From positions 98,729,868-98,793,867 of the forward strand of contig NC_084797.1 in the NCBI RefSeq assembly GCF_963169125.1: DNA of 64,000 nucleotides, read 5' to 3'. The notes beneath the pieces were generated by a model that worked only from the letters and a program-made list of their open reading frames with translations, was not told the origin of the DNA and ran no database searches. This document shows, piece by piece, positions 1 to 64,000 of the stretch. Each line of letters starts with the position of its first letter. Position 1 is the stretch's first letter. The translations under genes and the position numbers were made by a program. The stretch comes from Humulus lupulus. Its lineage: Eukaryota > Streptophyta > Magnoliopsida > Rosales > Cannabaceae.

Positions 1-1098
1 ATGTGAATCTGCATTTCATAGTCACCAACAGTAGGTTGTTCCTGAATAACTTTGGTGCATAGGTTTCGATTTTAGGCATATTGAGTAGATCCTAAAACAT
101 GTCTAGGATTGTGATGTTCATAACTAGGTAATTTTTGGGTAAATTTAGGAAATACCCATTCGGGATATGGAAGACGAGAGGTTTTTAAGGTACAAAATAG
201 GGTAGCTTAGGGGTCACGTTTCTTAGGCGGTTTTTCTTAAAAACCCTTTCCCCAAGGCAAGTAATGGCCTGACTCTGCTGACACACGGATCCCTGAATAT
301 CAAGGGCCTGTTCGAAAACCTAGGCGCGTAGCATAGGCAACGGATGGCATCACACGGGCTGATATTGGATCAGCTCGTGTGTTAGGACCCCTAGCCTTTG
401 TTATTTCTCCTGTTCAAAAAATTATATGTCACCCACTAAAAACTTCGTCATTCTTATTTGATAGGCGAGCTGATGGCACCCAAGAAAGGTGCATCCCAGA
501 AAAACGTAGCTGGCTCATTGTCCCAGCAATCTCACAAGGGAAAGGAGGTCGTCCCTGATTCCCCCCTGCCTGAGTTTGGCCCTGTGGTGGAGAAGGAGGT
601 CGCGATCGCTCCTAATGCCTTTTTCGAGGCTGAAAGAATTTTCTCCAAGATAATGACACAAGAAAAGGTCAACAAGATCCTGCTTTCCCATAACATCAAG
701 GCTGGGACGGGGGCTCTCATCGCCCGACCTCCCTACGAGGGGGAGCGGAGCTGTGCACCACTCAAGGATGATTTCGCGGCCTGGAGTGACGAACACTTAA
801 AGGTCAGGGCCTTTCTCCCCCTCGACCAGTACTTCGCGGACTTCCTCAATTATGTGAGGCTGGCACCATTTCAACTTCCCCCGAACTCCTATCGTCTACT
901 AGCCAGGCTGAGGTATCTCTTCTAGAAGCAGATGTGGGAGGTCCCCACCCCTGCGGATATCCTTTATTTCTTTTGCTTCAAGGCCAGCCCAGATCAACGG
1001 GGATGAGGCGACGGGTTTTATTATCTGACTCGCTTCCCGAATTCACCCACAGTCATCGAACTGCCCAGCCATCCCAACGGCGCCCAGAATGGCCCTCG
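1..1098 (+). pseudogene. Tat-lineage extra ORF (PF04195-like) remnant, 5' part
   Basis: This is a broken copy of the extra protein of Tat-type gypsy elements. A likely start codon is at 473, just after an intron-like acceptor (TTTGATAG). The reading frame runs to a TAG at 923-925 and continues in the same frame, through a TGA at 1004-1006, to about 1,085. The conserved part, about residues 100-200, has the pattern FLPLDQYFADFLNY, then LAPFQLPPNSYRLLARL, then VPTPADILYFF. The same pattern recurs in the extra ORFs at 29,210 and 7,245 of this window (FPLYDFF, PFQITPN-YRV, VPSPHEINYLF). This resembles the 'putative gypsy type transposon' domain PF04195, whose function is unknown. The first 456 bases look like a non-coding leader. 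The right end is cut by a Tekay LTR fragment. It represents a different Tat subfamily from Tat-A and Tat-B. Confidence 0.7.
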
Positions 1099-2363
1099 TC
1101 CTCTGCTGCAGCCTAGCGCCGCGGCGCAGAAGAACAGGGTCGTGGCGCCCCTTCGCGAACCTAGAATTCTGGGTTTCTCCAAATGTTTTCCCCGAGCCAA
1201 AACACTCCCAAATCATTACCAAGACTTACCTAAGTCCCAAATTTAATTCAAAACCCCATATAGACCCCCTAACAACTCACAAACATCAACAATAAGCTCA
1301 ATCACACAATCAAACCTACAATTCTCCTTTTGGTTTAAAACTTCATAAACTTAAACCAAGCCTTTCAAAACTTAAACCAAAACTTATAAAACTTAAACCA
1401 TCCCTCATAATTCTTAAACCACACCAGCAATCGACCAAACAGAGATGCATGAAACCCTTACCTCAAGTGGAGATTCGACCTTGAGCTGCTTTCCCAATCA
1501 AATTCCAAATTTAATTCCACAAAATTCAAGCTGAACCTAACCACAATTCATCCAAAGAATTCACCAAACCAAACACACAATTCAATTCTCAAACCATGAT
1601 ATTCTTAGCTGAATTCTACAACATAATTTCACAGAATTCCCTTACCTCAATATGTAAAGCAATCCTCTAAGTTTTATGGCCTCAATTCCCTTCTTGATCC
1701 CACAAAAATTCAGAGATTCCTCTCCTTCCCTTCTGTTTTTCCCTAGTTTCCTCTAGAGCTCCCAAAGCCAAGCTCTTGCATAACATAAGGATGGGTACGT
1801 TCCAGCCTTTCCCCTCAGCCAAGGTTATCTATAACCAAGCCAAAAGACCCATTTGCCCTTCCATCTAACTCTCTTTCTAACTAAACCTCAAGGGCAGCCT
1901 AGACCTTTCCTATCCTTTTACATAAATACCACTTTCTCACTTAAAGTAACTATCCTCAATGGTCACCTATGGTTACCCAAGTTACTAAAATACCATTAAC
2001 CATTAACCAAAAAGTCCCCAACTAAATTATAATAATCCCGAAATACCCCGAGGCTCCTCACGAGTCGGGTATTAAATCCCATTGTGACTTTAAGCGGAAT
2101 AGCTCTCTAGGACCATCTCGGAACATGCATCACAGATATATTACCATTATATCACATATATTACATTTATGCCCTCAACGGGCTAAAATTACCAATTTTC
2201 CCCTAACAATCAAACGGAGCCCACATGCATATTTAATTGCCTAAACATGCACTCTAATCACATATTTATTAAATTCACATAAATTAACACAGTATAACAA
2301 TTATTGCCCTCTAGGCACACTAATCAAGGCTCCGAGCCTTATTAGCAAATTTGGGTCGCTATA
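1099..2363 (-). mobile_element. Tekay-type LTR fragment (minus)
   Basis: Reverse-strand copy of the first ~1.25 kb of the LTR seen complete at 44,355-46,680. It shares the start (TATAGCGACCC here, TGTAGTGACCC there), the 'CTAATAAGG...CCTTGATTAG' hairpin, and a GC-rich block around 1,110-1,150. The rest of the LTR (U5 side) is missing and the left end abuts the Tat ORF remnant, so no target-site duplication can be tested. It directly abuts the Tat-B integrase tail at 2,364. Confidence 0.8.
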
Positions 2364-2552
2364 GATTTGGTACTTAGAAGTGTTTTTCTTAACACTCGCG
2401 ATCAGGCTGCTGGAGTACTCGGACCGAACTGGGAAGGTCCATATCAAATTGAAGCAATTCTTCAACCAGGCACATACAAATTTGCTCGCTTAAATAGGAA
2501 TCTCGTTCCTCGCTATTGGAATGGAGAACACATGTGCAAGTATTATCAATGA
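2364..2552 (+). pseudogene. Tat-B integrase C-terminus
   Basis: Open frame of 62 codons ending in TGA (2550-2552). It carries the hallmark tail of Tat-lineage integrases: DLVLR at its start, LGPNWEGPYQI in the middle and VPRYWNGEHMCKYYQ at the end, the usual position of the pol stop codon. Everything upstream (protease, RT, RNase H, integrase core) has been lost at the junction with the LTR fragment at 2,363. The remains show that Tat-B runs on the plus strand, with its antisense ORF (5,133-7,630) and 3' LTR (8,523-9,149) downstream, the usual Tat order. Confidence 0.85.
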
Positions 2553-5132
2553 ACAATTCTTTTTAAAGAGTTGTCTTGTATTAATTTTACTTTTTACAAG
2601 TTTGTGAACAAGGGCCGACCAGTTAGATGGCTGGTCGCTTATAAGTGTAAGATCAATTTTCGATCACTCGTACAGACACGAATCTTGTCCATTTTATTAG
2701 GAGAAACAAAAGTAACTGTGCACAGCCAGTTATTCTTGCCCATTATTGTATTTATTACAAGTATTTGCTCATTATGTGTGTTGTTTTGCTATATTAGCAT
2801 TGATTGTTTACAAGTACGCAAGCAGTAATGTTCGAACTATTGGATTAGCTTATACAGGATCTTTATTTATTTTCATGTATATCTAATATTAAACAAATTA
2901 ATACAAGATAGCCTAAAACATGTTTCTAAAATTGAATTCAAAGAGAAACAAATAATATAATACTTACAGTATACGCAGCGGAATTAAGAGTCATTCCTTC
3001 AGTTTCTCTAACTCTTGTATCCTTTCTGTCGCAGAGTATTATCAAGAAACTGAACTGATCTTCTATTTTCTTCACAATCTTCCAATGTATCCTTAGAACC
3101 ACCTAGACTAGTGTGGCCAATTCTCAACACATGAGATAGATATAGAGAGAATAAGAGAAAATAACAAAGAGGTTTAGAAAAGGACTTGTGTTTAGAGAGA
3201 ATCTAAAACTATCAGAAAATCTGACTTGTGACTTATTAAACTTGTTTTTTGACTTCTCTCTAAGCACTCTTTTTATAGACTCAATTAGGCCATTTAATTT
3301 AATTAAAAAATCAATAAAATAATAGCCATTTTGAAGCCCTAGGTAGAAATTATCATGGGATATAAGCCCATGAAATTTCCCATTTGATTATAAACCCATT
3401 GGACTTAAAATCAAGGCATGTATTATTTTCTATTGATTTAATTAATTAAATAATTATTTAAATCCTTTATCAAATTAATTATTTATAATTTGAACCTTGA
3501 TTTAAATTTATTTATTAATTTAGATACCAATTTATCTTAATTAATAAATCTGCCATGATTTCTCTTTTCTTCTCAAAATTACACAACTCTGTGAAACTAT
3601 CCAAAATTGACCTGGTCAACTTTGATAATTCTAATTGATGATTAAATTAATTAATTGAGACTATCTAGATGATTTTATCCAAGGTACAATGGGGACCATG
3701 GGCCTATGAAATCAAGCTCCAATAAGTTATCATAAATCTAACAAATAAATTTACTAACTTATTAATTCCTCGTGACTCCACTATAGACTTGGAATTGCAC
3801 TCTTGAATTCATAGAACGCTCTATAACAAATATAGATACGCTATTAATTATCCATTGTTACAACCATAATTGTCACTCAATCCTCTATAGATGGTCTACA
3901 GTGAGATAGGACTAAAATACTGTTTTACCCCTCATTGTATTTTATCCTTAAAACACTTAGTTCCTTGTAAATGATATTTCAGTAAACTAATTTAATTACT
4001 GAAATGAGATCTCTATCATTTAACACCTTGAACCAAAATAAAAGGAAACCATCATTTCACTTCTTCATCAGAAGCTATAGATGTTCATATCTATGATTAA
4101 CACTCCCACTCAATTATACTACTGAGTTCCCAAGATGTAAGTATGGGCTAGTCCGTAGGGTAAGCTGGTAACAAACAAGTCAAAGAACTCAAATAATACA
4201 ATCAGTTAGAATACTAACCACTCAGAATTGAGATTGAATTGACCTGTGGTCAACTATATGATATGACTAGAATAGATAATAACGGTATGTTTACTTATCT
4301 TATCAACTGTCAATATCGGTCCTGTCCGATGTAACAAATACATCCGATCTTATCTACTTTGCTAATGTTTTGGAAAGAACATAAAACTGTAATGTGTAAG
4401 TAGATCATATCGTAGATTGGAAAGTCAGTGTAAATTCGGTGCACTGACTAATCTTAGGACTAACTTATTTTGAACATATAATCATATTTATATTCCACTG
4501 TGATTACGTCACTATAAATAAGATTAGCTATATGCTCGGGATTTAATAGAAGTTTATATTAAACAAATAATCATGAAAATAAAACATGTGAGCAAAGTGA
4601 TTGACCAAGTCAAAAAATGATTTCTATTCTTTTATTGATAATCAAATGAGATTACAAAGAATTTGAGTTTTAATTAGGGCATAAAACCACAACACGAACA
4701 TGTATTGGTCATGGAAAATGACCGAGAACCTTAGACTCCTCGATCACTTGGGGGGCATATAAGATACTAAGCGAGCAAAGCATATCAACATAAACATATG
4801 TAAACACACGAGAAAAATAAGGGAAAGCATACTACAACACTTAGAGTATTTTTAAAAAAATTAGTTAATTTTGTGAAATATTAATAAAGTGTTATGCTAA
4901 GTTTGGTCATACGAGCAGATGTTATAATAGCAATGAGAATGTATTATAATATCAAAATGAAACGTCCTTACACCGCGAGCAATTTCTGCTCAAATGTAAT
5001 TAAATATAATAAAAGGAAAGTAAAGCTACCTTAGGCAGCAAATTGTCTCAACACCACGAACAGTTTGTTCAGGTGTTTTATTTACATAAACAAAATTTTT
5101 ACTGTGCAGCTATAGAGGGGCTCCTGCTAAGG
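2553..5132. other. Tat-B spacer between pol and antisense ORF (interrupted)
   Basis: Non-coding spacer of Tat-B, about 720 bp once the copia solo LTR at 2,838-4,694 is removed. An open frame at 2,571-2,828 resembles nothing and is probably chance. The part at 4,695-5,132 holds AT-rich sequence and presumably the 3' UTR of the antisense ORF. Confidence 0.5.
2838..4694 (-). mobile_element. Ty1/copia solo LTR, TSD CGAAC
   Basis: A 1,857-bp LTR in minus orientation: sense start TGTTGTGGTTTTATGCCC at 4,694, sense end CCAATA at 2,838. It is flanked by the perfect 5-bp duplication CGAAC (2,833-2,837 and 4,695-4,699). It is the inverted homologue of the LTR at 52,012-56,379, which gives the boundaries independent support. 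It contains 'ACGCAGCGGAA' near 2,974, the reverse of the TTCCGCTGCGT motif that lies near the 3' end of the copia LTRs in this window. No internal region remains, so this is a solo LTR inside Tat-B. Confidence 0.92.
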
Positions 5133-7630
5133 CTATTGGTCGACTGAAGGTCTGGCTTGTTCGTCATCACCATCAATGCTTGTCACCAAGGAAATTTCAA
5201 GAGAATCTGAGGCATTTTGAGCATTTTTCTCCTCCTCTAGGCGAGCAGCACACTTGGTGAGTTCGGCTTGTCTTACCTGCTTGGGAAGGTGGTCAAAATT
5301 TTCCTTTGGATTATTCTTCCAAAACATGTAGAAGCAGTTGAAGGTGGCTCCTCGGAACCTCTCCAAGTTTTGGGAGTTTTTCTTCTCGAGCAGCATGACT
5401 CACTTTTCTAGACCAGTGCCCTCCTTCATGCTTGCCTCCAGATCCTCTTGAAGCTTGGCTGCTTCCTTGTAATTAGTCTCAAAGTCTTCCTTAAACTTCT
5501 CCTTGGAAGTAATAGCCTTGGCCAGATCTTCTTGGCTTTTCTTCAGCTCCTTGGTTAAAACAAAAATTTTGTCTTTAGCTGCTTTAACCTTGGCCTCCCA
5601 TACCTTGGTCTCCTCGACAGCTGCCTTAACCTTGGCTTCCCATACCTTGATCTCCTCGGCATGCTTTACATCGATTTCCTCAGCGCGGCGCCAGCCGTTG
5701 TTTATGGTCAAGATACCCTACGAACAGTAGAAGAATGAAGCTTTTAGGGCTCATCAAAGGAAATGTTATTCGAATAAAACACAATATAGAAGAAAATTAC
5801 ACTGAGGAATTCATTGAACCCACAAGCAAGGACCTGGCTGGGTTTCAATAAAGGAAGACAGGTGAAGGCCTCTTGGCTGCGAAGGTGCTTAGACAATTTC
5901 TGTAGCTTGTCGTTTGTTGAGCTATAGGCATTGCTTAGCAATTTTTCAGCCAAAGATTTCCCTGTATGGTCGATGGAGGGATCAGTGTGAGGAGGAGGAG
6001 GAGGAGGAGGAGGAGGCGTAGTTGATCAAGAAGGAAATGGAGCTAAAGGGACCTCTAGTCGAGCCCTTTTTCTTGAAGGTTTCCCACTGCCTTCTCCAGG
6101 GTTTCTTCTGCTCGACTTCTTCTTGCTCGCTAGAGTGTCTACAGAAGGGTAGATATCGAAAGCGTCGTCGAATGGCATGACTACAAAAAAAAAAAAAACA
6201 AGCAGATATGTCACGAAATAGTTTGGCACAATAACGAAACAAACTAAAAAGAAATTCTAAGTAGTATACCGGAACTATTATTACTAGTCTCTACATTATC
6301 TAAAGAACTATTACTACACTCACTACCTGCCTCGAAGAAGTTCGAGCTAAAACTACTAGTCATAAATTTAAATTTTCCATCCCTATCAAATAAATGATAA
6401 GGGATGGCTAGATTATTTAAGAGTGAGTAATCTATACCGTTCTTGTTGGAAGATTCGAGTATAGGACCACTATATTCTGGTAGTTTTTGTTTTCCCCTCC
6501 CATGTTAGGGATGGGTATTAGTTGCTCGAGTGTTGGGGGTAGGTTCTCGAATGGTCACCCCCGTTGGATGGTGCCTCTGGGGTTGTGACACATCCTGCTG
6601 CTGCTTAGGATTTTCTTGTCCTTCAGTGCCCTCTTTTGGTAGATTCCCTCACTTCCTGGTGAGGTTCTAAAAGGGCGAGCAGCCTTAAGTTGCTCTCCGT
6701 GACCAGCTCCTTGACACTTTTTTCTATATTCGTCATGCTGGCTAGGGCTATGGCTCTTATCTCCATTTCTGGAGTGGGGTCTGGTCGGTGCCATGGACCT
6801 AGATACAACACAAAACAACTAAGGACAAAGAAATATGAAAAATAACTAGATAAAAGTCAATCAGAGATTAAAAGTTTACCTCCTCGTGTGAAGGCCATGT
6901 TGTCTGTAACTTAGTCGATGACGAGGAAGTACTCTTGGAAGTACCTTCCTACATTGGACTTGTAGGTAATGTCACTCAGGAATGAGCGAGCAGATTCCTG
7001 GTGGTAGAAATGAAAGAACCCCATGTTGTTCTGATTTAGGTTGGATTTGAGGAGTAGGATAATGCCATTTTTTTGTGATTATATAAGATATAGAGTGTTG
7101 AAAGTACTCTATATCCATTGGGTGTTATTTGGAAAGGGGTGACCTCGAAATAATTGGCCAACCCCCGGAAAAATTTGTGCAAGGGCAAGATTGCCCCCGC
7201 TTCTATATGATACCTCGACCAGACGGTGTAGGTGCCTTCGGGCACATTTGCCCTCTAGTCGGGTGTAGGTTTGTACAGAGAAATCCCAGGAAGCCTGTAC
7301 TTCTTTGCTCAAGGGCCATCACAGGGGCGAGCTTTGGGCCGGATATCTGGTGGTGAAAAGTTTAAAAGTTGAGGATCGCTTGACGGATCCTCAACATTGG
7401 TTGTAGGCTGGTTGGAAGGAGAGTTTGTGGGTTTCTTTTTCTACAAGCAATGCATTTGACACGACCCATGTTTGATTGGTTCTATGACAGATTGTAAGGA
7501 GGACTGATCATAGGGTTTGGGTGTGAGGCTGAAGGCTCAAGAAAAGGCAGAGAAGGTTGTTCTTGATCCTCGAACAGCAAAGTGAAAATTCGTCATCTAT
7601 TGGTCTCTCACCTCCCCAGGGATCATGCAT
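5133..7630 (-). pseudogene. Tat-B antisense extra ORF (PF04195-like, coiled-coil C-terminus)
   Basis: Multi-exon gene on the strand opposite to Tat-B pol, collinear with the copy at 29,210-30,790. The start ATG (7,630) gives MHDPWGGERPID, as in the other copy. Exon 1 holds the conserved domain (EAGAILPLHKFF, then PFQITPNGYRV, 7,036-7,245) and ends near 6,884 at a GGTAAAC donor. Exon 2 starts near 6,800. A later exon starts near 6,180 after a pyrimidine tract. The last exons (5,133-5,711) encode a charged, heptad-like region with a repeated KVWEAKVKAA unit, a likely coiled coil. A run of GAG/CTC triplets at 5,990-6,015 codes for serines. Several frameshifts make it a pseudogene. Extra ORFs of this kind, including antisense ones, are known in Tat-lineage elements; their role is not. 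Confidence 0.75.
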
Positions 7631-8503
7631 GAATATCTGAGAAGAGCAAAGGGGAAGTGAGAATCTACGACCAACAGATGGAAGAAAGAGAAAAGCAAGG
7701 ATAATGTTGCTCGTGTATAAAAGTTAAGCTTTTATACGACCAGCAACATCCTGATTAAAACACAATGAACATGTGAGCAGGTTGAAAAAAAAGATCAGAA
7801 AGTGAATGTAAAATGTTTTTTTCGAAAATACTTTTCAACTCCAAAACAGGCAGGAAAAGCCCAGTTTTTTCGAAATACTCAAAATCAAATTTTCACTTCA
7901 ATTTTGGACCCGAAATCGGTGTACATATACCCCATATTCCTTCTAAGCATTGTTTTGTATGATATATTATCAAAAATATCTATTCTAGCATAGTTGTTTT
8001 ATGTATTTTTTTTCCTAAACCTGATTACCCAAAAAATTTCTCAAGAACAGTAGAAACTCAGTTACAAAAACTCGTGCATCTGAACAAAAATACATGATAA
8101 TAGCTACAAAGATAAGAGGATGGGTTCGAAAACTTACTAGGACTATGGATTGTAGGAGAAATCATTAAAGTTTTGCTTGGAGTTGCTCGAAGATGTCTGG
8201 AATCGCATTGGAGTCTCTGGGTTTTCTTGAAGGTTTTTCTGAATATTCTTGGAGTGAGAGAAGGTTCAGGTAAAAAATGAAAAAAGGTGAAGAGGCTTAT
8301 ATTTTTACTGCTCGGGGCTGTAATGGAAGGTAATAATGGGAATAGGGTTTCAATGCATGGGGAATCGTAATAACTGTCAAAATGTTTCTGGGAAACTGTA
8401 AAAGGCATGATTACTTACCTTTTCAAAAAAGTAAGTACTGACAGATGTCACAGGTTAGATGGATTGTTGGTCGAGTAAGTTTATTAAATTTTGATTGCAT
8501 TAA
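7631..8503 (-). promoter_or_regulatory. Leader/promoter region of the Tat-B antisense ORF
   Basis: Upstream region of the antisense ORF, between its start codon and the Tat-B polypurine tract. The part around 8,180-8,410 (minus strand) matches the corresponding upstream piece of Tat-A at 13,653-13,851: both have 'CTTGAAAAGGTAA' followed by ACAGTTTCC and AAACATTTGAC-like blocks, which look like an untranslated exon and a splice donor. The open frame at 8,058-8,408 is not thought to be coding. Confidence 0.5.
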
Positions 8504-8522
8504 AATAAACTTGGGGGGAAAA
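8504..8522 (+). promoter_or_regulatory. Tat-B polypurine tract
   Basis: AATAAACTTGGGGGGAAAA directly precedes the 3' LTR. The Tat-A copy has the related AATAAACTTGGGGCA in the same place (minus strand, 10,857-10,875). It is expected to prime plus-strand DNA synthesis. Confidence 0.7.
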
Positions 8523-9149
8523 TATTTACTTGAAAAATATTTTCTTGTTGGCGTGGCACAATAGGGACGTAAGTGGATAGCCTGTGACCATTTAGTGATG
8601 ACAGTCTGGTCGACCAACGACAAGGATAGCAAGCTGCTCGATGGATTCAAGAAAGATAGTGAATAGTATGACAGAAGATATGCTGACATATGCATATACA
8701 ATTATAAGTCAGATATTTCTAAGATATTTGACCCTCTTTATGTGTAACTATTATGAATTATGTTATTATTCAAATATGCTTATAACAAAGTTTAAACAAA
8801 GTCCATCGGCCCATATGTACATCCTTGAACCTATAAATAGGACTCATGGGATTCATTTAAGGAGGGGCAATAATATGTATTCAAAGAAAACTAGTGTTCT
8901 TATACATGACTTTTGTATTCCACTTTGGAGCTTGTAAAACTTAGTGAACCCTAGTTTGCTGATCGCAGGTTTCAGAGTTTACATTAATATAAGTTTACAT
9001 TAATATAAACACTAAGTAGACGTGAGTTATTACCAATCTCTAGGGCTGAACCACTATAAATTCTTCGTGTTGTTTAATTCTTGCATTCAACTAATTAAGT
9101 CTTATCATTTTTAGTGACTCCGTGTCATTGGCTAAATCATCAGTAAACA
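8523..9149 (+). mobile_element. Tat-B 3' LTR
   Basis: About 627-bp LTR homologous, in reverse orientation, to the Tat-A LTRs (10,202-10,856 and 33,557-34,180). Shared blocks in order: TATAAATA (8,832-8,839), 'GATCGCAGGTTT', 'CTGAACCACTATAAATTCTT', 'TGGCTAAATCATCAGTAAACA' up to the terminal CA at 9,149. The 5' terminal TG is not clear, so the left boundary is approximate. A 16-bp tandem duplication (GTTTACATTAATATAA twice) lies at 8,977-9,008. Confidence 0.8.
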
Positions 9150-9358
9150 GGGTTTCTATTAATTAAATAATAAATTTCTAAATTTTAAATATAATAAAAT
9201 TATGAAAAAAAATGAAAATTTTATTATAGTTTCATTTTATTCATTTTGAAATTTTATAAGAATTTCAAGTTATATATTATAAATAAATTTGAAATTATTA
9301 TAAAATTTAAATAAATTTATTCTTTACATTATGAATTTGGAATTTGAATACAAAAATG
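9150..9358 (+). repeat. ~210-bp AT-rich direct repeat, copy 1
   Basis: Closely similar to 40,127-40,330, for example around TTATAAGAATT, AAGTTATATATTATAAATAAATT and AATTTAAATAAATTTATT. If the large nested insertion at 9,436-39,953 is removed, the two copies lie about 0.45 kb apart in direct orientation. They could be LTRs of a small old element or a local duplication. Confidence 0.55.
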
Positions 9359-9435
9359 AGTGATTGATTATTTAGAGTTTAAATGGTTTATGATACATTG
9401 ATTTTGTAATTAGTGCTTGTAATAAATGATAAATG

Positions 9436-9745
9436 TGTTAGGATTTATACCCTAAAAGTATGAAATCATTTTATTGATTTAAATAAAAGTACAATTTTAT
9501 TATATTTCCTAATGGTTGATTCTGGAACTGAATAGTTATTGAGCTCAAATATATAATTTGATTATAGATTAATTATTCTCTAGTGAATTAATGGTACTTA
9601 AGGAACAGGAGGTCACTAGAAGGGTAAAACGACAATTTTGACCAGCTCTAATTAATGAACCAATAATTGGAGGACATAAATACATTTATTGATTATATCA
9701 ATGGAATACAAAGAAAACTCTGTAAATATAATTCTATAAATACTT
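9436..9745 (+). mobile_element. Ty1/copia LTR, 5' part (outer shell of nest)
   Basis: Begins TGTTAGGATTTATACCC, a typical copia LTR start in sense orientation, preceded by AAATG (9,431-9,435). The same AAATG follows the LTR end at 39,953. Internal blocks (TTGAGCTCAAAT, TTAATGGTACTTAAGGAA, GGGTAAAACGA) are the reverse of blocks in the copia LTRs at 37,300 and 50,500. At 9,745 the LTR is broken and joined to a copia gag fragment on the other strand. Confidence 0.8.
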
Positions 9746-9990
9746 AGTACATCACTCATACTAGCAAGCATGTAACACTTAGACTTGTTGTTGGATAAAA
9801 TCCAAGCATCATACTTCTCCCTAGTAGTTTTGGGAGCAATTGCAGCAAGGACCTTAGGACATTCCTCAGTAAAGACAAACTTGTGGTTCTCACAGATCAA
9901 AACAATGTTCATATTTGATTTCCATTTCATAAAATTATCATTGGTAAGTTTCTCGTTTGCAAGTAAAGCAATAATAGGGTTTGAAATAAA
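9746..9990 (-). pseudogene. Copia gag N-terminal fragment
   Basis: Minus-strand frame that reads NFMKWKSNMNIVLI, HKFVFTEECP and KCYMLASMSDVL. This is the N-terminal pattern of plant Ty1/copia Gag polyproteins, which encapsidate element RNA. It stops abruptly after SMSDVL at 9,745, where copia LTR sequence of the opposite orientation begins. Its upstream leader is split by Tat-A (10,202-34,180) and continues at 34,186-36,059, leading to a PBS at 36,060. Confidence 0.8.
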
Positions 9991-10201
9991 TAGAAAGCAA
10001 AATTTAATTTAGCATATATTATGAATATTAACAATTTTTGGAATAGTAAATATGATGTATGACTGCAATAAATTTAAAGAACACATAAAATTTAATTATT
10101 ACTAATTCCGTGATAAATTAATTTAAAAATCAATGGACTAGCCTTAGGGTAGGTCAGACTAATCTTAAATTTATTTTGAGACACTTTTCAAATTCATAAG
10201 T

Positions 10202-10856
10202 TGTTGACCCCTGATTTGGTCAATGACATTGAGTCAAATTTATGATATAGAATAAGAACTGAACTTAAGAATAAGAAACGACACAAAGAATTATAGTGGT
10301 TCGACCCTGCTGATCAGTAATGACCTACATCCACTAGTACTCTTATTTATGTAAATTCTCAAAACCTGCGATCAGATGAGCCTGAGTCAACTAAGTTTCA
10401 CAAGCTGAGAGAGAGGATACAACATGTGGATAATATCTTCAGATCCTTAGAATTCTTTGAAAGTAAAGAATTATACCGTAAATACCAAATGAGTTCTTGA
10501 GTCCTCTATTTATAAACTCAAGAATGTACATAGATGGGCCACGCGTCTTGCATAACTTGTGCAACAAGTAAATATAAATTAATAGGTAAATAATACACTT
10601 TGTAATAGATATCTCACAAATATCTGCTTATTAAACTAAATTTGAACTTTAACTACATTTAACCGAGCAGCCCTAGTCGCATGTCTTTTGTTAACTTCTT
10701 TTGTTGTTGCTCCTTATATGTTCGGAATTCATTTGATAACATGTTTTCCTCTCCTGTCTAGTCATGAGTCTACTAGTCCTCTATAAATATCTCATCAAGT
10801 GTCTTGCATGTGCCTTATGTTTGCTCCATGTCATCATGCTAAATTTTTGGGAAACA
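10202..10856 (-). mobile_element. Tat-A 3' LTR
   Basis: 655-bp LTR in minus orientation (sense TGTTTCCC at 10,856 to GGGGTCAACA at 10,202), clearly homologous to the 5' LTR at 33,557-34,180. The sense strand has a TATA-like TTTATAAATAG near 10,506-10,516. The PPT lies immediately upstream (to the right), proving that this is the 3' LTR. The left flank TAAGT (10,197-10,201) matches TAGGT (34,181-34,185) at the far end of Tat-A with one difference. Confidence 0.88.
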
Positions 10857-10925
10857 TATGCCCCAAGTTTATTATGATGCGAACAACATTAAATAAACTT
10901 ACTCGATCAGAATTCACCAACCAAT
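10857..10925 (-). promoter_or_regulatory. Tat-A PPT and subterminal region
   Basis: On the minus strand AATAAACTTGGGGCA runs directly into the LTR start, matching the Tat-B PPT. The region is interrupted at 10,926 by a Tekay solo LTR and continues at 13,653. Confidence 0.7.
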
Positions 10926-13652
10926 TGTAATGCCCCAAATTTCCTAATAAGGATTGGGACCTTGATTAGGAGGCCGGGAGGGCCATAATTGATTTATTAT
11001 AGTATTTCATGATTATATGCGTATTTACGTGAATTATATTATTATATGACGGTGAGTGCATGCATATGGGAGAATTTATTATTGTGAGGGTATTTTGGTA
11101 ATTTGGCCACTATGGGCGTAATTGTATATCTTGGGTGCATGATTGTGATTAATTAATATAGCCACATTATAAGGTGGATTGGTTCGAGCTATCGACATGA
11201 GACGATCATGAGATGTAAGTGTTCGGTCTAGTCATAACGGGTTTAAGTCCGGGGCTCGGGGTGAGTCTCGGGGTGAATTTAATGGTTAGAGCATTACCGG
11301 GAATTAAAGGGTAATGAGATACGGCTTATTGGTGTTTGAGAATATTGGGAATAGCGGGAATTGGAGGATGTTAATTGTGATTAATGAAATAGGTGTGAAA
11401 GGACGGTTTTGCCCTTGGTGGCTGCTAAGGTTTCATTTTAGACCTAAGGGTATTTAGGTCTTTTTACCCTAAGAGATATATATCAGCCATTAAGGCTGTA
11501 AAAGAGTAACAAAAACAGAGTCTCTCTTCCTTCTCTCCCGATAGATTTTCCTCCTCTTTTCTCTTTGGATTTTCGAGCTCAGTTTGAGGAATCGAGCCAA
11601 GGAACCAAGCTTAGCCAAGCTAGGGTTACGCTCCACCATTGAAGAGGGTGTGTTGCCAAGATTAAGGTGAGTTTCTAGCCACTAGAACTCTTGGTTTTGC
11701 TCTGTTTTCTATGTTAAGTTTCAGCTGGTTTTGAGTTGGAAACTTTGGAATTGGTTGGAGTTTTGGCTAGGTTTCTTGGGGTTGTGGTCCCTAGGACATG
11801 TGGGGATGGTTTTTGGGTTCATTTGGCACCAAAAATGGGATTTGGAAGCATTAGAATCGAGTTTGAATTGAGAAAGTCGAAGAAGGAAGTTTCAGGGGTG
11901 GTGCTGTCTGGGGGTAGCGCTACAGCGCCCATCAGAGGGCGCTATAGCGCTACACAGGGCTCAGCTAGGCGGTTTGTAATTCTGTCCTGAGCGCTGGGGC
12001 GCTAGAAGGGCAGCGCTGTAGCGCTACCCTGTTCCCTCAAAACCCTGTTTTGGGTGTTTTTAAGAGCTTTTGGCTTGGGGTTTCAATCCTTAAGGCCCGG
12101 GATCGAATCTACTCACCGTGTGGGCATGTTTCAAGGTCCCGAGAGTGGGGTTTGGGTTAAGACCCTATCTTTGGTAATTGTCATTAATTGGAGATCGTTT
12201 TGGTTATGGCTAGGTGACCGTCAAAGGATTGAGGATCGATCGTTCTCAAGGGTTGTTTCTTTAATCATTCTAGCTCGACTTTGAGGTAAGAAAACTGCAC
12301 CCTGTGTATATGTGACATGCATGGCTACTGTGATGCATGTTGGTTGATTATTGAGTATGACATGCATGGTTGTTATTTACCCATGTCGGTTGAGTATTAT
12401 GTGTGGCACGCATGGCTATTCTTGGTGCATGCTGGTTGACTATTAAACGTAACATACATGGCTGTTATTGGTGCATGTTGGATTGCTGGATATATTGCAT
12501 ATGATGCCTGAGAAACATATGGTTAGGACATGCTTTGTATACTGGGTATGATACTGTTCAGAGCTTGAGCCTCTGTGGTTGTATATGGTCCTAATTGTAC
12601 TGGCACCTGTTTAGTAAGCATGCTAAATACCTTGTCTATGGATATTGGACATGTGATATATGTTTGGTGGCATGGCTTACCTGTGTATGGCGCTGATTTA
12701 TTAGTCAGAATCGACAATGGTGGCAGATCCGTCTGTGAAGCTGTGACTTATTAGTTAGGTTCACCACGGGCTGAGCACTGGTCGTGTTTTACCGACCCAA
12801 GGGTCAAAAGTGGCAGTGCGTTGTGAACGCCGGGCCGATTAAAGATTAGATCTAATCGAGGTCGGCATTGAATGACTCATATGGGGTATTAATGCTGGAC
12901 CGACCGGAAGGTCAATGAGAACTATAAGCGCTTGCCTGGTCTATGACCAGATGTTTATGGCCAAGGTATATGACCCCGGTGACTGTTTGTCACATGGCAA
13001 AGGGACGCTGTCCATAGCACGACTCTAGGGTCGGGAGGAAGGTTATGTTGGTGACCATTCACCATGCACCTGTCCTAATCAAACTTATGAAAGGATCACT
13101 TGTCAGTTGAGCCCTGGTTACCCTATCATCACATGGATAGAAGGAGCGATGCTCATTATTGTGACTTTTGGCTATTGTCACCTATTTGCTTGGACTGATA
13201 GTCCTGAATGGTTATTATGATCGTCGTTGAGACTATGTTACGCTTTATTGTGTTTTCTTGCTGGGCTTTGGCTCACGGGTGCTACGTGGTGCAGGTAAAG
13301 GCAGGAGGAAGCTGGACCATCCTTGAGTTGGAGGGCTTAGGTGATGATGTGTACATATGCAGCTGCTCGTCCGCCACGGCCGAGGTTTAAAGTGGAACTA
13401 GGGTTGAACCATGTTTTGCCGCTTAGAACAGCCTGTTGTAAATATTTTCTGTAATAAGCTCTGAAACTTTATTTTCGGGATCCCAATGTATATGTTAAAC
13501 GTTTTAGTGAAACGTTACCTCTTAACCGAAAGGTTTAATCCCTAAACCGCTAATCATACTTAGTTCACAATTTTGGCCAAATGACTTGGTTAGCGAGTTT
13601 AGCACTGTTTACAAGGCACACCGTAACGGTCCCTGGAGTTTGGGGCGTTACA
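10926..13652 (+). mobile_element. Tekay-type solo LTR, TSD CCAAT
   Basis: 2,727-bp LTR from TGTAATGCCCC to GGGGCGTTACA, flanked by perfect CCAAT duplications (10,921-10,925 and 13,653-13,657). The ends form an 11-bp imperfect terminal inverted repeat. It contains a GC-rich AGCGC-rich block (11,900-12,030) and the conserved LTR module near 13,253-13,386 (TTGCTGGGC, GCTCACGGGTGCTA, CAGGTAAAGG, then GCTGCTCG-CGCCACGGCCGAGG). No internal sequence remains. It is inserted in the Tat-A antisense-ORF leader. Inverted relatives are at 15,036-17,796 and 52,987-55,500. Confidence 0.95.
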
Positions 13653-13851
13653 CCAATCACGTCCAACTGTACCTTTACTTCCTTGAAAAGGTAAATACTC
13701 ATGTTTTCACAGTTTCCAAGGAAACATTTGACGGCTTTACGTTTCGCAATGTTCAAAAACATCTTTTCATATGTGACCTTTCAATTACCCTGAGCAATAT
13801 AAATATGCTTATTCCCTTTCCATAATTTTTATCCTAAACTTTCTTTCTTCA
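13653..13851 (+). other. Tat-A antisense-ORF leader, upstream piece
   Basis: Short block of Tat-A between two younger insertions. 'CTTGAAAAGGTAAATACT' and the following sequence correspond to the minus-strand region 8,270-8,410 of Tat-B. It joins 28,619 onwards once Tekay-1 is removed, since the duplication CTTCA is at 13,847-13,851 and again at 28,614-28,618. Confidence 0.75.
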
Positions 13852-16800
13852 TGTAACGACCAAAAAATGCTAATAGGGTTTAGTGCCTTGATTAGCGTGG
13901 TGGGAGGAGATAATTGGATATGTATGAGATTACGTGATTCAAATGCATGACTATGTGGCATGCATGATATATATGATGATGTGAATATGTTTAGATGCAT
14001 GTTTATGAGTATTGGATATGCATGTGGGCCCTTTATTGATTATAATGGCATATCTGTAATTTTGGCTCGTTAAGGGCATAAACGTGATTATATATGTTAA
14101 ATTGTTGAGACCACATTATTATGTGGATATATTTGCAGTATACGGCTCGAGATGATCCTAGTGAGTGGATTAGCAAAATAGTCACAGCAGGGAATAATAC
14201 TCGGCTCGGGGTGAGCTTAGGGGTATTTTGGGAAGTTCAGTGTATATTTGGGATTTATTGAGTAACGAGTAAGTATTTGGTTATTAATGGGGCATGTCGG
14301 GATTAATTGGAAATTGGTAGGATGACTTGAGGAATTAGCAGAAATCGAGAAAATTATCGTTTTACCCCTTAGAAGTAATTAAAGGGCTGGGTTAGAGTCA
14401 AGGGCCATCTGGTCTTTTGGTAAGGGGATAAGCTGATTAACTCAGTGGAAAACTTAGGAAGAGACCAGAATTACCACAAGAAGATTCTCAGCTCTCTCTC
14501 TCTCTCCTCTCACTCACGATCTCTCTCTCTCTTTCCCCCTCTCTTACGCCTTAAATCTAAGGAAACTCAAGGAGTTAAACTGAAAGATTTAAGCTGGGAA
14601 CCAGGGGGAATTAATGCTAGGAACAACTAAGTGATCACTAATGATTGAGGCTTGAAACTTAGGTAAGGATCCTATTTCTATTTTTCTGGGAATTTAGATG
14701 ATTTGGATGAATTTGACTGGGTTTTGAGTAATGAGTTGTAGCTAAATTGAGATGATAGTTTCAGTAGAATTTTTGGGTGTTTTATGCTTAAGATATATGA
14801 TTAAGAGTCCTAGACTCATATCTGAACCTGTTTTTGGCTAGGATGCATGTTAAGGTTCGATTTTTGGGGCTAAAGGTTGGGTAAACAAGCTAGAAACCCA
14901 GGGATTTCTGGGTACGAGGGGGCGCGCCGCGGTCCGCATGCCCAGAAGGACCTCGGAGGGCTTGCTGTTTTGAGGGCGCTCCGCGACCCTAGGGGGAAAA
15001 TCGTAGCCCGCCTCCCCCCAGATTCAGAGGCTGCGTGTAACGCCCTAAACTTCAAGGACCGTTACGGTGCACATATTAAAAAGTGCTAAACTCGCTAACC
15101 GAGTCTTTTGGCCATAATCGTGTAACTAAGTATGATTAGCGGTTTAGGGATTAAAAATTTCGGTTAAGATATAACGTTTCACTAGAATGTTTACTGTATA
15201 CATTGGGATCCCAAAAATATAATTTAAAGGTTTATTACAACAAAATAATTACAACCAGTCAATCTAAGCGACAAAATAGGGTTTAACCCTAGTTCCTCTT
15301 TCAAACCTCAGCCGTGGCGGTCAAGCAGCTGCATATGTACACATCGTCACCTAAGTTCTCAAGCTCAAGGATGGTCCAGCTTTCTTTTGCCTTTACCTGC
15401 ACCACATAGCACCCGTAATCCGAAGCCCAGCAAGAAAACTCAATATGCTCATGAACAGTCATATCATGACATCAAATCATATATGGAATGCTTAGCAAAC
15501 ATAGCTCTATTCAAGCATGCAAATAAATTCAGATAATGCTGGGGAATCTAGGATAAGAAATCCTGCCCTCCTGATTGGATGACTATCAAGTCAATCCTAA
15601 TCAGATGAGTGATTTAACACTAGAGGTTCTGGTAAACCATAATGAGTGATTGACAAGCAAGTCACCACGGGGCACAACACCCACAACCATGCCAATGATG
15701 ATCATTATGATCACACAGAGCTTATAGCCCTGAACAGGTGAGTGAATATCACTTTGAGGTTCTGTTAAACCACAACGAGTGACTGACAAGAAAGACACTA
15801 CAGGGCTCGGCACCCACAGCCGTGTGACAAAACCGTCACCTAGGCTTTCCGGCATTGGCTGTAATCAGATGAGTGACTGCTGGGTAAGTCACTCGGGCTC
15901 AACACCCATAGCCATGTGAATAAACAGTCACTGGGGCTCTCTGGCCCTGGCTCTAAGTGACTAGCCTTTGGCTAGACAAGCGCTTTTAGTTTTCATCGAA
16001 CTTGAGGTCGGTCTGGCATTAATGCTCATTTGAGTCATTCAATGCAGATATCGATTATATCTAATCTTTATTGGCTTGCATTAAACACGCTAAGGCCATC
16101 CTTGACTTATTAGTCAATACCAAGTGACCAGTACTCAGTACTACTGCGAACTTTGACAAGTAGGTCACGGCTTCATAGTTAATACTGACACCATTGCCAA
16201 ATCTGACTAGTTAGTCAGTGCCACGCACAAGTAAGCAATGCTACCAGGCATATATCATATGTCAAATATCCAAAAGTAGGGCATTCAGCATGCTTACTTA
16301 ATAGTTGCTAGCATAATTATGATCATGCACAAACACAGAGACTCAAGCTCTGATCAATCTCATATTCAACATTCATGTCATGCCCTAATCACATTTTTCT
16401 CGTGCATCACATCTAAACATCCAACATGCATCAAGAATAACCATGCATGTCACATATGGGGTGCAGTTTTCTTACCTCGGGTTCGAGCAAGAATTAGTAA
16501 AAGAACGACCCTTGAGAATGATCAATCCTTTGATCCTTTAGCAGTCACCTAGTCATAACAAAATATTTAATCCCATCAATAAAATAAATCATAAAAAAAG
16601 GCTTATAATCTAAAACCTCACTCTCGGGACCAATCCCGTGCTCTCGGGACTCTCAAACCACCCAACCAGGGTAAAGGAACCCATCCCCGAGCCTTAAAAG
16701 TCATCTTAAGCCCTAAAATAGGCTTGCTGGAAAATGGACTAGCGCTGGGGCGCTGTCCCAAGTCAGAGAGACCCAGCTCTCTGCCCTGCCTAGTGCTGGG

Positions 16801-18606
16801 GCGCCATCAGCAGACCATAAATTTTTCTAATCTTCTCCCTTGTGATTTCCCTTGAAAACCAAACCTCCAAACCAATCCCAAACATCATCAAAACATCAAA
16901 TTCAACCCCAAAACTTCATCTATATCACACCCTCATCAAAACACAAGCAACCTTCCTAAAAAACTTCAATTAATTCCCAACTAACCACTTCAAACTCTCT
17001 TGACTGAAAACAATAAGAAAAATAGAGTATGGCCAAAGTTCATGGATAAATTCTTACCTCAAGATGGATTTGAGTCCTCTTCAATGGATGAACTAAGTTT
17101 CTAAGCTCCCACCCTTGATTTCCTAGCTTGATTCTTCAAATTGGGATCAAAAACTCCGAAGGAGGAAGGAGAAAGGATGAGAATCAGTTGAAGGAAAACC
17201 AACAGCTCTGTTTTGGTAAGCTTCTACAGTCCATGAGTTGATATATATCTTATGGGTGAAAAGACCATTTTTCCCCTAGGTCAAATAAAGGCTTCTGAAG
17301 ACTACAAAGGGTAAAATCGTCATTTCCCGCCTATTTCGTTAGTCATAATTAACACCATTCAATTCCCACTATTCTCAATATTCTCAAATGATAATAATTC
17401 ATATCCCGTTACCCTTTAATTCCTGGCAACGTTCTAATCACCAATTTACCCCGAGACTCACCCCGAGCCCCAAAACTAACCCCGTTATGAGTAGACCGAT
17501 AACTTGCATTCCATGATCGTCTCATGTCGAATGGCTCGAACAAATCCACATATCATGTGGTCTTATTTTTAATTCACCCATATACATGAAAATACACAAT
17601 TACGCCTTTAATGGGCCAAGTTACTAAAATTCCCTTATAATTAAAAATGGACCCATATGCATGCATTTATCATCATATAATAATATAATTCACATAAACA
17701 TGCATATAATCATTTAATAACATAATAAATCTATTATGGCCCTCCCGGCCTCCTAATCAAGGTCCTAAACCTTATTAGGAAATTTGGGGCATTACACTGC
17801 GCCTCTAACTTGAGGCACGCCGCGACCCCCAAGGCCAGGTCGCAACCTGCCTAGACAGTTTTGGCCTAGGTTAGTTTTAGGCTTGGGGAGGCTCGGAGAT
17901 TTAAGCCTAAATGCTCAGGATGAATTCTACTACTCGATTTTGTAGAATTCGAGGTCTCAGAGGCTAGAACTTGTTTCCAAAACATTTAGTTGGATTAGAG
18001 TTTGATCGTTATCAATTGTTCATTATGACTAGGATTACCATTAAGGCTCAGGACTAAGGATCATGCTCAGGACCGCTCTTTATCTATCGCTCGGGATTTG
18101 AGGTAAGAAAACTACACCCGTGTGGTTGTGTTTGGGACTGAGATTTCTTGTAATTGAACGTATGTATTATGTAATTGTATGGTTGTTATGTGCAATATGA
18201 AAGTACAGGCTAAGGGTGTCGGGGCTGATGATGCAGGTAAAGGCAAAGGAAAGCTGGACCAACCATGAGTTAAAGAGATATGGGGGCGAAGTGTACATTG
18301 TCAGCTGCTCGACTGCCACGGTCGAGGGAATTTATAGGAATTAGAGCTTTAAGCTGTATTTTGCTGTTAGACTGGCTTTTGTTGTATCAGTCTTTGAGAG
18401 TTGTATTTTCCATGTAAACCCTGTTTTTGGGATCCCATGTATCAAACATTTGTTTTAATGAAAATTAATCATTTATGATCAAAATCTTTTAACCCTAACC
18501 TATCATTTGACTTTAGAATCACATTTATCTTCAAACAACATGATTAGCAAGTCCTGCACTATTTTAAACACACAGTGTAACGGTCTTGGTTATCCAGGGA
18601 GTTACA
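13852..18606 (+). mobile_element. Tekay-1 5' LTR (interrupted)
   Basis: Starts TGTAACGACC and ends GAGTTACA directly before the PBS. It pairs with the 3' LTR from 23,574 through blocks such as the CT-rich run (14,494-14,545 against 24,160-24,215). It is interrupted by a solo LTR at 15,036-17,796. Compared with the 3' LTR it lacks about 270 bp at 18,233-18,234, including the first half of the conserved module (TTGCTGGGC to GGTGCTA). Confidence 0.93.
15036..17796 (-). mobile_element. Tekay-type solo LTR (minus), TSD CTGCG
   Basis: 2,761 bp, minus orientation: sense TGTAATGCCCC at 17,796 to GGGCGTTACA at 15,036, with perfect CTGCG duplications at 15,031-15,035 and 17,797-17,801. It is a close relative of the LTRs at 10,926 and 52,987. 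The conserved module is at about 15,310-15,440 on the minus strand. Several GTGACT/AGTCAC inverted repeats occur between 15,600 and 15,960. Confidence 0.95.
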
Positions 18607-18609
18607 ACT

Positions 18610-18621
18610 TGGTATCAGAGC
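18610..18621 (+). promoter_or_regulatory. Tekay-1 primer binding site (initiator tRNA-Met)
   Basis: TGGTATCAGAGC, 3 bases after the LTR end. This is the well-known complement of the 3' end of plant initiator methionine tRNA, used to prime minus-strand DNA synthesis. Confidence 0.93.
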
Positions 18622-19019
18622 TGTCTAGGTTTAAGGGTTCCTGAAGACTGGCTGGGCATGTACACTCGCTGCTAAAGATAAGCTCGACTTAGGGTTTGGT
18701 AACCAACTATGTCACTATATGCTTAAATTTTTTAATTAAATATAAATGCTTTATCTGCATGATTAATAGGGAGCATGAGATATACTAATAAAACCTGGCC
18801 CTTGACTGCTTTGAGAATATGTTAAGGCGTGCTTATTAGCATTGCTATTGTATGTGAATAATTGTTTAAATGTAAGTTTGTATCGTGATTGTGCATTGTG
18901 GCCTGGATATTGGTGTTGGACCATGGGATAAATATGAACTTGTTATCATTGCTTGACCAGCCGAGTCATTGATTGCAGATAAACTTGGATAGTTATGCAT
19001 CCAAGGTGATCAATACGAC

Positions 19020-20149
19020 TAGCCGACACCGGGGTCGAGTCTAGAGATGATGAGCAGTGCCAGAACCCTCTGCCAATCCCTGAGAACTGGCAGCAGTTGC
19101 TTATTGATATGCAAGCCAAACTTCAGAGTCAGGAAGAGCAGATTCGCCTTCTGAGGAAACAGACTCCATTAGAGAGTGCTGCACCTAACTTGCCACCTGC
19201 TGTGGCACCAGTTGTACAACCACCTGAGATTGGAAACAGGTGGGAGCCACTTTATGAATGATTCAGGAGACAGCATCCTCCAATCATTGAGGGAGGACCA
19301 GATTCACTGAAGGCTGAACAGTGGATAAGTATGATCACCTCCATCCTAGACTTTATGAGGGTGCAAGGTAGTGACAGGGTGGCCTGTGCCACCTACATGA
19401 TTATAGAGGGTGCCCGTATTTGGTGGGAGGTGGCATCACAGACTCGAGATGTTTCCACTATGAGTTGGGATGGGTTCAGAGATCTGTTCAACCAGAAATA
19501 TTATAATGTTGTCGTCAGGGTGGCGAAGGTGAATGAGTTCATTGGGTTGGTTCTTGGCAGCATGATAATTACTGAGGATGTCCTGAAGTTTGATAGGCTG
19601 GCGAAGTTTGCACCAGATTTAGTGCCTGTAGTTGCAGCTAGGCAGGACAGGTTCGTTTGAGGGCTTAATGCTATGATAGCTCGAGATGTGAGGATCACAT
19701 CAGTACCTAGGGAGACAACTTATGCCCAGGTGGTTGAGAAGGCCCTCATTGCTGAGGAGGCAGAGAACAAGATTTGGAGGGAGAACGCTGTGAGACGGGA
19801 TGTTTGTAGTGTAGTGCCTCCATATACAGGGTTTGGTAGGGGTGGAGGCCCCAGTGATCAGAAGAGGAAGACACCTGACACCTCGGCCACTGCTGGTCCT
19901 GATAAGAGGGGCCAGGGTGGCCGCTAGGGAGGCGGTGAGACATGGAGGAGTTATCCAAAGTGCACTAGATGCAGGAAGCGCCATCTAGGCGAATGTCAGA
20001 CCAAGGCTTGCTACTTGTGCGAGGTGGTTGGAAACCACAAGAAAGATTGCCCGACACTGAAAAAGAAGGAACCGGTGAAGGTGGATAGCTTGACTCTAGC
20101 TCGAATGTTCACCTTGACGCAGGCAGAGGTCGAGGCTAGTCCACAGTAG
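19020..20149 (+). pseudogene. Tekay-1 gag
   Basis: Retrotransposon Gag, which forms the virus-like particle. The original start is unclear because a TGA follows the best ATG (18,996). In order it has a glutamine-rich N-terminal segment (QLLIDMQAKLQSQEEQIRLL), the gag core (KAEQWISMI, ACATYMI, ARIWWE, SWDGFRDLFNQKYY), a basic glycine-rich stretch and a zinc knuckle (CYLCEVVGNHKKDC, about 20,011-20,052). In-frame stops lie within the motif ending PLYE (near 19,258), after RQDRFV (19,658) and after GQGGR (19,925). The terminal TAG at 20,147-20,149 is followed by pol in another frame. In the knuckle the histidine sits one position later than in the usual CX2CX4HX4C pattern. Confidence 0.88.
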
Positions 20150-20634
20150 TGATAGGCCAGCTTTCTAGTACTGGCTCTTCATATACTGTATTGATTGACT
20201 CTAGCGCTACACATTCTTTTGTTTCTATAAAGGTGATTGATAGATTGTGTAGGCCTAGCGAGTATTATACTGCGGGGTTTGGGACTATATTGCCTACAGG
20301 GGAGCTGGTAGTTTTTAGGAGATGGATTAGAGCACTGCCAGTGATGGTGGATAGTAGGGAACTATCAGTAGATTTGATTGAGTTGAGTATGGATGATTTT
20401 GATATGATTTTTGGGATGGATTGGCTAGTTAGATACGAGGCCACTATAGATTGCAGGAAGAAGATGGTGACTTTTGAGCCTGAGGGTGAGGACCCATTTG
20501 TCTTTCTGGGTGCTGTGAATGGACCCTGCGTTCCTATGATATCGGCGTTGAGGGCTAGGGACCTACTACAAGGAGAATGTATAGGTTTTCTAGCTAGTGT
20601 GGTGGATACCACTAGAGTTATGTTATGGGGCTAG
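20149..20634 (+). pseudogene. Tekay-1 aspartic protease
   Basis: Open frame of about 160 codons carrying the retroviral-type protease that would process Gag-Pol. The active-site motif reads VLIDSSATHSFVS, where the family has D-S-G-A, so the conserved glycine is replaced by serine. The second conserved segment, DFDMIFGMDWL, is intact, followed by VRYEATIDCRKK as in chromoviruses. It is shifted by one frame relative to the end of gag and ends in a stop at 20,632, just before the RT linker. Probably inactive. Confidence 0.88.
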
Positions 20635-20637
20635 GAG

Positions 20638-22144
20638 AGACTAGATTTTTATGTGAGTTTCTTGATGTGTTTCCTGAGGATTTACTGGGACTGCCCCCGC
20701 ATAGAAAGATTCAATTTGTTATTGAGTTAGCGCCAGGTATGGAGCCAGTATTGAGGGCTCCATGTAGGATGGCTCTGGCAGAGTTAAAGGAATTGAAGAT
20801 ATAGTTGCAGGAGCTTCTAGACTTTGGATTTATCAGACCTAGCTTCTCGCCATGGGGTGCTCCAGTTTTATTTGTGGAGAAGAAGGATGGGACTTTGAGA
20901 ATGTGTATAGACTATAAGGAGTTGAACAAGTTGACCATCAAGAACAAGTACCCCTTATCCAGAATAGAAGACCTATTTGATCAGCTGCAAGGTAAGACAG
21001 TATTCTCGAAGATTGATCTTCGAACTGGTTATCATCAGTTGAGGATCAAGGACGAGGATATTCCGAAGACGGCCTTCCGTACGAGGTATGGGCATTATGA
21101 GTTCTTGGTCATGTCATTTGGTTTGACCAATGCCCCAGCAATGTTTATGGATTTGATGAACAGGGTGTTCAAGGATTTCTTGGATCAGTTTTTGATTGTC
21201 TTCATCGACGACATCTTAGTTTACTCTAGTTCAGAGGTAGAGAATGAGCACCATTTCAGACAAGTATTACACAGATTGAAAGAGCATCGGTTATATGCTA
21301 AGTTTAAGAATTGTGGGTTCTGGCTGCCAGAAGTGACATTCCTTAGACACATAGTTAATGGAGATGGCATTAAGGTAGATCCAACCAAGGTAGAGACCGT
21401 TAAGGATTGTCCGAGGCCAAGGAATGCCTCGAAGGTTAGGAGCTTCCTTGGACTAGCAGGATATTATAGGCGGTTCGTAGAATGGTTTTCAAAGATTGTC
21501 GCACCATTGACTGAATTGACACATAAGAATCCGAAGTTCATCTGGTCCAACAAGTGTGAGGGTAGCTTCCAAGAAATGAAGTGACGACTGATTACTGCTC
21601 CTGTGTTGAGTCTCCCTTCGGAGGGAGGGAAATTTGTGGTGTACTGTGACACATCGAGACTGGGATTGGGTGCGTTTTGATGCAGAATGAGCATGTTATT
21701 TCCTATGCATTGCAACAGTTGAAGGATTATGAATAGCAGTATCCTACCCATGATTTAGAACTGGCAGCAGTGGTATTCTCACTGAAAGTTTGGCGAAATT
21801 ACTTGTATGGGGAGAAGTGCGAGATATACACCGATCATAAGAGTTTGAAGTATTTCTTCACCCAGAAGGACTTGAACATGAGACAAAGACGTTGGCTGGA
21901 GTTGGTGAAAGACTACGATTGTGATATCCTTTACCACCCAGGAAAAGCCAATGTAGTGGCAGATGCGTTGAGCCAAAGGGGCCCGGGACAGTTGTTTAGT
22001 TCTAAGCAGATATCGAAAGAGTTAGCAGAAGAGATGGATAGAGCAAGGATAGAGCTGGTTGTGGGTTGGTTGGCCAATATTATTTTACATTCTACCCTCC
22101 TAAAGAGGATAAGAGAGGGTCAGTTGGATGGTGCGCAGTTGTAG
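20638..22144 (+). pseudogene. Tekay-1 reverse transcriptase and RNase H
   Basis: RNA-dependent DNA polymerase plus RNase H. The linker (FLDVFPEDLLGLPP) starts at about 20,660. An in-frame TAG at 20,802-20,804 separates it from the RT core. Key RT motifs are present: [24 protein letters not shown] (first catalytic Asp), FGLTNAPA and FIDDILVYS (catalytic Asp pair; F-I-D-D for the usual Y-I-D-D). The thumb ends [16 protein letters not shown] follows EMK at 21,582. RNase H has DTSRLGLG, then a frameshift near 21,668, then [10 protein letters not shown] and [20 protein letters not shown], ending in [10 protein letters not shown]. Only a few lesions interrupt an otherwise well preserved sequence, so this is a fairly young copy. 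Confidence 0.93.
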
Positions 22145-22149
22145 GAGGT

Positions 22150-23330
22150 TATAGGGAATGTCCTAGCTGGAGTGACTGAGGATTATTCAATTTCAGAGAC
22201 AGGTTTACTATGGTATGGGAATTAGACGAGAGATACTAAGGATCAGTGTTTTGATGAATATGGGAATTAGACAAGAGATACTTAATGAATCCCATACTAC
22301 ACTATACTCACTCCATCTAGGCACCATGAAGATGAACCAGGATCTACGAACATTATATTGGTGGCATGGGATGAAGAAGGACATGGTTGAATACGTAGCC
22401 AAGTGTCTAACCTGTCAGTAGGTAAAGATTGAACATCAGCGACCAGCGGGGTTGCTACAGCCTTTGGGTATTCCCGAGTGGAAGTGGGAAGATATTACTA
22501 TGGATTTTGTGGGAGTTTTACCCAGGATAGTGGGGCTACACGACTCGGTGTGTGTGATAGTAGAAAGATATACCAAGTCAGCTCACTTTCTGCCAGTGAG
22601 GACGACCTATACTGTGGATCATACATATAGTTGTATGTGAGGGATATTGTACGTCTCAATGGGGTTCCTAAATCTGTAGTATCGGACCAGGTCCCCTATT
22701 TACCTCCAAGTTTTGGGGTAGGTTGCAGAGGCTATGGGAACTCAGCTGAAGTTCAGTACATCCTTTCATCCTTAGACAGACGGACAGTCTGAAAAGACAA
22801 TTCAGATACTGGAGCACATGCTTAGAGCATGTGTGTTAGACTTCAAGGGGTCTTGGAGTAAGTACCTCCCGTTGATTGAGTTTTCGTACAACAATAGTTA
22901 TCAATCAACGATTGGAGTAGCTCCATACGAGATGTTGTATGGAAGGAGATGTAGGTCACCCATTCATTGGGATGAGGTGGGGGGGGGAGGAGATATTTGG
23001 GACCGAATATGGTTTAGAAGACTAATGAAGCTATTGAGAAGATCTGAGCTCGAATGCTCACTTCGCAGAGTAGACAGAAAAGCTATGCTGATCCTAAGCA
23101 TAGGGACGTGGAGTTTTAGGTTGGGGACCACGTATTTCTACAAGTTTCACCAATACGAGGTGTGAGGTGATTTGGGAAAAATGGCAAACTGAGCCCTAGG
23201 TTTGTAAGACCTTTTGAGATCCTGGAGAGGATCGGCCAGGTAGCCTATAGATTGGCTTTGCCACCGTCATTATCAGGAGTTCATGACGTACTCCACATCT
23301 CCCTGCTTCAGAAGTATGTCTCAGATAGAC
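22150..23330 (+). pseudogene. Tekay-1 integrase
   Basis: Integrase that inserts element DNA and makes the 5-bp target duplication. The zinc-binding part has SHTTLYSLHLG, YWWHGMKKDM and CLTCQ (H-H-C-C), followed by a TAG at 22,420. The core has WEDITMDFVGVLP (first catalytic Asp), VSDQ (second Asp, near 22,682) and TDGQSEKTIQILE (catalytic Glu, near 22,790). Frameshifts lie near 22,630 and 22,695-22,790, and a stretch of G near 22,980 breaks the segment after PIHWDEVG. The C-terminal part shows PRFVRPFEILERIG, VAYRLALPPSL and HDVLHISLLQKYV. A short duplicated segment (GGGAATTAGAC-AGAGATACT) is present at 22,217-22,281. Confidence 0.88.
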
Positions 23331-23562
23331 TCATGTTTTGGGATATGAAGGCCTAGAACTACAGACCGATTTATCGTACAAGGAGCGACCAGTTCAAATC
23401 TTAGACACAAAAGATAAGGTTCTAAGGAACAAGATGATTCCTTTAGTCAAAGTATTATGGAGGAATAGCAAGGTCGAAGAAGCGATCTGGGAGCTAGAGT
23501 ATGCTTGCGGGATCAGTACCTCGACTTATTCAGGTAAATTTCGAGGACGAAATTCACAGTAG
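23331..23562 (+). pseudogene. Tekay-1 chromodomain-like C-terminal tail
   Basis: C-terminal extension of the integrase. The frame reads YKERPVQILD, NKMIPLVKVLWRN and EEAIWELE, the usual position of the chromodomain or its degenerate form in Tekay elements, thought to direct insertion to heterochromatin. It ends in KFRGRNSQ and a stop at 23,560-23,562. It is one frame away from the preceding integrase segment. Confidence 0.8.
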
Positions 23563-23573
23563 GATGAGATAGT
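23532..23573 (+). promoter_or_regulatory. Tekay-1 end-of-pol palindrome and PPT
   Basis: AATTTCGAGGACGAAATT, a near-palindrome at the 3' end of pol, is followed by the purine-rich AGGATGAGATAG directly before the 3' LTR. Tekay-2 has the same pair (AATTTCGAGAACGAAATTT at 63,511, AAGGAGGGGATAG before 63,549). Confidence 0.7.
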
Positions 23574-24907
23574 TGTAACGACCCAAAAATGCTAATAGCG
23601 TGCCGGGAGGGCATAATATGATATGTATGTGATTCAAATGTGTGACTATGTGGCATGCATGATATATATGATGATGTGAATATGTTTATATGCATGTGGG
23701 CCCTTTATTGAATATAAGGGCATATCTGTAATTTTGGCCTATTAAGGGCATAAACGTGATTATATGTGTTAAATGGTTAAGACCACATTATTATGTGGAT
23801 ATATTTGCAGTATACAGATCGAGATGATCCTAGTGAGCGAATTAGCGAAATAGTCACAGCAGGGAATAATACCCAGCTCGGGGTGAGCTTAGGGGTATTT
23901 TGGGAAGTTCAGTGTATATTTGGGATTTAATGAGTAACGAGTAAGTATTTGGTGATTAATGGGGAATGTCGGGATTAATTGGAAATTGGTAGGATGACTT
24001 AAGGAATTAGCAGGAATCAGGAAAATTACCGTTTTACCCCTTAGAAGTAATTAGAGGGTTGGGTTAGAGTCAAGGGCAAATTGGTCTTTTGGTTACGGGA
24101 TAAAATGATTAACTCAGTGGAAAACCTAGGAAGAGACCAGAATTACCACAGGAAGACTCTCAGCTCTCTCTCTCTCTCTCTATCCCTCTCACTCACGATT
24201 TCTCTCTCTCTTTCCCCCTCTCTTATGCCTTAAAGTTAAGGAAACTCAAGGAGTTAAACTGAATGATTTGAGCTGGGAACCAGGGGGAATGAAAGATAGG
24301 AACAACCAAAAGATCACTGAAGATTGAGGCTTCAAACTTAGGTAAGGATCCTATTTCTATTTTTCTGAGAATTCAGATGATTAGGATGAATTTGACTGGG
24401 TTTTGAGTGATGATTTGTAGCTAAATTGAGATGATAGTTTCAGTAGAATTTTTGGGTGTTTTATGCTTAAGATATATGATTAAGAGTCCTAGGCTCGTAT
24501 CTGAACATGGTTTTGGCTAGGATGCATGTTAAGGATGGATTTTTGGGGTTGAAGGTTGGGTAAACATGATGGAAACCCAGGGATTCCTGGGTACGAAGGG
24601 GTGCGTTGCGACCCAGTTCATGGGCGCCATGACCCGCGTGCCCAGAACGCCTTGGGAGGGCTTGCTGTTTTGAGGGCGCGCTGCAACCCTAGGGGGCAAG
24701 TCACAACCCGCCTACCCCCAAGATGCAGAGGCTGCACCTCTAACTTAAGGCGCACCATGACCCCCAAGGCCAGGTCGCGGCCTGCCTAGATAGTTTTGGC
24801 CTAGGTTAGTTTTTAGGCTCAGGGAGGGTCAGGGATTTAACCCTAAGCGCTCGGGACAAATTCTACTACCCGATGTACTAGAATTTGAGGTCCCAGAGGC
24901 TAGTACT

Positions 24908-25279
24908 TGTGACGCCCCACGTCACTATGGCTACTTTCTGGAATGATGACTGGCCCTACAAACCAACACGAGTCTTTTCAGCGTGCTTTGTCCTCACTCA
25001 CATGCTTCTTAGGAAAACTTCCCAGGAGGTCACCCATCCCTAAATTACCCCAGGTCAAGCACGCTTAACTTTGGAGTTCTCAAGTGATGGGCTACCAAAA
25101 AGAAGATGCATCTTGTTGATATAGGTAGTACCCATCAATCCATTTAAGCCCTCTTTAATTGTATAGTCCCATACCTACACAGTCTTAGAATCATCACACT
25201 TGACCTTCCCCAGGCAGTGTGGGATTGCACAGCTTACCTGGTCTTTCCCCTTACGGATCACGGGATTCTGACTGTCACA
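24908..25279 (-). mobile_element. Cassandra-type TRIM LTR
   Basis: 372 bp, sense TGTGACAGTC to GGGGCGTCACA. It holds CAATCCCACACTGCCTGGGG, then GGTACTACCTATATC, CAAGATGCATCTTCT, and the 5S-like module. Cassandra elements are non-autonomous TRIMs defined by 5S rRNA sequence inside their LTRs and by an initiator-Met PBS. The size and order fit. The family assignment comes from memory of these features, not from a search. Confidence 0.85.
25012..25098 (-). pseudogene. 5S rRNA-like module with internal Pol III promoter boxes
   Basis: Minus strand: GTAGCCCATCACTTGAGAAC, CTCCAAAGTTAAGCGTGCTT, GGGATGGGTGACCTCCTGGG. This matches the middle and 3' half of plant 5S rRNA, including box A (AAGTTAAGCGTGC) and box C (GGGTGACCTCCTGGG). 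The 5' third and the last bases of 5S rRNA are absent or changed, so it is not a 5S gene but the module typical of Cassandra LTRs. It might still be bound by Pol III factors. Confidence 0.88.
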
Positions 25280-25334
25280 ATCACCCCCCTTACGGGCCCG
25301 ACGTCCCCGTCGACCACACTTTCGGCTGGGTCAA

Positions 25335-25348
25335 GGCTCTGATACCAT
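25335..25348 (-). promoter_or_regulatory. PBS of chimeric insertion
   Basis: Sense ATGGTATCAGAGCC, complementary to initiator tRNA-Met, directly after the Tekay-type LTR end (GGCGTTACA|AA). Tekay elements have ACT between LTR and PBS instead, so the spacer is Cassandra-like. This is the point where the two families meet. Confidence 0.85.
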
Positions 25349-25349
25349 T

Positions 25350-27703
25350 TGTAACGCCCTACTACCTTAGAGCCGTTACTAAGTGAGTTTATAATGTGCA
25401 ATTAACTCGCTAAGCGAGGTTTTTAGAACAAAAGTGTGATTAAACAAAAAGTCAAGGCTGTAATCTTTAAAAGTACTCCATTCCATTAAAAGTTCCAAGA
25501 GTTTAGCATTTGGGATCCCAAAATAAGGTTTGTAAAATATTTACAATTCAAAATAGGTTTACAAATGACTAATTATCAAAAACATAGTTTAATACAGCCA
25601 TTTCTCAAAATGCCACAACCAAAGCAGTCGACAGGCCAAACATGTATGCGTTACCCCCACACTCTCCGTACTCATGGCTGGTTGAATTTCTCCTTTCCCT
25701 TACCTGCAACATAGAGCACCCGTGAGCCGAAGCCCAGCAAGAAAACTCATACAGCACATAACATATGCATAACGTAACCATTATGTCAGATAATCCACAG
25801 ATAAACAGATAGTCTATAAGATTTAAACACATATATGGCCATGCCGTCCCAAAAGTGTTACCAAAGCCTGGGTTCTTGGTCCACACCGTAAGGATATCCC
25901 ATGTACCCATTGGGGTCTCACCCTAACCATAAGCACTCCATGTGCTAAGTGATATTCCCGACCCCACTGCCGTTCTCGGCTCCTTTGCCGTTCATGCTAC
26001 TATATCCACACTTATAGCATATTTAAACAACATTCAAGCATATAATAATTCAATCAAAGCTACACCCTATCAATAATGTAATCTAGGGCCGTGCCCTGCA
26101 ACAACACTATGGGCCCACGCCCTGCTGTACGGGTTCTACAATTTTCTTACCTTTATCCCGAGCTTCACAATGCACCAAAGCCTCGAGCACGGTCCTCTAT
26201 CCCGAGCCTCTTCGAAGACCTAGTCACAACACATATAAAACATCCTTTAATACTAACCAATCCAAAACCACTTCCCGGGACCAATCCCATACTCTCGGAA
26301 TCCCCAAATTCCTAAAACAATGCATCAGAAACATCCCCCGAGCCCCCGGAGCAAAAGCCCAAAAAATGCAAAATTCCTTGTTCTGAAAATAGCCTAGCGC
26401 CGCGGCGCTGCCCTTGAGGGCCACGGCGCCCAGCAAGTCAGAGAGTACCCCTAGCCCTGAAGCAGCCTCGAACCGCGGCGCCCCTTCACGAACCCAGAAT
26501 TTTGGGTTTTCCCTTGCATTTTCCCCGAGCCAAAACACACCCAATTCAACCTAAACACATACCTAAACCCCAAAACCAATTTAAAACCATAAATAAACCA
26601 TCTAACAACCTATAAACACCATCCACAAGTATAAACACATAATCACCTCCACAAATCACACTTTGATTCCAAATCTCAGTAGTTCAAACCAGCGAGTTAG
26701 AAACTTAGACCAAAGCCTACAAAAACCTAAACCATGCTTCAAATTCCTTAAACCACAACAGAAATAAACCTCATAATTGCACAGAATCCTTACCTCAAGT
26801 GGAGAATTCAACCTTAAGCTCCCTTGATTCCAGCTTCAAGCCACTTCCCCCTTGATTATCCAAACTGAATTTTCCAAGCCAAACCAACCATATTTCCTTT
26901 AAATTCCCACACTTATTCTCTGAAAATCAAACTTAAATTTAAACAAGAACAGAGCATAGCTCTTACCTCTGAGTAGTCCTAGCTTAAATTTGACCTTGGT
27001 TGTCTCTAATCCCTCTTGAATTTCCTCCTACGTCTCAAGTTTCAGCCCTCTTTCTTGCTTCCCTTTCTTTCTAGCCTTTTCTTCAATTTCAGCATAAACC
27101 AAAATAATAAAGTGTTGAACGTGAACCATCTTTCCTTCAGCTGAAACTTATCTACCCTTAGCCAAATGACCCTTCTACCCTTCCGTAAAAATTCTTTCCT
27201 AACTAACCCTCAAGGGCACTTTTGTCATTTCATCTCTATTACTATTCTACCATTTTCCCACCACAACCTGTTACTCTCAGCAGTTACTAATGGTTACTAA
27301 GTTTACTCAATCACCAATAACCATTAACCACTAATTCTCAACTCAACTTACGAAATTCCCAAAGTACCCCTAGGCTCCTCCTGAGCCGGGTATAAAATCC
27401 CGTTGTGACTTTTAAGTTAACTAGCTCCCTAGGACCGTCTCAGCACGTGCATCACATTAATATCACCACACTCACATGGTACAAATCACATAATACAATT
27501 ATCACATTTATGCCCTCAGCAGGCTAAAATTACCAATTTACCCCTAACATACAAACGGGGCCCACATGCAAATTTATACAACCTAAACATGCATTCTAAT
27601 CACATATTCATTCAAATTCATATATTATCATGTTAATTCACTTATTTCCCTCCAGGCACGCTAATCAAGGTCCTAAACCTTATTAGCAACTTGGGGTGTT
27701 ACA
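25350..27703 (-). mobile_element. Tekay-type LTR forming the 5' end of the chimera
   Basis: 2,354 bp, sense TGTAACACCCC to AGGGCGTTACA. Its last 40 bases (AACTCACTTAGTAACGGCTC, then TAGTAGGGCGTTACA) match the LTR at 44,355-46,680 almost exactly. It has the GC-rich block (26,395-26,485) and the conserved module (25,620-25,750, minus strand). Confidence 0.9.
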
Positions 27704-28618
27704 GTACTTGTTTCCAAAATATTTAATTTGATTAGAGTTTGATATTTATCCATTGTTGATTGTGAGTAGGATTACCGTTAAGGCTTAGGACTAAGGATCG
27801 TGCTCGGGACCGCTCTTTATCTATCACTCTGGATTAGAGGTAAGAAAACTGCACCCGTGTGGTTGTGCTTGGGACTAAGATTCCCTGTAATTGAACGTAT
27901 GTATTCTGTAATTGTATGGTTGTTATATGCAATATGAATGTTTGACCTAAGGGCGTCAGGGCTGATGATGAGCATACTGTACGCAGCTCAGCCTAAGCGA
28001 GTCGGGGTCAGCTACATAACCAGAGGGCTCAGCCTAAGGGCGCAAATGCCTAATTGCTTGTTTTACTGATCAAGATATATGTTTGAAAGTATATGTTTTT
28101 TTTTTGTCTAGCTTTATATTTGTATTTTGTTGATTAATTGAACTGATTGGATTGAAGTTGATTATATGCTCTTGTTGCAATTTATGCTTATTGATTATGG
28201 TTTTCTTGCTGGGCCTTGGCTCACTGGTGCTACATGGTGAAGGTAAAGGCAAAGGAAAGATGGAAAAACCATGAGTTAGAGAGCTTTGGGGGCAGAGTGT
28301 ACATTGTCAGCTGCTCGACCTCCACGGCCGAGGGAATTTTACAGGAATTAGAGCTCTAAACTGTATTTTGCCGTTAGACTGGCTTTTTTCGTATTAGTCT
28401 TTGAGAGTTGTATTTGTCATGTAAACCCTATTTTTGGGATCCCATTTATCAAACATTTGTTTTGACGAAAATTAACCGCTTATGATCAAAATATTTTAAC
28501 CCTAACCTGTCAATTGGCTTTAGAATCACATTTATGTTCAAACGACTTGATTAGCAAGTCTTGCACTATTTTAAACACACTGTGTAACGGTCTTGGTTAT
28601 CCAGGGCGTTACACTTCA

Positions 28619-29209
28619 ATAACTTCAAAGTTTCAAGCATTCTCCCAAGCAAGCCGAGACGAATCTTTAGGGATTTCCAAGTTGTTTCAACACTGTTTCT
28701 TGAGTAATCTTCACTTCAAGTAAGTTTTCGTGAAACTCCCTTCTATTTTTTGCTAATTTTCTGGCATTTCAACTAGGAATAATCTCTTTTTGTTTGTAAC
28801 TGTCACTGAAGTTCTTCGTATGTTCAACTGGGTAATGGTTATAGGTAAAAAAGGCGTATGGTTCTGGGTTTAAATGAGTGTTTAGGAAATATTTAGGATT
28901 GTAAAGATTTCTAGGATGACTTTATCAGGATTTAACTACTGATTTTGGGTACGAAATCGAAGTAAAAATTTGACTTTTAGGCCTAAAAAAATCTGGGTTT
29001 TTCCCACATGTGATGAACTCGAAAAGTTTTCTTGAAATCTGGATTTAACTACTGTTACATTCACCTCCTCATATCTTAAAATATGTTTGTTGTTGAATAC
29101 TTGCAATTTGGCTAAATGCTAAATTAATTTCCACGAGCAGTAGTTATTTTCTTAATTCTCCCCCTATTGGTCGTAGATTCTCACTTCCCTTTCTTCTTCA
29201 TAGATATTC
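28619..29209 (+). promoter_or_regulatory. Tat-A antisense-ORF leader (downstream piece)
   Basis: Non-coding leader that continues from 13,851. CTTCACTTCAAGTAAGTTTTCG resembles a leader exon with a splice donor near 28,719; Tat-B has CCTAGTAAGTTTTCG in the same place (minus strand near 8,130). CACTTCCC and the sequence before the start codon match Tat-B. Confidence 0.6.
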
Positions 29210-30790
29210 ATGCACGATCCCTGGGGAGGTGAGAGGCCAATAGATGAAGACCTTCTAAACTTGCTATTCGAAGACTCCGAACAACCTACTTTGCCTATTC
29301 CACAAAATTCAACACAGCCAATATCATCAACTAGCCATCCCAATTCAAACCCCTCAATGGCACGAGTAAAGCACGTTGCTCAAGGAAGGAAAAAGATCTC
29401 TGATCCTCTCATTGGCCAACATACAACCAATGTTGAGGATCCTTCGACTACCAACCAACCTGCAGCAACTGAGCAACCTCCTGAGATTCTCCTTTCCCAC
29501 GCTTTTGTAAGAGAGGCCGTAAAAACGGACATACCCTGGTACATCGCCCCTCCTAGCGTTATTCGAGTAGGATGGTGGCTGAATATCCCAAGAAATATGG
29601 CCTCCCTGGGATTACCTTATTCAAGCCAACACTTGACCAGAGGGCAAACGTGCCTGGAGGCGCTTATAGTGTCTGGTTGAGGTATCCCATCGAGGTAGGG
29701 GCAACCTTTCCTCTGTACGATTTTTTCTGAGGAGTGGCGAACTATTTTGACATTTCTCCATTCCAAATTACACCGAACAGGTATAGAGTGTTTTTGACAC
29801 TCTATATTCTTTACCTCCACAAGAAATGGCATGTACCTTCTCCCCATGAAATCAACTACTTGTTCGACCTTAAATCCAACCCTAACCAAAATAACACGGG
29901 GTTTTTCCATTTCTGCCCTCAGGAGTCTTTGGGCACATTCCTGACCGATATAACCTACAAGTCCATTGTGGGCAAATACTACCAAGAGTATTTCCTCACA
30001 ACCGATCTCGTAGCGGACAACTTGTCCTTTACTTAGGGAGGTAATTTTTCTTCCCAAATTTGCTCTAAATCATGGTCATTTATTTCTTCTTTGTCTTAGT
30101 TTAATTTGTTGAATATAGGCCCATGGTTCTGACCAAAGCCTACCCAAGGCATGGTAAAGAAGGTTGTTTCCCTGTCCAGCATGACCTCTATAGAAAAGAG
30201 TGTCAAGGAACTGGTCACCAAAAACAATATAAGGCTGGTCGACCTTTTTTGAGCCTTACCAAGATGTGAAGGAAACAACTGCTGGGAGTGCCACAGGAGA
30301 AGGTGCTGACGATGCCTCCCAACCACATGATTTTTCACAACCCCCCAAGCGTCCTCCGACAGGGGTCATCATTATGGAACCAATCTCCAATCCTAGACCA
30401 GAATCTATTTCTCCTTCCCACAGAAAGGGAAAATAAAAACTACTCGATCACCCTGGTCGTGTATATGACTCATTCGAGGATGAAAATGATATGGATTTTT
30501 CAACTCTTATAGATACGTTGCCCATTCTTATTAGTATGTTCGACAGGAATGACAACTTTATTTTTCCAACAAGTAGCTTTAGTCCAGATTTCTTCGAGGA
30601 GGATAATGTTTGTAGCAGTAATAACTTAGATAAAGTAACGACCAATATCTTTAGTTTGGGTATAATACTTAGAATTTTTCCTTGTCGATCTTTATAAATT
30701 ATTGTAGACACTGTAACTAATTTGTCCGCCCCTTCTTTCAGCCATGCAGGCGAACAACACTTTCGACATCTACGCCTCGGGAGGCAAAAC
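29210..30790 (+). pseudogene. Tat-A antisense extra ORF (PF04195-like)
   Basis: Extra ORF on the strand opposite to Tat-A gag. The start (ATG at 29,210) gives MHDPWGGERPIDEDLL, followed by an acidic, proline-rich N-terminus. The conserved domain comes after a frameshift near 29,675: YPIEVGATFPLYDFF, a TGA at 29,728-29,730, then ANYFDISPFQITPNRYRVF, VPSPHEINYLF and GFFHFCPQESLGTFL. The first exon ends near 30,036 at a GGTAATTTTTC donor. Exon 2 starts near 30,119 (TATAG|GCCCATGG), and another exon near 30,741 begins MQANNTFDIYAS, matching the Tat-B exon MPFDDAFDIYPS. The coiled-coil C-terminus found in Tat-B is missing; homology stops at about 30,790, where protease sequence from the other strand begins. 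Confidence 0.78.
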
Positions 30791-30799
30791 CACCTACTC

Positions 30800-31130
30800 A
30801 AACAAATTGAGTAGGAGAGAACAATCAACTACTGTAAAAGTAGTGAGTAATGTCCTGCTCCCAGGGGAAGTTCCTGCTATGACCGGGAGTCCAGGGGAAG
30901 TTCCTGCTGTGACCGGGAGTCCCTATTAGAGTGAGCCCTTCATCAGAAATGGTTCCAAATCTTGTACTAATAGTTTAATTCTATCTAATGACGATTTGTA
31001 AAGTATATTTACTAAGCTTCTTGTGTCCACCAACACTCTCTTCACTATCATGTTAGCGATCTAGACATTTACGACCAGGGGATCTGTGTGGGGGAACATA
31101 ACATGTTATGCGTCAAGCTCAGAGAAAGTT
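30800..31130 (-). pseudogene. Tat-A protease remnant
   Basis: Minus-strand frame typical of the end of Tat Gag-PR: PHTDPLVVNV, then IANMIVKRVLVDTRSLVNIL, then LVQDLEPF and GLPVTAGTSPG. The aspartic protease site, usually D-N/T-G-S-S-V, reads DTRSLVN, so glycine is lost. Several stops are present. Beyond LPVTAG and a weak FTVVDC match the sequence runs into the antisense ORF, so RT, RNase H and integrase have been deleted. Confidence 0.8.
30861..30920 (+). repeat. 30-bp tandem duplication
   Basis: Two adjacent 30-base units (30,861-30,890 and 30,891-30,920) that differ at one base (GCTAT versus GCTGT), inside the protease remnant next to the deletion junction. Confidence 0.9.
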
Positions 31131-33513
31131 ATACAATCATCCTCTGTTCAAGATTTTTTGGGAGTCTACTCCTCGACGGTTAGCATTTCAATATCTTTCT
31201 TGTGACGTAGGGTCCTGACATATATCTCTCTTGCCTTACTACTATCACTAGCTAAGTGTGGTCCACCACAGATAGTGAGCAGAGTGCCCGCGACTGGGGC
31301 CGGCTGTAGAGGAGGTGAGTGTTGACGTGTACGTGCCTGCTCATTGCCTCCATTAGCTCCTTGTTGGGGATCATACCCTGCTTGTATATATCTCCTCGGA
31401 TGTCCTTTTCATATCAAAAACTCAATCTTATCATTCATTTGGTTGCATTCATTTGTATTTTGGCCATAATAATTATCGAAGTGACAAAACTTTGTTGTAT
31501 CTCTTTTTGAAATGTCCTTCATGGTGGGAGTTGGTCGCGTAAATGGAACGGTGGTGTGGCTGACTTGGTACACTTCTGCTCAACTGTTGGCCAGAGCCGT
31601 ATAATTGGTGAATCTTGGTTCATATCTATTTTTTTTTGGCCGTTTATTGTTGGATGTAGATGGTTCAGTGCTTGCCTGTTTTCCACCATTTTGGTTTTTT
31701 TCTTACCACCGTTGTTAGACTTACTAGGGCCGCCAACAGCTTTGGCCGACTCTTCTTTTTTTTCCTGATTAGCGTTTGGGCTTTTCCTTCATTAGTGATA
31801 GCTTCCTCCAACTTAATGTATTTATCTGCTCGGTCTAAAAACTCTTGGGTGCTCTTAACTCTATTTTTCCGCAAACTACTCCATAACGAGGATCGGCACT
31901 GTACTCCAGCTGTAATGGCCATCATCTTTCCTTCATCTCCAACCATTTTGGCACGAACAACCGCTTTTATGAACCTTTGAATATAGTCTTTGAGAGGTTC
32001 TTCTTCCTTTTTGCCTTATATCTACCAGTTGATTTGCTTCGGTCGGATGTATGCGACCAACATAAAATTTTCCATAAAATTCCTTGACGAACACTTCCCA
32101 TGAAGTGATGCTGGCTGATGTAAATTTACAATACCACTCCTGAGTAGCATAAGATAGAGTGGCCGGAAAAATCCTACACCGAGCATCTTCGAACACCTTC
32201 TAAATATCCATTTGTATCTTAAACTTATTCACATGAGATACTGGGTTTTCTCTTCCATAATAGCTAGGTAGCACATGCATTTTGAATTTGCTAGGGATTT
32301 CGGCCACGTCAATTCTATTAATGAAAGGAGTGCCTTTCCTTCGATCATAGTCTATATGGGCAGTTTTATTGCCGACTAGTTGTTGAACAGCTTGGTTCAA
32401 AGCATCTATTTGGGCCTGGACAGCAGTTGGTACTGCGGGGGAAGGAGTAACTGCAACATGGATATGCTCACCATATTTTTCTCTTTGGTTGATTAGCACA
32501 TCCCTCAGATCTTCACTTCGTCTTTGCTCTGATGCTCCCAGTCGATCAAAGACATTAGACTGCCTTGGCTGCCCCCCTACGTTTTGACTTGCTAGTCGAT
32601 GATTCATTGGTGGAGGAGGTGGAGGGTCCAACTTCAGCATTTTGACTTGCGTTTTGACTTGCTCATTATGTCGACCAACGTTTCTTCTTGGAATTCTATT
32701 ATATCTGGAATCCCCTTCATTGTAATAATGCCTATCTCTAAACTTTGATCTGTGAGTGCTGGACCTACTGTATGCACTATCACCTTCTCTTCGTCCACCA
32801 CTGTCTCGATAAGCTAGAGGATACCTATGAGGTCTACATTGGTTGCTAGGTCCTGAGACATTATTTTCTCATGGGGGATCCCTGACCGTAGAACCTAAGT
32901 CTGGCTGCCTCCTATTTCCTAAGGGAACAGTCCTTGGTCCTCTCTCAGGTAAGACCTGCTATTCAGTTACAGGACATGGGCTTCAGTGACGCTGCTTGTC
33001 CCTATCCTATCGAGGTGGCTGCTCGTTAACTCGACCAGACCCAGGAGGCTATTGTGGCTCGGTATGTCTTCCTGAATTTTGGGGTTGCTTGTCAGGTTGA
33101 GCAACTTGGTGTCGTTATGGCTAACTTCTTGGCAGTTGTGGTTGAGGTTTTTGTGCAAATCGAACTCCTTGTGCTAACTGTATAGCTGCCTCCAATGCCA
33201 CAGTTGCATCCCTCTGACACCGATCCATCTTGGCTTGCCTATCATTGAGCTCTTGCTTTTGTCTATCAATTTCCATCTATTGCATGATCATAGTGTTAAC
33301 AACATTCTCCTGGTTAGCCTTCATCATGGCCAACTCATCCTGTAACATCCTCATGGCTGCTCCCAGGGTTTCAACATCCAATTGTTGGCTTTCTTCCTCC
33401 AGTTCCACTCGAGGCACTTCTTCAGCAATCCCCAGCAGAGGGGGTGGGTTCTAAGGATTCTCAAATATCTGACCTGCCTGCTGACCCTGCGTTTTCTTAG
33501 TAGATTTAGCCAT
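31131..33513 (-). pseudogene. Tat-A gag
   Basis: Gag of a Tat-lineage gypsy element. The start codon (33,513-33,511) gives MAKSTKKTQGQQAGQ. The N-terminal third is glutamine- and proline-rich. The gag core is at 31,933-32,640: IPSKFKMHVLPSYYGRENP, then FPATLSYATQEWYCKF, SITSWEVFVKEFYGKFYVGR, TEANQLVDIRQ. Next come EFLDRADKYIKLEEAI and a basic linker. The RNA-binding knuckle region is degenerate: KFCHFDNYYGQNTNECNQM keeps both cysteines, but the histidine is lost. Then PAPVAGTLLTICGGPHLASD, the standard link to protease. Multiple frameshifts and stops make it a pseudogene. It lies 43 bases inside the 5' LTR. Confidence 0.85.
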
Positions 33514-33556
33514 TTTATTTTCTTCTTGAGTTCAACTCTCAACGAAATCACCAAAA

Positions 33557-34180
33557 TGTTGACCCCTGATTTTGATCAACGACACATAGTCAAATTTATG
33601 ATATAGAATAAGAACTAAACTTAAGAATAAAAAATGACACAAAGAATTATAGTGGTTTGACCCTGCTGGTCAGTAATGACCTACGTCCACTTAGTACTCT
33701 TATTTATGTCAACTGAGTTTCACAAGCTGAGAGAGAGAGGATACAAAATGTGGATTATAGCTTTAGATCCTTAGAATTCTCTGAAAGTAAAGAATTATAG
33801 CATAAAAAATAAATCAATTCTTGAGTCCTCTATTTATAGACTCAATAATGTACATAGATGGGCCATGGGCCTTGCGTAACTTGTGCAACAAGTAAATATA
33901 AAATAATAGGTAAATAATACACTTTATAAAATTTATCTCACAAATATCTCCATATTAAACTAACTTTGAACTTTAACTACATTTAACTGAGTAGCTCTGG
34001 TCGCATGTCTTTTGTCAACTTCTTTTCCTGATGCTTCGTATAAGTTCTGAATTCATCTGATAACATGTTTTCTTCTCCTGTTTGGTCATGAGTCTACCAG
34101 TCCTCTATAAATGTCTCGTCACGTGTCCTGCATGTGCCTTATGTTTGCGCCACATTATCATGCTAAAAATTTGGGAAACA
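33557..34180 (-). mobile_element. Tat-A 5' LTR
   Basis: 624 bp, sense TGTTTCCC (34,180) to GGGTCAACA (33,557), homologous over its length to 10,202-10,856. Sense TATA-like TCTATAAATA lies at 33,831-33,840. It lacks about 30 bp found in the 3' LTR near 'CAAAACCTGCGATCAGATGA'. The next bases inside the element (TTTTGGTGATTTCGTTGAG) are where a PBS should lie, but I could not match them to a tRNA. The outer flank TAGGT pairs with TAAGT at 10,197. Confidence 0.88.
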
Positions 34181-34185
34181 TAGGT

Positions 34186-36059
34186 GAAAACTTAAAATCA
34201 ACTATTTTCTCTTTTGACTTATGAACAACTGCTAGTTTGGTCAAGATTAACTAGTCCGCTCGAAAGCCCAGTTAAGCTTTGTGAGTGTAACCCATTATTT
34301 TAGATTAATGACTTAACTCAAGAGTGAGCCTTAGGGTCAGTCAAACTTGAAATACATCATCAATCATATTCTATATAGAAGTTAACCTTGAATAATAACA
34401 CAGTCAGAAACCTTCCTTAGGGGTACGCAAACAAAGGCACCTCGAGGCCCATTCCATGAAACATCATGTTAACTAATAATGGATACCATATGAGTTATTT
34501 TTATTCCCCTTTCTCCCACTCACTATTTTAGAATATGTATTTTCTAAAAACATCCTATGCTTTTTAATTAATTAAATTAATCAAATTAATTTACCAAATG
34601 ATATTCTAACAATTACTAATCTCATTAAGTATTTAAATCATTAAACAAGATTTAATCATCTTACTAAATAGGCCCTTAAACTACCTAGTCAATAAATGCT
34701 CTAATTATTAAGAAAATCATTTGCCTGTCTAATAAAATTAATTATCAAATAAGTCTTGAAATTAATACTTAAAATTAATTTACTGCTTTGTTCTAGATCA
34801 ATCTAGATTAATTATATGATTCATTTACTGCATATAATCAAAGAGCACACTAATAATTCAAACATGTTTCTACTCGATATGAGATGTATGCTTGAATTAG
34901 ATATATTGTGTGGGTAGTATGAATGGCATGTTATAATGCATGACAATGTTATTAAATACTTTTAATACATTCATACATTTAAAAAAATAAATAAGTAAAT
35001 AAATGCGAGCGAGGTGTTTTGGGTAATTCTAGAAAAACTATAAAAAATTACAACACTTGCAATAATTTACAAAAGAAATAAAAATAAAACCAAGGCATCA
35101 TGTAAAATCTCCATCACCATCTTTATGGGCCTTCTATTATTTTTATGCCTTCTATCTCATTTTTGAATTATAAATGTCTTCAATAATTGTAAACATTCTT
35201 TTAAAATATTGAACTTGGCTAATAAAAGCCTAATGGGTCATTTAGGTCCAATTTGAACTTGGGCCACTTAATTCAAAATTTAATTAGAATTTTAAAATTC
35301 TAATTAACAATTTAGGCCAAGCTCAAAAATTCAAAGAAACCAATAATCACTCTAGGGCTTGGGTAAGGAGCCAAGTGAGTTAGGTTTGCAATTTTAGGGC
35401 TCGACTTGGTGGGGTGGCTCAAAGAGCCACCAAACCACCAAGCCACAAAGTCTTTGGAATCAAAGGCAATAGAGTGCGACTGGGCATGCTAGGCAGCAGG
35501 GCACGCTAGGTGCAATGGGAACCAGGAGGCTCGGTTAGGTGCGACATAGGCGTCGAGATGCAGGGGCGCATGCGCCAGGGGATGCGAAAGGAGCGCCAGA
35601 GGCATTGGGCAGTCGTGGGGTTGGGTACCTAGTGTGCAGGCAACAACGGGCATGCGTCACACCAAGGGCGCATCAAGCGTGGGCTGGAGCTGGGGCAATA
35701 GGTGCGCATGGGCGCGTAGGTAGGGTCTGCGAGGCTTGTGCGCAAGGAGCCTGGGCTTGGGCTAGGGCATGTCGAGAGGGTCTCAGTACCCTTTGGGGCT
35801 CGGGATTACACTTTTTGCAATTAATCATACTATTGCAGAAAATTAAATTACAAAAATATTCTATGCCCAATATAGCTTACAATTTTATAGATCTAGAAAA
35901 AATAAGAACAATTCCTAAACCCAAAACACCATATAATTAACGAATCTTAAGAACATACATTCACCAAAATAAACATCCATCCATTCATCACATATTACGA
36001 TAATATAAGAATGCATATTATACCCACATAGTAATTAATGCACACAGAGATTAACGACC
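34186..36059 (-). other. Copia 5' leader between PBS and gag (split by Tat-A)
   Basis: Minus-oriented non-coding leader linking the PBS at 36,060 to the gag fragment at 9,746-9,990 once Tat-A is removed. The segment 35,380-35,800 is strikingly GC-rich (repeated GGCGCA, GCGCATG and GGGCTTGG-like words) in an otherwise AT-rich context. The open frame at 35,539-35,940 in this block is probably chance. Confidence 0.55.
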
Positions 36060-36072
36060 GCTCTGAGTACCA
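36060..36072 (-). promoter_or_regulatory. Copia primer binding site, one-base insertion
   Basis: Sense TGGTACTCAGAGC, which is TGGTATCAGAGC with an extra C, followed on the LTR side by ATT and the LTR end. It lies on the side of the LTR away from the RT-RNase H gene, so the LTR at 36,079 has a 5'-LTR neighbour on its left and a 3'-LTR neighbour on its right. Confidence 0.75.
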
Positions 36073-36078
36073 ATTGCC

Positions 36079-38046
36079 TGTAACTGGTTTACCATGTGCA
36101 GAGCAGAAAGCACGGGGTGTTGGGCCTAGAGATTTCAAAAAAATTTATTCAAACAAACTTTGAATAATCGGATCCATTAACATGCAATACATTAATAATT
36201 GAGAAATAAAAGATGAGGATTTACTAGTTGAATAACTATCAAGAATCATTGCTATCTTTTTGATCTCCAACGAACATCCAATCCAAAGCAGTTCTTCAAA
36301 ATACTCAGACCAAGATTTTCCAAGATGTATCTCTACACCTCAAGACGCATGTGGGCACGTAGAGTAATGGTAGGGAAAAATTTTGGATTCACAAGATATT
36401 CTTAACACATGAGATCTTAGAATATTAGGTATGAGACAATTTCAGGGATAGAGAAAATAATATGATCTATTTTCTTTCTATGAAAAGTCTTATGAAACTA
36501 TTTCCATCTGATAGATTTATAAAAGAATTAATTAAATTTTTAAAATTCAAAAATTAAAATTATAAATCAATGATTAAATTATTAAATAAATAAAAGAAAT
36601 ATCAAAGATTCATTCTTGGACCTTGTTACATGATAAATACAGTGCATGCACTGTAGTTGGCGTGTAACACATCCCTTATTTCAGGGATGTGTTCCAACTA
36701 TTTTCTTTTAATAATTATTTATTCAAAAATATCTATAACCTCATAACTTATTTATCAGATTAATTAATGAATAAATATCATTTCAAATTCAAATCCAATT
36801 TGAATTATCCGAAATATTTTTTCACATTATTTAAATAAATAAAGCTAATTTCAAAATTAATTATCTTAATTATTTAAATGCTATTTTTGAAAATACCAAA
36901 ACAATTTTTTTAAAATATAATTAATTAATTTATTAATTTCAAAAATTAATTTGTCTCAATTACATATTTGGCTATAAAGAACAAATTTCTTCCAAATATG
37001 TCATTTTCCTGATTTTTAGCGATTTCAACTCTTTCCTTGAATAGTGTTGATAGAGCCATCTCAGGGAACTATGGACCTATAATTTCAAGCTCCAATAAAT
37101 TTAAATTATTAATTAAAAATCTTTAATATAATAACCTTATTTATTAATCTCAATATTATTCCACTAAAAATATGAGATTGCATTCTTGTAATTATAGACA
37201 TTTATTTATTGAGTACTTTTAAATATATAAAATGTGTCAATCGATTTAATCACTACATACAATTTAATCCTCTATTAATGGTTCATAATTAAAGTAGGAA
37301 TTAATCATCGTTTAACCTCTTTAATTATATCTTGTTTCCTTAAGTACCATTAACTTTACTAGTGAAGGTTAATTCATAAACTGATTTATGAATTTGAGCT
37401 CAATAACCTTTCGGTTCCAAAAGCCAACCCTTAAGAGAACCATTATTCAACTCATCTCGGGAAGGTATAGATTTCATATCTGTGTATTATGTCCCGAACC
37501 ATTTACATCAATGAGTTCCCAAAACAAAAGTTTTCAGCCTGATTAATTCAGACAAAGCTAAACGAGTGAATTAAAGAACTCATATGACATAAACGGGAGT
37601 TCATAATAACTTCAGGATTAAGATCAATTTGTATATGATCATCTTATCGATATGTTTAATTAATACTTATAAAGTAAACGATATTGATAAGTATTAATAA
37701 CATATCGTGTCTTGTTCATGTATAACCATTTTATACAAATTACCTCCACTAAGATGACCTACTACATCAGTAATCTGGATCTAGATTACATGTATTCATA
37801 ATACTAGTGAACTGTACTTACAATATTTAATCCAAAGATTCTACATAACTTTGTTTTACTGCAAACTGTTTAAATTCGTTCCCTACAATCTTAATCTTCT
37901 CGTACCAATACTAGATTGTAGTCACAATAACGAATTTGAGAATTTTCTGATATTCATATAATATTAATAATAATAAACAAACAATATATGCAAAAATTCA
38001 TTTCAATTATTTATGTCCTAAAACATTGTTCAGAGCACATGCTCTA
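36079..38046 (-). mobile_element. Copia LTR shared by two internal segments
   Basis: About 1,968 bp, minus orientation, homologous to the LTRs at 49,034 and 58,255: the same order of TTGAGCTCAATAACCTTTC, GTTCCCAAAACAAAAG, ATGATCATCTTATCGATATG and TGTATTCATAATA blocks. The left end reads TGTAAC. The right end, near 38,046, is mutated. RNase H and its stop codon lie immediately to the right and a PBS immediately to the left. Confidence 0.82.
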
Positions 38047-39538
38047 AAGGGTACTAATCCAAAACCTCTATCACTTTCCCTAAAGAAAATGAGGCATCTC
38101 CCTTAAACCCATATTGCTAACATGATCTTTAAAAGACTTGGTAGACAAAGTCTTAGTAAAAGGATTTGCAATGTTATGTTTCGAAGTTATCTTCATAATT
38201 GCTACATCTCCTCTGTGAACAATATCCCTGATCAAGTGATATTTCATTTCAATATGCTTTCCCCTCTTGTGACTTCTTGGTTCCTTTGATTTAGCTACTG
38301 CCCCACTATTTTCACAGTATAGGACAATTTCCAGATATGAATAGAACTTCTTTAGCCACACTACCTCCTTAGTTGCTTCACAAGCTGCTATGTACTCGAC
38401 TTCCATGGTAGAATCTGCGATACCAGTTTGTTTAATACTACGCTAGACCATAACTTCTCCACCAAGTGTGAACACTGATCTAGAAGTCGATTTTTGACTA
38501 TCTCTGTCCGATTGAAAATCAGAATCATTGTATCTACTAGGGTTCATGTCACCACCTAAATATACAAGCATATATTTTCTAGTTTTCCGAAGATACTTGA
38601 GAATATTCTTTACTGCAATCCAATGACTAAATCCAGGATTGGATTGATAATGACTGACTATCCATACTGCATAACAAATGTCAGGTCTTGTACACAACAT
38701 GGCATACATTAGACTTCCTGGTACAGAGGTGTAGGGATATTGTCTCATATCCTCTTCCTCTTGAGGTATTTTAGGACACTACTCTTTAGAAAATATAATT
38801 CCATGACAGGTTGGCATATCACCCTTCTTGGAATTTTGCATACCGAATCTCTCCAATATCTTATTTATATAAGTAGCTTGAGACAGAGCCAAAACTTTGT
38901 TTTGACGATCCTGAATGATCTTTATGCCTAGAACATAGTTTGCATCTCCCAAATATTTCATTTGTAATTGCTAGGCTAACCATTTCTTTACTTTTTTCAA
39001 TGTTCCCATGTCATTACCAAATAGTACGATGTCATCAACGTAAAGAATCAGGAATACCACGATGCCATCTTTGATTTGTTTGTCGACACAAGGCTCATCA
39101 ATGTTTTGTTCAAAACTATACGTTTTGATTGTGTCATCAAATCTTAGATTCTAAGATCTTGAAGTTTGTTTGAGTCCATAAATGGACCTAAGAAGCTTGC
39201 AAACTTTTTTCTCTTGACCTTTTACTATGAACCCTTTTGGTTGAGACATGTAAATGGTTTCGTTAAGATAGTCATTCAGAAAAGTTATCTTAACATCCAT
39301 TTGCCATATCTCATAATCCATGCAAGCAGCTATGGACAAGAGTATGCAAATGGATTTAAGCATGGCTACAGGAGAAAAAGTTTCTTCATAATCCACCCCT
39401 TCTTTCTGAGTGTAACCCTTGGCTACAAGCCTAGCTTTGAAAGGTTCCACTTTCCCATCTGCTCCTCTTTTTCTCTTGAATATCCATTTGCAACCAATAG
39501 GTTTAACATTTTCAGAAAGATCTTCAAGAGTCCAGAGG
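38047..39538 (-). pseudogene. Copia reverse transcriptase - RNase H fragment
   Basis: C-terminal half of a Ty1/copia Pol. In minus-strand order: PIGCKWIFKRK and ARLVAKGYTQKEGVDYEETF (39,450-39,538), WQMDVKITFLN (first catalytic Asp), CKLLRSIYGLKQ, LYVDDIVLFGND (catalytic Y-V-D-D, near 39,036), YLGDANYVLGIKI, then PGSLMYAMLCTRPDICYAV and the RNase H end with SHKRGKHIEMKYHLIRDIV and NPFTKTL. It stops at about 38,085. Stops in place of tryptophan or serine codons (for example near 38,970), frameshifts and a small deletion before VLYCENSGAVA disable it. The upstream half of Pol is missing: at 39,538 it is cut by copia LTR sequence of the opposite orientation. Confidence 0.9.
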
Positions 39539-39540
39539 TA

Positions 39541-39953
39541 ATCTCTAATCTATTTGTGTTTGATTTAATATATCTATATATGTATGATCCTGACTCGTAT
39601 TAATATTTTTTAAAAAGATCAATTTCGCTGCACATTCTGATTTTCATATTTAATACCAACATTGAGTACATCTAGAAAGTCTAAATCAACATTTGAATCC
39701 TATGTGCGCACATACGTCCTTGTATGTTTGAGGATTGACTTAGAAAGCTGAGGTGTGAGCTTTCAGAAAGGATAGGAAGATCGTTGATTTATATGAAAAG
39801 ATTCAAGGACACTTGTAGGCTACGAGAGATAATATTTCTTCTTTTTATGTGTTATTTAATATATCTATATATGTATGATCCTGACTGGTATTAATAATTT
39901 TTAAAAGATCTTATTCCGCTGTGTATTCTTATTTTTCTCAATTAATACCAACA
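39541..39953 (+). mobile_element. Copia LTR 3' end, partly duplicated (outer shell of nest)
   Basis: Two tandem copies of a copia LTR end: 39,561-39,662 and 39,850-39,953 share TTTAATATATCTATATATGT, ATGATCCTGACT, TTCGCTG/TTCCGCTG and end ATACCAACA. Between them lies further LTR sequence (39,663-39,849). The final CA at 39,953 is followed by AAATG (39,954-39,958), the duplication seen at 9,431-9,435. Confidence 0.72.
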
Positions 39954-39958
39954 AAATG

Positions 39959-41233
39959 TATCTTCAAATTTTTAGATAAGTTTTAATATGGAACAATTAA
40001 TGGTGATATAAGTTGGCAATTTAAAATTCATTAAATGTTAATTGAACACATAAATTGGGTGGTTGTGAATTCAAAATTTCAATATATAATAACACACTAA
40101 GTTATATTTTAAAAAATAAATGAAAAATAGGGTTCCTATCTGAAAATAAAATTTTAAATTGAAAAAAATTATCAAGAAAAAAAAATCGAAATTCTACTCT
40201 ACCTTTATTCTTTTCATTTTGAATTTTTATAAGAATTCCAAGTTATATATTATAAATAAATTGGAAATTATTGAAAAATTTAAATAAATTTATTGTTTTT
40301 CAATTTGAATACATAAATGATATTCCTCAATAGAAAATAAAATTGGAACGAAATTACCGATCAATTTTTCTGGCTGAGTCGTGGACAAGGTTGCTCTCTT
40401 TAAGACGTTTCGCGGCTCTGCCCTAAGTGTGCATGGCAGTCAATCAACCACGCCATCCCCAGGATAAAATAGCCTCTGTACGATTCCTCCCTGCACCGAG
40501 AAGATCGTTCTTGTACACCCTTATAAAAATGCTTTGAGAAAATTTGTAGTACCAAGAAAGAAAAAAACTTCTATTTTTCAAAGATGTTTGATCTAACTTA
40601 TACACAGAAGAAAACCCCCAAAATGTCTAAAAACGTTTTTCCATTAAATCAGAGGAGGAAATTAACATAACGGCAAAAAAACGTTTATTTTCATTTAATC
40701 AGAATAAAACCGTTTTTGAAAAATAAACGTTTTAAGATTAATTTAATTAATAAAATAATAAACGTTCATTTACCTTTGTTGAAAAAATTAAAAAATTAAA
40801 GTTATGACACCACACCACACCACCCACCCGCCAGCCAGCTCAGCTCGGTCGGACGGACGGCGGCGCGCGCGCGCGTGTGGTGGTCAAGTGTGTGAGTCCT
40901 CACCCATTCGCACAAAACTGGGTACCCCTTGGGGCACACCCCAAGACATATCATTTGCAACTTATATACACTCCTTGAAGAGTGTTTCAATTCCATGTGG
41001 GACTTTTCCCATATCACACACAACTATATTTTTTCAATTTTTAACAATTCACAAAAGAAAGTACAAACAATCCCCCACTTGAATTTTTAAAAATATTTTC
41101 TCGAGCAATTTCAGAATCTATAAGATTGTGCATAAACAAATGTATCTTTCGATTTGAACATTTGCGTAGTGAATATGATTTAGATTATACTAGAGTGACA
41201 CGTAGTCTTGAACTCTATTTCTAACATCGTACC
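39959..41233. other. Unclassified, possibly old LTR material
   Basis: No gene recognised. 40,127-40,330 is the second copy of the 210-bp repeat at 9,150. 40,370-40,510 is a less AT-rich block (GACGTTTCGCGGCTCTGCC, CACGCCATCCCCAGGATAAA). 40,800-40,880 is GC-rich with a (CG)n-like run at 40,862-40,876. 40,955-41,060 looks like an LTR promoter region: CAACTTATATACACTCC, then CCATGTGGGACTTTTCCC. The rest is AT-rich. Confidence 0.45.
40127..40330 (+). repeat. ~210-bp AT-rich direct repeat, copy 2
   Basis: Partner of 9,150-9,358. It shares AGGGTT-CTAT at its start and the TATAAGAATT, TTATATATTATAAATAAATT, AATTTAAATAAATTTATT and CAATTTGAATAC-like blocks, in the same orientation. Confidence 0.55.
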
Positions 41234-43022
41234 ATGCACCAACCTTTTAAGGGTGTAATCAAAAAAGCCCGTGCGTTAATGGACATGCACGTCTATCCCA
41301 GTATAGTGAATGCTCTAGAAATTTTGCCCAAATTCCATAGGACCACGTCAGGAAGTAGTCGACCACCACTATCGCATACTTTACTCCTCCTTTTCCTGTG
41401 GGCAGTGACCCGATAAGGTCAATGCCCCAGACCGCAAAGGGCCAGCGACTTGTCATCTTAGTGAGCTTGTTCGGAGGAGGTCGAGGTATGTTCACAAAGC
41501 ATTGGTACTTGTCACACTTCTTAACATAGTCCATCGCATCTCCATTCATTGTGGGCCAAAAGTATCCCTGTCTCAAGATCTTTTTGGCGAGGCTTTGCTC
41601 CCCAGCGCGGTCCCCGCAAAATCCTTCATGCACTTCTTGGAGTATCATACTCGCTTCTTGCTTGAACACACACTACAACAAGGGCAACGAATATCCCCGC
41701 CTGTACAACTTTCCATCCATGATAAGATACCGAGGCGCCTTGTAAAGTAGCTTCCGAGCTACTTTCCTGTCCTGCGGCAACTCCCTTGAGGCGAGATATT
41801 TCACTATGGGCTACATTCAACCATCATGGGGCTGGATTGCTTCCACCTCTTCGGAAGCTGAGATGTTTAGAGAAGATAAGTCATTGATAGGGACTACATT
41901 GATCAATTCAGCTTCCTTGGTGATTGGAAGCTTGGCCAGAGCGTTAGTGTTCGCATTCTCTTCCCATGGTACTTATTAAATTATGAATTTTCTTAAACCT
42001 TGCAGTATTTCTTGGGCCATTGCTAGGTAATTGACCATTTTCGTTCCTCAGGCTTGGTACTCCATGAATACCTGATTAACTACCAGCTGCGAGTCACTAA
42101 AAATATCGAGGCCCTCGGCCTTGAGTTCGAGCGCAACTTGAAGTCCTGCAATAAGCGCCTCATACTCTGATTCATTGTTGGAGGCATCGAACCCAAATCT
42201 TAGGGCATTGTGGACCCTGTGTCCTTCATGGGATACCAAAATGGGGCCTGCTCCGACACCATTTTCATTCAACGATCTATCTATATACAACTTCCATGTG
42301 GGCCCATCCACCAGGGTGCTCTCAGGTCCTTCGTGTTTTCCCATGCATTCATTGATGAAATCTGCTAGTTCTTGCCCCTTTATGGCAGTCCTCAGGAGAT
42401 AAGTGATGTCAAACTGACTAAGTTCGACCACCCACTTCAAGAGTCTCCCAGATGACTCTGAATTTTGGAGGACTTTCCATTAAGGATGGTTTGTGAGGAC
42501 CTTGATGGGATGTGCCTAGAAATAGGGCCTTAGCTTCTGAGAAGCTACCATCAAGCTAAAGGTTAGCTTCTCAATGAACGGGTATCTGGACTCTGCTCCG
42601 AGGAGTCTTTTGCTTACATAGTACACGGGGTGCTGGACACGACCTTCCTCGCTCACTAAAGCGACATTGATGGCATTCTCAGAGACAACCATGTAGATTA
42701 GGAAGAGTTATCTGGGTTTTGATAAGATCAGAGGGTTTTCCATATGAGCCTTCAACTGTTGCAACGCTTGCTCACATTCCTCTGTCCATTCAAACATCTG
42801 CCCTCCTTGGAGGATGTTGGAGAATGGGATGCACTTGTCAGTCGCCTTCGAAACAAAGCGACTCAGGGTAGTGATCCTCTCGGTGAGGCTCTAGGCATCC
42901 TTATGCCTTCGGGGAGATGGCAAATCGACCGGGGATTTAATCTTCTTGGGGTTTACCTCTATTCCCCGAGCACTGACGATAAATCCCAGGAACTTTTCCG
43001 GAGGAAATGCCAAAAGTGCACT
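41234..43022 (-). pseudogene. Tat-C pol fragment: RT thumb, RNase H, second RNase H, integrase start
   Basis: Minus-strand Tat-lineage Pol. From right to left: RT end (KCTFGISSGK, then after a one-base frameshift FLGFIVSARGIEVNPKK; TLSRFVSKATDK, near 42,860), RNase H (FEWTEECEQALQQLKAHM, VYYVSKRLLGAESRYPFIEK), then the archaeal-type second RNase H that marks this lineage (WKLYIDRSLNENGVGAG, NNESEYEALIAGL, LDIFSDSQLVVNQV, 42,048-42,440), then the integrase zinc-binding domain (LQEVHEGFCGDRAG, YFWPTMNGDAMDYVKKCDKY) and the start of the core (WGIDLIGSLPTG, KYAIVVVDYF). Homology ends near 41,340. The right end is interrupted by Tekay-2 inside RT. Several stops. Confidence 0.88.
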
Positions 43023-43663
43023 TGTAACGTCCCAAATTTTCTATTAAGGCTGAGTGCCATGATTACTGTGCCTTGAGGACATAATCGGATTTATATGTGG
43101 AATTAATTGGATATATGTGTGATTATGCTATATAAATGGTTTATATGGTAATGTTAATAATTATGAATGTTTGTGTATTAAATATGCATGTGGGCCCGTT
43201 TTTGTAAATTGGGTCACACTTGTAATTTTTGACCCATTCAGGGTATATTTGTAAAATATACGCTTTATGAGTGAGACCAAAACATTATGGAGATATATTT
43301 GAGATGCGTGGTTCGAGGAGATCCTAGTGAGCGGATTAGCGGAATAGTCACAACAGGGTTAAATACCAGGCTTGAGGTGAGCCTAGGGGCATTTCGGTAA
43401 CGTAGTGCATAGTCGCAATTTATTGGGCAATGGGTAGTTATTTGGGTATGTCGGGGTTAATCAGGAATTTATAAGGATATTTGAGGATTAGCGGGAAACG
43501 GGACACAAAGACAATTTTTCCCTTGAGGGCATTATAGAGTGAGCCTTGATCTAGGGGATTTTTTGTCTTTTGTGGCAAGGGATAGGCTTAGTCTTGGGAT
43601 GCCTTATCTATCTAGGGGCCTTAGGAAGTCTAGAGGAAACCAAAAAAACAAAACAGAGCCTCT

Positions 43664-43667
<4 letters not shown>

Positions 43668-43722
<55 letters not shown>

Positions 43723-43728
43723 TCTCTA
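43668..43728 (+). repeat. (CT)n microsatellite
   Basis: About 60 bases of nearly pure CT, inside the Tekay-2 5' LTR leader. The apparent protein frames across it are serine-leucine or arginine-glutamate artefacts. Confidence 0.97.
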
Positions 43729-44354
43729 TTAGGTTCTCTCTTTGCCCCTTGATGTGCTTGGGGCTCTTGGGGATTTTTGAGGTGGATGTTGGGGAAATTG
43801 AAGGAGCTGAGGCTAGGATTGGTGGAGGTCTAGATTTAGGGCCGCAATTCTCGTTGAGGTAAGCTTCAATTCTATTTTGATTAGGTTTGATTTGGTTTTT
43901 AGGGTGCACCAGAGTTTTGGGTTCAGTGATTGGAATTTAAAGTTTTGTTGAGGCTTTAGCTTAGTTTTAATGGTTATATGAAGGTTATATTGTGTTGTTA
44001 TAAGATAAAGATTTAATTATGAGTTTAGTTTAATTTGGGGATTGATTTTAGAAATTTTAGCTCAAGGAAAAAGCAGGAAAAGTGCAGGAACTTCTGAGTC
44101 ACACTACGGCGCTGTTCTTGGAGCGCCGCGACCCGCATGAACCCAGTGGCCTAAGGAGGTTCACTGAACTGCCTTAGCATTTTGGTGCTAGGTGGGTTGC
44201 GTTGCAGCGCGTGTCTACGGAAACTTGGGGTTTGGCTCTCTGACTTGTGGAGGGTCGCGACACTTGTGAGGGGCGCCATGGCTCAGATAGGGATTATTGG
44301 CCAATTGAGGTTTTTAAGCTCGGGAGCTCAAACCTAAAGGCTCGTGAAGGATTC

Positions 44355-46680
44355 TGTAGTGACCCAAATTTTCTAATAAGGCTTGGAGCCTTGATTAGTG
44401 TGCCTGGAGGGCAATAATTGTTATACTGTATTAATTTATGTGAATTTAATGAATATGTGATTAGAGTGCATGTTTAGGCAATTAAATATGCATGTGGGCC
44501 TCGTTTGATTGTTAGGGGAAAATTGGCAATTTTAGCCCGTTTAGGGCATAAATGTAATATATGTGATATAATGGTAATATATTTGTGATGCACGTTCCGA
44601 GACGGTCCTAGAGAGCCAATCCGCTTAAAGTCACAATGGGATTTAATACCCGGCTCGTGAGGAGCCTCGGGGTATTTCGGGAACATTATAAATTTAGTTG
44701 GGGACTTTAATTAATGGTTAATATTATTTTAGTAGCTTGAGTAACCATAGGTAACCATTGAGGATAGATACGCTAAGTGAGAAAATGGTATATTTTCAAG
44801 CGGATAGGAAAGATCTAAGATGCCCTTGAGGATTAGTTAGAATATGGGTTAAATGAAAGGGTAAATGGGTCTTTTGGCTGGGATTTAGATAGCTATGGAT
44901 GAGTGGGAAAGTTATTCACGTTTTCTATACTTGGGAAAATTCAGCTATTGTTGAAAGTGAAGGAAAAGCTAAGAGCAAGAAGGAAAGGAAGGAAGGGCAA
45001 ACCTCTTGGGATCAAGAAGGGAGTTAAGGCTAGAGAACTTAGAGGATTGTTCAGCATATTGAGGTAAGGGAATTCTGTGTAATTATGTTGAAGAATTCAG
45101 CTAGGAATATCATGGTTTGAGAATTGAATTGTGTGTTTTGTTAGGTGAATTCTTGGGATGAATTGTGGTTAGGTTCAGCTTGAATTTTGTGGAATTAAGC
45201 TTGGAATTTTATTGGGAAAGCAGCTCAAGGTCGAATCTCCACTTGAGGTAAGGGTTTCATGCATCTCCGTTTGGTCGATTGCTGGTGTGGTTTAAGAATT
45301 ATGAGGGATGGTTTAAGTTTTACAAGTTCTGGTTTAAGTTTTGAAAGGCTTGGTTTAAGTTTCTGAAGTTTTAAACCAAATTGGGAATTGTAGGTTTGAT
45401 TGTGTGATTGAGCTTATTGTTGATGTTTTTGAGATGTTAGATGGTCTATGTGGGGTTTTGAATCGAATTTGGGACTTAGGTAAGTCTTGGTAATGATTTG
45501 GGAGTGTTTTGGCTTGGGGAAAACATTTGGGGAAACCCATATTTCTGGGTTTGCGAAGGGGCGCTGCGGCCCTGCTCTTCTGCGCGGCGGCGCTAGGCTG
45601 CATCAGTGGACGGGGGCCCTTCTGGGCGCCGCGGCGCTAGGCCATTTCTGGGCAGGGGAAAATTGTGGTTTTTAGGCTTTTGCCCAGGGGGCTCAGGGGA
45701 CGCTTCTGCCACTTTGTGTGGGGTTCCGGGAGGTCCCGAGGGCTCGGGTTTGGTTCCGAGAGATGCTTTTGAATTGGTTAGTAATGGGGATGCTATTTGT
45801 GTGTTGTGAGTAGGTTCTCGGAGAGGCTCGGATTAGAGGACCGTGCTCAAGGGTTCAGTGCTCAAGAAGCTCGGGACACAGGTAAGAAAACTGTTGTACC
45901 CATAGAGCAAGGCGATGCCCCATAGTTGTGTTGCAGGGCACGGCCCTATATGATTATGTGTTGGGTGTAGCCTCTTTGAATATGTTAGTATATGTTTAAG
46001 TTATGTTTAAATTATGCTGTGTATGCATATATGTGAATGATTGGCTAGGGCCGGGGACGGCGAAGGCCGGGAACGGCAAAGGGCCGGGTAGACCGCAACT
46101 CAGGACGAGGAGTGCGAGTTGCCAGGGTAAGACCCTAAAGGATACCTGGGATATCCTTACGGTGTAGACCGCAACTCAGGACCTGGTGAAGCGCCTGAGA
46201 CGGCATGGCCGTATGTGTTTAGCTTGTTAACAGATTGGTTATATGCTAAATGGTTCATATGTGTATGTTATCTGTTTATGTGGAGTTTTCTTGCTGGGCT
46301 TCGGCTCACGGGTGCTCTGTGGTGCATGTAAGAGCAAGGAGAAAGTCAACCGACCATGAGTATGGAGAGCGTGACGTGGCGTGTACATGTCTGGTCTGCC
46401 TGGCTGCCACGGCCAGGGGTACTTTTGGAAGTTGTTTGTAAAGAATCCTATTTTTTCGTTTAGTCGACTTTAAATATATTTTGAGTTGTAAATATTTATA
46501 AATAGTATTTTCGGATCCCAAATGTTAATTTTCTTATGAATTTCAATAAATGGAATTATTTTCAAAGTTTATGTCTCTGTTTATGATTTAATTACACGTT
46601 TACCTTAAAACCTCGATTAGCGAGCTAAACGCACGTTTTAAACTCACTTAGTAACGGCTCTAAGGAAGTAGGGCGTTACA
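44355..46680 (+). mobile_element. Tekay-type solo LTR, TSD GATTC
   Basis: 2,326 bp, TGTAGTGACCC to AGGGCGTTACA, with perfect GATTC duplications (44,350-44,354 and 46,681-46,685). Same subfamily as the LTR of the chimera (25,350-27,703) and the fragment at 1,099-2,363. It includes a GC-rich block (45,555-45,650) and the conserved module (46,283-46,415). Confidence 0.95.
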
Positions 46681-47749
46681 GATTCCCTACCCGGTTTAGT
46701 GGAATTCGAGATCCCGAAGGCTAGAAATATACCATGAAACTCTTGAATAGTCTTACTAATTGATGGTTATCCATTATTGTGTTGTGACTAGGTTATACTG
46801 CTAAGGCTCGAGGAAAAGAGATTGTGATCGGGATTGCCATACGCTATCTGCTCGGGACTCAGGGTAAGAAATCTACACCCGGGTTGTAATTGGGGCTCAG
46901 ATTCCTGTTAATAAATATCAGTATGTGTGACAATATGGCTATAACTGTATCTGAGAATATTCAGTAGGACATGCTTGTATATGTTGCAAATGATTGCATG
47001 TTGTGCAATATACATGTGATTATATCCATTCTAAAAGTTGACCTAAGGGCGCCAGGGCTAATAGCAAGCATGCAGAATGCAACCTGACCTAAGCGTGCCA
47101 AGGTCGGCTATAAGACCAGAGGAGTCGGCCTAAGGGCGTCGGGCCTGAACGTTAGAAAAATAAACAGAAGTGTTGATTGCACTTAACGAACCGTATTGAT
47201 TGTTGAGATTGGATTATGTGTTTGATTGAGCAAATTATTACTGCTAAGCTTATTGCTTATATCCTATTGCTGATTGAATTTATCGATTTAAGTTTACTGT
47301 TTATATATTGTTGCTCATTTGTACATGTTGATTTAAGTTTTATTGCTGTGCCTTGGCTCAGGGGTGCTATGTGGTGCAGGCAAGGGAAAGGGAAAGCTGG
47401 ACCACCCATGAGTTGGAGAGCTTCAGGGGCGGTGTGTACATATGCAGCCTACTCGACCGCGACGACCGGAATAGCCTGGGAGGAGCTAGGGTTGAACCTT
47501 GTTTTGCCTCTTAGGACAACTAATTTGTATTCCATTTGTCTTTTATTAGTATGTAACCAGTTTTTGGGATCCCGTGTATAAACTTAATATTTTAATTAAA
47601 AATAATTACTTTGTTGATCAAAATTTTTAATACCTAACCTTGATTTAGTCTTTAATTACACATTTAAGTCCAAATGACTCGCTTAGTGAGTTAAGCATGA
47701 TTTTAAATACACAGTGTAACGGTCTTAGCTAACCAGGACGTTACAACTT

Positions 47750-47761
47750 CGTATCAAAGCG
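47750..47761 (+). promoter_or_regulatory. Tekay-2 primer binding site, degenerate
   Basis: TCGTATCAAAGC, two mismatches from TGGTATCAGAGC, at the same distance from the LTR as in Tekay-1. Confidence 0.85.
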
Positions 47762-48119
47762 GTCTAGGTTTAAGGGTTCATGAAGACTAGCTAGGCATAT
47801 ACACTTGCCGCTAAATATAAGCCAGATTCATGGTTTGGTATCTAATAACATGACTATGTGTTTAATTGTTTAAATTGAACCTATGTTTCTTATCTACATG
47901 CTAGAATAGAGAGCATGATGTATATAAATGTATTTTATGGGAGTGAGGCTTGATAATTGATGCATGAACATTATAGACTTGTGTCTTGGTATGCATATTG
48001 TATGTGGCTATTGTGTTGTTTGGCCCTACTTGTGGTATAGTTCTGGATATGGATATCATGCATGATAGGTTAGATTCAAAAGTTATGTATCTAAGGCAGT
48101 GAATTGGACCAGGCATGGT

Positions 48120-49033
48120 TAATATTGAGGTTGCAGATGATAGTCAAGGCCAGAACCCTCCATCTACCTTGTGGAATTGGCAATAGATGTTTGCTGGCAT
48201 GCAAGCAAGATTGAAAAAGTAGGAGAAAGATATTAGGGTGTTGAGTTAGCAGGTTCCGTCAGGGAACGCTGCTTTGTATTTTTTGACAACAGCGACACCA
48301 GTTTCAGTTCAGCCTGAGGGTGGAAACAGATGGGAATTATTGTATGAAAGATTCTAGAAGCATTATCCTCCATTTTTTAAAGGAGGCTTGGATCCGTTCA
48401 GAGCTGAACAATGGATGGTCATGATTAGCTCCATCATTGACTATATGGGAGTGGTAGGTAATGATAGAGTGGCTTGTGCCACATATATGTTGCGCGAGGA
48501 TGCCAGAACATGATGGGAAGTGGTATCCCAGACTCAGAATGTTGTCATGATTGGTTGGGAGAAATTCAGACAATTGTTCAACGAGAGGTAATACTGTGAC
48601 ACAATTCAAATTGCGAAGATCAATGAGTTTATGAACTTGGTTCAAGGTGGTAAGATAGTGACAGAGTATGTCAATGAATTTGATAGGTTTTCCAAATTCG
48701 CTTTTGATTTGGTACCAACGGATGTAGCCTGAAAGGAACGATTCATTCGAGGAATGAACTCTGGGATAGCCCAGAGAGTTAGGATCGCCAGTACATGAGA
48801 TTTCTACCTACACTCAGGCAGTAGGGATGGCCTTTTCTATAGAGGTCGCATGAAATGAGATATGGAGTGAGAGTGTCGTAGGGCAAGAAGCTCAGACAAT
48901 GGTATCCCCATTTTCAGGATCGCGTAGGGGTGGAGGCCCTAGTAACCAGAAAAGAAAGACCCTTGATAGTTCTACTACTCCTGGTCTTGACAGGAGGGGT
49001 TATAGTATATTGGGTGGCTGTCAGGGCGGCAAC
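48120..49033 (+). pseudogene. Tekay-2 gag, 5' part
   Basis: Diverged copy of the Tekay-1 gag with many stops. Recognisable blocks: FRAEQWMVMISSI, DRVACATYML, WEKFRQLFNER, AKINEFMNLV, VNEFDRFSKFAFDLVP and RFIRGMNSGIAQRVRI. Stops replace several tryptophan and arginine codons. It is interrupted after the basic linker at 49,033 by a copia solo LTR and continues at 51,282. Confidence 0.85.
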
Positions 49034-51276
49034 TGTTAAGAACGAGTTTCCTAATACGCAGCGGAAAGGTGGTGTGGTTGGCCCAGTGTACAACAAAAAT
49101 TTTGTAACATATTTAAACTACCTTTAAATATGCGGATCCATTAATATACATACATTAATCATAAGCAAGATAGTGATAGAAATCATACCTCTTGAAGCCT
49201 ATCAAGTGTCCTTGCTATCTTCTCGTATTTAGAACGATCTTCCTATCCAAGCCGCTCCACGTACTCACACCAAGATCTTCCAAAGCGTTCTCTACACCTC
49301 AAGAAATGTGTGGGCACTTAGAGAATGAAGGATAGTTTATTTGTGATTCTACTTGATGTACTCAACACATGAGATCAAGAGAATAGGCCTGAGAATGGGT
49401 TCTTTATTTTCAGGGAGAGAAAACTATCGTTCTATTTTCACAGAGCGAAATTGTCAGAGTAGTCTCACACTCACTTCTGTTATCTAAATAATTTTTCTGA
49501 TCAGTCATACTTAACAGAAAATATTCAAAATTTAAAAAATAAATCTGTAACCATTTTACAATTTACTTTTTAATTAATTAATTATTCCATTAATGAAACA
49601 AATCCAAAAACCAATTTTTGAATTATCCATTAATTAATTAATTAAACAAATAAAATTGAAAATCCCATCCCTGAAAATGCCAGCCCTTACACGCCACACA
49701 CAGTCCTGGACTGTGGGTGAACGTGTAGCTTCCTAATTTCTAGGGATATTGATTTTTCAAATTTTATTTAATTATTTATTCAAATTTCTTTGTCAGATAA
49801 GTTCTAACAACCTGATAACTAATTCAAATTTGAATTCAAATTAATTATCTATTTAATTAATTATCAAATATAATTAATTATTTGAATAAATATTAATCTT
49901 TTAAATTCAAATCCAATTTGAACTTATCAGATTATCATCTCCCACTCAAATAAAGATATTTAATTAATTCTACTAATTAATTAAACCCAAATTTTCGAAA
50001 TTAAATATTTAATTTATTATAATTTCAAAAATTATAATTAATTAATTATTTAATAAAATTTCGAAAATTAATTTAATTATTTAATATAATTTCGAAAATT
50101 AAATATTAATTAATTTTGTTAACTACAACTAATTTGTAATTAATTAATTAATCACTATTATCATATAATTGCATATTCGGCCTGAAGAACAAATTTCTTC
50201 CTAAATATGTCTTTAAACTATTTTCCCTTCATATCAACTCTTACCTTGAACAGTGTTGATAGAGCTGCTATGGGGACCTATGGACCTATAATTCCAAGCT
50301 CCAATAAATTTGAGATTATTAATTAAACTCTTTAATTAAATAATCTTAATTTATTAATCTCATGATTATTCCACTATAAATATGAGATTGCACTCTTGTA
50401 ATTATAGACATTTCATTTACTGAGTACTTTATAATCATAAAGTGTCCATTGATTTAATCATTGCATACAACTTGACCCTCTAATAATGGTTCATAATTAA
50501 TCGGGAATAAAATTACCGTTTTACCCTTTTAATTATCTCTTGTTTCCTTAAGTACCATTGACTCTACTAGTGAAGGTTAATTCATAACTAAATTATGAAT
50601 TTGAGCTCAATAACCTTTCAGTCCCAAAAGTCAACCCTTAAGAGAACCATCATTCAATCTCTTGCGAGAAGGCATAGATTCCATATCTGTATACTATGTC
50701 CCCAGCCATCTATATTAATGAGTTCCCAAAACAAAAGTTTCTAGCCTGATCATTTTGACAGACCCTAACAAGTGAATCAAAGAACTCATATAACATTAAC
50801 AAGAGTTCGTAGTAACTTCAGGATTAAGATCTATTTGTATATGATCATCAGTTGATATATTTGATTAATACTTCGAAACAGTATTTAACTAAGTATTAAT
50901 AAACATATCTGGTCCAGTTCTATATATTCTCTAATATATAAAGCACCTCGACTAAAGTGTCCTACCACACTAGTGATCCAGATCTAGATCACATGTATTC
51001 ATAATATTAGTGGATCGTACTTGCAGTAATTAATCTAAAGATTCCATAACTTTATTTTACTGCGAACTATTCAAGTTCATTTTTCTCAAACACAATCCTC
51101 TCGTACCAATACGTGTTTGAGATCACATATATGAACTTAGGAATTTTCCTGATATTTACATAATATTATCATAGAATAATATAGTCCATAAAATATATGC
51201 ATAACAAATTCAATTTATTTATTTATTTCATAAAAACAATGTCTACTACATATGCTTTCAGGGCACATCTCCAACA
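49034..51276 (-). mobile_element. Copia solo LTR, TSD GCAAC
   Basis: 2,243 bp, minus orientation: sense TGTTGGAGATGTGCCC at 51,276, sense end TCTTAACA at 49,034, with perfect GCAAC duplications (49,029-49,033 and 51,277-51,281). It is nearly identical to 58,255-60,496. ACGCAGCGGAA near its left end is the reverse of the TTCCGCTGCGT motif that lies near the 3' end of the copia LTRs in this window. Confidence 0.95.
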
Positions 51277-51281
51277 GCAAC

Positions 51282-52011
51282 GTGGTCTGGAGAAGTTATC
51301 CCGTGTGCCCCAGGTGCAGGAGACGCCATCTGGGAGAATGTTGAGTGAAGGCATGTTTTCTATGTGGAATAAATGAGCACATCAAGAAGGATTGCCTGAA
51401 ATCGAGGACGAAAGAACCAAGGAGTACAGATAGCTCGACCCCAGCTTGAGTGTCCGTCTCGACGTAGTCAGAGCCTGAGGCTGGTTCCTCGGAGGCGGCA
51501 GGTCAGTTTTCTAGTTCCCAATCTTTTATATTGTGCTGAATGAGTCTAGTACTACCTATCTCTTAGAGGAGACATAGATATGTGGCACATGCTATATGAT
51601 TGTTACGTTATGGGGCTTGGGATTTTAGTGTCTGCTAGGGAAAATTGGTAATTTCCAGAAGATGGGTTAAAGTACTATTGATAGAGAGTTGGCAGTAAAA
51701 TTAATTGAGCTGGTTATATGAGGATTTTGATATGATCTTGAGTATGGATTAGTTTTCCAAATAAGGGACAACCATGGACTGTAAGAAAAGATGGTGACTT
51801 ATGAGTTTAAAAATAAAGGACCCGGTTGCGTTTACTGGATGCCTAGCTATTGTCGCAGGTACCACTATGGTTATATCAGTTAGACCAGATGAAAATCGGA
51901 TCAGCCAGTGAGGTTTCAGATGGATTTACAAGGATTCGAAAGGATCGCTGTCGTGTCAAGGAATTGAGTGTGCTACGAGATTAAGGCAGGGATAGAACCG
52001 ATATCAAAGAC
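51282..52011 (+). pseudogene. Tekay-2 gag zinc knuckle and protease remnant
   Basis: Continuation of gag after the copia LTR. It carries RRRHLGEC and an intact zinc knuckle CFLCGINEHIKKDC (about 51,356-51,397, canonical CX2CX4HX4C). Next is a serine-rich linker and the start of the protease (GQFSSSQSF). The catalytic region is mutated (LNESSTTY-like where DSGATHSF is expected), with many stops beyond. A remnant of the FDMILSMD segment is visible near 51,730. It is interrupted at 52,012 by another copia LTR. Confidence 0.8.
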
Positions 52012-52986
52012 TGTTGGGGTTTTATACCCTAATTATAACCCAATTTCTTTGTAATCTCATTTATTATCAATAAAAGAATAGAAATCATTTTTTCACTTGG
52101 TTAATCACTTTGCTCACATGTTTTATTTTCATGATTATTTGTTTAATATAAACTTCTATTAAATCTCGAGCATATAGCTAATCGTATTTATAGTGACGTA
52201 ATCATAATGGAGTATAAATATGATTCTATGCTCAAATATAAGTTAGTCCTAAGATTAGTCAGTGCACATGATTTACACTGACTTGCCAATCTACGATATG
52301 ATCTACTTACACATTGCAGTGTTATGTTCTTTCCAGAACATTAGCAAAGTAGATAAGATCAAATGTATTTTTTACATCGGAATAAACCGATATTGATAGT
52401 TGATGGGATAAGTAAACATACCATTGTTATCTATTCTAGTCATATCATATAGTTGACCATAGGTCAATTCAATCTCAATTCTGAGTGGTTAGTACTCTAA
52501 CTGATTGTATTATTTGAGCTCTTTGACTAGTTCGTTACCAGCTTACCCTATAGACTAGCCCATACTTACATCTTGGGAACTCAGTAGTATAATTGAGTGG
52601 GAGTGTTAATCATAGATATGAACATCTATAGCTTCTGATGAAGAAGTGAAACGATGGATTCCTTTAAGTTTGGTTCAATGTACTAAATGATAGAGATCTC
52701 ATTTCAATAATTAATATTAGTTTACTGAAATATCATTTACAATTAACTAAGTGTTTTAAGGATAAAATACAATGAGGGATAAAATAGTATTTTAGTCTCA
52801 TCTCATTGTGGACCGTCTATACAAGATTGAGTAACAATTATGGTTGTAACAATGCATAATTAATAGCGTATTTATATTTGTTATAGAGCGTTCTATGAAT
52901 TCAACAGTGCAATTCCGAGTCTTTAGTGGGGTCACGAGGAATTAATAAGTTAGTAAATTCATTTGTTAGATTTATGATAACTTATT

Positions 52987-55500
52987 TGTAATGCCCTAAA
53001 CTCCAGGGACCATTACGGTGCACATTATAAATAGTGCTAAACTCGCTAATCGAGTCATTTGGCCATAAACATGTAACTAAGTATGATTAGCGGTTTAGGG
53101 ATTTAAAATTTTGATTAAGATATGACGTTTCATTAGAACGTATACTGTATACATTGGGATCCCAAAAATATAATTTAAAGGTTTATTACAACAAAATATT
53201 TAAAACCAGCTGATCTAAGCGGCAAAACAGGGTTTAACCCTAATCCCTCTTTCAACCCTCGGCCGTGGCGGTCGAGCAGCCGCATATGTACACATCGCAA
53301 CCTAAGCTCTCCAACTCAAGGATGGTCCAACTTTCTTTTTCCTTTACCTGCACCACATAGCACCCGTGAGCCGAAGCCTAGCAAGAAAATCAATTTGCTA
53401 GGTCATGAACAATCATATCATGACATCAAATCATAAAGTGCAGGCCTAGAAATAACAACCTTGATCACGCATGCAGATAAGTTTAGACAATGAACGAGTG
53501 ACTGATCAACAAGTCACTAACAGGGGGTCTGTACCTTTAAATAAGTGACTAATCAACAAGTCACTAACACGGGGTCTGTACCTTTAAACGAGTGACTAAT
53601 CATCAAGTCACTATCAGGGGGTCAGTACCTTTAAATACATAAGTGATCATTTCACTAGCTTAAACAAGATAGGTATCTGAAGAAATAGTCATCAACATAA
53701 ACCTACCGAGTGACCACAGAGTCACTAACGTGGGATTCCGCTCCCTTAGCCATGTGACAAAACAGTCACCTAGGCCTTTGGCCCTGGCTCTGAGTAACTA
53801 ACCTTTGGCTAGTCAAGCGCTTATAATTTTCATCGAACTTAGGGTCGGTCCAGCATTAATACCCCATATGAGTCATTCAAAGCCGATGTCGATTAGATCT
53901 AATCTTTTATCAGCTCTGCGTTCATAACGCTTATGCCATTTCTGACTCTTAGGTCAGTAAAACGCGACCAATGCTAATTCTGACTAGTTAGTCAGTGCCA
54001 CACACAAGTAAGCAATGCTACAAGGCATATATCAAATGTCAAATATCCAAAAATAGGGCATTCAGCATGCTTACTTAACAATTGCTAGCATAATTATGAT
54101 CATGCACAAACACAGAGACTCAAGCTCTGATCAATCTCATATTTAACATTCATGGCATGCCCTAACCACATGTTTCTCGTGCATCACATTTAAACATCAA
54201 ACATGCATCAAGAATAACCATGCATGTCACATATAGGGTGCAGTGTTCTTACCTTTGGTCCAAGCACAGGTTACCAATAACTAAACCATAAGCACGATCC
54301 CGACTCCAAGCCTCTAGTGATAACATAGTCACAACCACAAGTGGTGATCCAATGAGTTCAAGTTCTAAAACCAATCCCGGAACCAAGATCTAGCCTCCGG
54401 GACATCGATTCCCACTAAACCGGGTAGTAGGAATGATCCCAAGGCCTAAGGTTTGAGTCCCCATGCTTAAAACATCACTTTGGCCAAAAATGGCACCAAG
54501 CGCCGCGACCCCCTGACAAACGCCACGACCCTCAAGCCAAACAGAACCCTCCACCTGCTTCTTCAAGCTTGGGTCGCGGTGCCATAAAATAGGGTCACGG
54601 CTCAACCTCACACCAGCCATTTTTCCTCGTTTTCTCCTTTTTAAAACCTTCCAAAAACCTATCCAAACATCTCCAAAATCAAAAATCAAAGTCCTCAAAC
54701 ATCCCCATGATCTAAAACCAACAAAACCCAAGTCTCAAACCAATCAAAAACTCATCGAAACACAAAGTCCAATTCAAGCTTAGAAACTTTAAAAAACTTA
54801 GAACTTAAAACTTGAATTACCTCTGATTGAGTTTTTGCCAACTAAATCCTCCAGGTAATATGCTTCTAATCTTCCCTAAGATCGCTATGCCTCGATCCTC
54901 TCTTGAACCCGAGTCCTAGAACTCAAGTTTCCTTCGAAAATGCAATAGGGAGATGAAAGTGGAACTTAGAGGAAGAGAGAACTTACTGAATGTTCTTTTT
55001 ATTTCTTAAAAGGTTACTTCAAGCTTAAGTAGCCTCAAACAAATCCTAACGCTCGAGGTCTCGAAAACACCCCCGGGGACAAAATAGTCAAAACCTCTAG
55101 AATTTCCCCCTGATCTTACTAACTCCTAATTTATCATCAAATATTTATTCCCATTGCCTAATAACCTGGTAATGCTCTAAATACCCCTTGACTCACTACG
55201 AGTCAAGAAAAAATCCCGTTGTAACTTTCCCACTAGCTTACCTCCTAGGATCGTCTTGTGCTGAGTAACCCTGGCATAACTAAATAATAATAAAGCACCA
55301 CACACATATCACATATATGACAAATATGCCCGAAATGGCCAAAATATGAAAATCACCCAATTTTTCAAAAATGGGTTCACATGCATATTTAATACACCTA
55401 AACATGCATATTATCATTTAATAACATAATAAATCAATTATGGCCCTCTCGACCTCCTAATCAAGGTCCTAAACCTTATTAGGAAATTTGGGGCATTACA
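52987..55500 (-). mobile_element. Tekay-type solo LTR (minus), TSD TTATT
   Basis: 2,514 bp: sense TGTAATGCCCC at 55,500 to AGGGCATTACA at 52,987, perfect TTATT duplications (52,982-52,986 and 55,501-55,505). The empty site is visible in the copia LTR at 2,838-4,694 (minus strand, GATAACTTATTGGAGC). It belongs with the LTRs at 10,926 and 15,036. The conserved module is at 53,265-53,390 (minus strand). Confidence 0.96.
53494..53634 (+). repeat. 47-bp tandem repeat, 3 copies, with hairpin in each unit
   Basis: Units at 53,494, 53,541 and 53,588, each 47 bases, differing at a few positions. Each has GTGACT-8 bases-AGTCAC, an inverted repeat, then a G-rich run (AGGGGGTC or CGGGGTC) and GTACCTTTAA. 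Confidence 0.93.
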
Positions 55501-56379
55501 TTATTGGAGCTTGATTTCATAGGCTCATGGTTCCCACTGTACCTTGGATAAAATTATCTAGATAGTCTCAATTAATTTATTTAATTATCAATTAGAATTA
55601 TCAAAGTTGACCAGGTCAATTTTGGATAGTTTCACAAAGTTATGTAATTTAGAGAAGAAAAGAGAAATTAGGGCATATTTAGTCATTAAGATAAATTGGT
55701 GTCTAAATTAATAAATAAGTTTAAATCAGGGTTCAAATTATAAATAATTAATTTGATAAAGGATTTGAATAATTTTTTAATTAATTAAATCAATAGAAAA
55801 TAATACAGGCCTTGATTTTAAGTCCAACGGGCTTATAATTAAATGAGAAATTTCACGGGCCTAAAGCCCATAATAATTTCGACCTAAGGCTGATATTATC
55901 AATTATTTTATTGATTTTTAATTGAATTAAATGGCCTAGTTGAGTCTATAAAAGGAGTGCTTAGTGAGAGTTGAAAGCAAAAGTTGAATCACAAGTTTCT
56001 GATAGGTTTTAGATTCTCTCTATTGCATAAGTCATTTTCTAAGCCTCATTGGTATTTTCTCTTCTTCTCTTTGTATCTATCTCATGTGTTGATAATTTCC
56101 CACACTAGTCTAATTGATTCTAAGGATACTTTGAATGACTGTGAAGAAAATTGAAGATCGTTTCAGTTTCTTGGTAATACTCTGCAACAGAAAGAATACA
56201 TGGGTTAGAGAAACTGAAGGAAGGACTCTTTCATTTCGCTGTGTATAATGTAAGTATTCTTATCATTATTTCTCTTTGAATTCAATTTTAGAAACATGTT
56301 CTAGGTTGTCTCATATTAATTTGTTTAATATTAGATCTACATGAAAATAAATAAAGATTCTGTATAAGTTTTCCCAATA

Positions 56380-58160
56380 GAGACCTCATGAAGAATGACA
56401 CTAGCTAAGCAGAAATAATTAAAGGTTTTGTCAAAGAAGTTATTTGACTTGCGGGTTGATTAGAAGGAGCATCTCATCATGGGACATGTCAACACCATTT
56501 GTTAAGAAGAAGGCCAAGTTTGCGAGAATGTGTACCACATATGTATAGCCATATAAAGTAATTGCCAAGAATAAGTGTCCATTGCCAAGGAGGGATGATT
56601 TATTATTCTGGTTGTAGGGTAGGACAATGCTCTCAAGAATTGACCCTCGGTCTGGTTATTACCAGATGAGGATCAAGAAAGAGAAATTTCAAGAATTACT
56701 TCTCGCACTAGGTATGTTATGATGGGTTTTTAGTGAAGGCTCTTGAATTGACAAATGCTCCAGCGACCCACGTAAATTCAACAAGTAGAGAGTACAAGGA
56801 TGATTTGGACAAGTTGTATCAAGATCGATCAAGAATGTTTTGGAGTACTTCCTGTTAGAAACAGATCACGAGTAACATTTTTGTTGATACTACCAAGGCT
56901 GAGTAAGCGGAGAATACAGGTAAGGTTCTAGAAGGGAAAGGTTTCGATTTCTCCAAATGATATTCAAGGTCACATTATGGGGAGTGATGGGACTGTGTAT
57001 GATTTAATTAAGATAAAAACAATAAGGAATTAGATAAAGGTACGTTTTGGAGGTTAGAAGCACTGTGGAACCAGTAAGACAAATCGGCTTGTACTTAAAA
57101 CATCTTCGAGGATTGCCATACCCTTGACTGAAGTAATGTAAGAACCTAAAGTTTGTCTGAATGGATAGTCACATATGGGAATTGCAGAAGTTGAATTAAA
57201 GGTTGATTAGCCAGCCATGGTATTAGAATATGCAGGTGATGGACTGATATAGGAGGACGGTACTGTGGACACTATCCTTGCTTCAAACATGGAGTTATAG
57301 TGCGGTGCGTCAAGGACTAGGGTGCGCCCGTATGTAGACTGAAAAGGTGATTATTTATACTTCATGGTGGATAAAAGAATAAGAACATATTGCTCTACAT
57401 GGGACTTTGAGTTGACAGTAATGACGGATAACCACAGTTAGGGTGAGGAGACGACACCTATGGAAAAAAAAAAGTATGAACGTTAAAGCATTTTGGCACC
57501 CATAGGGGTGTTGACCATGAGACAAAGGCACTAGTGGGAACTAGTGAAGGACTCACATTGATATCCTTTATTACTCTGAGAAAACTAACGTGGAGGCTGA
57601 CATCTTGAGTTAGAAAGGTTTGTGACAGTTGTATGATTGACAATGGATTACAGTAAAGTCAGATGAGGTAACGATCGGGATTGGGATAGAACCTGTGACT
57701 GATAATTGGCAGGTGTACCTCTATGAACAATGAAATACCATAAGAAGATCTTGTAGGAATGGTTAAGAATCCTACCATTTTAGCATGGATATGTCAAGAT
57801 ATGAGGATCAGATGTGTGATTTGATGGATGCGACATTAAGGTAGAGATTCTAGATGAGTCTTATTCTACCTCTTTATAATTTTTTTACCCAGAAAGTTTG
57901 AATGGGTGTTAAGACCTAAAAATATGTATACTAGGGAGGCGTGCTGCCTAATCTTTAGCAAGTGAGAGAAGATAATCCGAAGCTTGAAAGGCTATTATGA
58001 CTCTAAGGTATCATGGAGTTAGTATGGATGGTTATAGTTATGGACCGTAAGGGTGGAACACCTCAGATTGCAGGTAAGATGAGTGGGTGCGAGAAGTTGT
58101 GACCCGACATATTAAGATAGCACACTTTTGTTTGTGTGAGCGAATTATCATAGGGATAAG
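56380..58160 (+). pseudogene. Tekay-2 RT, RNase H and integrase remnants
   Basis: Heavily decayed pol. Visible blocks: MSTPFVKKKAKFARMCTTYV, LSRIDPRSGYYQMRI (RT catalytic Asp region), then a thumb-like DLIKIKTIRN-type segment. RNase H survives as TADNHS-like and LTMRQRHWWELVKDSH-like pieces near 57,420-57,560. Frameshifts and stops are so frequent that no frame stays open for long. It is interrupted in the integrase core at 58,160. Confidence 0.7.
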
Positions 58161-61100
58161 TGTAACGTCCCAAATTCGCTAATAAGGCTTAGTGCCTCGA
58201 TTAGTGTTCCGAGAGGGAATAAGTGGATTTATATGTGAAATTAATGGAATACATTGTTAGGAACGAGTTTCCTAATACGCAACGGAATGGTGGTGTACTT
58301 GGCCCAATGTACAACAAAAATTTTGTAACATATTTAAACTACCTTTAAATATGCGGATCCATTAATATACATACATTAATCATAAACAAGATAAGGATAG
58401 AATTCATACCTCTTGAAGCCTATCAAGTATCCTTGCTATCTTTTCGTATTTAGAACGATCTTCCTATCCAAGCCACTCCCACGTACTCACACCAAGATCT
58501 TCCAAAGCGTTCTCTACACCTCAAGAAATGTGTGGGCACTTAGAGAATGATGGATAATTTATTTGTGATTCTACTTGATGTACTCAACACATGAGATCAA
58601 GAGAATAAGCCTGAGAATTGGTTCTTTATTTTCAGGGAGAGAAAACTATCGTTCTATTTTTTACAGAGTGAATGTTCTGAGTTGTCTCACGTCACTTATC
58701 TGAATAATTTTCTGATTAGTCATACTTAAAAAGAAAATATTCAAATTTTAAAAAATAAATCTGTAACCATTTTACAATTTACTTTTTAATTAATTAATTA
58801 TCCTATAAATGAAAAAAATCCAAAAACCAATTTTTGAATTATCCATTAATTAATTAAATAAATAAATAAAAATGAAAATCCCATCCCTAAAAATGCTGGC
58901 CCTACATGCCACACACAGTCCATGGACTGTGTGTGAACGTGTAGCTTCCAAATTTCTAGGGATATTGGTTTTTCAAATTATATTTAATTATTTATTCAAA
59001 TTACTTTGTCAGATAAGATCTAACAACCTGATAACTAATTCAAATTTGAATTCAAATTAATTATCAAATATAATTAATTATTTGAATAAATATTAATCTT
59101 TCAAATTCAAATCCAATTTGAACTTATTAGATTATTTTCTCCCACTCAAATAAAGGTATTTAATTAATTCTACCAATTAATTAAATCCAAAATTTTCGAA
59201 AATAAATATTTAATTTATTATAATTTCGAAAAATTATAATTAATTAATTATTTAATTAAATTTCGAAATTAATTTAATTATTTAATATAATTTCAAAAAT
59301 TATACAATAATTAAATATTAATTAATTTTATTAACTACAACTAATTTGTAATTAATTAATTAATTAATTAATCACTATTATCATATAATTGCATATTTGG
59401 CCTGAAGAACAAATTTCTTCTTAAATATGTCTTCAAACTATTTTCCCTTCATATCATCTCTTACCTTGAACAGTGTTGATAGAGCCGCTATGGGGAACTA
59501 TGGACCTATAATTCCAAGCTCCAATAAATTTGAGATTATTAATTAAACTCTTTAATTCAATAATCTTAATTTATTAATCTCATGATTATTCCACTATAAA
59601 TATGAGACTGCACTCTTGTAATTATAGACATTTCATTTACTGAGTACTTTATAATCATAAAGCATCTATTGATATAATCATTGCATACAACTTGACCCTC
59701 TAATAATGGTTCATAATTAATCGGGAATTAAATTACCGTCTTACCCTTTTAATTATCTCTTGTTTCCTTAAGTACCATTGACTCTACTAGTGAAGGTTAA
59801 TTCATAACTAAATTATGAATTTGAGCTCAATAACCTTTCAGTCCCAAAAGTCAACCCTTAAGAGAACCATCATTCAATCTCTTACGAGAAGGCATAGATT
59901 CCATATATGTATACTATGTCCCCAGCCATCTATATTAATGAGTTCCCAAAACAAAATTTTCTAGCCTGATCATTTTGACAGACCCTAACAAGTGAATCAA
60001 AGAACTCATATAACATAAACAGGAGTTCATAGTAACTTCAGGATTAAGATCTATTTGTATATGATCATCAGTTGATATATTTGATTAATACTTCGAAACA
60101 GTATTTAACTAAGTATTAATAAACATATCTGGTCCAGTTCTATATATTCTCTAATATATAAAGCACCTCGACTAAAGTGTCCTACCACACTAGTGATCCA
60201 GATCTAGATCACATGTATTCATAATATTAGTGGATCGTACTTGCAGTAATTAATCTAAAGATTCCATAACTTTATTTTACTGCGAACTATTCAAGTTCAT
60301 TTTTCTCAAACACAATCCTCTCGTACCAATACGTGTTTGAGATCACATATATGAACTTAGGAATTTTCCTGATATTTACATAATATTATCATAGAATAAT
60401 ATAGTCCATAAAATATATGCATAACAAATTCAATTCATTTATTTATTTCATAAAAACAATGTCTACTACATATGCTTTCAAGGCACATTTCCAACATACA
60501 TATGTGATTATGTAACATACATGATTTATATGGTGAAATAAATATACATATGCATGTTTACGTGTATTAAATATGCATGTGGGTCTGTTCTCTTTAATAA
60601 GGGCATATTTGTAATTTTGACCCGTTGAGGGTATAAATGTAAATTATATATGCTTTGTGAGTGAGACCACACTGTAATGTGGATATATTTGAGATGTGTG
60701 ACACGAGACGATCCTATTGAGCTACTTGGTAGAAAAGTCACATCGGGGGTTAATACCCGGCTCGAGGTGAGACTAGGGGTATTTTAGCAATTTGGTGTGT
60801 GTCACTGGGGATGTTAGAGTATGGGTTAAAGATAGGGGAAAATAGTAGTTTTGGGAAGACTAGCGGGATTAATTAGGGATTTTAGATGGAATTTGAGGTT
60901 TAGCGGGGAATGTGGCAAAAGACTAAATTGCCCTTGAGGGCGTTAAAGGGTAGGCTTAATAGGCAGAGGCATGATGGTCTTTTTCCTGGGGATAGCTCAG
61001 ACTTAGCTTAGGCAAACTCTCATTCATGTTTCTTTCTGTTGCTCTCCTTTTTCTCCCTTGCAAGTGGTTCTCTCAAGCTTGTGAAGGGAATTTGTTGAGT

Positions 61101-62616
61101 TTCAAGCTTAGGGCTATCCTTGGTGGGAATTCGAAGCTAGGTCTTGAGGATTAAAGGTTATCATTCTAAAGGATCTAGCTGGGGGAGCTTGAATTCTAGG
61201 AGGTAATCTCAATTCTCAAGCTTTTAGTTTATGGTTTTTAGTATTTTTGTTGAAATCTTAGAGTTCTGAGTTTGGTTGTGTTTAGAGGGTTTGATGATTT
61301 CTTTGTGGTGGTTCTGTATTTCTAGTTAATTATGTGGTTGAATTGGATTAGAAATCGAGTTCGGGGTGGATTGGGAAGGATTTGCGATTTCTAGAATCGC
61401 AGAATTCTGGGTTCGCGGGGTTGTGTCGTGACCTGCATGAACTCAGAGGCCTAGGGGGTTTGCTGAACCACCTTAGCACTGCAGCGCTGGGTATATTGTG
61501 TCGCAGCACGTGTCCAGGAAATCGACTTTTAAGGCTCTCTGACTTAAGGAGGGTTGGGGTGCCTCTGATGAGCGATGTGGCTTAAATAGAGAGATTTATC
61601 CAGTTGGGGTTTTTAAGCTCGGGAACTCAAACCTAAGGGCTTGGGAAGGATTCTACTACCCTGTTTCGTAGAATTCAAGGTCCTAGAGACTAGGAATCAA
61701 TTTTGAAACTTTTAATTGGTTTAGTCCTTGATGGATATCCATTATTATGATGTGACTAGGGGTATCGCCAGGCTCGGGAAAGAAAGGATCGTACTAGTTG
61801 TCATCCTACCCTATCGCAAAGGACCTGAGGTAAGAAAATCGTTTCTTGCACCCAGTGTAGGGCGTGTGCCCAAATTGTAGGGCATGGAAGGAAGTGTGCC
61901 ATGATACTATTATAGTTGAATGTCTGTTATGAATGAATTTATGTTATTATAATTGTTGGTATTGAATTCCTGGTTGGGAGACCATTCATGGCATCACATG
62001 TGTAATGTGCGTTGTAGTAGTGGGGCCATAAAGCGGACTTGGGATCCGCCAAAGTGGCAGGGCCATTATGAAGATGGAATATCCATCCACTCAACATGAG
62101 TCTTATAATGTTTGGAAGTTATATTGTTTGAAATTATATATGAGTATGATGTGGTTATAGAGTATGCAATATATGATAATGTTATCTGCTTATATGTATG
62201 AAAGCTGGGTTTTCTTGCTGGGCCTCGGCTCACGGGTGCTTCATGGTTCATGTAAGGGCAAAGGAAAGCTGGACAAGCCATGAGTTGAAGAGATATGGGG
62301 CGGCGTGTACATACTCAACCTGCTCGACCGCCACGATCGAGATATTTTGGGGAACATGAGTTTAGTTGAAGTCCTGCCTCTTAGGTCGACTGAGTTTGTA
62401 TTTATTTTTTAATGAACTTGTATATATTTGAAACCTTTGGGATCCCATGTAATTACTTAAGCTTTTAAATGAAAAGTCGAACTCTTTGGCCAAAAATTTT
62501 GATACTTAAACCATTGTTTAACCTTAATTGCACTTTTATGTCCAAATGACTTGCTTAACGAGTTAAGCACTATTTTTACCACACGGTGTAACGGGCCTGA
62601 CTATCAGGGCATTACA
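58161..62616 (+). mobile_element. Tekay-type solo LTR, TSD ATAAG, interrupted
   Basis: TGTAACGTCCC at 58,161 to AGGGCATTACA at 62,616, perfect ATAAG duplications (58,156-58,160 and 62,617-62,621). About 2,209 bp without the nested copia LTR. Same subfamily as the Tekay-2 LTRs. It lies inside the Tekay-2 integrase: Tekay-1 reads through the equivalent place (near 22,630) without a break. GC-rich block 61,415-61,580; conserved module 62,210-62,340. Confidence 0.95.
58255..60496 (-). mobile_element. Copia solo LTR, TSD TACAT
   Basis: 2,242 bp, sense TGTTGGAAATGTGCC at 60,496, sense end TCCTAACA at 58,255, perfect TACAT duplications (58,250-58,254 and 60,497-60,501). Near-identical to 49,034-51,276 with only scattered substitutions and small indels. 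Confidence 0.96.
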
Positions 62617-63530
62617 ATAAGTATATGTGAAAGGAGATCGTACGTCTCCATGGGAAACCAAAGTCGATAGTGTTGAATTGAGACCATTTATTTCCAAAGT
62701 TCTGAAAAGGGTCATAGAGGGCGATGAGTATAAGATTGGGATTTGGAATTATTTGTCACCTTTTAGTCAGATTGACAACCTGGAGGAAAAACCCAGACTC
62801 TAAGAATTTTACTTCGAATATATAGAACATTGAGGCAAATGCGGTCCATTGATTGGATTGTCACGGTGATGAATGTCGATCGACGACTAGGGTGACTCTG
62901 AATAAGATATTGTGAGATAGGGAGCGAGAACTACTCATTCTAGGAAATGAAACGAGGGACAAGAAGTATTCTGGTTCAGAATCGGTTCGAAGGACCAATG
63001 AAGATATTAAGGATTTTTAGGGCAGGAGTGTCTGCTTTATTGAAAGGACATATGAGTTTGCAAATTTAAATATGGGAACGTGGAGTTCCATGATTGGAGA
63101 TTTCGTACTTCTCTGAGTATTGTGGACTAAAAAAATAAGATAGTTTGGGAAAGAAACAGGAGATCTGACTCTAGATTTGATAGACTTTTGAGATCCTAAT
63201 AAGGATTAGGCCAGGGGCCTATAGATTAGCCTTACTCCGGCATGGGCAGAGGCTCATAAGGTGTTACTAGTGCCAATGTTAAGGAAATAGGTGTCGAGTA
63301 CCACCCATGATTGGGTGAAGCGACCCTGGAATTTTAGTGGAACTTATTGTGTAAGGAAAAGCCAGTGGGAAATCTTGGATAGAAGAGATACAGTCTTACA
63401 GAATAAGACTGTCACTCTAGTGAGGGTGTTACAAAGAGATAGCAAGGTAAAGGACTTGACTTTGAAGTTATAGTCAGATTTGCGTAATTAGTATCCCAAG
63501 ATGTTTGAGTAAATTTCGAGAACGAAATTT
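62617..63530 (+). pseudogene. Tekay-2 integrase end and chromodomain-like tail
   Basis: Continues the integrase after the solo LTR: GGAGATCGTACGTCTCCATG corresponds to GGGATATTGTACGTCTCAAT in Tekay-1 (22,641-22,660). Many stops follow. The tail is clearer: SQWEILDRRDTVLQNKTVTLV and RVLQRDSKVKDLTL (63,360-63,470), aligned with KERPVQILD to EEAIWE of Tekay-1, ending in ISRTKFL and a stop near 63,530. Confidence 0.8.
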
Positions 63531-63548
63531 CTATAAGGAGGGGATAGT
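63511..63548 (+). promoter_or_regulatory. Tekay-2 end-of-pol palindrome and PPT
   Basis: AATTTCGAGAACGAAATTT, then AAGGAGGGGATAG directly before the 3' LTR at 63,549. Confidence 0.8.
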
Positions 63549-63744
63549 TGTAATGTCCCAAATTTGCTATTAAGGTTGTGTGCCTTGATTACTGTGTCAG
63601 GAGGGCATAATCGGATTTATATGTGGAATTAATTGGATATGTGTACGATTATGTGATATAAATGGTTTATATGGTAATGTGAATAATTATGCATGTTTAT
63701 GTGTATTAAATATGCATGTGGGCATGTTTATATGGTAATGTGAA
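63549..63744 (+). mobile_element. Tekay-2 3' LTR, truncated, with 19-bp filler
   Basis: TGTAATGTCCC onwards matches the 5' LTR from 43,023 up to ATGCATGTGGGC at 63,723. Then GTTTATATGGTAATGTGAA (63,726-63,744) repeats 63,665-63,683 exactly, after which unrelated sequence starts. The rest of the LTR is absent. Confidence 0.85.
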
Positions 63745-64000
63745 GACGCCCTGACTAGCACCGTAGTTGGCTCAACTAGAGAGAGGATATACAAACTCTC
63801 AAAGCACAAATGTAGCCGAGAGGCTATTGCCGGCACCAACTCCATGGAGGCCGACCAGATAATAAACCGAGGGCTGAACAAGATAGCCAGTGTAAGTTGC
63901 TTTTCTTTACCTGAGTTATTTTACTTTGTCATTTTTCTGCAATCATCTGATCTATTCACCTGATCGCAGGGATTGCTGACTATAACTACTGGTTGGTGCC
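63745..64000 (+). pseudogene. Tat extra-ORF exons (third copy), running off the window
   Basis: Plus-strand frame DALTSTVVGSTRERIYKLSK continuing to SREAIAGTNSMEADQIIN and RGLNKIAS, followed by a GTAAGT donor (63,889-63,894), an intron of about 76 bases with a pyrimidine tract and CAG acceptor (63,967-63,969), then GLLTITTGW. It lines up with the Tat-B antisense exon at 5,744-5,953 (SSTNDKLQKLSKHLRSQEAF), which supports Tat origin. No frame break is seen in the visible part. Confidence 0.65.

Follow-up and report, generated by a model that had tools for sequence, protein, structure and literature searches.

In a normal LTR element both LTRs are alike, and an insertion that begins with the LTR of one family and ends with that of another raises the question of how its two halves came to be integrated. 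Such an insertion lies in a 64,000-nucleotide stretch of the genome of Humulus lupulus, here called the window. It occupies positions 24908..27703 (2,796 bp), its sense runs on the minus strand (27703 to 24908), and its limits were set by target site duplications (TSDs), termini and a collinear empty site. Direct reading showed perfect GTACT repeats on both sides, the left copy at 24903..24907 and the right copy at 27704..27708. In sense order, a 2,354-bp LTR is followed by AA, a primer binding site (PBS), 41 nt, a polypurine tract (PPT) and a 372-bp LTR, all on the minus strand. The 5' LTR (25350..27703, TGTAAC...GTTACA) is a complete LTR of gypsy/chromovirus-like type, separated by the AA spacer (25348-25349) from the tRNA-Met PBS TGGTATCAGAGCC (25335..25347), where the parts of the two families join. 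The short internal region (25280..25334), which appears Cassandra-like from the reading of its PBS and PPT, ends in the PPT GTAAGGGGGGTGAT (25293-25280), which adjoins the Cassandra-type 3' LTR (24908..25279, TGTGAC...GTCACA). Both ends of the chimera are family-specific right up to the TSD, with TGTAAC on one side and GTCACA on the other. No open reading frame of at least 250 aa was found within the insertion, and the only one in the window lies outside it. Direct reading and alignments reproduced the boundaries, the 5-bp duplication, the PBS, the PPT and the LTR lengths given in a preliminary description of the locus.

The identity of the 3' part was evaluated against the box A and box C motifs and the PBS TGGTATCAGAGC published for Cassandra (PMC7215508). 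The PBS of the chimera contains this published sequence, and the 3' LTR carries a 5S promoter module at 25028..25070 on the minus strand, in which box A (25070-25059) and box C (25040-25028) lie exactly 18 nt apart, as published. This is the sole such pair in the window, where chance, calculated from base composition for gaps of 15-25, would give about 5e-6 pairs. The Rfam model RF00001 aligned to the 3' LTR at 25001-25111 over model positions 1-120 with 19.9 bits (E 0.15), below the gathering score of 38, and a covariance-model search of the whole window at the gathering score gave no match. The 5S sequence previously noticed in the 372-bp LTR is thus borne out by the spacing of its boxes and is weak by the covariance model; the call of a Cassandra-type LTR comes from the published boxes, and the RF00001 score alone would not have carried it. 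The short internal region with a tRNA-Met PBS, the PPT adjoining the 3' LTR and the LTR length of 372 bp, within the reported range of about 200-400 bp (PMC7215508, PMC10853983), are also those of the Cassandra lineage. In contrast, the 81 Cassandra elements described in PMC10853983 have LTRs with at least 74% identity and a total length of 563-968 bp, whereas the chimera has a Cassandra LTR at its 3' end only, an unrelated 2,354-bp LTR at its 5' end and a length of 2,796 bp. BLASTN (E 1e-3) detected no other copy of the Cassandra-like part in the window. A search for further copies in viral contigs, genome contigs and phages, non-plant sets whose silence has little weight, gave no match, and a 16-nt string from the PPT region was absent from the papers searched.

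The 5' LTR was compared with a solo LTR of the window (44355..46680, plus strand), whose GATTC duplications on both sides fix the LTR boundaries. A whole-length alignment matched the two throughout and at both ends, indicating that the 5' LTR is whole and that U3 is present upstream of the PBS. The BLASTN pieces showed 71.5% identity over LTR positions 884-2354 and 72.9% over positions 7-544, with no piece for positions 545-883 against this solo LTR. The two LTRs had been assigned to one subfamily; at these identities, and with positions 545-883 unmatched, they belong to the same lineage and hardly to the same subfamily. The 5' LTR is also collinear at positions 1-68, 72-352 and 1953-2050 with the LTRs of the gypsy element that hosts the insertion, and its best score against a host LTR (90.6 bits) far exceeded the best of 50 mononucleotide shuffles (32.8 bits), which establishes homology to the LTR of a gypsy element. 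No internal region belonging to the family of the 5' LTR lies in the window, and the chromovirus label comes from the LTRs; by homology to the neighbouring host element, the 5' LTR appears to be chromovirus-like. Tekay, the name used in the preliminary description, denotes a clade placed by RT/RH/INT phylogeny (PMC6317226) and is a putative label for this LTR. According to the same source, most chromoviruses among plant gypsy elements are primed by tRNA-Met and non-chromoviruses are not.

The host element (13852..28613, plus strand) is itself one insertion, as shown by its own CTTCA duplications (13847-13851 and 28614-28618), and the chimera lies inside its 3' LTR. Nine of 18 translated pieces were searched for domains, and five of these gave gag, protease (RVP_2), RT, RNase H and integrase zinc domain. 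Its RT is nearest to those of several plants among the best 120 of 7,992 scored candidates. An RT pattern search in viral contigs matched 10 stretches, none of them a relative. The C-terminal piece of the host gave no Pfam domain and no chromodomain, even at E 5; its relatives carry either PF24626 or the chromodomain PF00385, the latter in about 32 of the 120 listed by a count made by eye, and the nearest among the named matches listed (120 of 164) is from Cannabis sativa, with 79-80% identity over 73-74% of the piece. The host also carries TGGTATCAGAGC after its 5' LTR.

The host 5' LTR is the sister of the target and was read for the unoccupied site. When the insert and one TSD copy were removed and the flanks joined, the resulting sequence aligned with 86.5% identity to 17797..18233 (plus strand), a part of the host 5' LTR, and the alignment was unbroken at the join. 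The join reads GGCTAGAACTTGTTTCC in the sister 5' LTR and GGCTAGTACTTGTTTCC at the insertion locus, and the sister target is GAACT, one base different from GTACT. This empty site, a new addition to the preliminary description, is collinear across the joined flanks, so that the chimera entered by one integration and not by two. As evidence for a single integration it is stronger than the equal 5-mers; two random 5-mers of the window agree with a chance of 0.0014. The insertion sits in an older gypsy element that retains the empty site in its own 5' LTR. The two host LTRs differ by a K2P distance of about 0.104, measured on three aligned stretches with 1,920 sites in total, a rough figure since the stretches are uneven (0.090, 0.179 and 0.109). 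Substitution rates of 1.3e-8 and 7e-9 are used for dating, and with these the insertion would have an approximate upper age bound of 4.0 or 7.4 million years.

Further rearrangements were found in the host LTRs and around them. A second LTR-type insertion (15036-17796, TGTAAT...GTTACA on the minus strand, TSD CTGCG) lies inside the host 5' LTR, so both host LTRs were hit. About 263 bp of the host 3' LTR (27971-28233) is absent from the 5' LTR; this is likely a deletion in the 5' LTR, as other LTRs of the window match part of 27971-28233. Much of the window resembles nested gypsy-type LTR material. It also contains a direct 2.2-kb pair with 94% identity (49034-51276 and 58255-60496), which may belong to a younger element or reflect a duplication, and an inverted pair of about 1 kb with 93% identity (3721-4694 and 52012-52986).

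How the two families were joined before integration can be approached from the pathway of reverse transcription. Genomic RNA carries R-U5 upstream of the PBS, without U3. Plus-strand strong-stop DNA consists of U3-R-U5 with the primer site and normally pairs with the complementary PBS in which the minus strand ends. The preliminary description proposed that RNA or cDNA recombined at the PBS and that the mixed linear DNA was integrated. A copy-choice switch between RNAs at the PBS is ruled out, since genomic RNA has no U3 at that place and the chimera has a whole one; the part of the proposal that concerns cDNA and a single integration stands. A complete U3 upstream of the PBS points to a plus-strand transfer at the level of cDNA. 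We infer that a linear cDNA was built from two elements through this transfer, likely in one particle, and was integrated once, and we regard this as the best explanation and a probable one.

In this sequence of events, Cassandra RNA would be primed by tRNA-Met, would finish its first strand transfer, as its whole 3' LTR implies, and would then be copied back to the primer site. Concurrent copying of a chromovirus-like element would yield plus-strand strong-stop DNA, consisting of U3-R-U5 and the primer site copied from the tRNA. This strong-stop DNA would anneal to the primer-site complement on the Cassandra minus strand through 12-13 common nucleotides, and extension of both strands would give chromovirus LTR, PBS, Cassandra inside and Cassandra LTR. 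An integrase, most likely that of the chromovirus, would then insert the product into the 3' LTR of the older gypsy element, duplicating 5 bp of the target. Pairing of the strong-stop DNA with a foreign minus strand at a common primer site would give the observed structure without an added assumption. The 12 nt TGGTATCAGAGC are common to the published Cassandra PBS and the host element, while the parents' own primer sites are not in the window; the PBS of the chimera may derive from either parent, and the breakpoint may lie inside it or beside it. The copy itself is probably a dead end, since no R region should be common to its two ends.

The same product could be obtained outside a particle, if two cDNAs from separate particles were joined by microhomology-mediated end joining (MMEJ) at the common primer site, for example in the nucleus (the nuclear site is our own suggestion), and were then integrated. 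Factors of alternative end joining are reportedly required for the second-strand transfer of LTR elements via PBS microhomology (PMC12786077), and the fly element HMS Beagle reportedly depends on MMEJ factors for its second-strand synthesis (PMC12426944). Moreover, no match longer than 10 nt was reported between the two LTRs of the chimera, which makes the PBS the natural joining place for end joining. However, strong-stop or broken cDNA would have to be free outside particles for this route, whereas the obligatory strand-transfer step predicts a breakpoint at the PBS without extra assumptions. We consider end joining unlikely, though less so than the other rivals; it would involve no co-packaging and would say little about the helper.

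The remaining alternatives place the change after integration or in the assembly, and the flanks bear on each of them. Gene conversion or another recombination after integration, in which one side of an ordinary Cassandra or gypsy insertion was later overwritten, would preserve the TSD and could use the 12-13 bp of homology supplied by the PBS. On the outer side, however, few terminal bases are available, and TGTAAC and GTCACA are native to the last base at both TSDs; conversion from outside should blur one end, and we judge kilobase tracts to be implausible where one flank offers about 13 bp and the opposite one a few bp, leaving this explanation very improbable. Two independent insertions followed by a deletion between their primer sites had been named in the preliminary description, in the form of separate insertions with flanks equal by chance. 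Neighbours in the same orientation can recombine, and a 13-bp repeat may suffice for a deletion, but with the sister LTR contiguous both elements must have used an identical 5-bp cut, for which the 5-mer chance given above applies and is lowered further by the collinear flanks; the empty site reduces this reading to a very slight chance. An assembly artefact is given equally little credence. Repeats are often misassembled, but a wrong join at the PBS would bring together the flanks of two loci, whereas the flanks of the chimera are two parts of a single interrupted LTR and carry equal TSDs. We also considered a solo gypsy LTR inserted at a Cassandra PBS and rejected it, as the LTR has no TSD of its own there (AGTAC on the left and AATGG on the right, sense strand).

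The termini of the LTRs were also compared. In its final 12 nt, TGGGGCGTCACA, the Cassandra LTR agrees at 10 of 12 positions with the U5 ends of three others, namely the chimera's 5' LTR, the solo LTR and the LTR nested at 15036, and at 8 and 9 of 12 with those of the two host LTRs; the U5 ends of Cassandra and the chromovirus-like element (TGGGGCGTCACA and TAGGGCGTTACA) are thus nearly alike. The outer ends of the chimera are alike as well, as had been noticed before, with 10 of 12 positions shared when the start of the 5' LTR is reverse-complemented and set against the U5 end of Cassandra. At its U3 start the Cassandra LTR shows a lower likeness (7/12 to the 5' LTR, 4/12 to the solo LTR and 5/12 to the nested LTR). 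The window has 8,165 12-mers that end in CA, of which 12 match TGGGGCGTCACA at 10 or more positions, the site of TGGGGCGTCACA itself included. The remaining 11 all lie at LTR termini, six fixed by structure (17796, 27703, 46680, 25350, 23574 and 15036, two of which bound the 5' LTR of the chimera itself), four placed by homology (13652, 55500, 43023 and 10926) and one by eye (58161). Positions 10926, 13652, 43023, 55500 and 58161 represent more LTR termini like TGTAAYGYCCCA or its complement. With the LTR ends of this window as the comparison set, the U5 likeness is a hint in favour of a chromovirus-like helper, and the lower likeness at the U3 start speaks against it.

Fusions of this general kind have precedents. 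For rice, Jiang et al. 2002 are said to have described Dasheng and RIRE2, a non-autonomous and a putative autonomous element, fused and read as co-packaged. The chimera resembles that pair in fusing such partners; Dasheng and RIRE2, however, reportedly have common sequence in regions needed for transposition, whereas the LTRs of the chimera showed no reported match beyond 10 nt and the passenger here is a TRIM of Pol III type. Chimeras between co-packaged relatives are known from several further systems (PMC1950507, PMC5668417, PMC2923131). The template-switch complexes described from Triticeae, rice and maize (PMC1950507) likewise combine an unusual structure with one TSD and were read as one integration of a recombinant cDNA, but they have three LTRs, one of them internal, two cores and alike outer LTRs within one family, whereas the chimera has two unlike LTRs of two families and no third LTR between them. 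In the recombinants of mini-Tnt1 (PMC2923131) and ONSEN (PMC5668417), co-packaged plant transcripts also recombine during reverse transcription, but within one family and, as described, at the first transfer or by minus-strand switches, whereas the chimera unites two families and agrees with the second transfer. The literature matches listed, covered by titles and abstract starts, contain no report of a Cassandra-chromovirus chimera, and no priority is claimed.

The locus bears on the question of which element mobilises Cassandra. The preliminary description held its autonomous partner to be unsettled, in agreement with PMC7215508 and PMC10886601, both of which call the helper unknown. What the window contains is a real single-integration chimera of two families with a clear candidate mechanism, in one known copy. 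Joined at the PBS between families, it is physical evidence that cDNAs of both elements met. If both cDNAs were in one particle, Cassandra RNA was co-packaged with chromovirus-like RNA. The earlier proposal that Tekay machinery mobilises Cassandra is suggested by this structure. In its broader form, a chromovirus lineage of this plant would be the helper of Cassandra, whose RNA would be reverse transcribed in chromovirus particles, and the chimera would be a fossil of that relationship; we find the case for this form evenly balanced. It draws on a common primer and a nearly identical U5 end in LTRs otherwise without detectable likeness, and the chromovirus-like element may itself be a passenger and not the helper. 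The helper question now becomes a genome-wide count of the families that form mixed-LTR insertions with Cassandra, and if the chromovirus lineage is indeed the helper, mixed-LTR chimeras would offer a general route to the helpers of orphan TRIMs.
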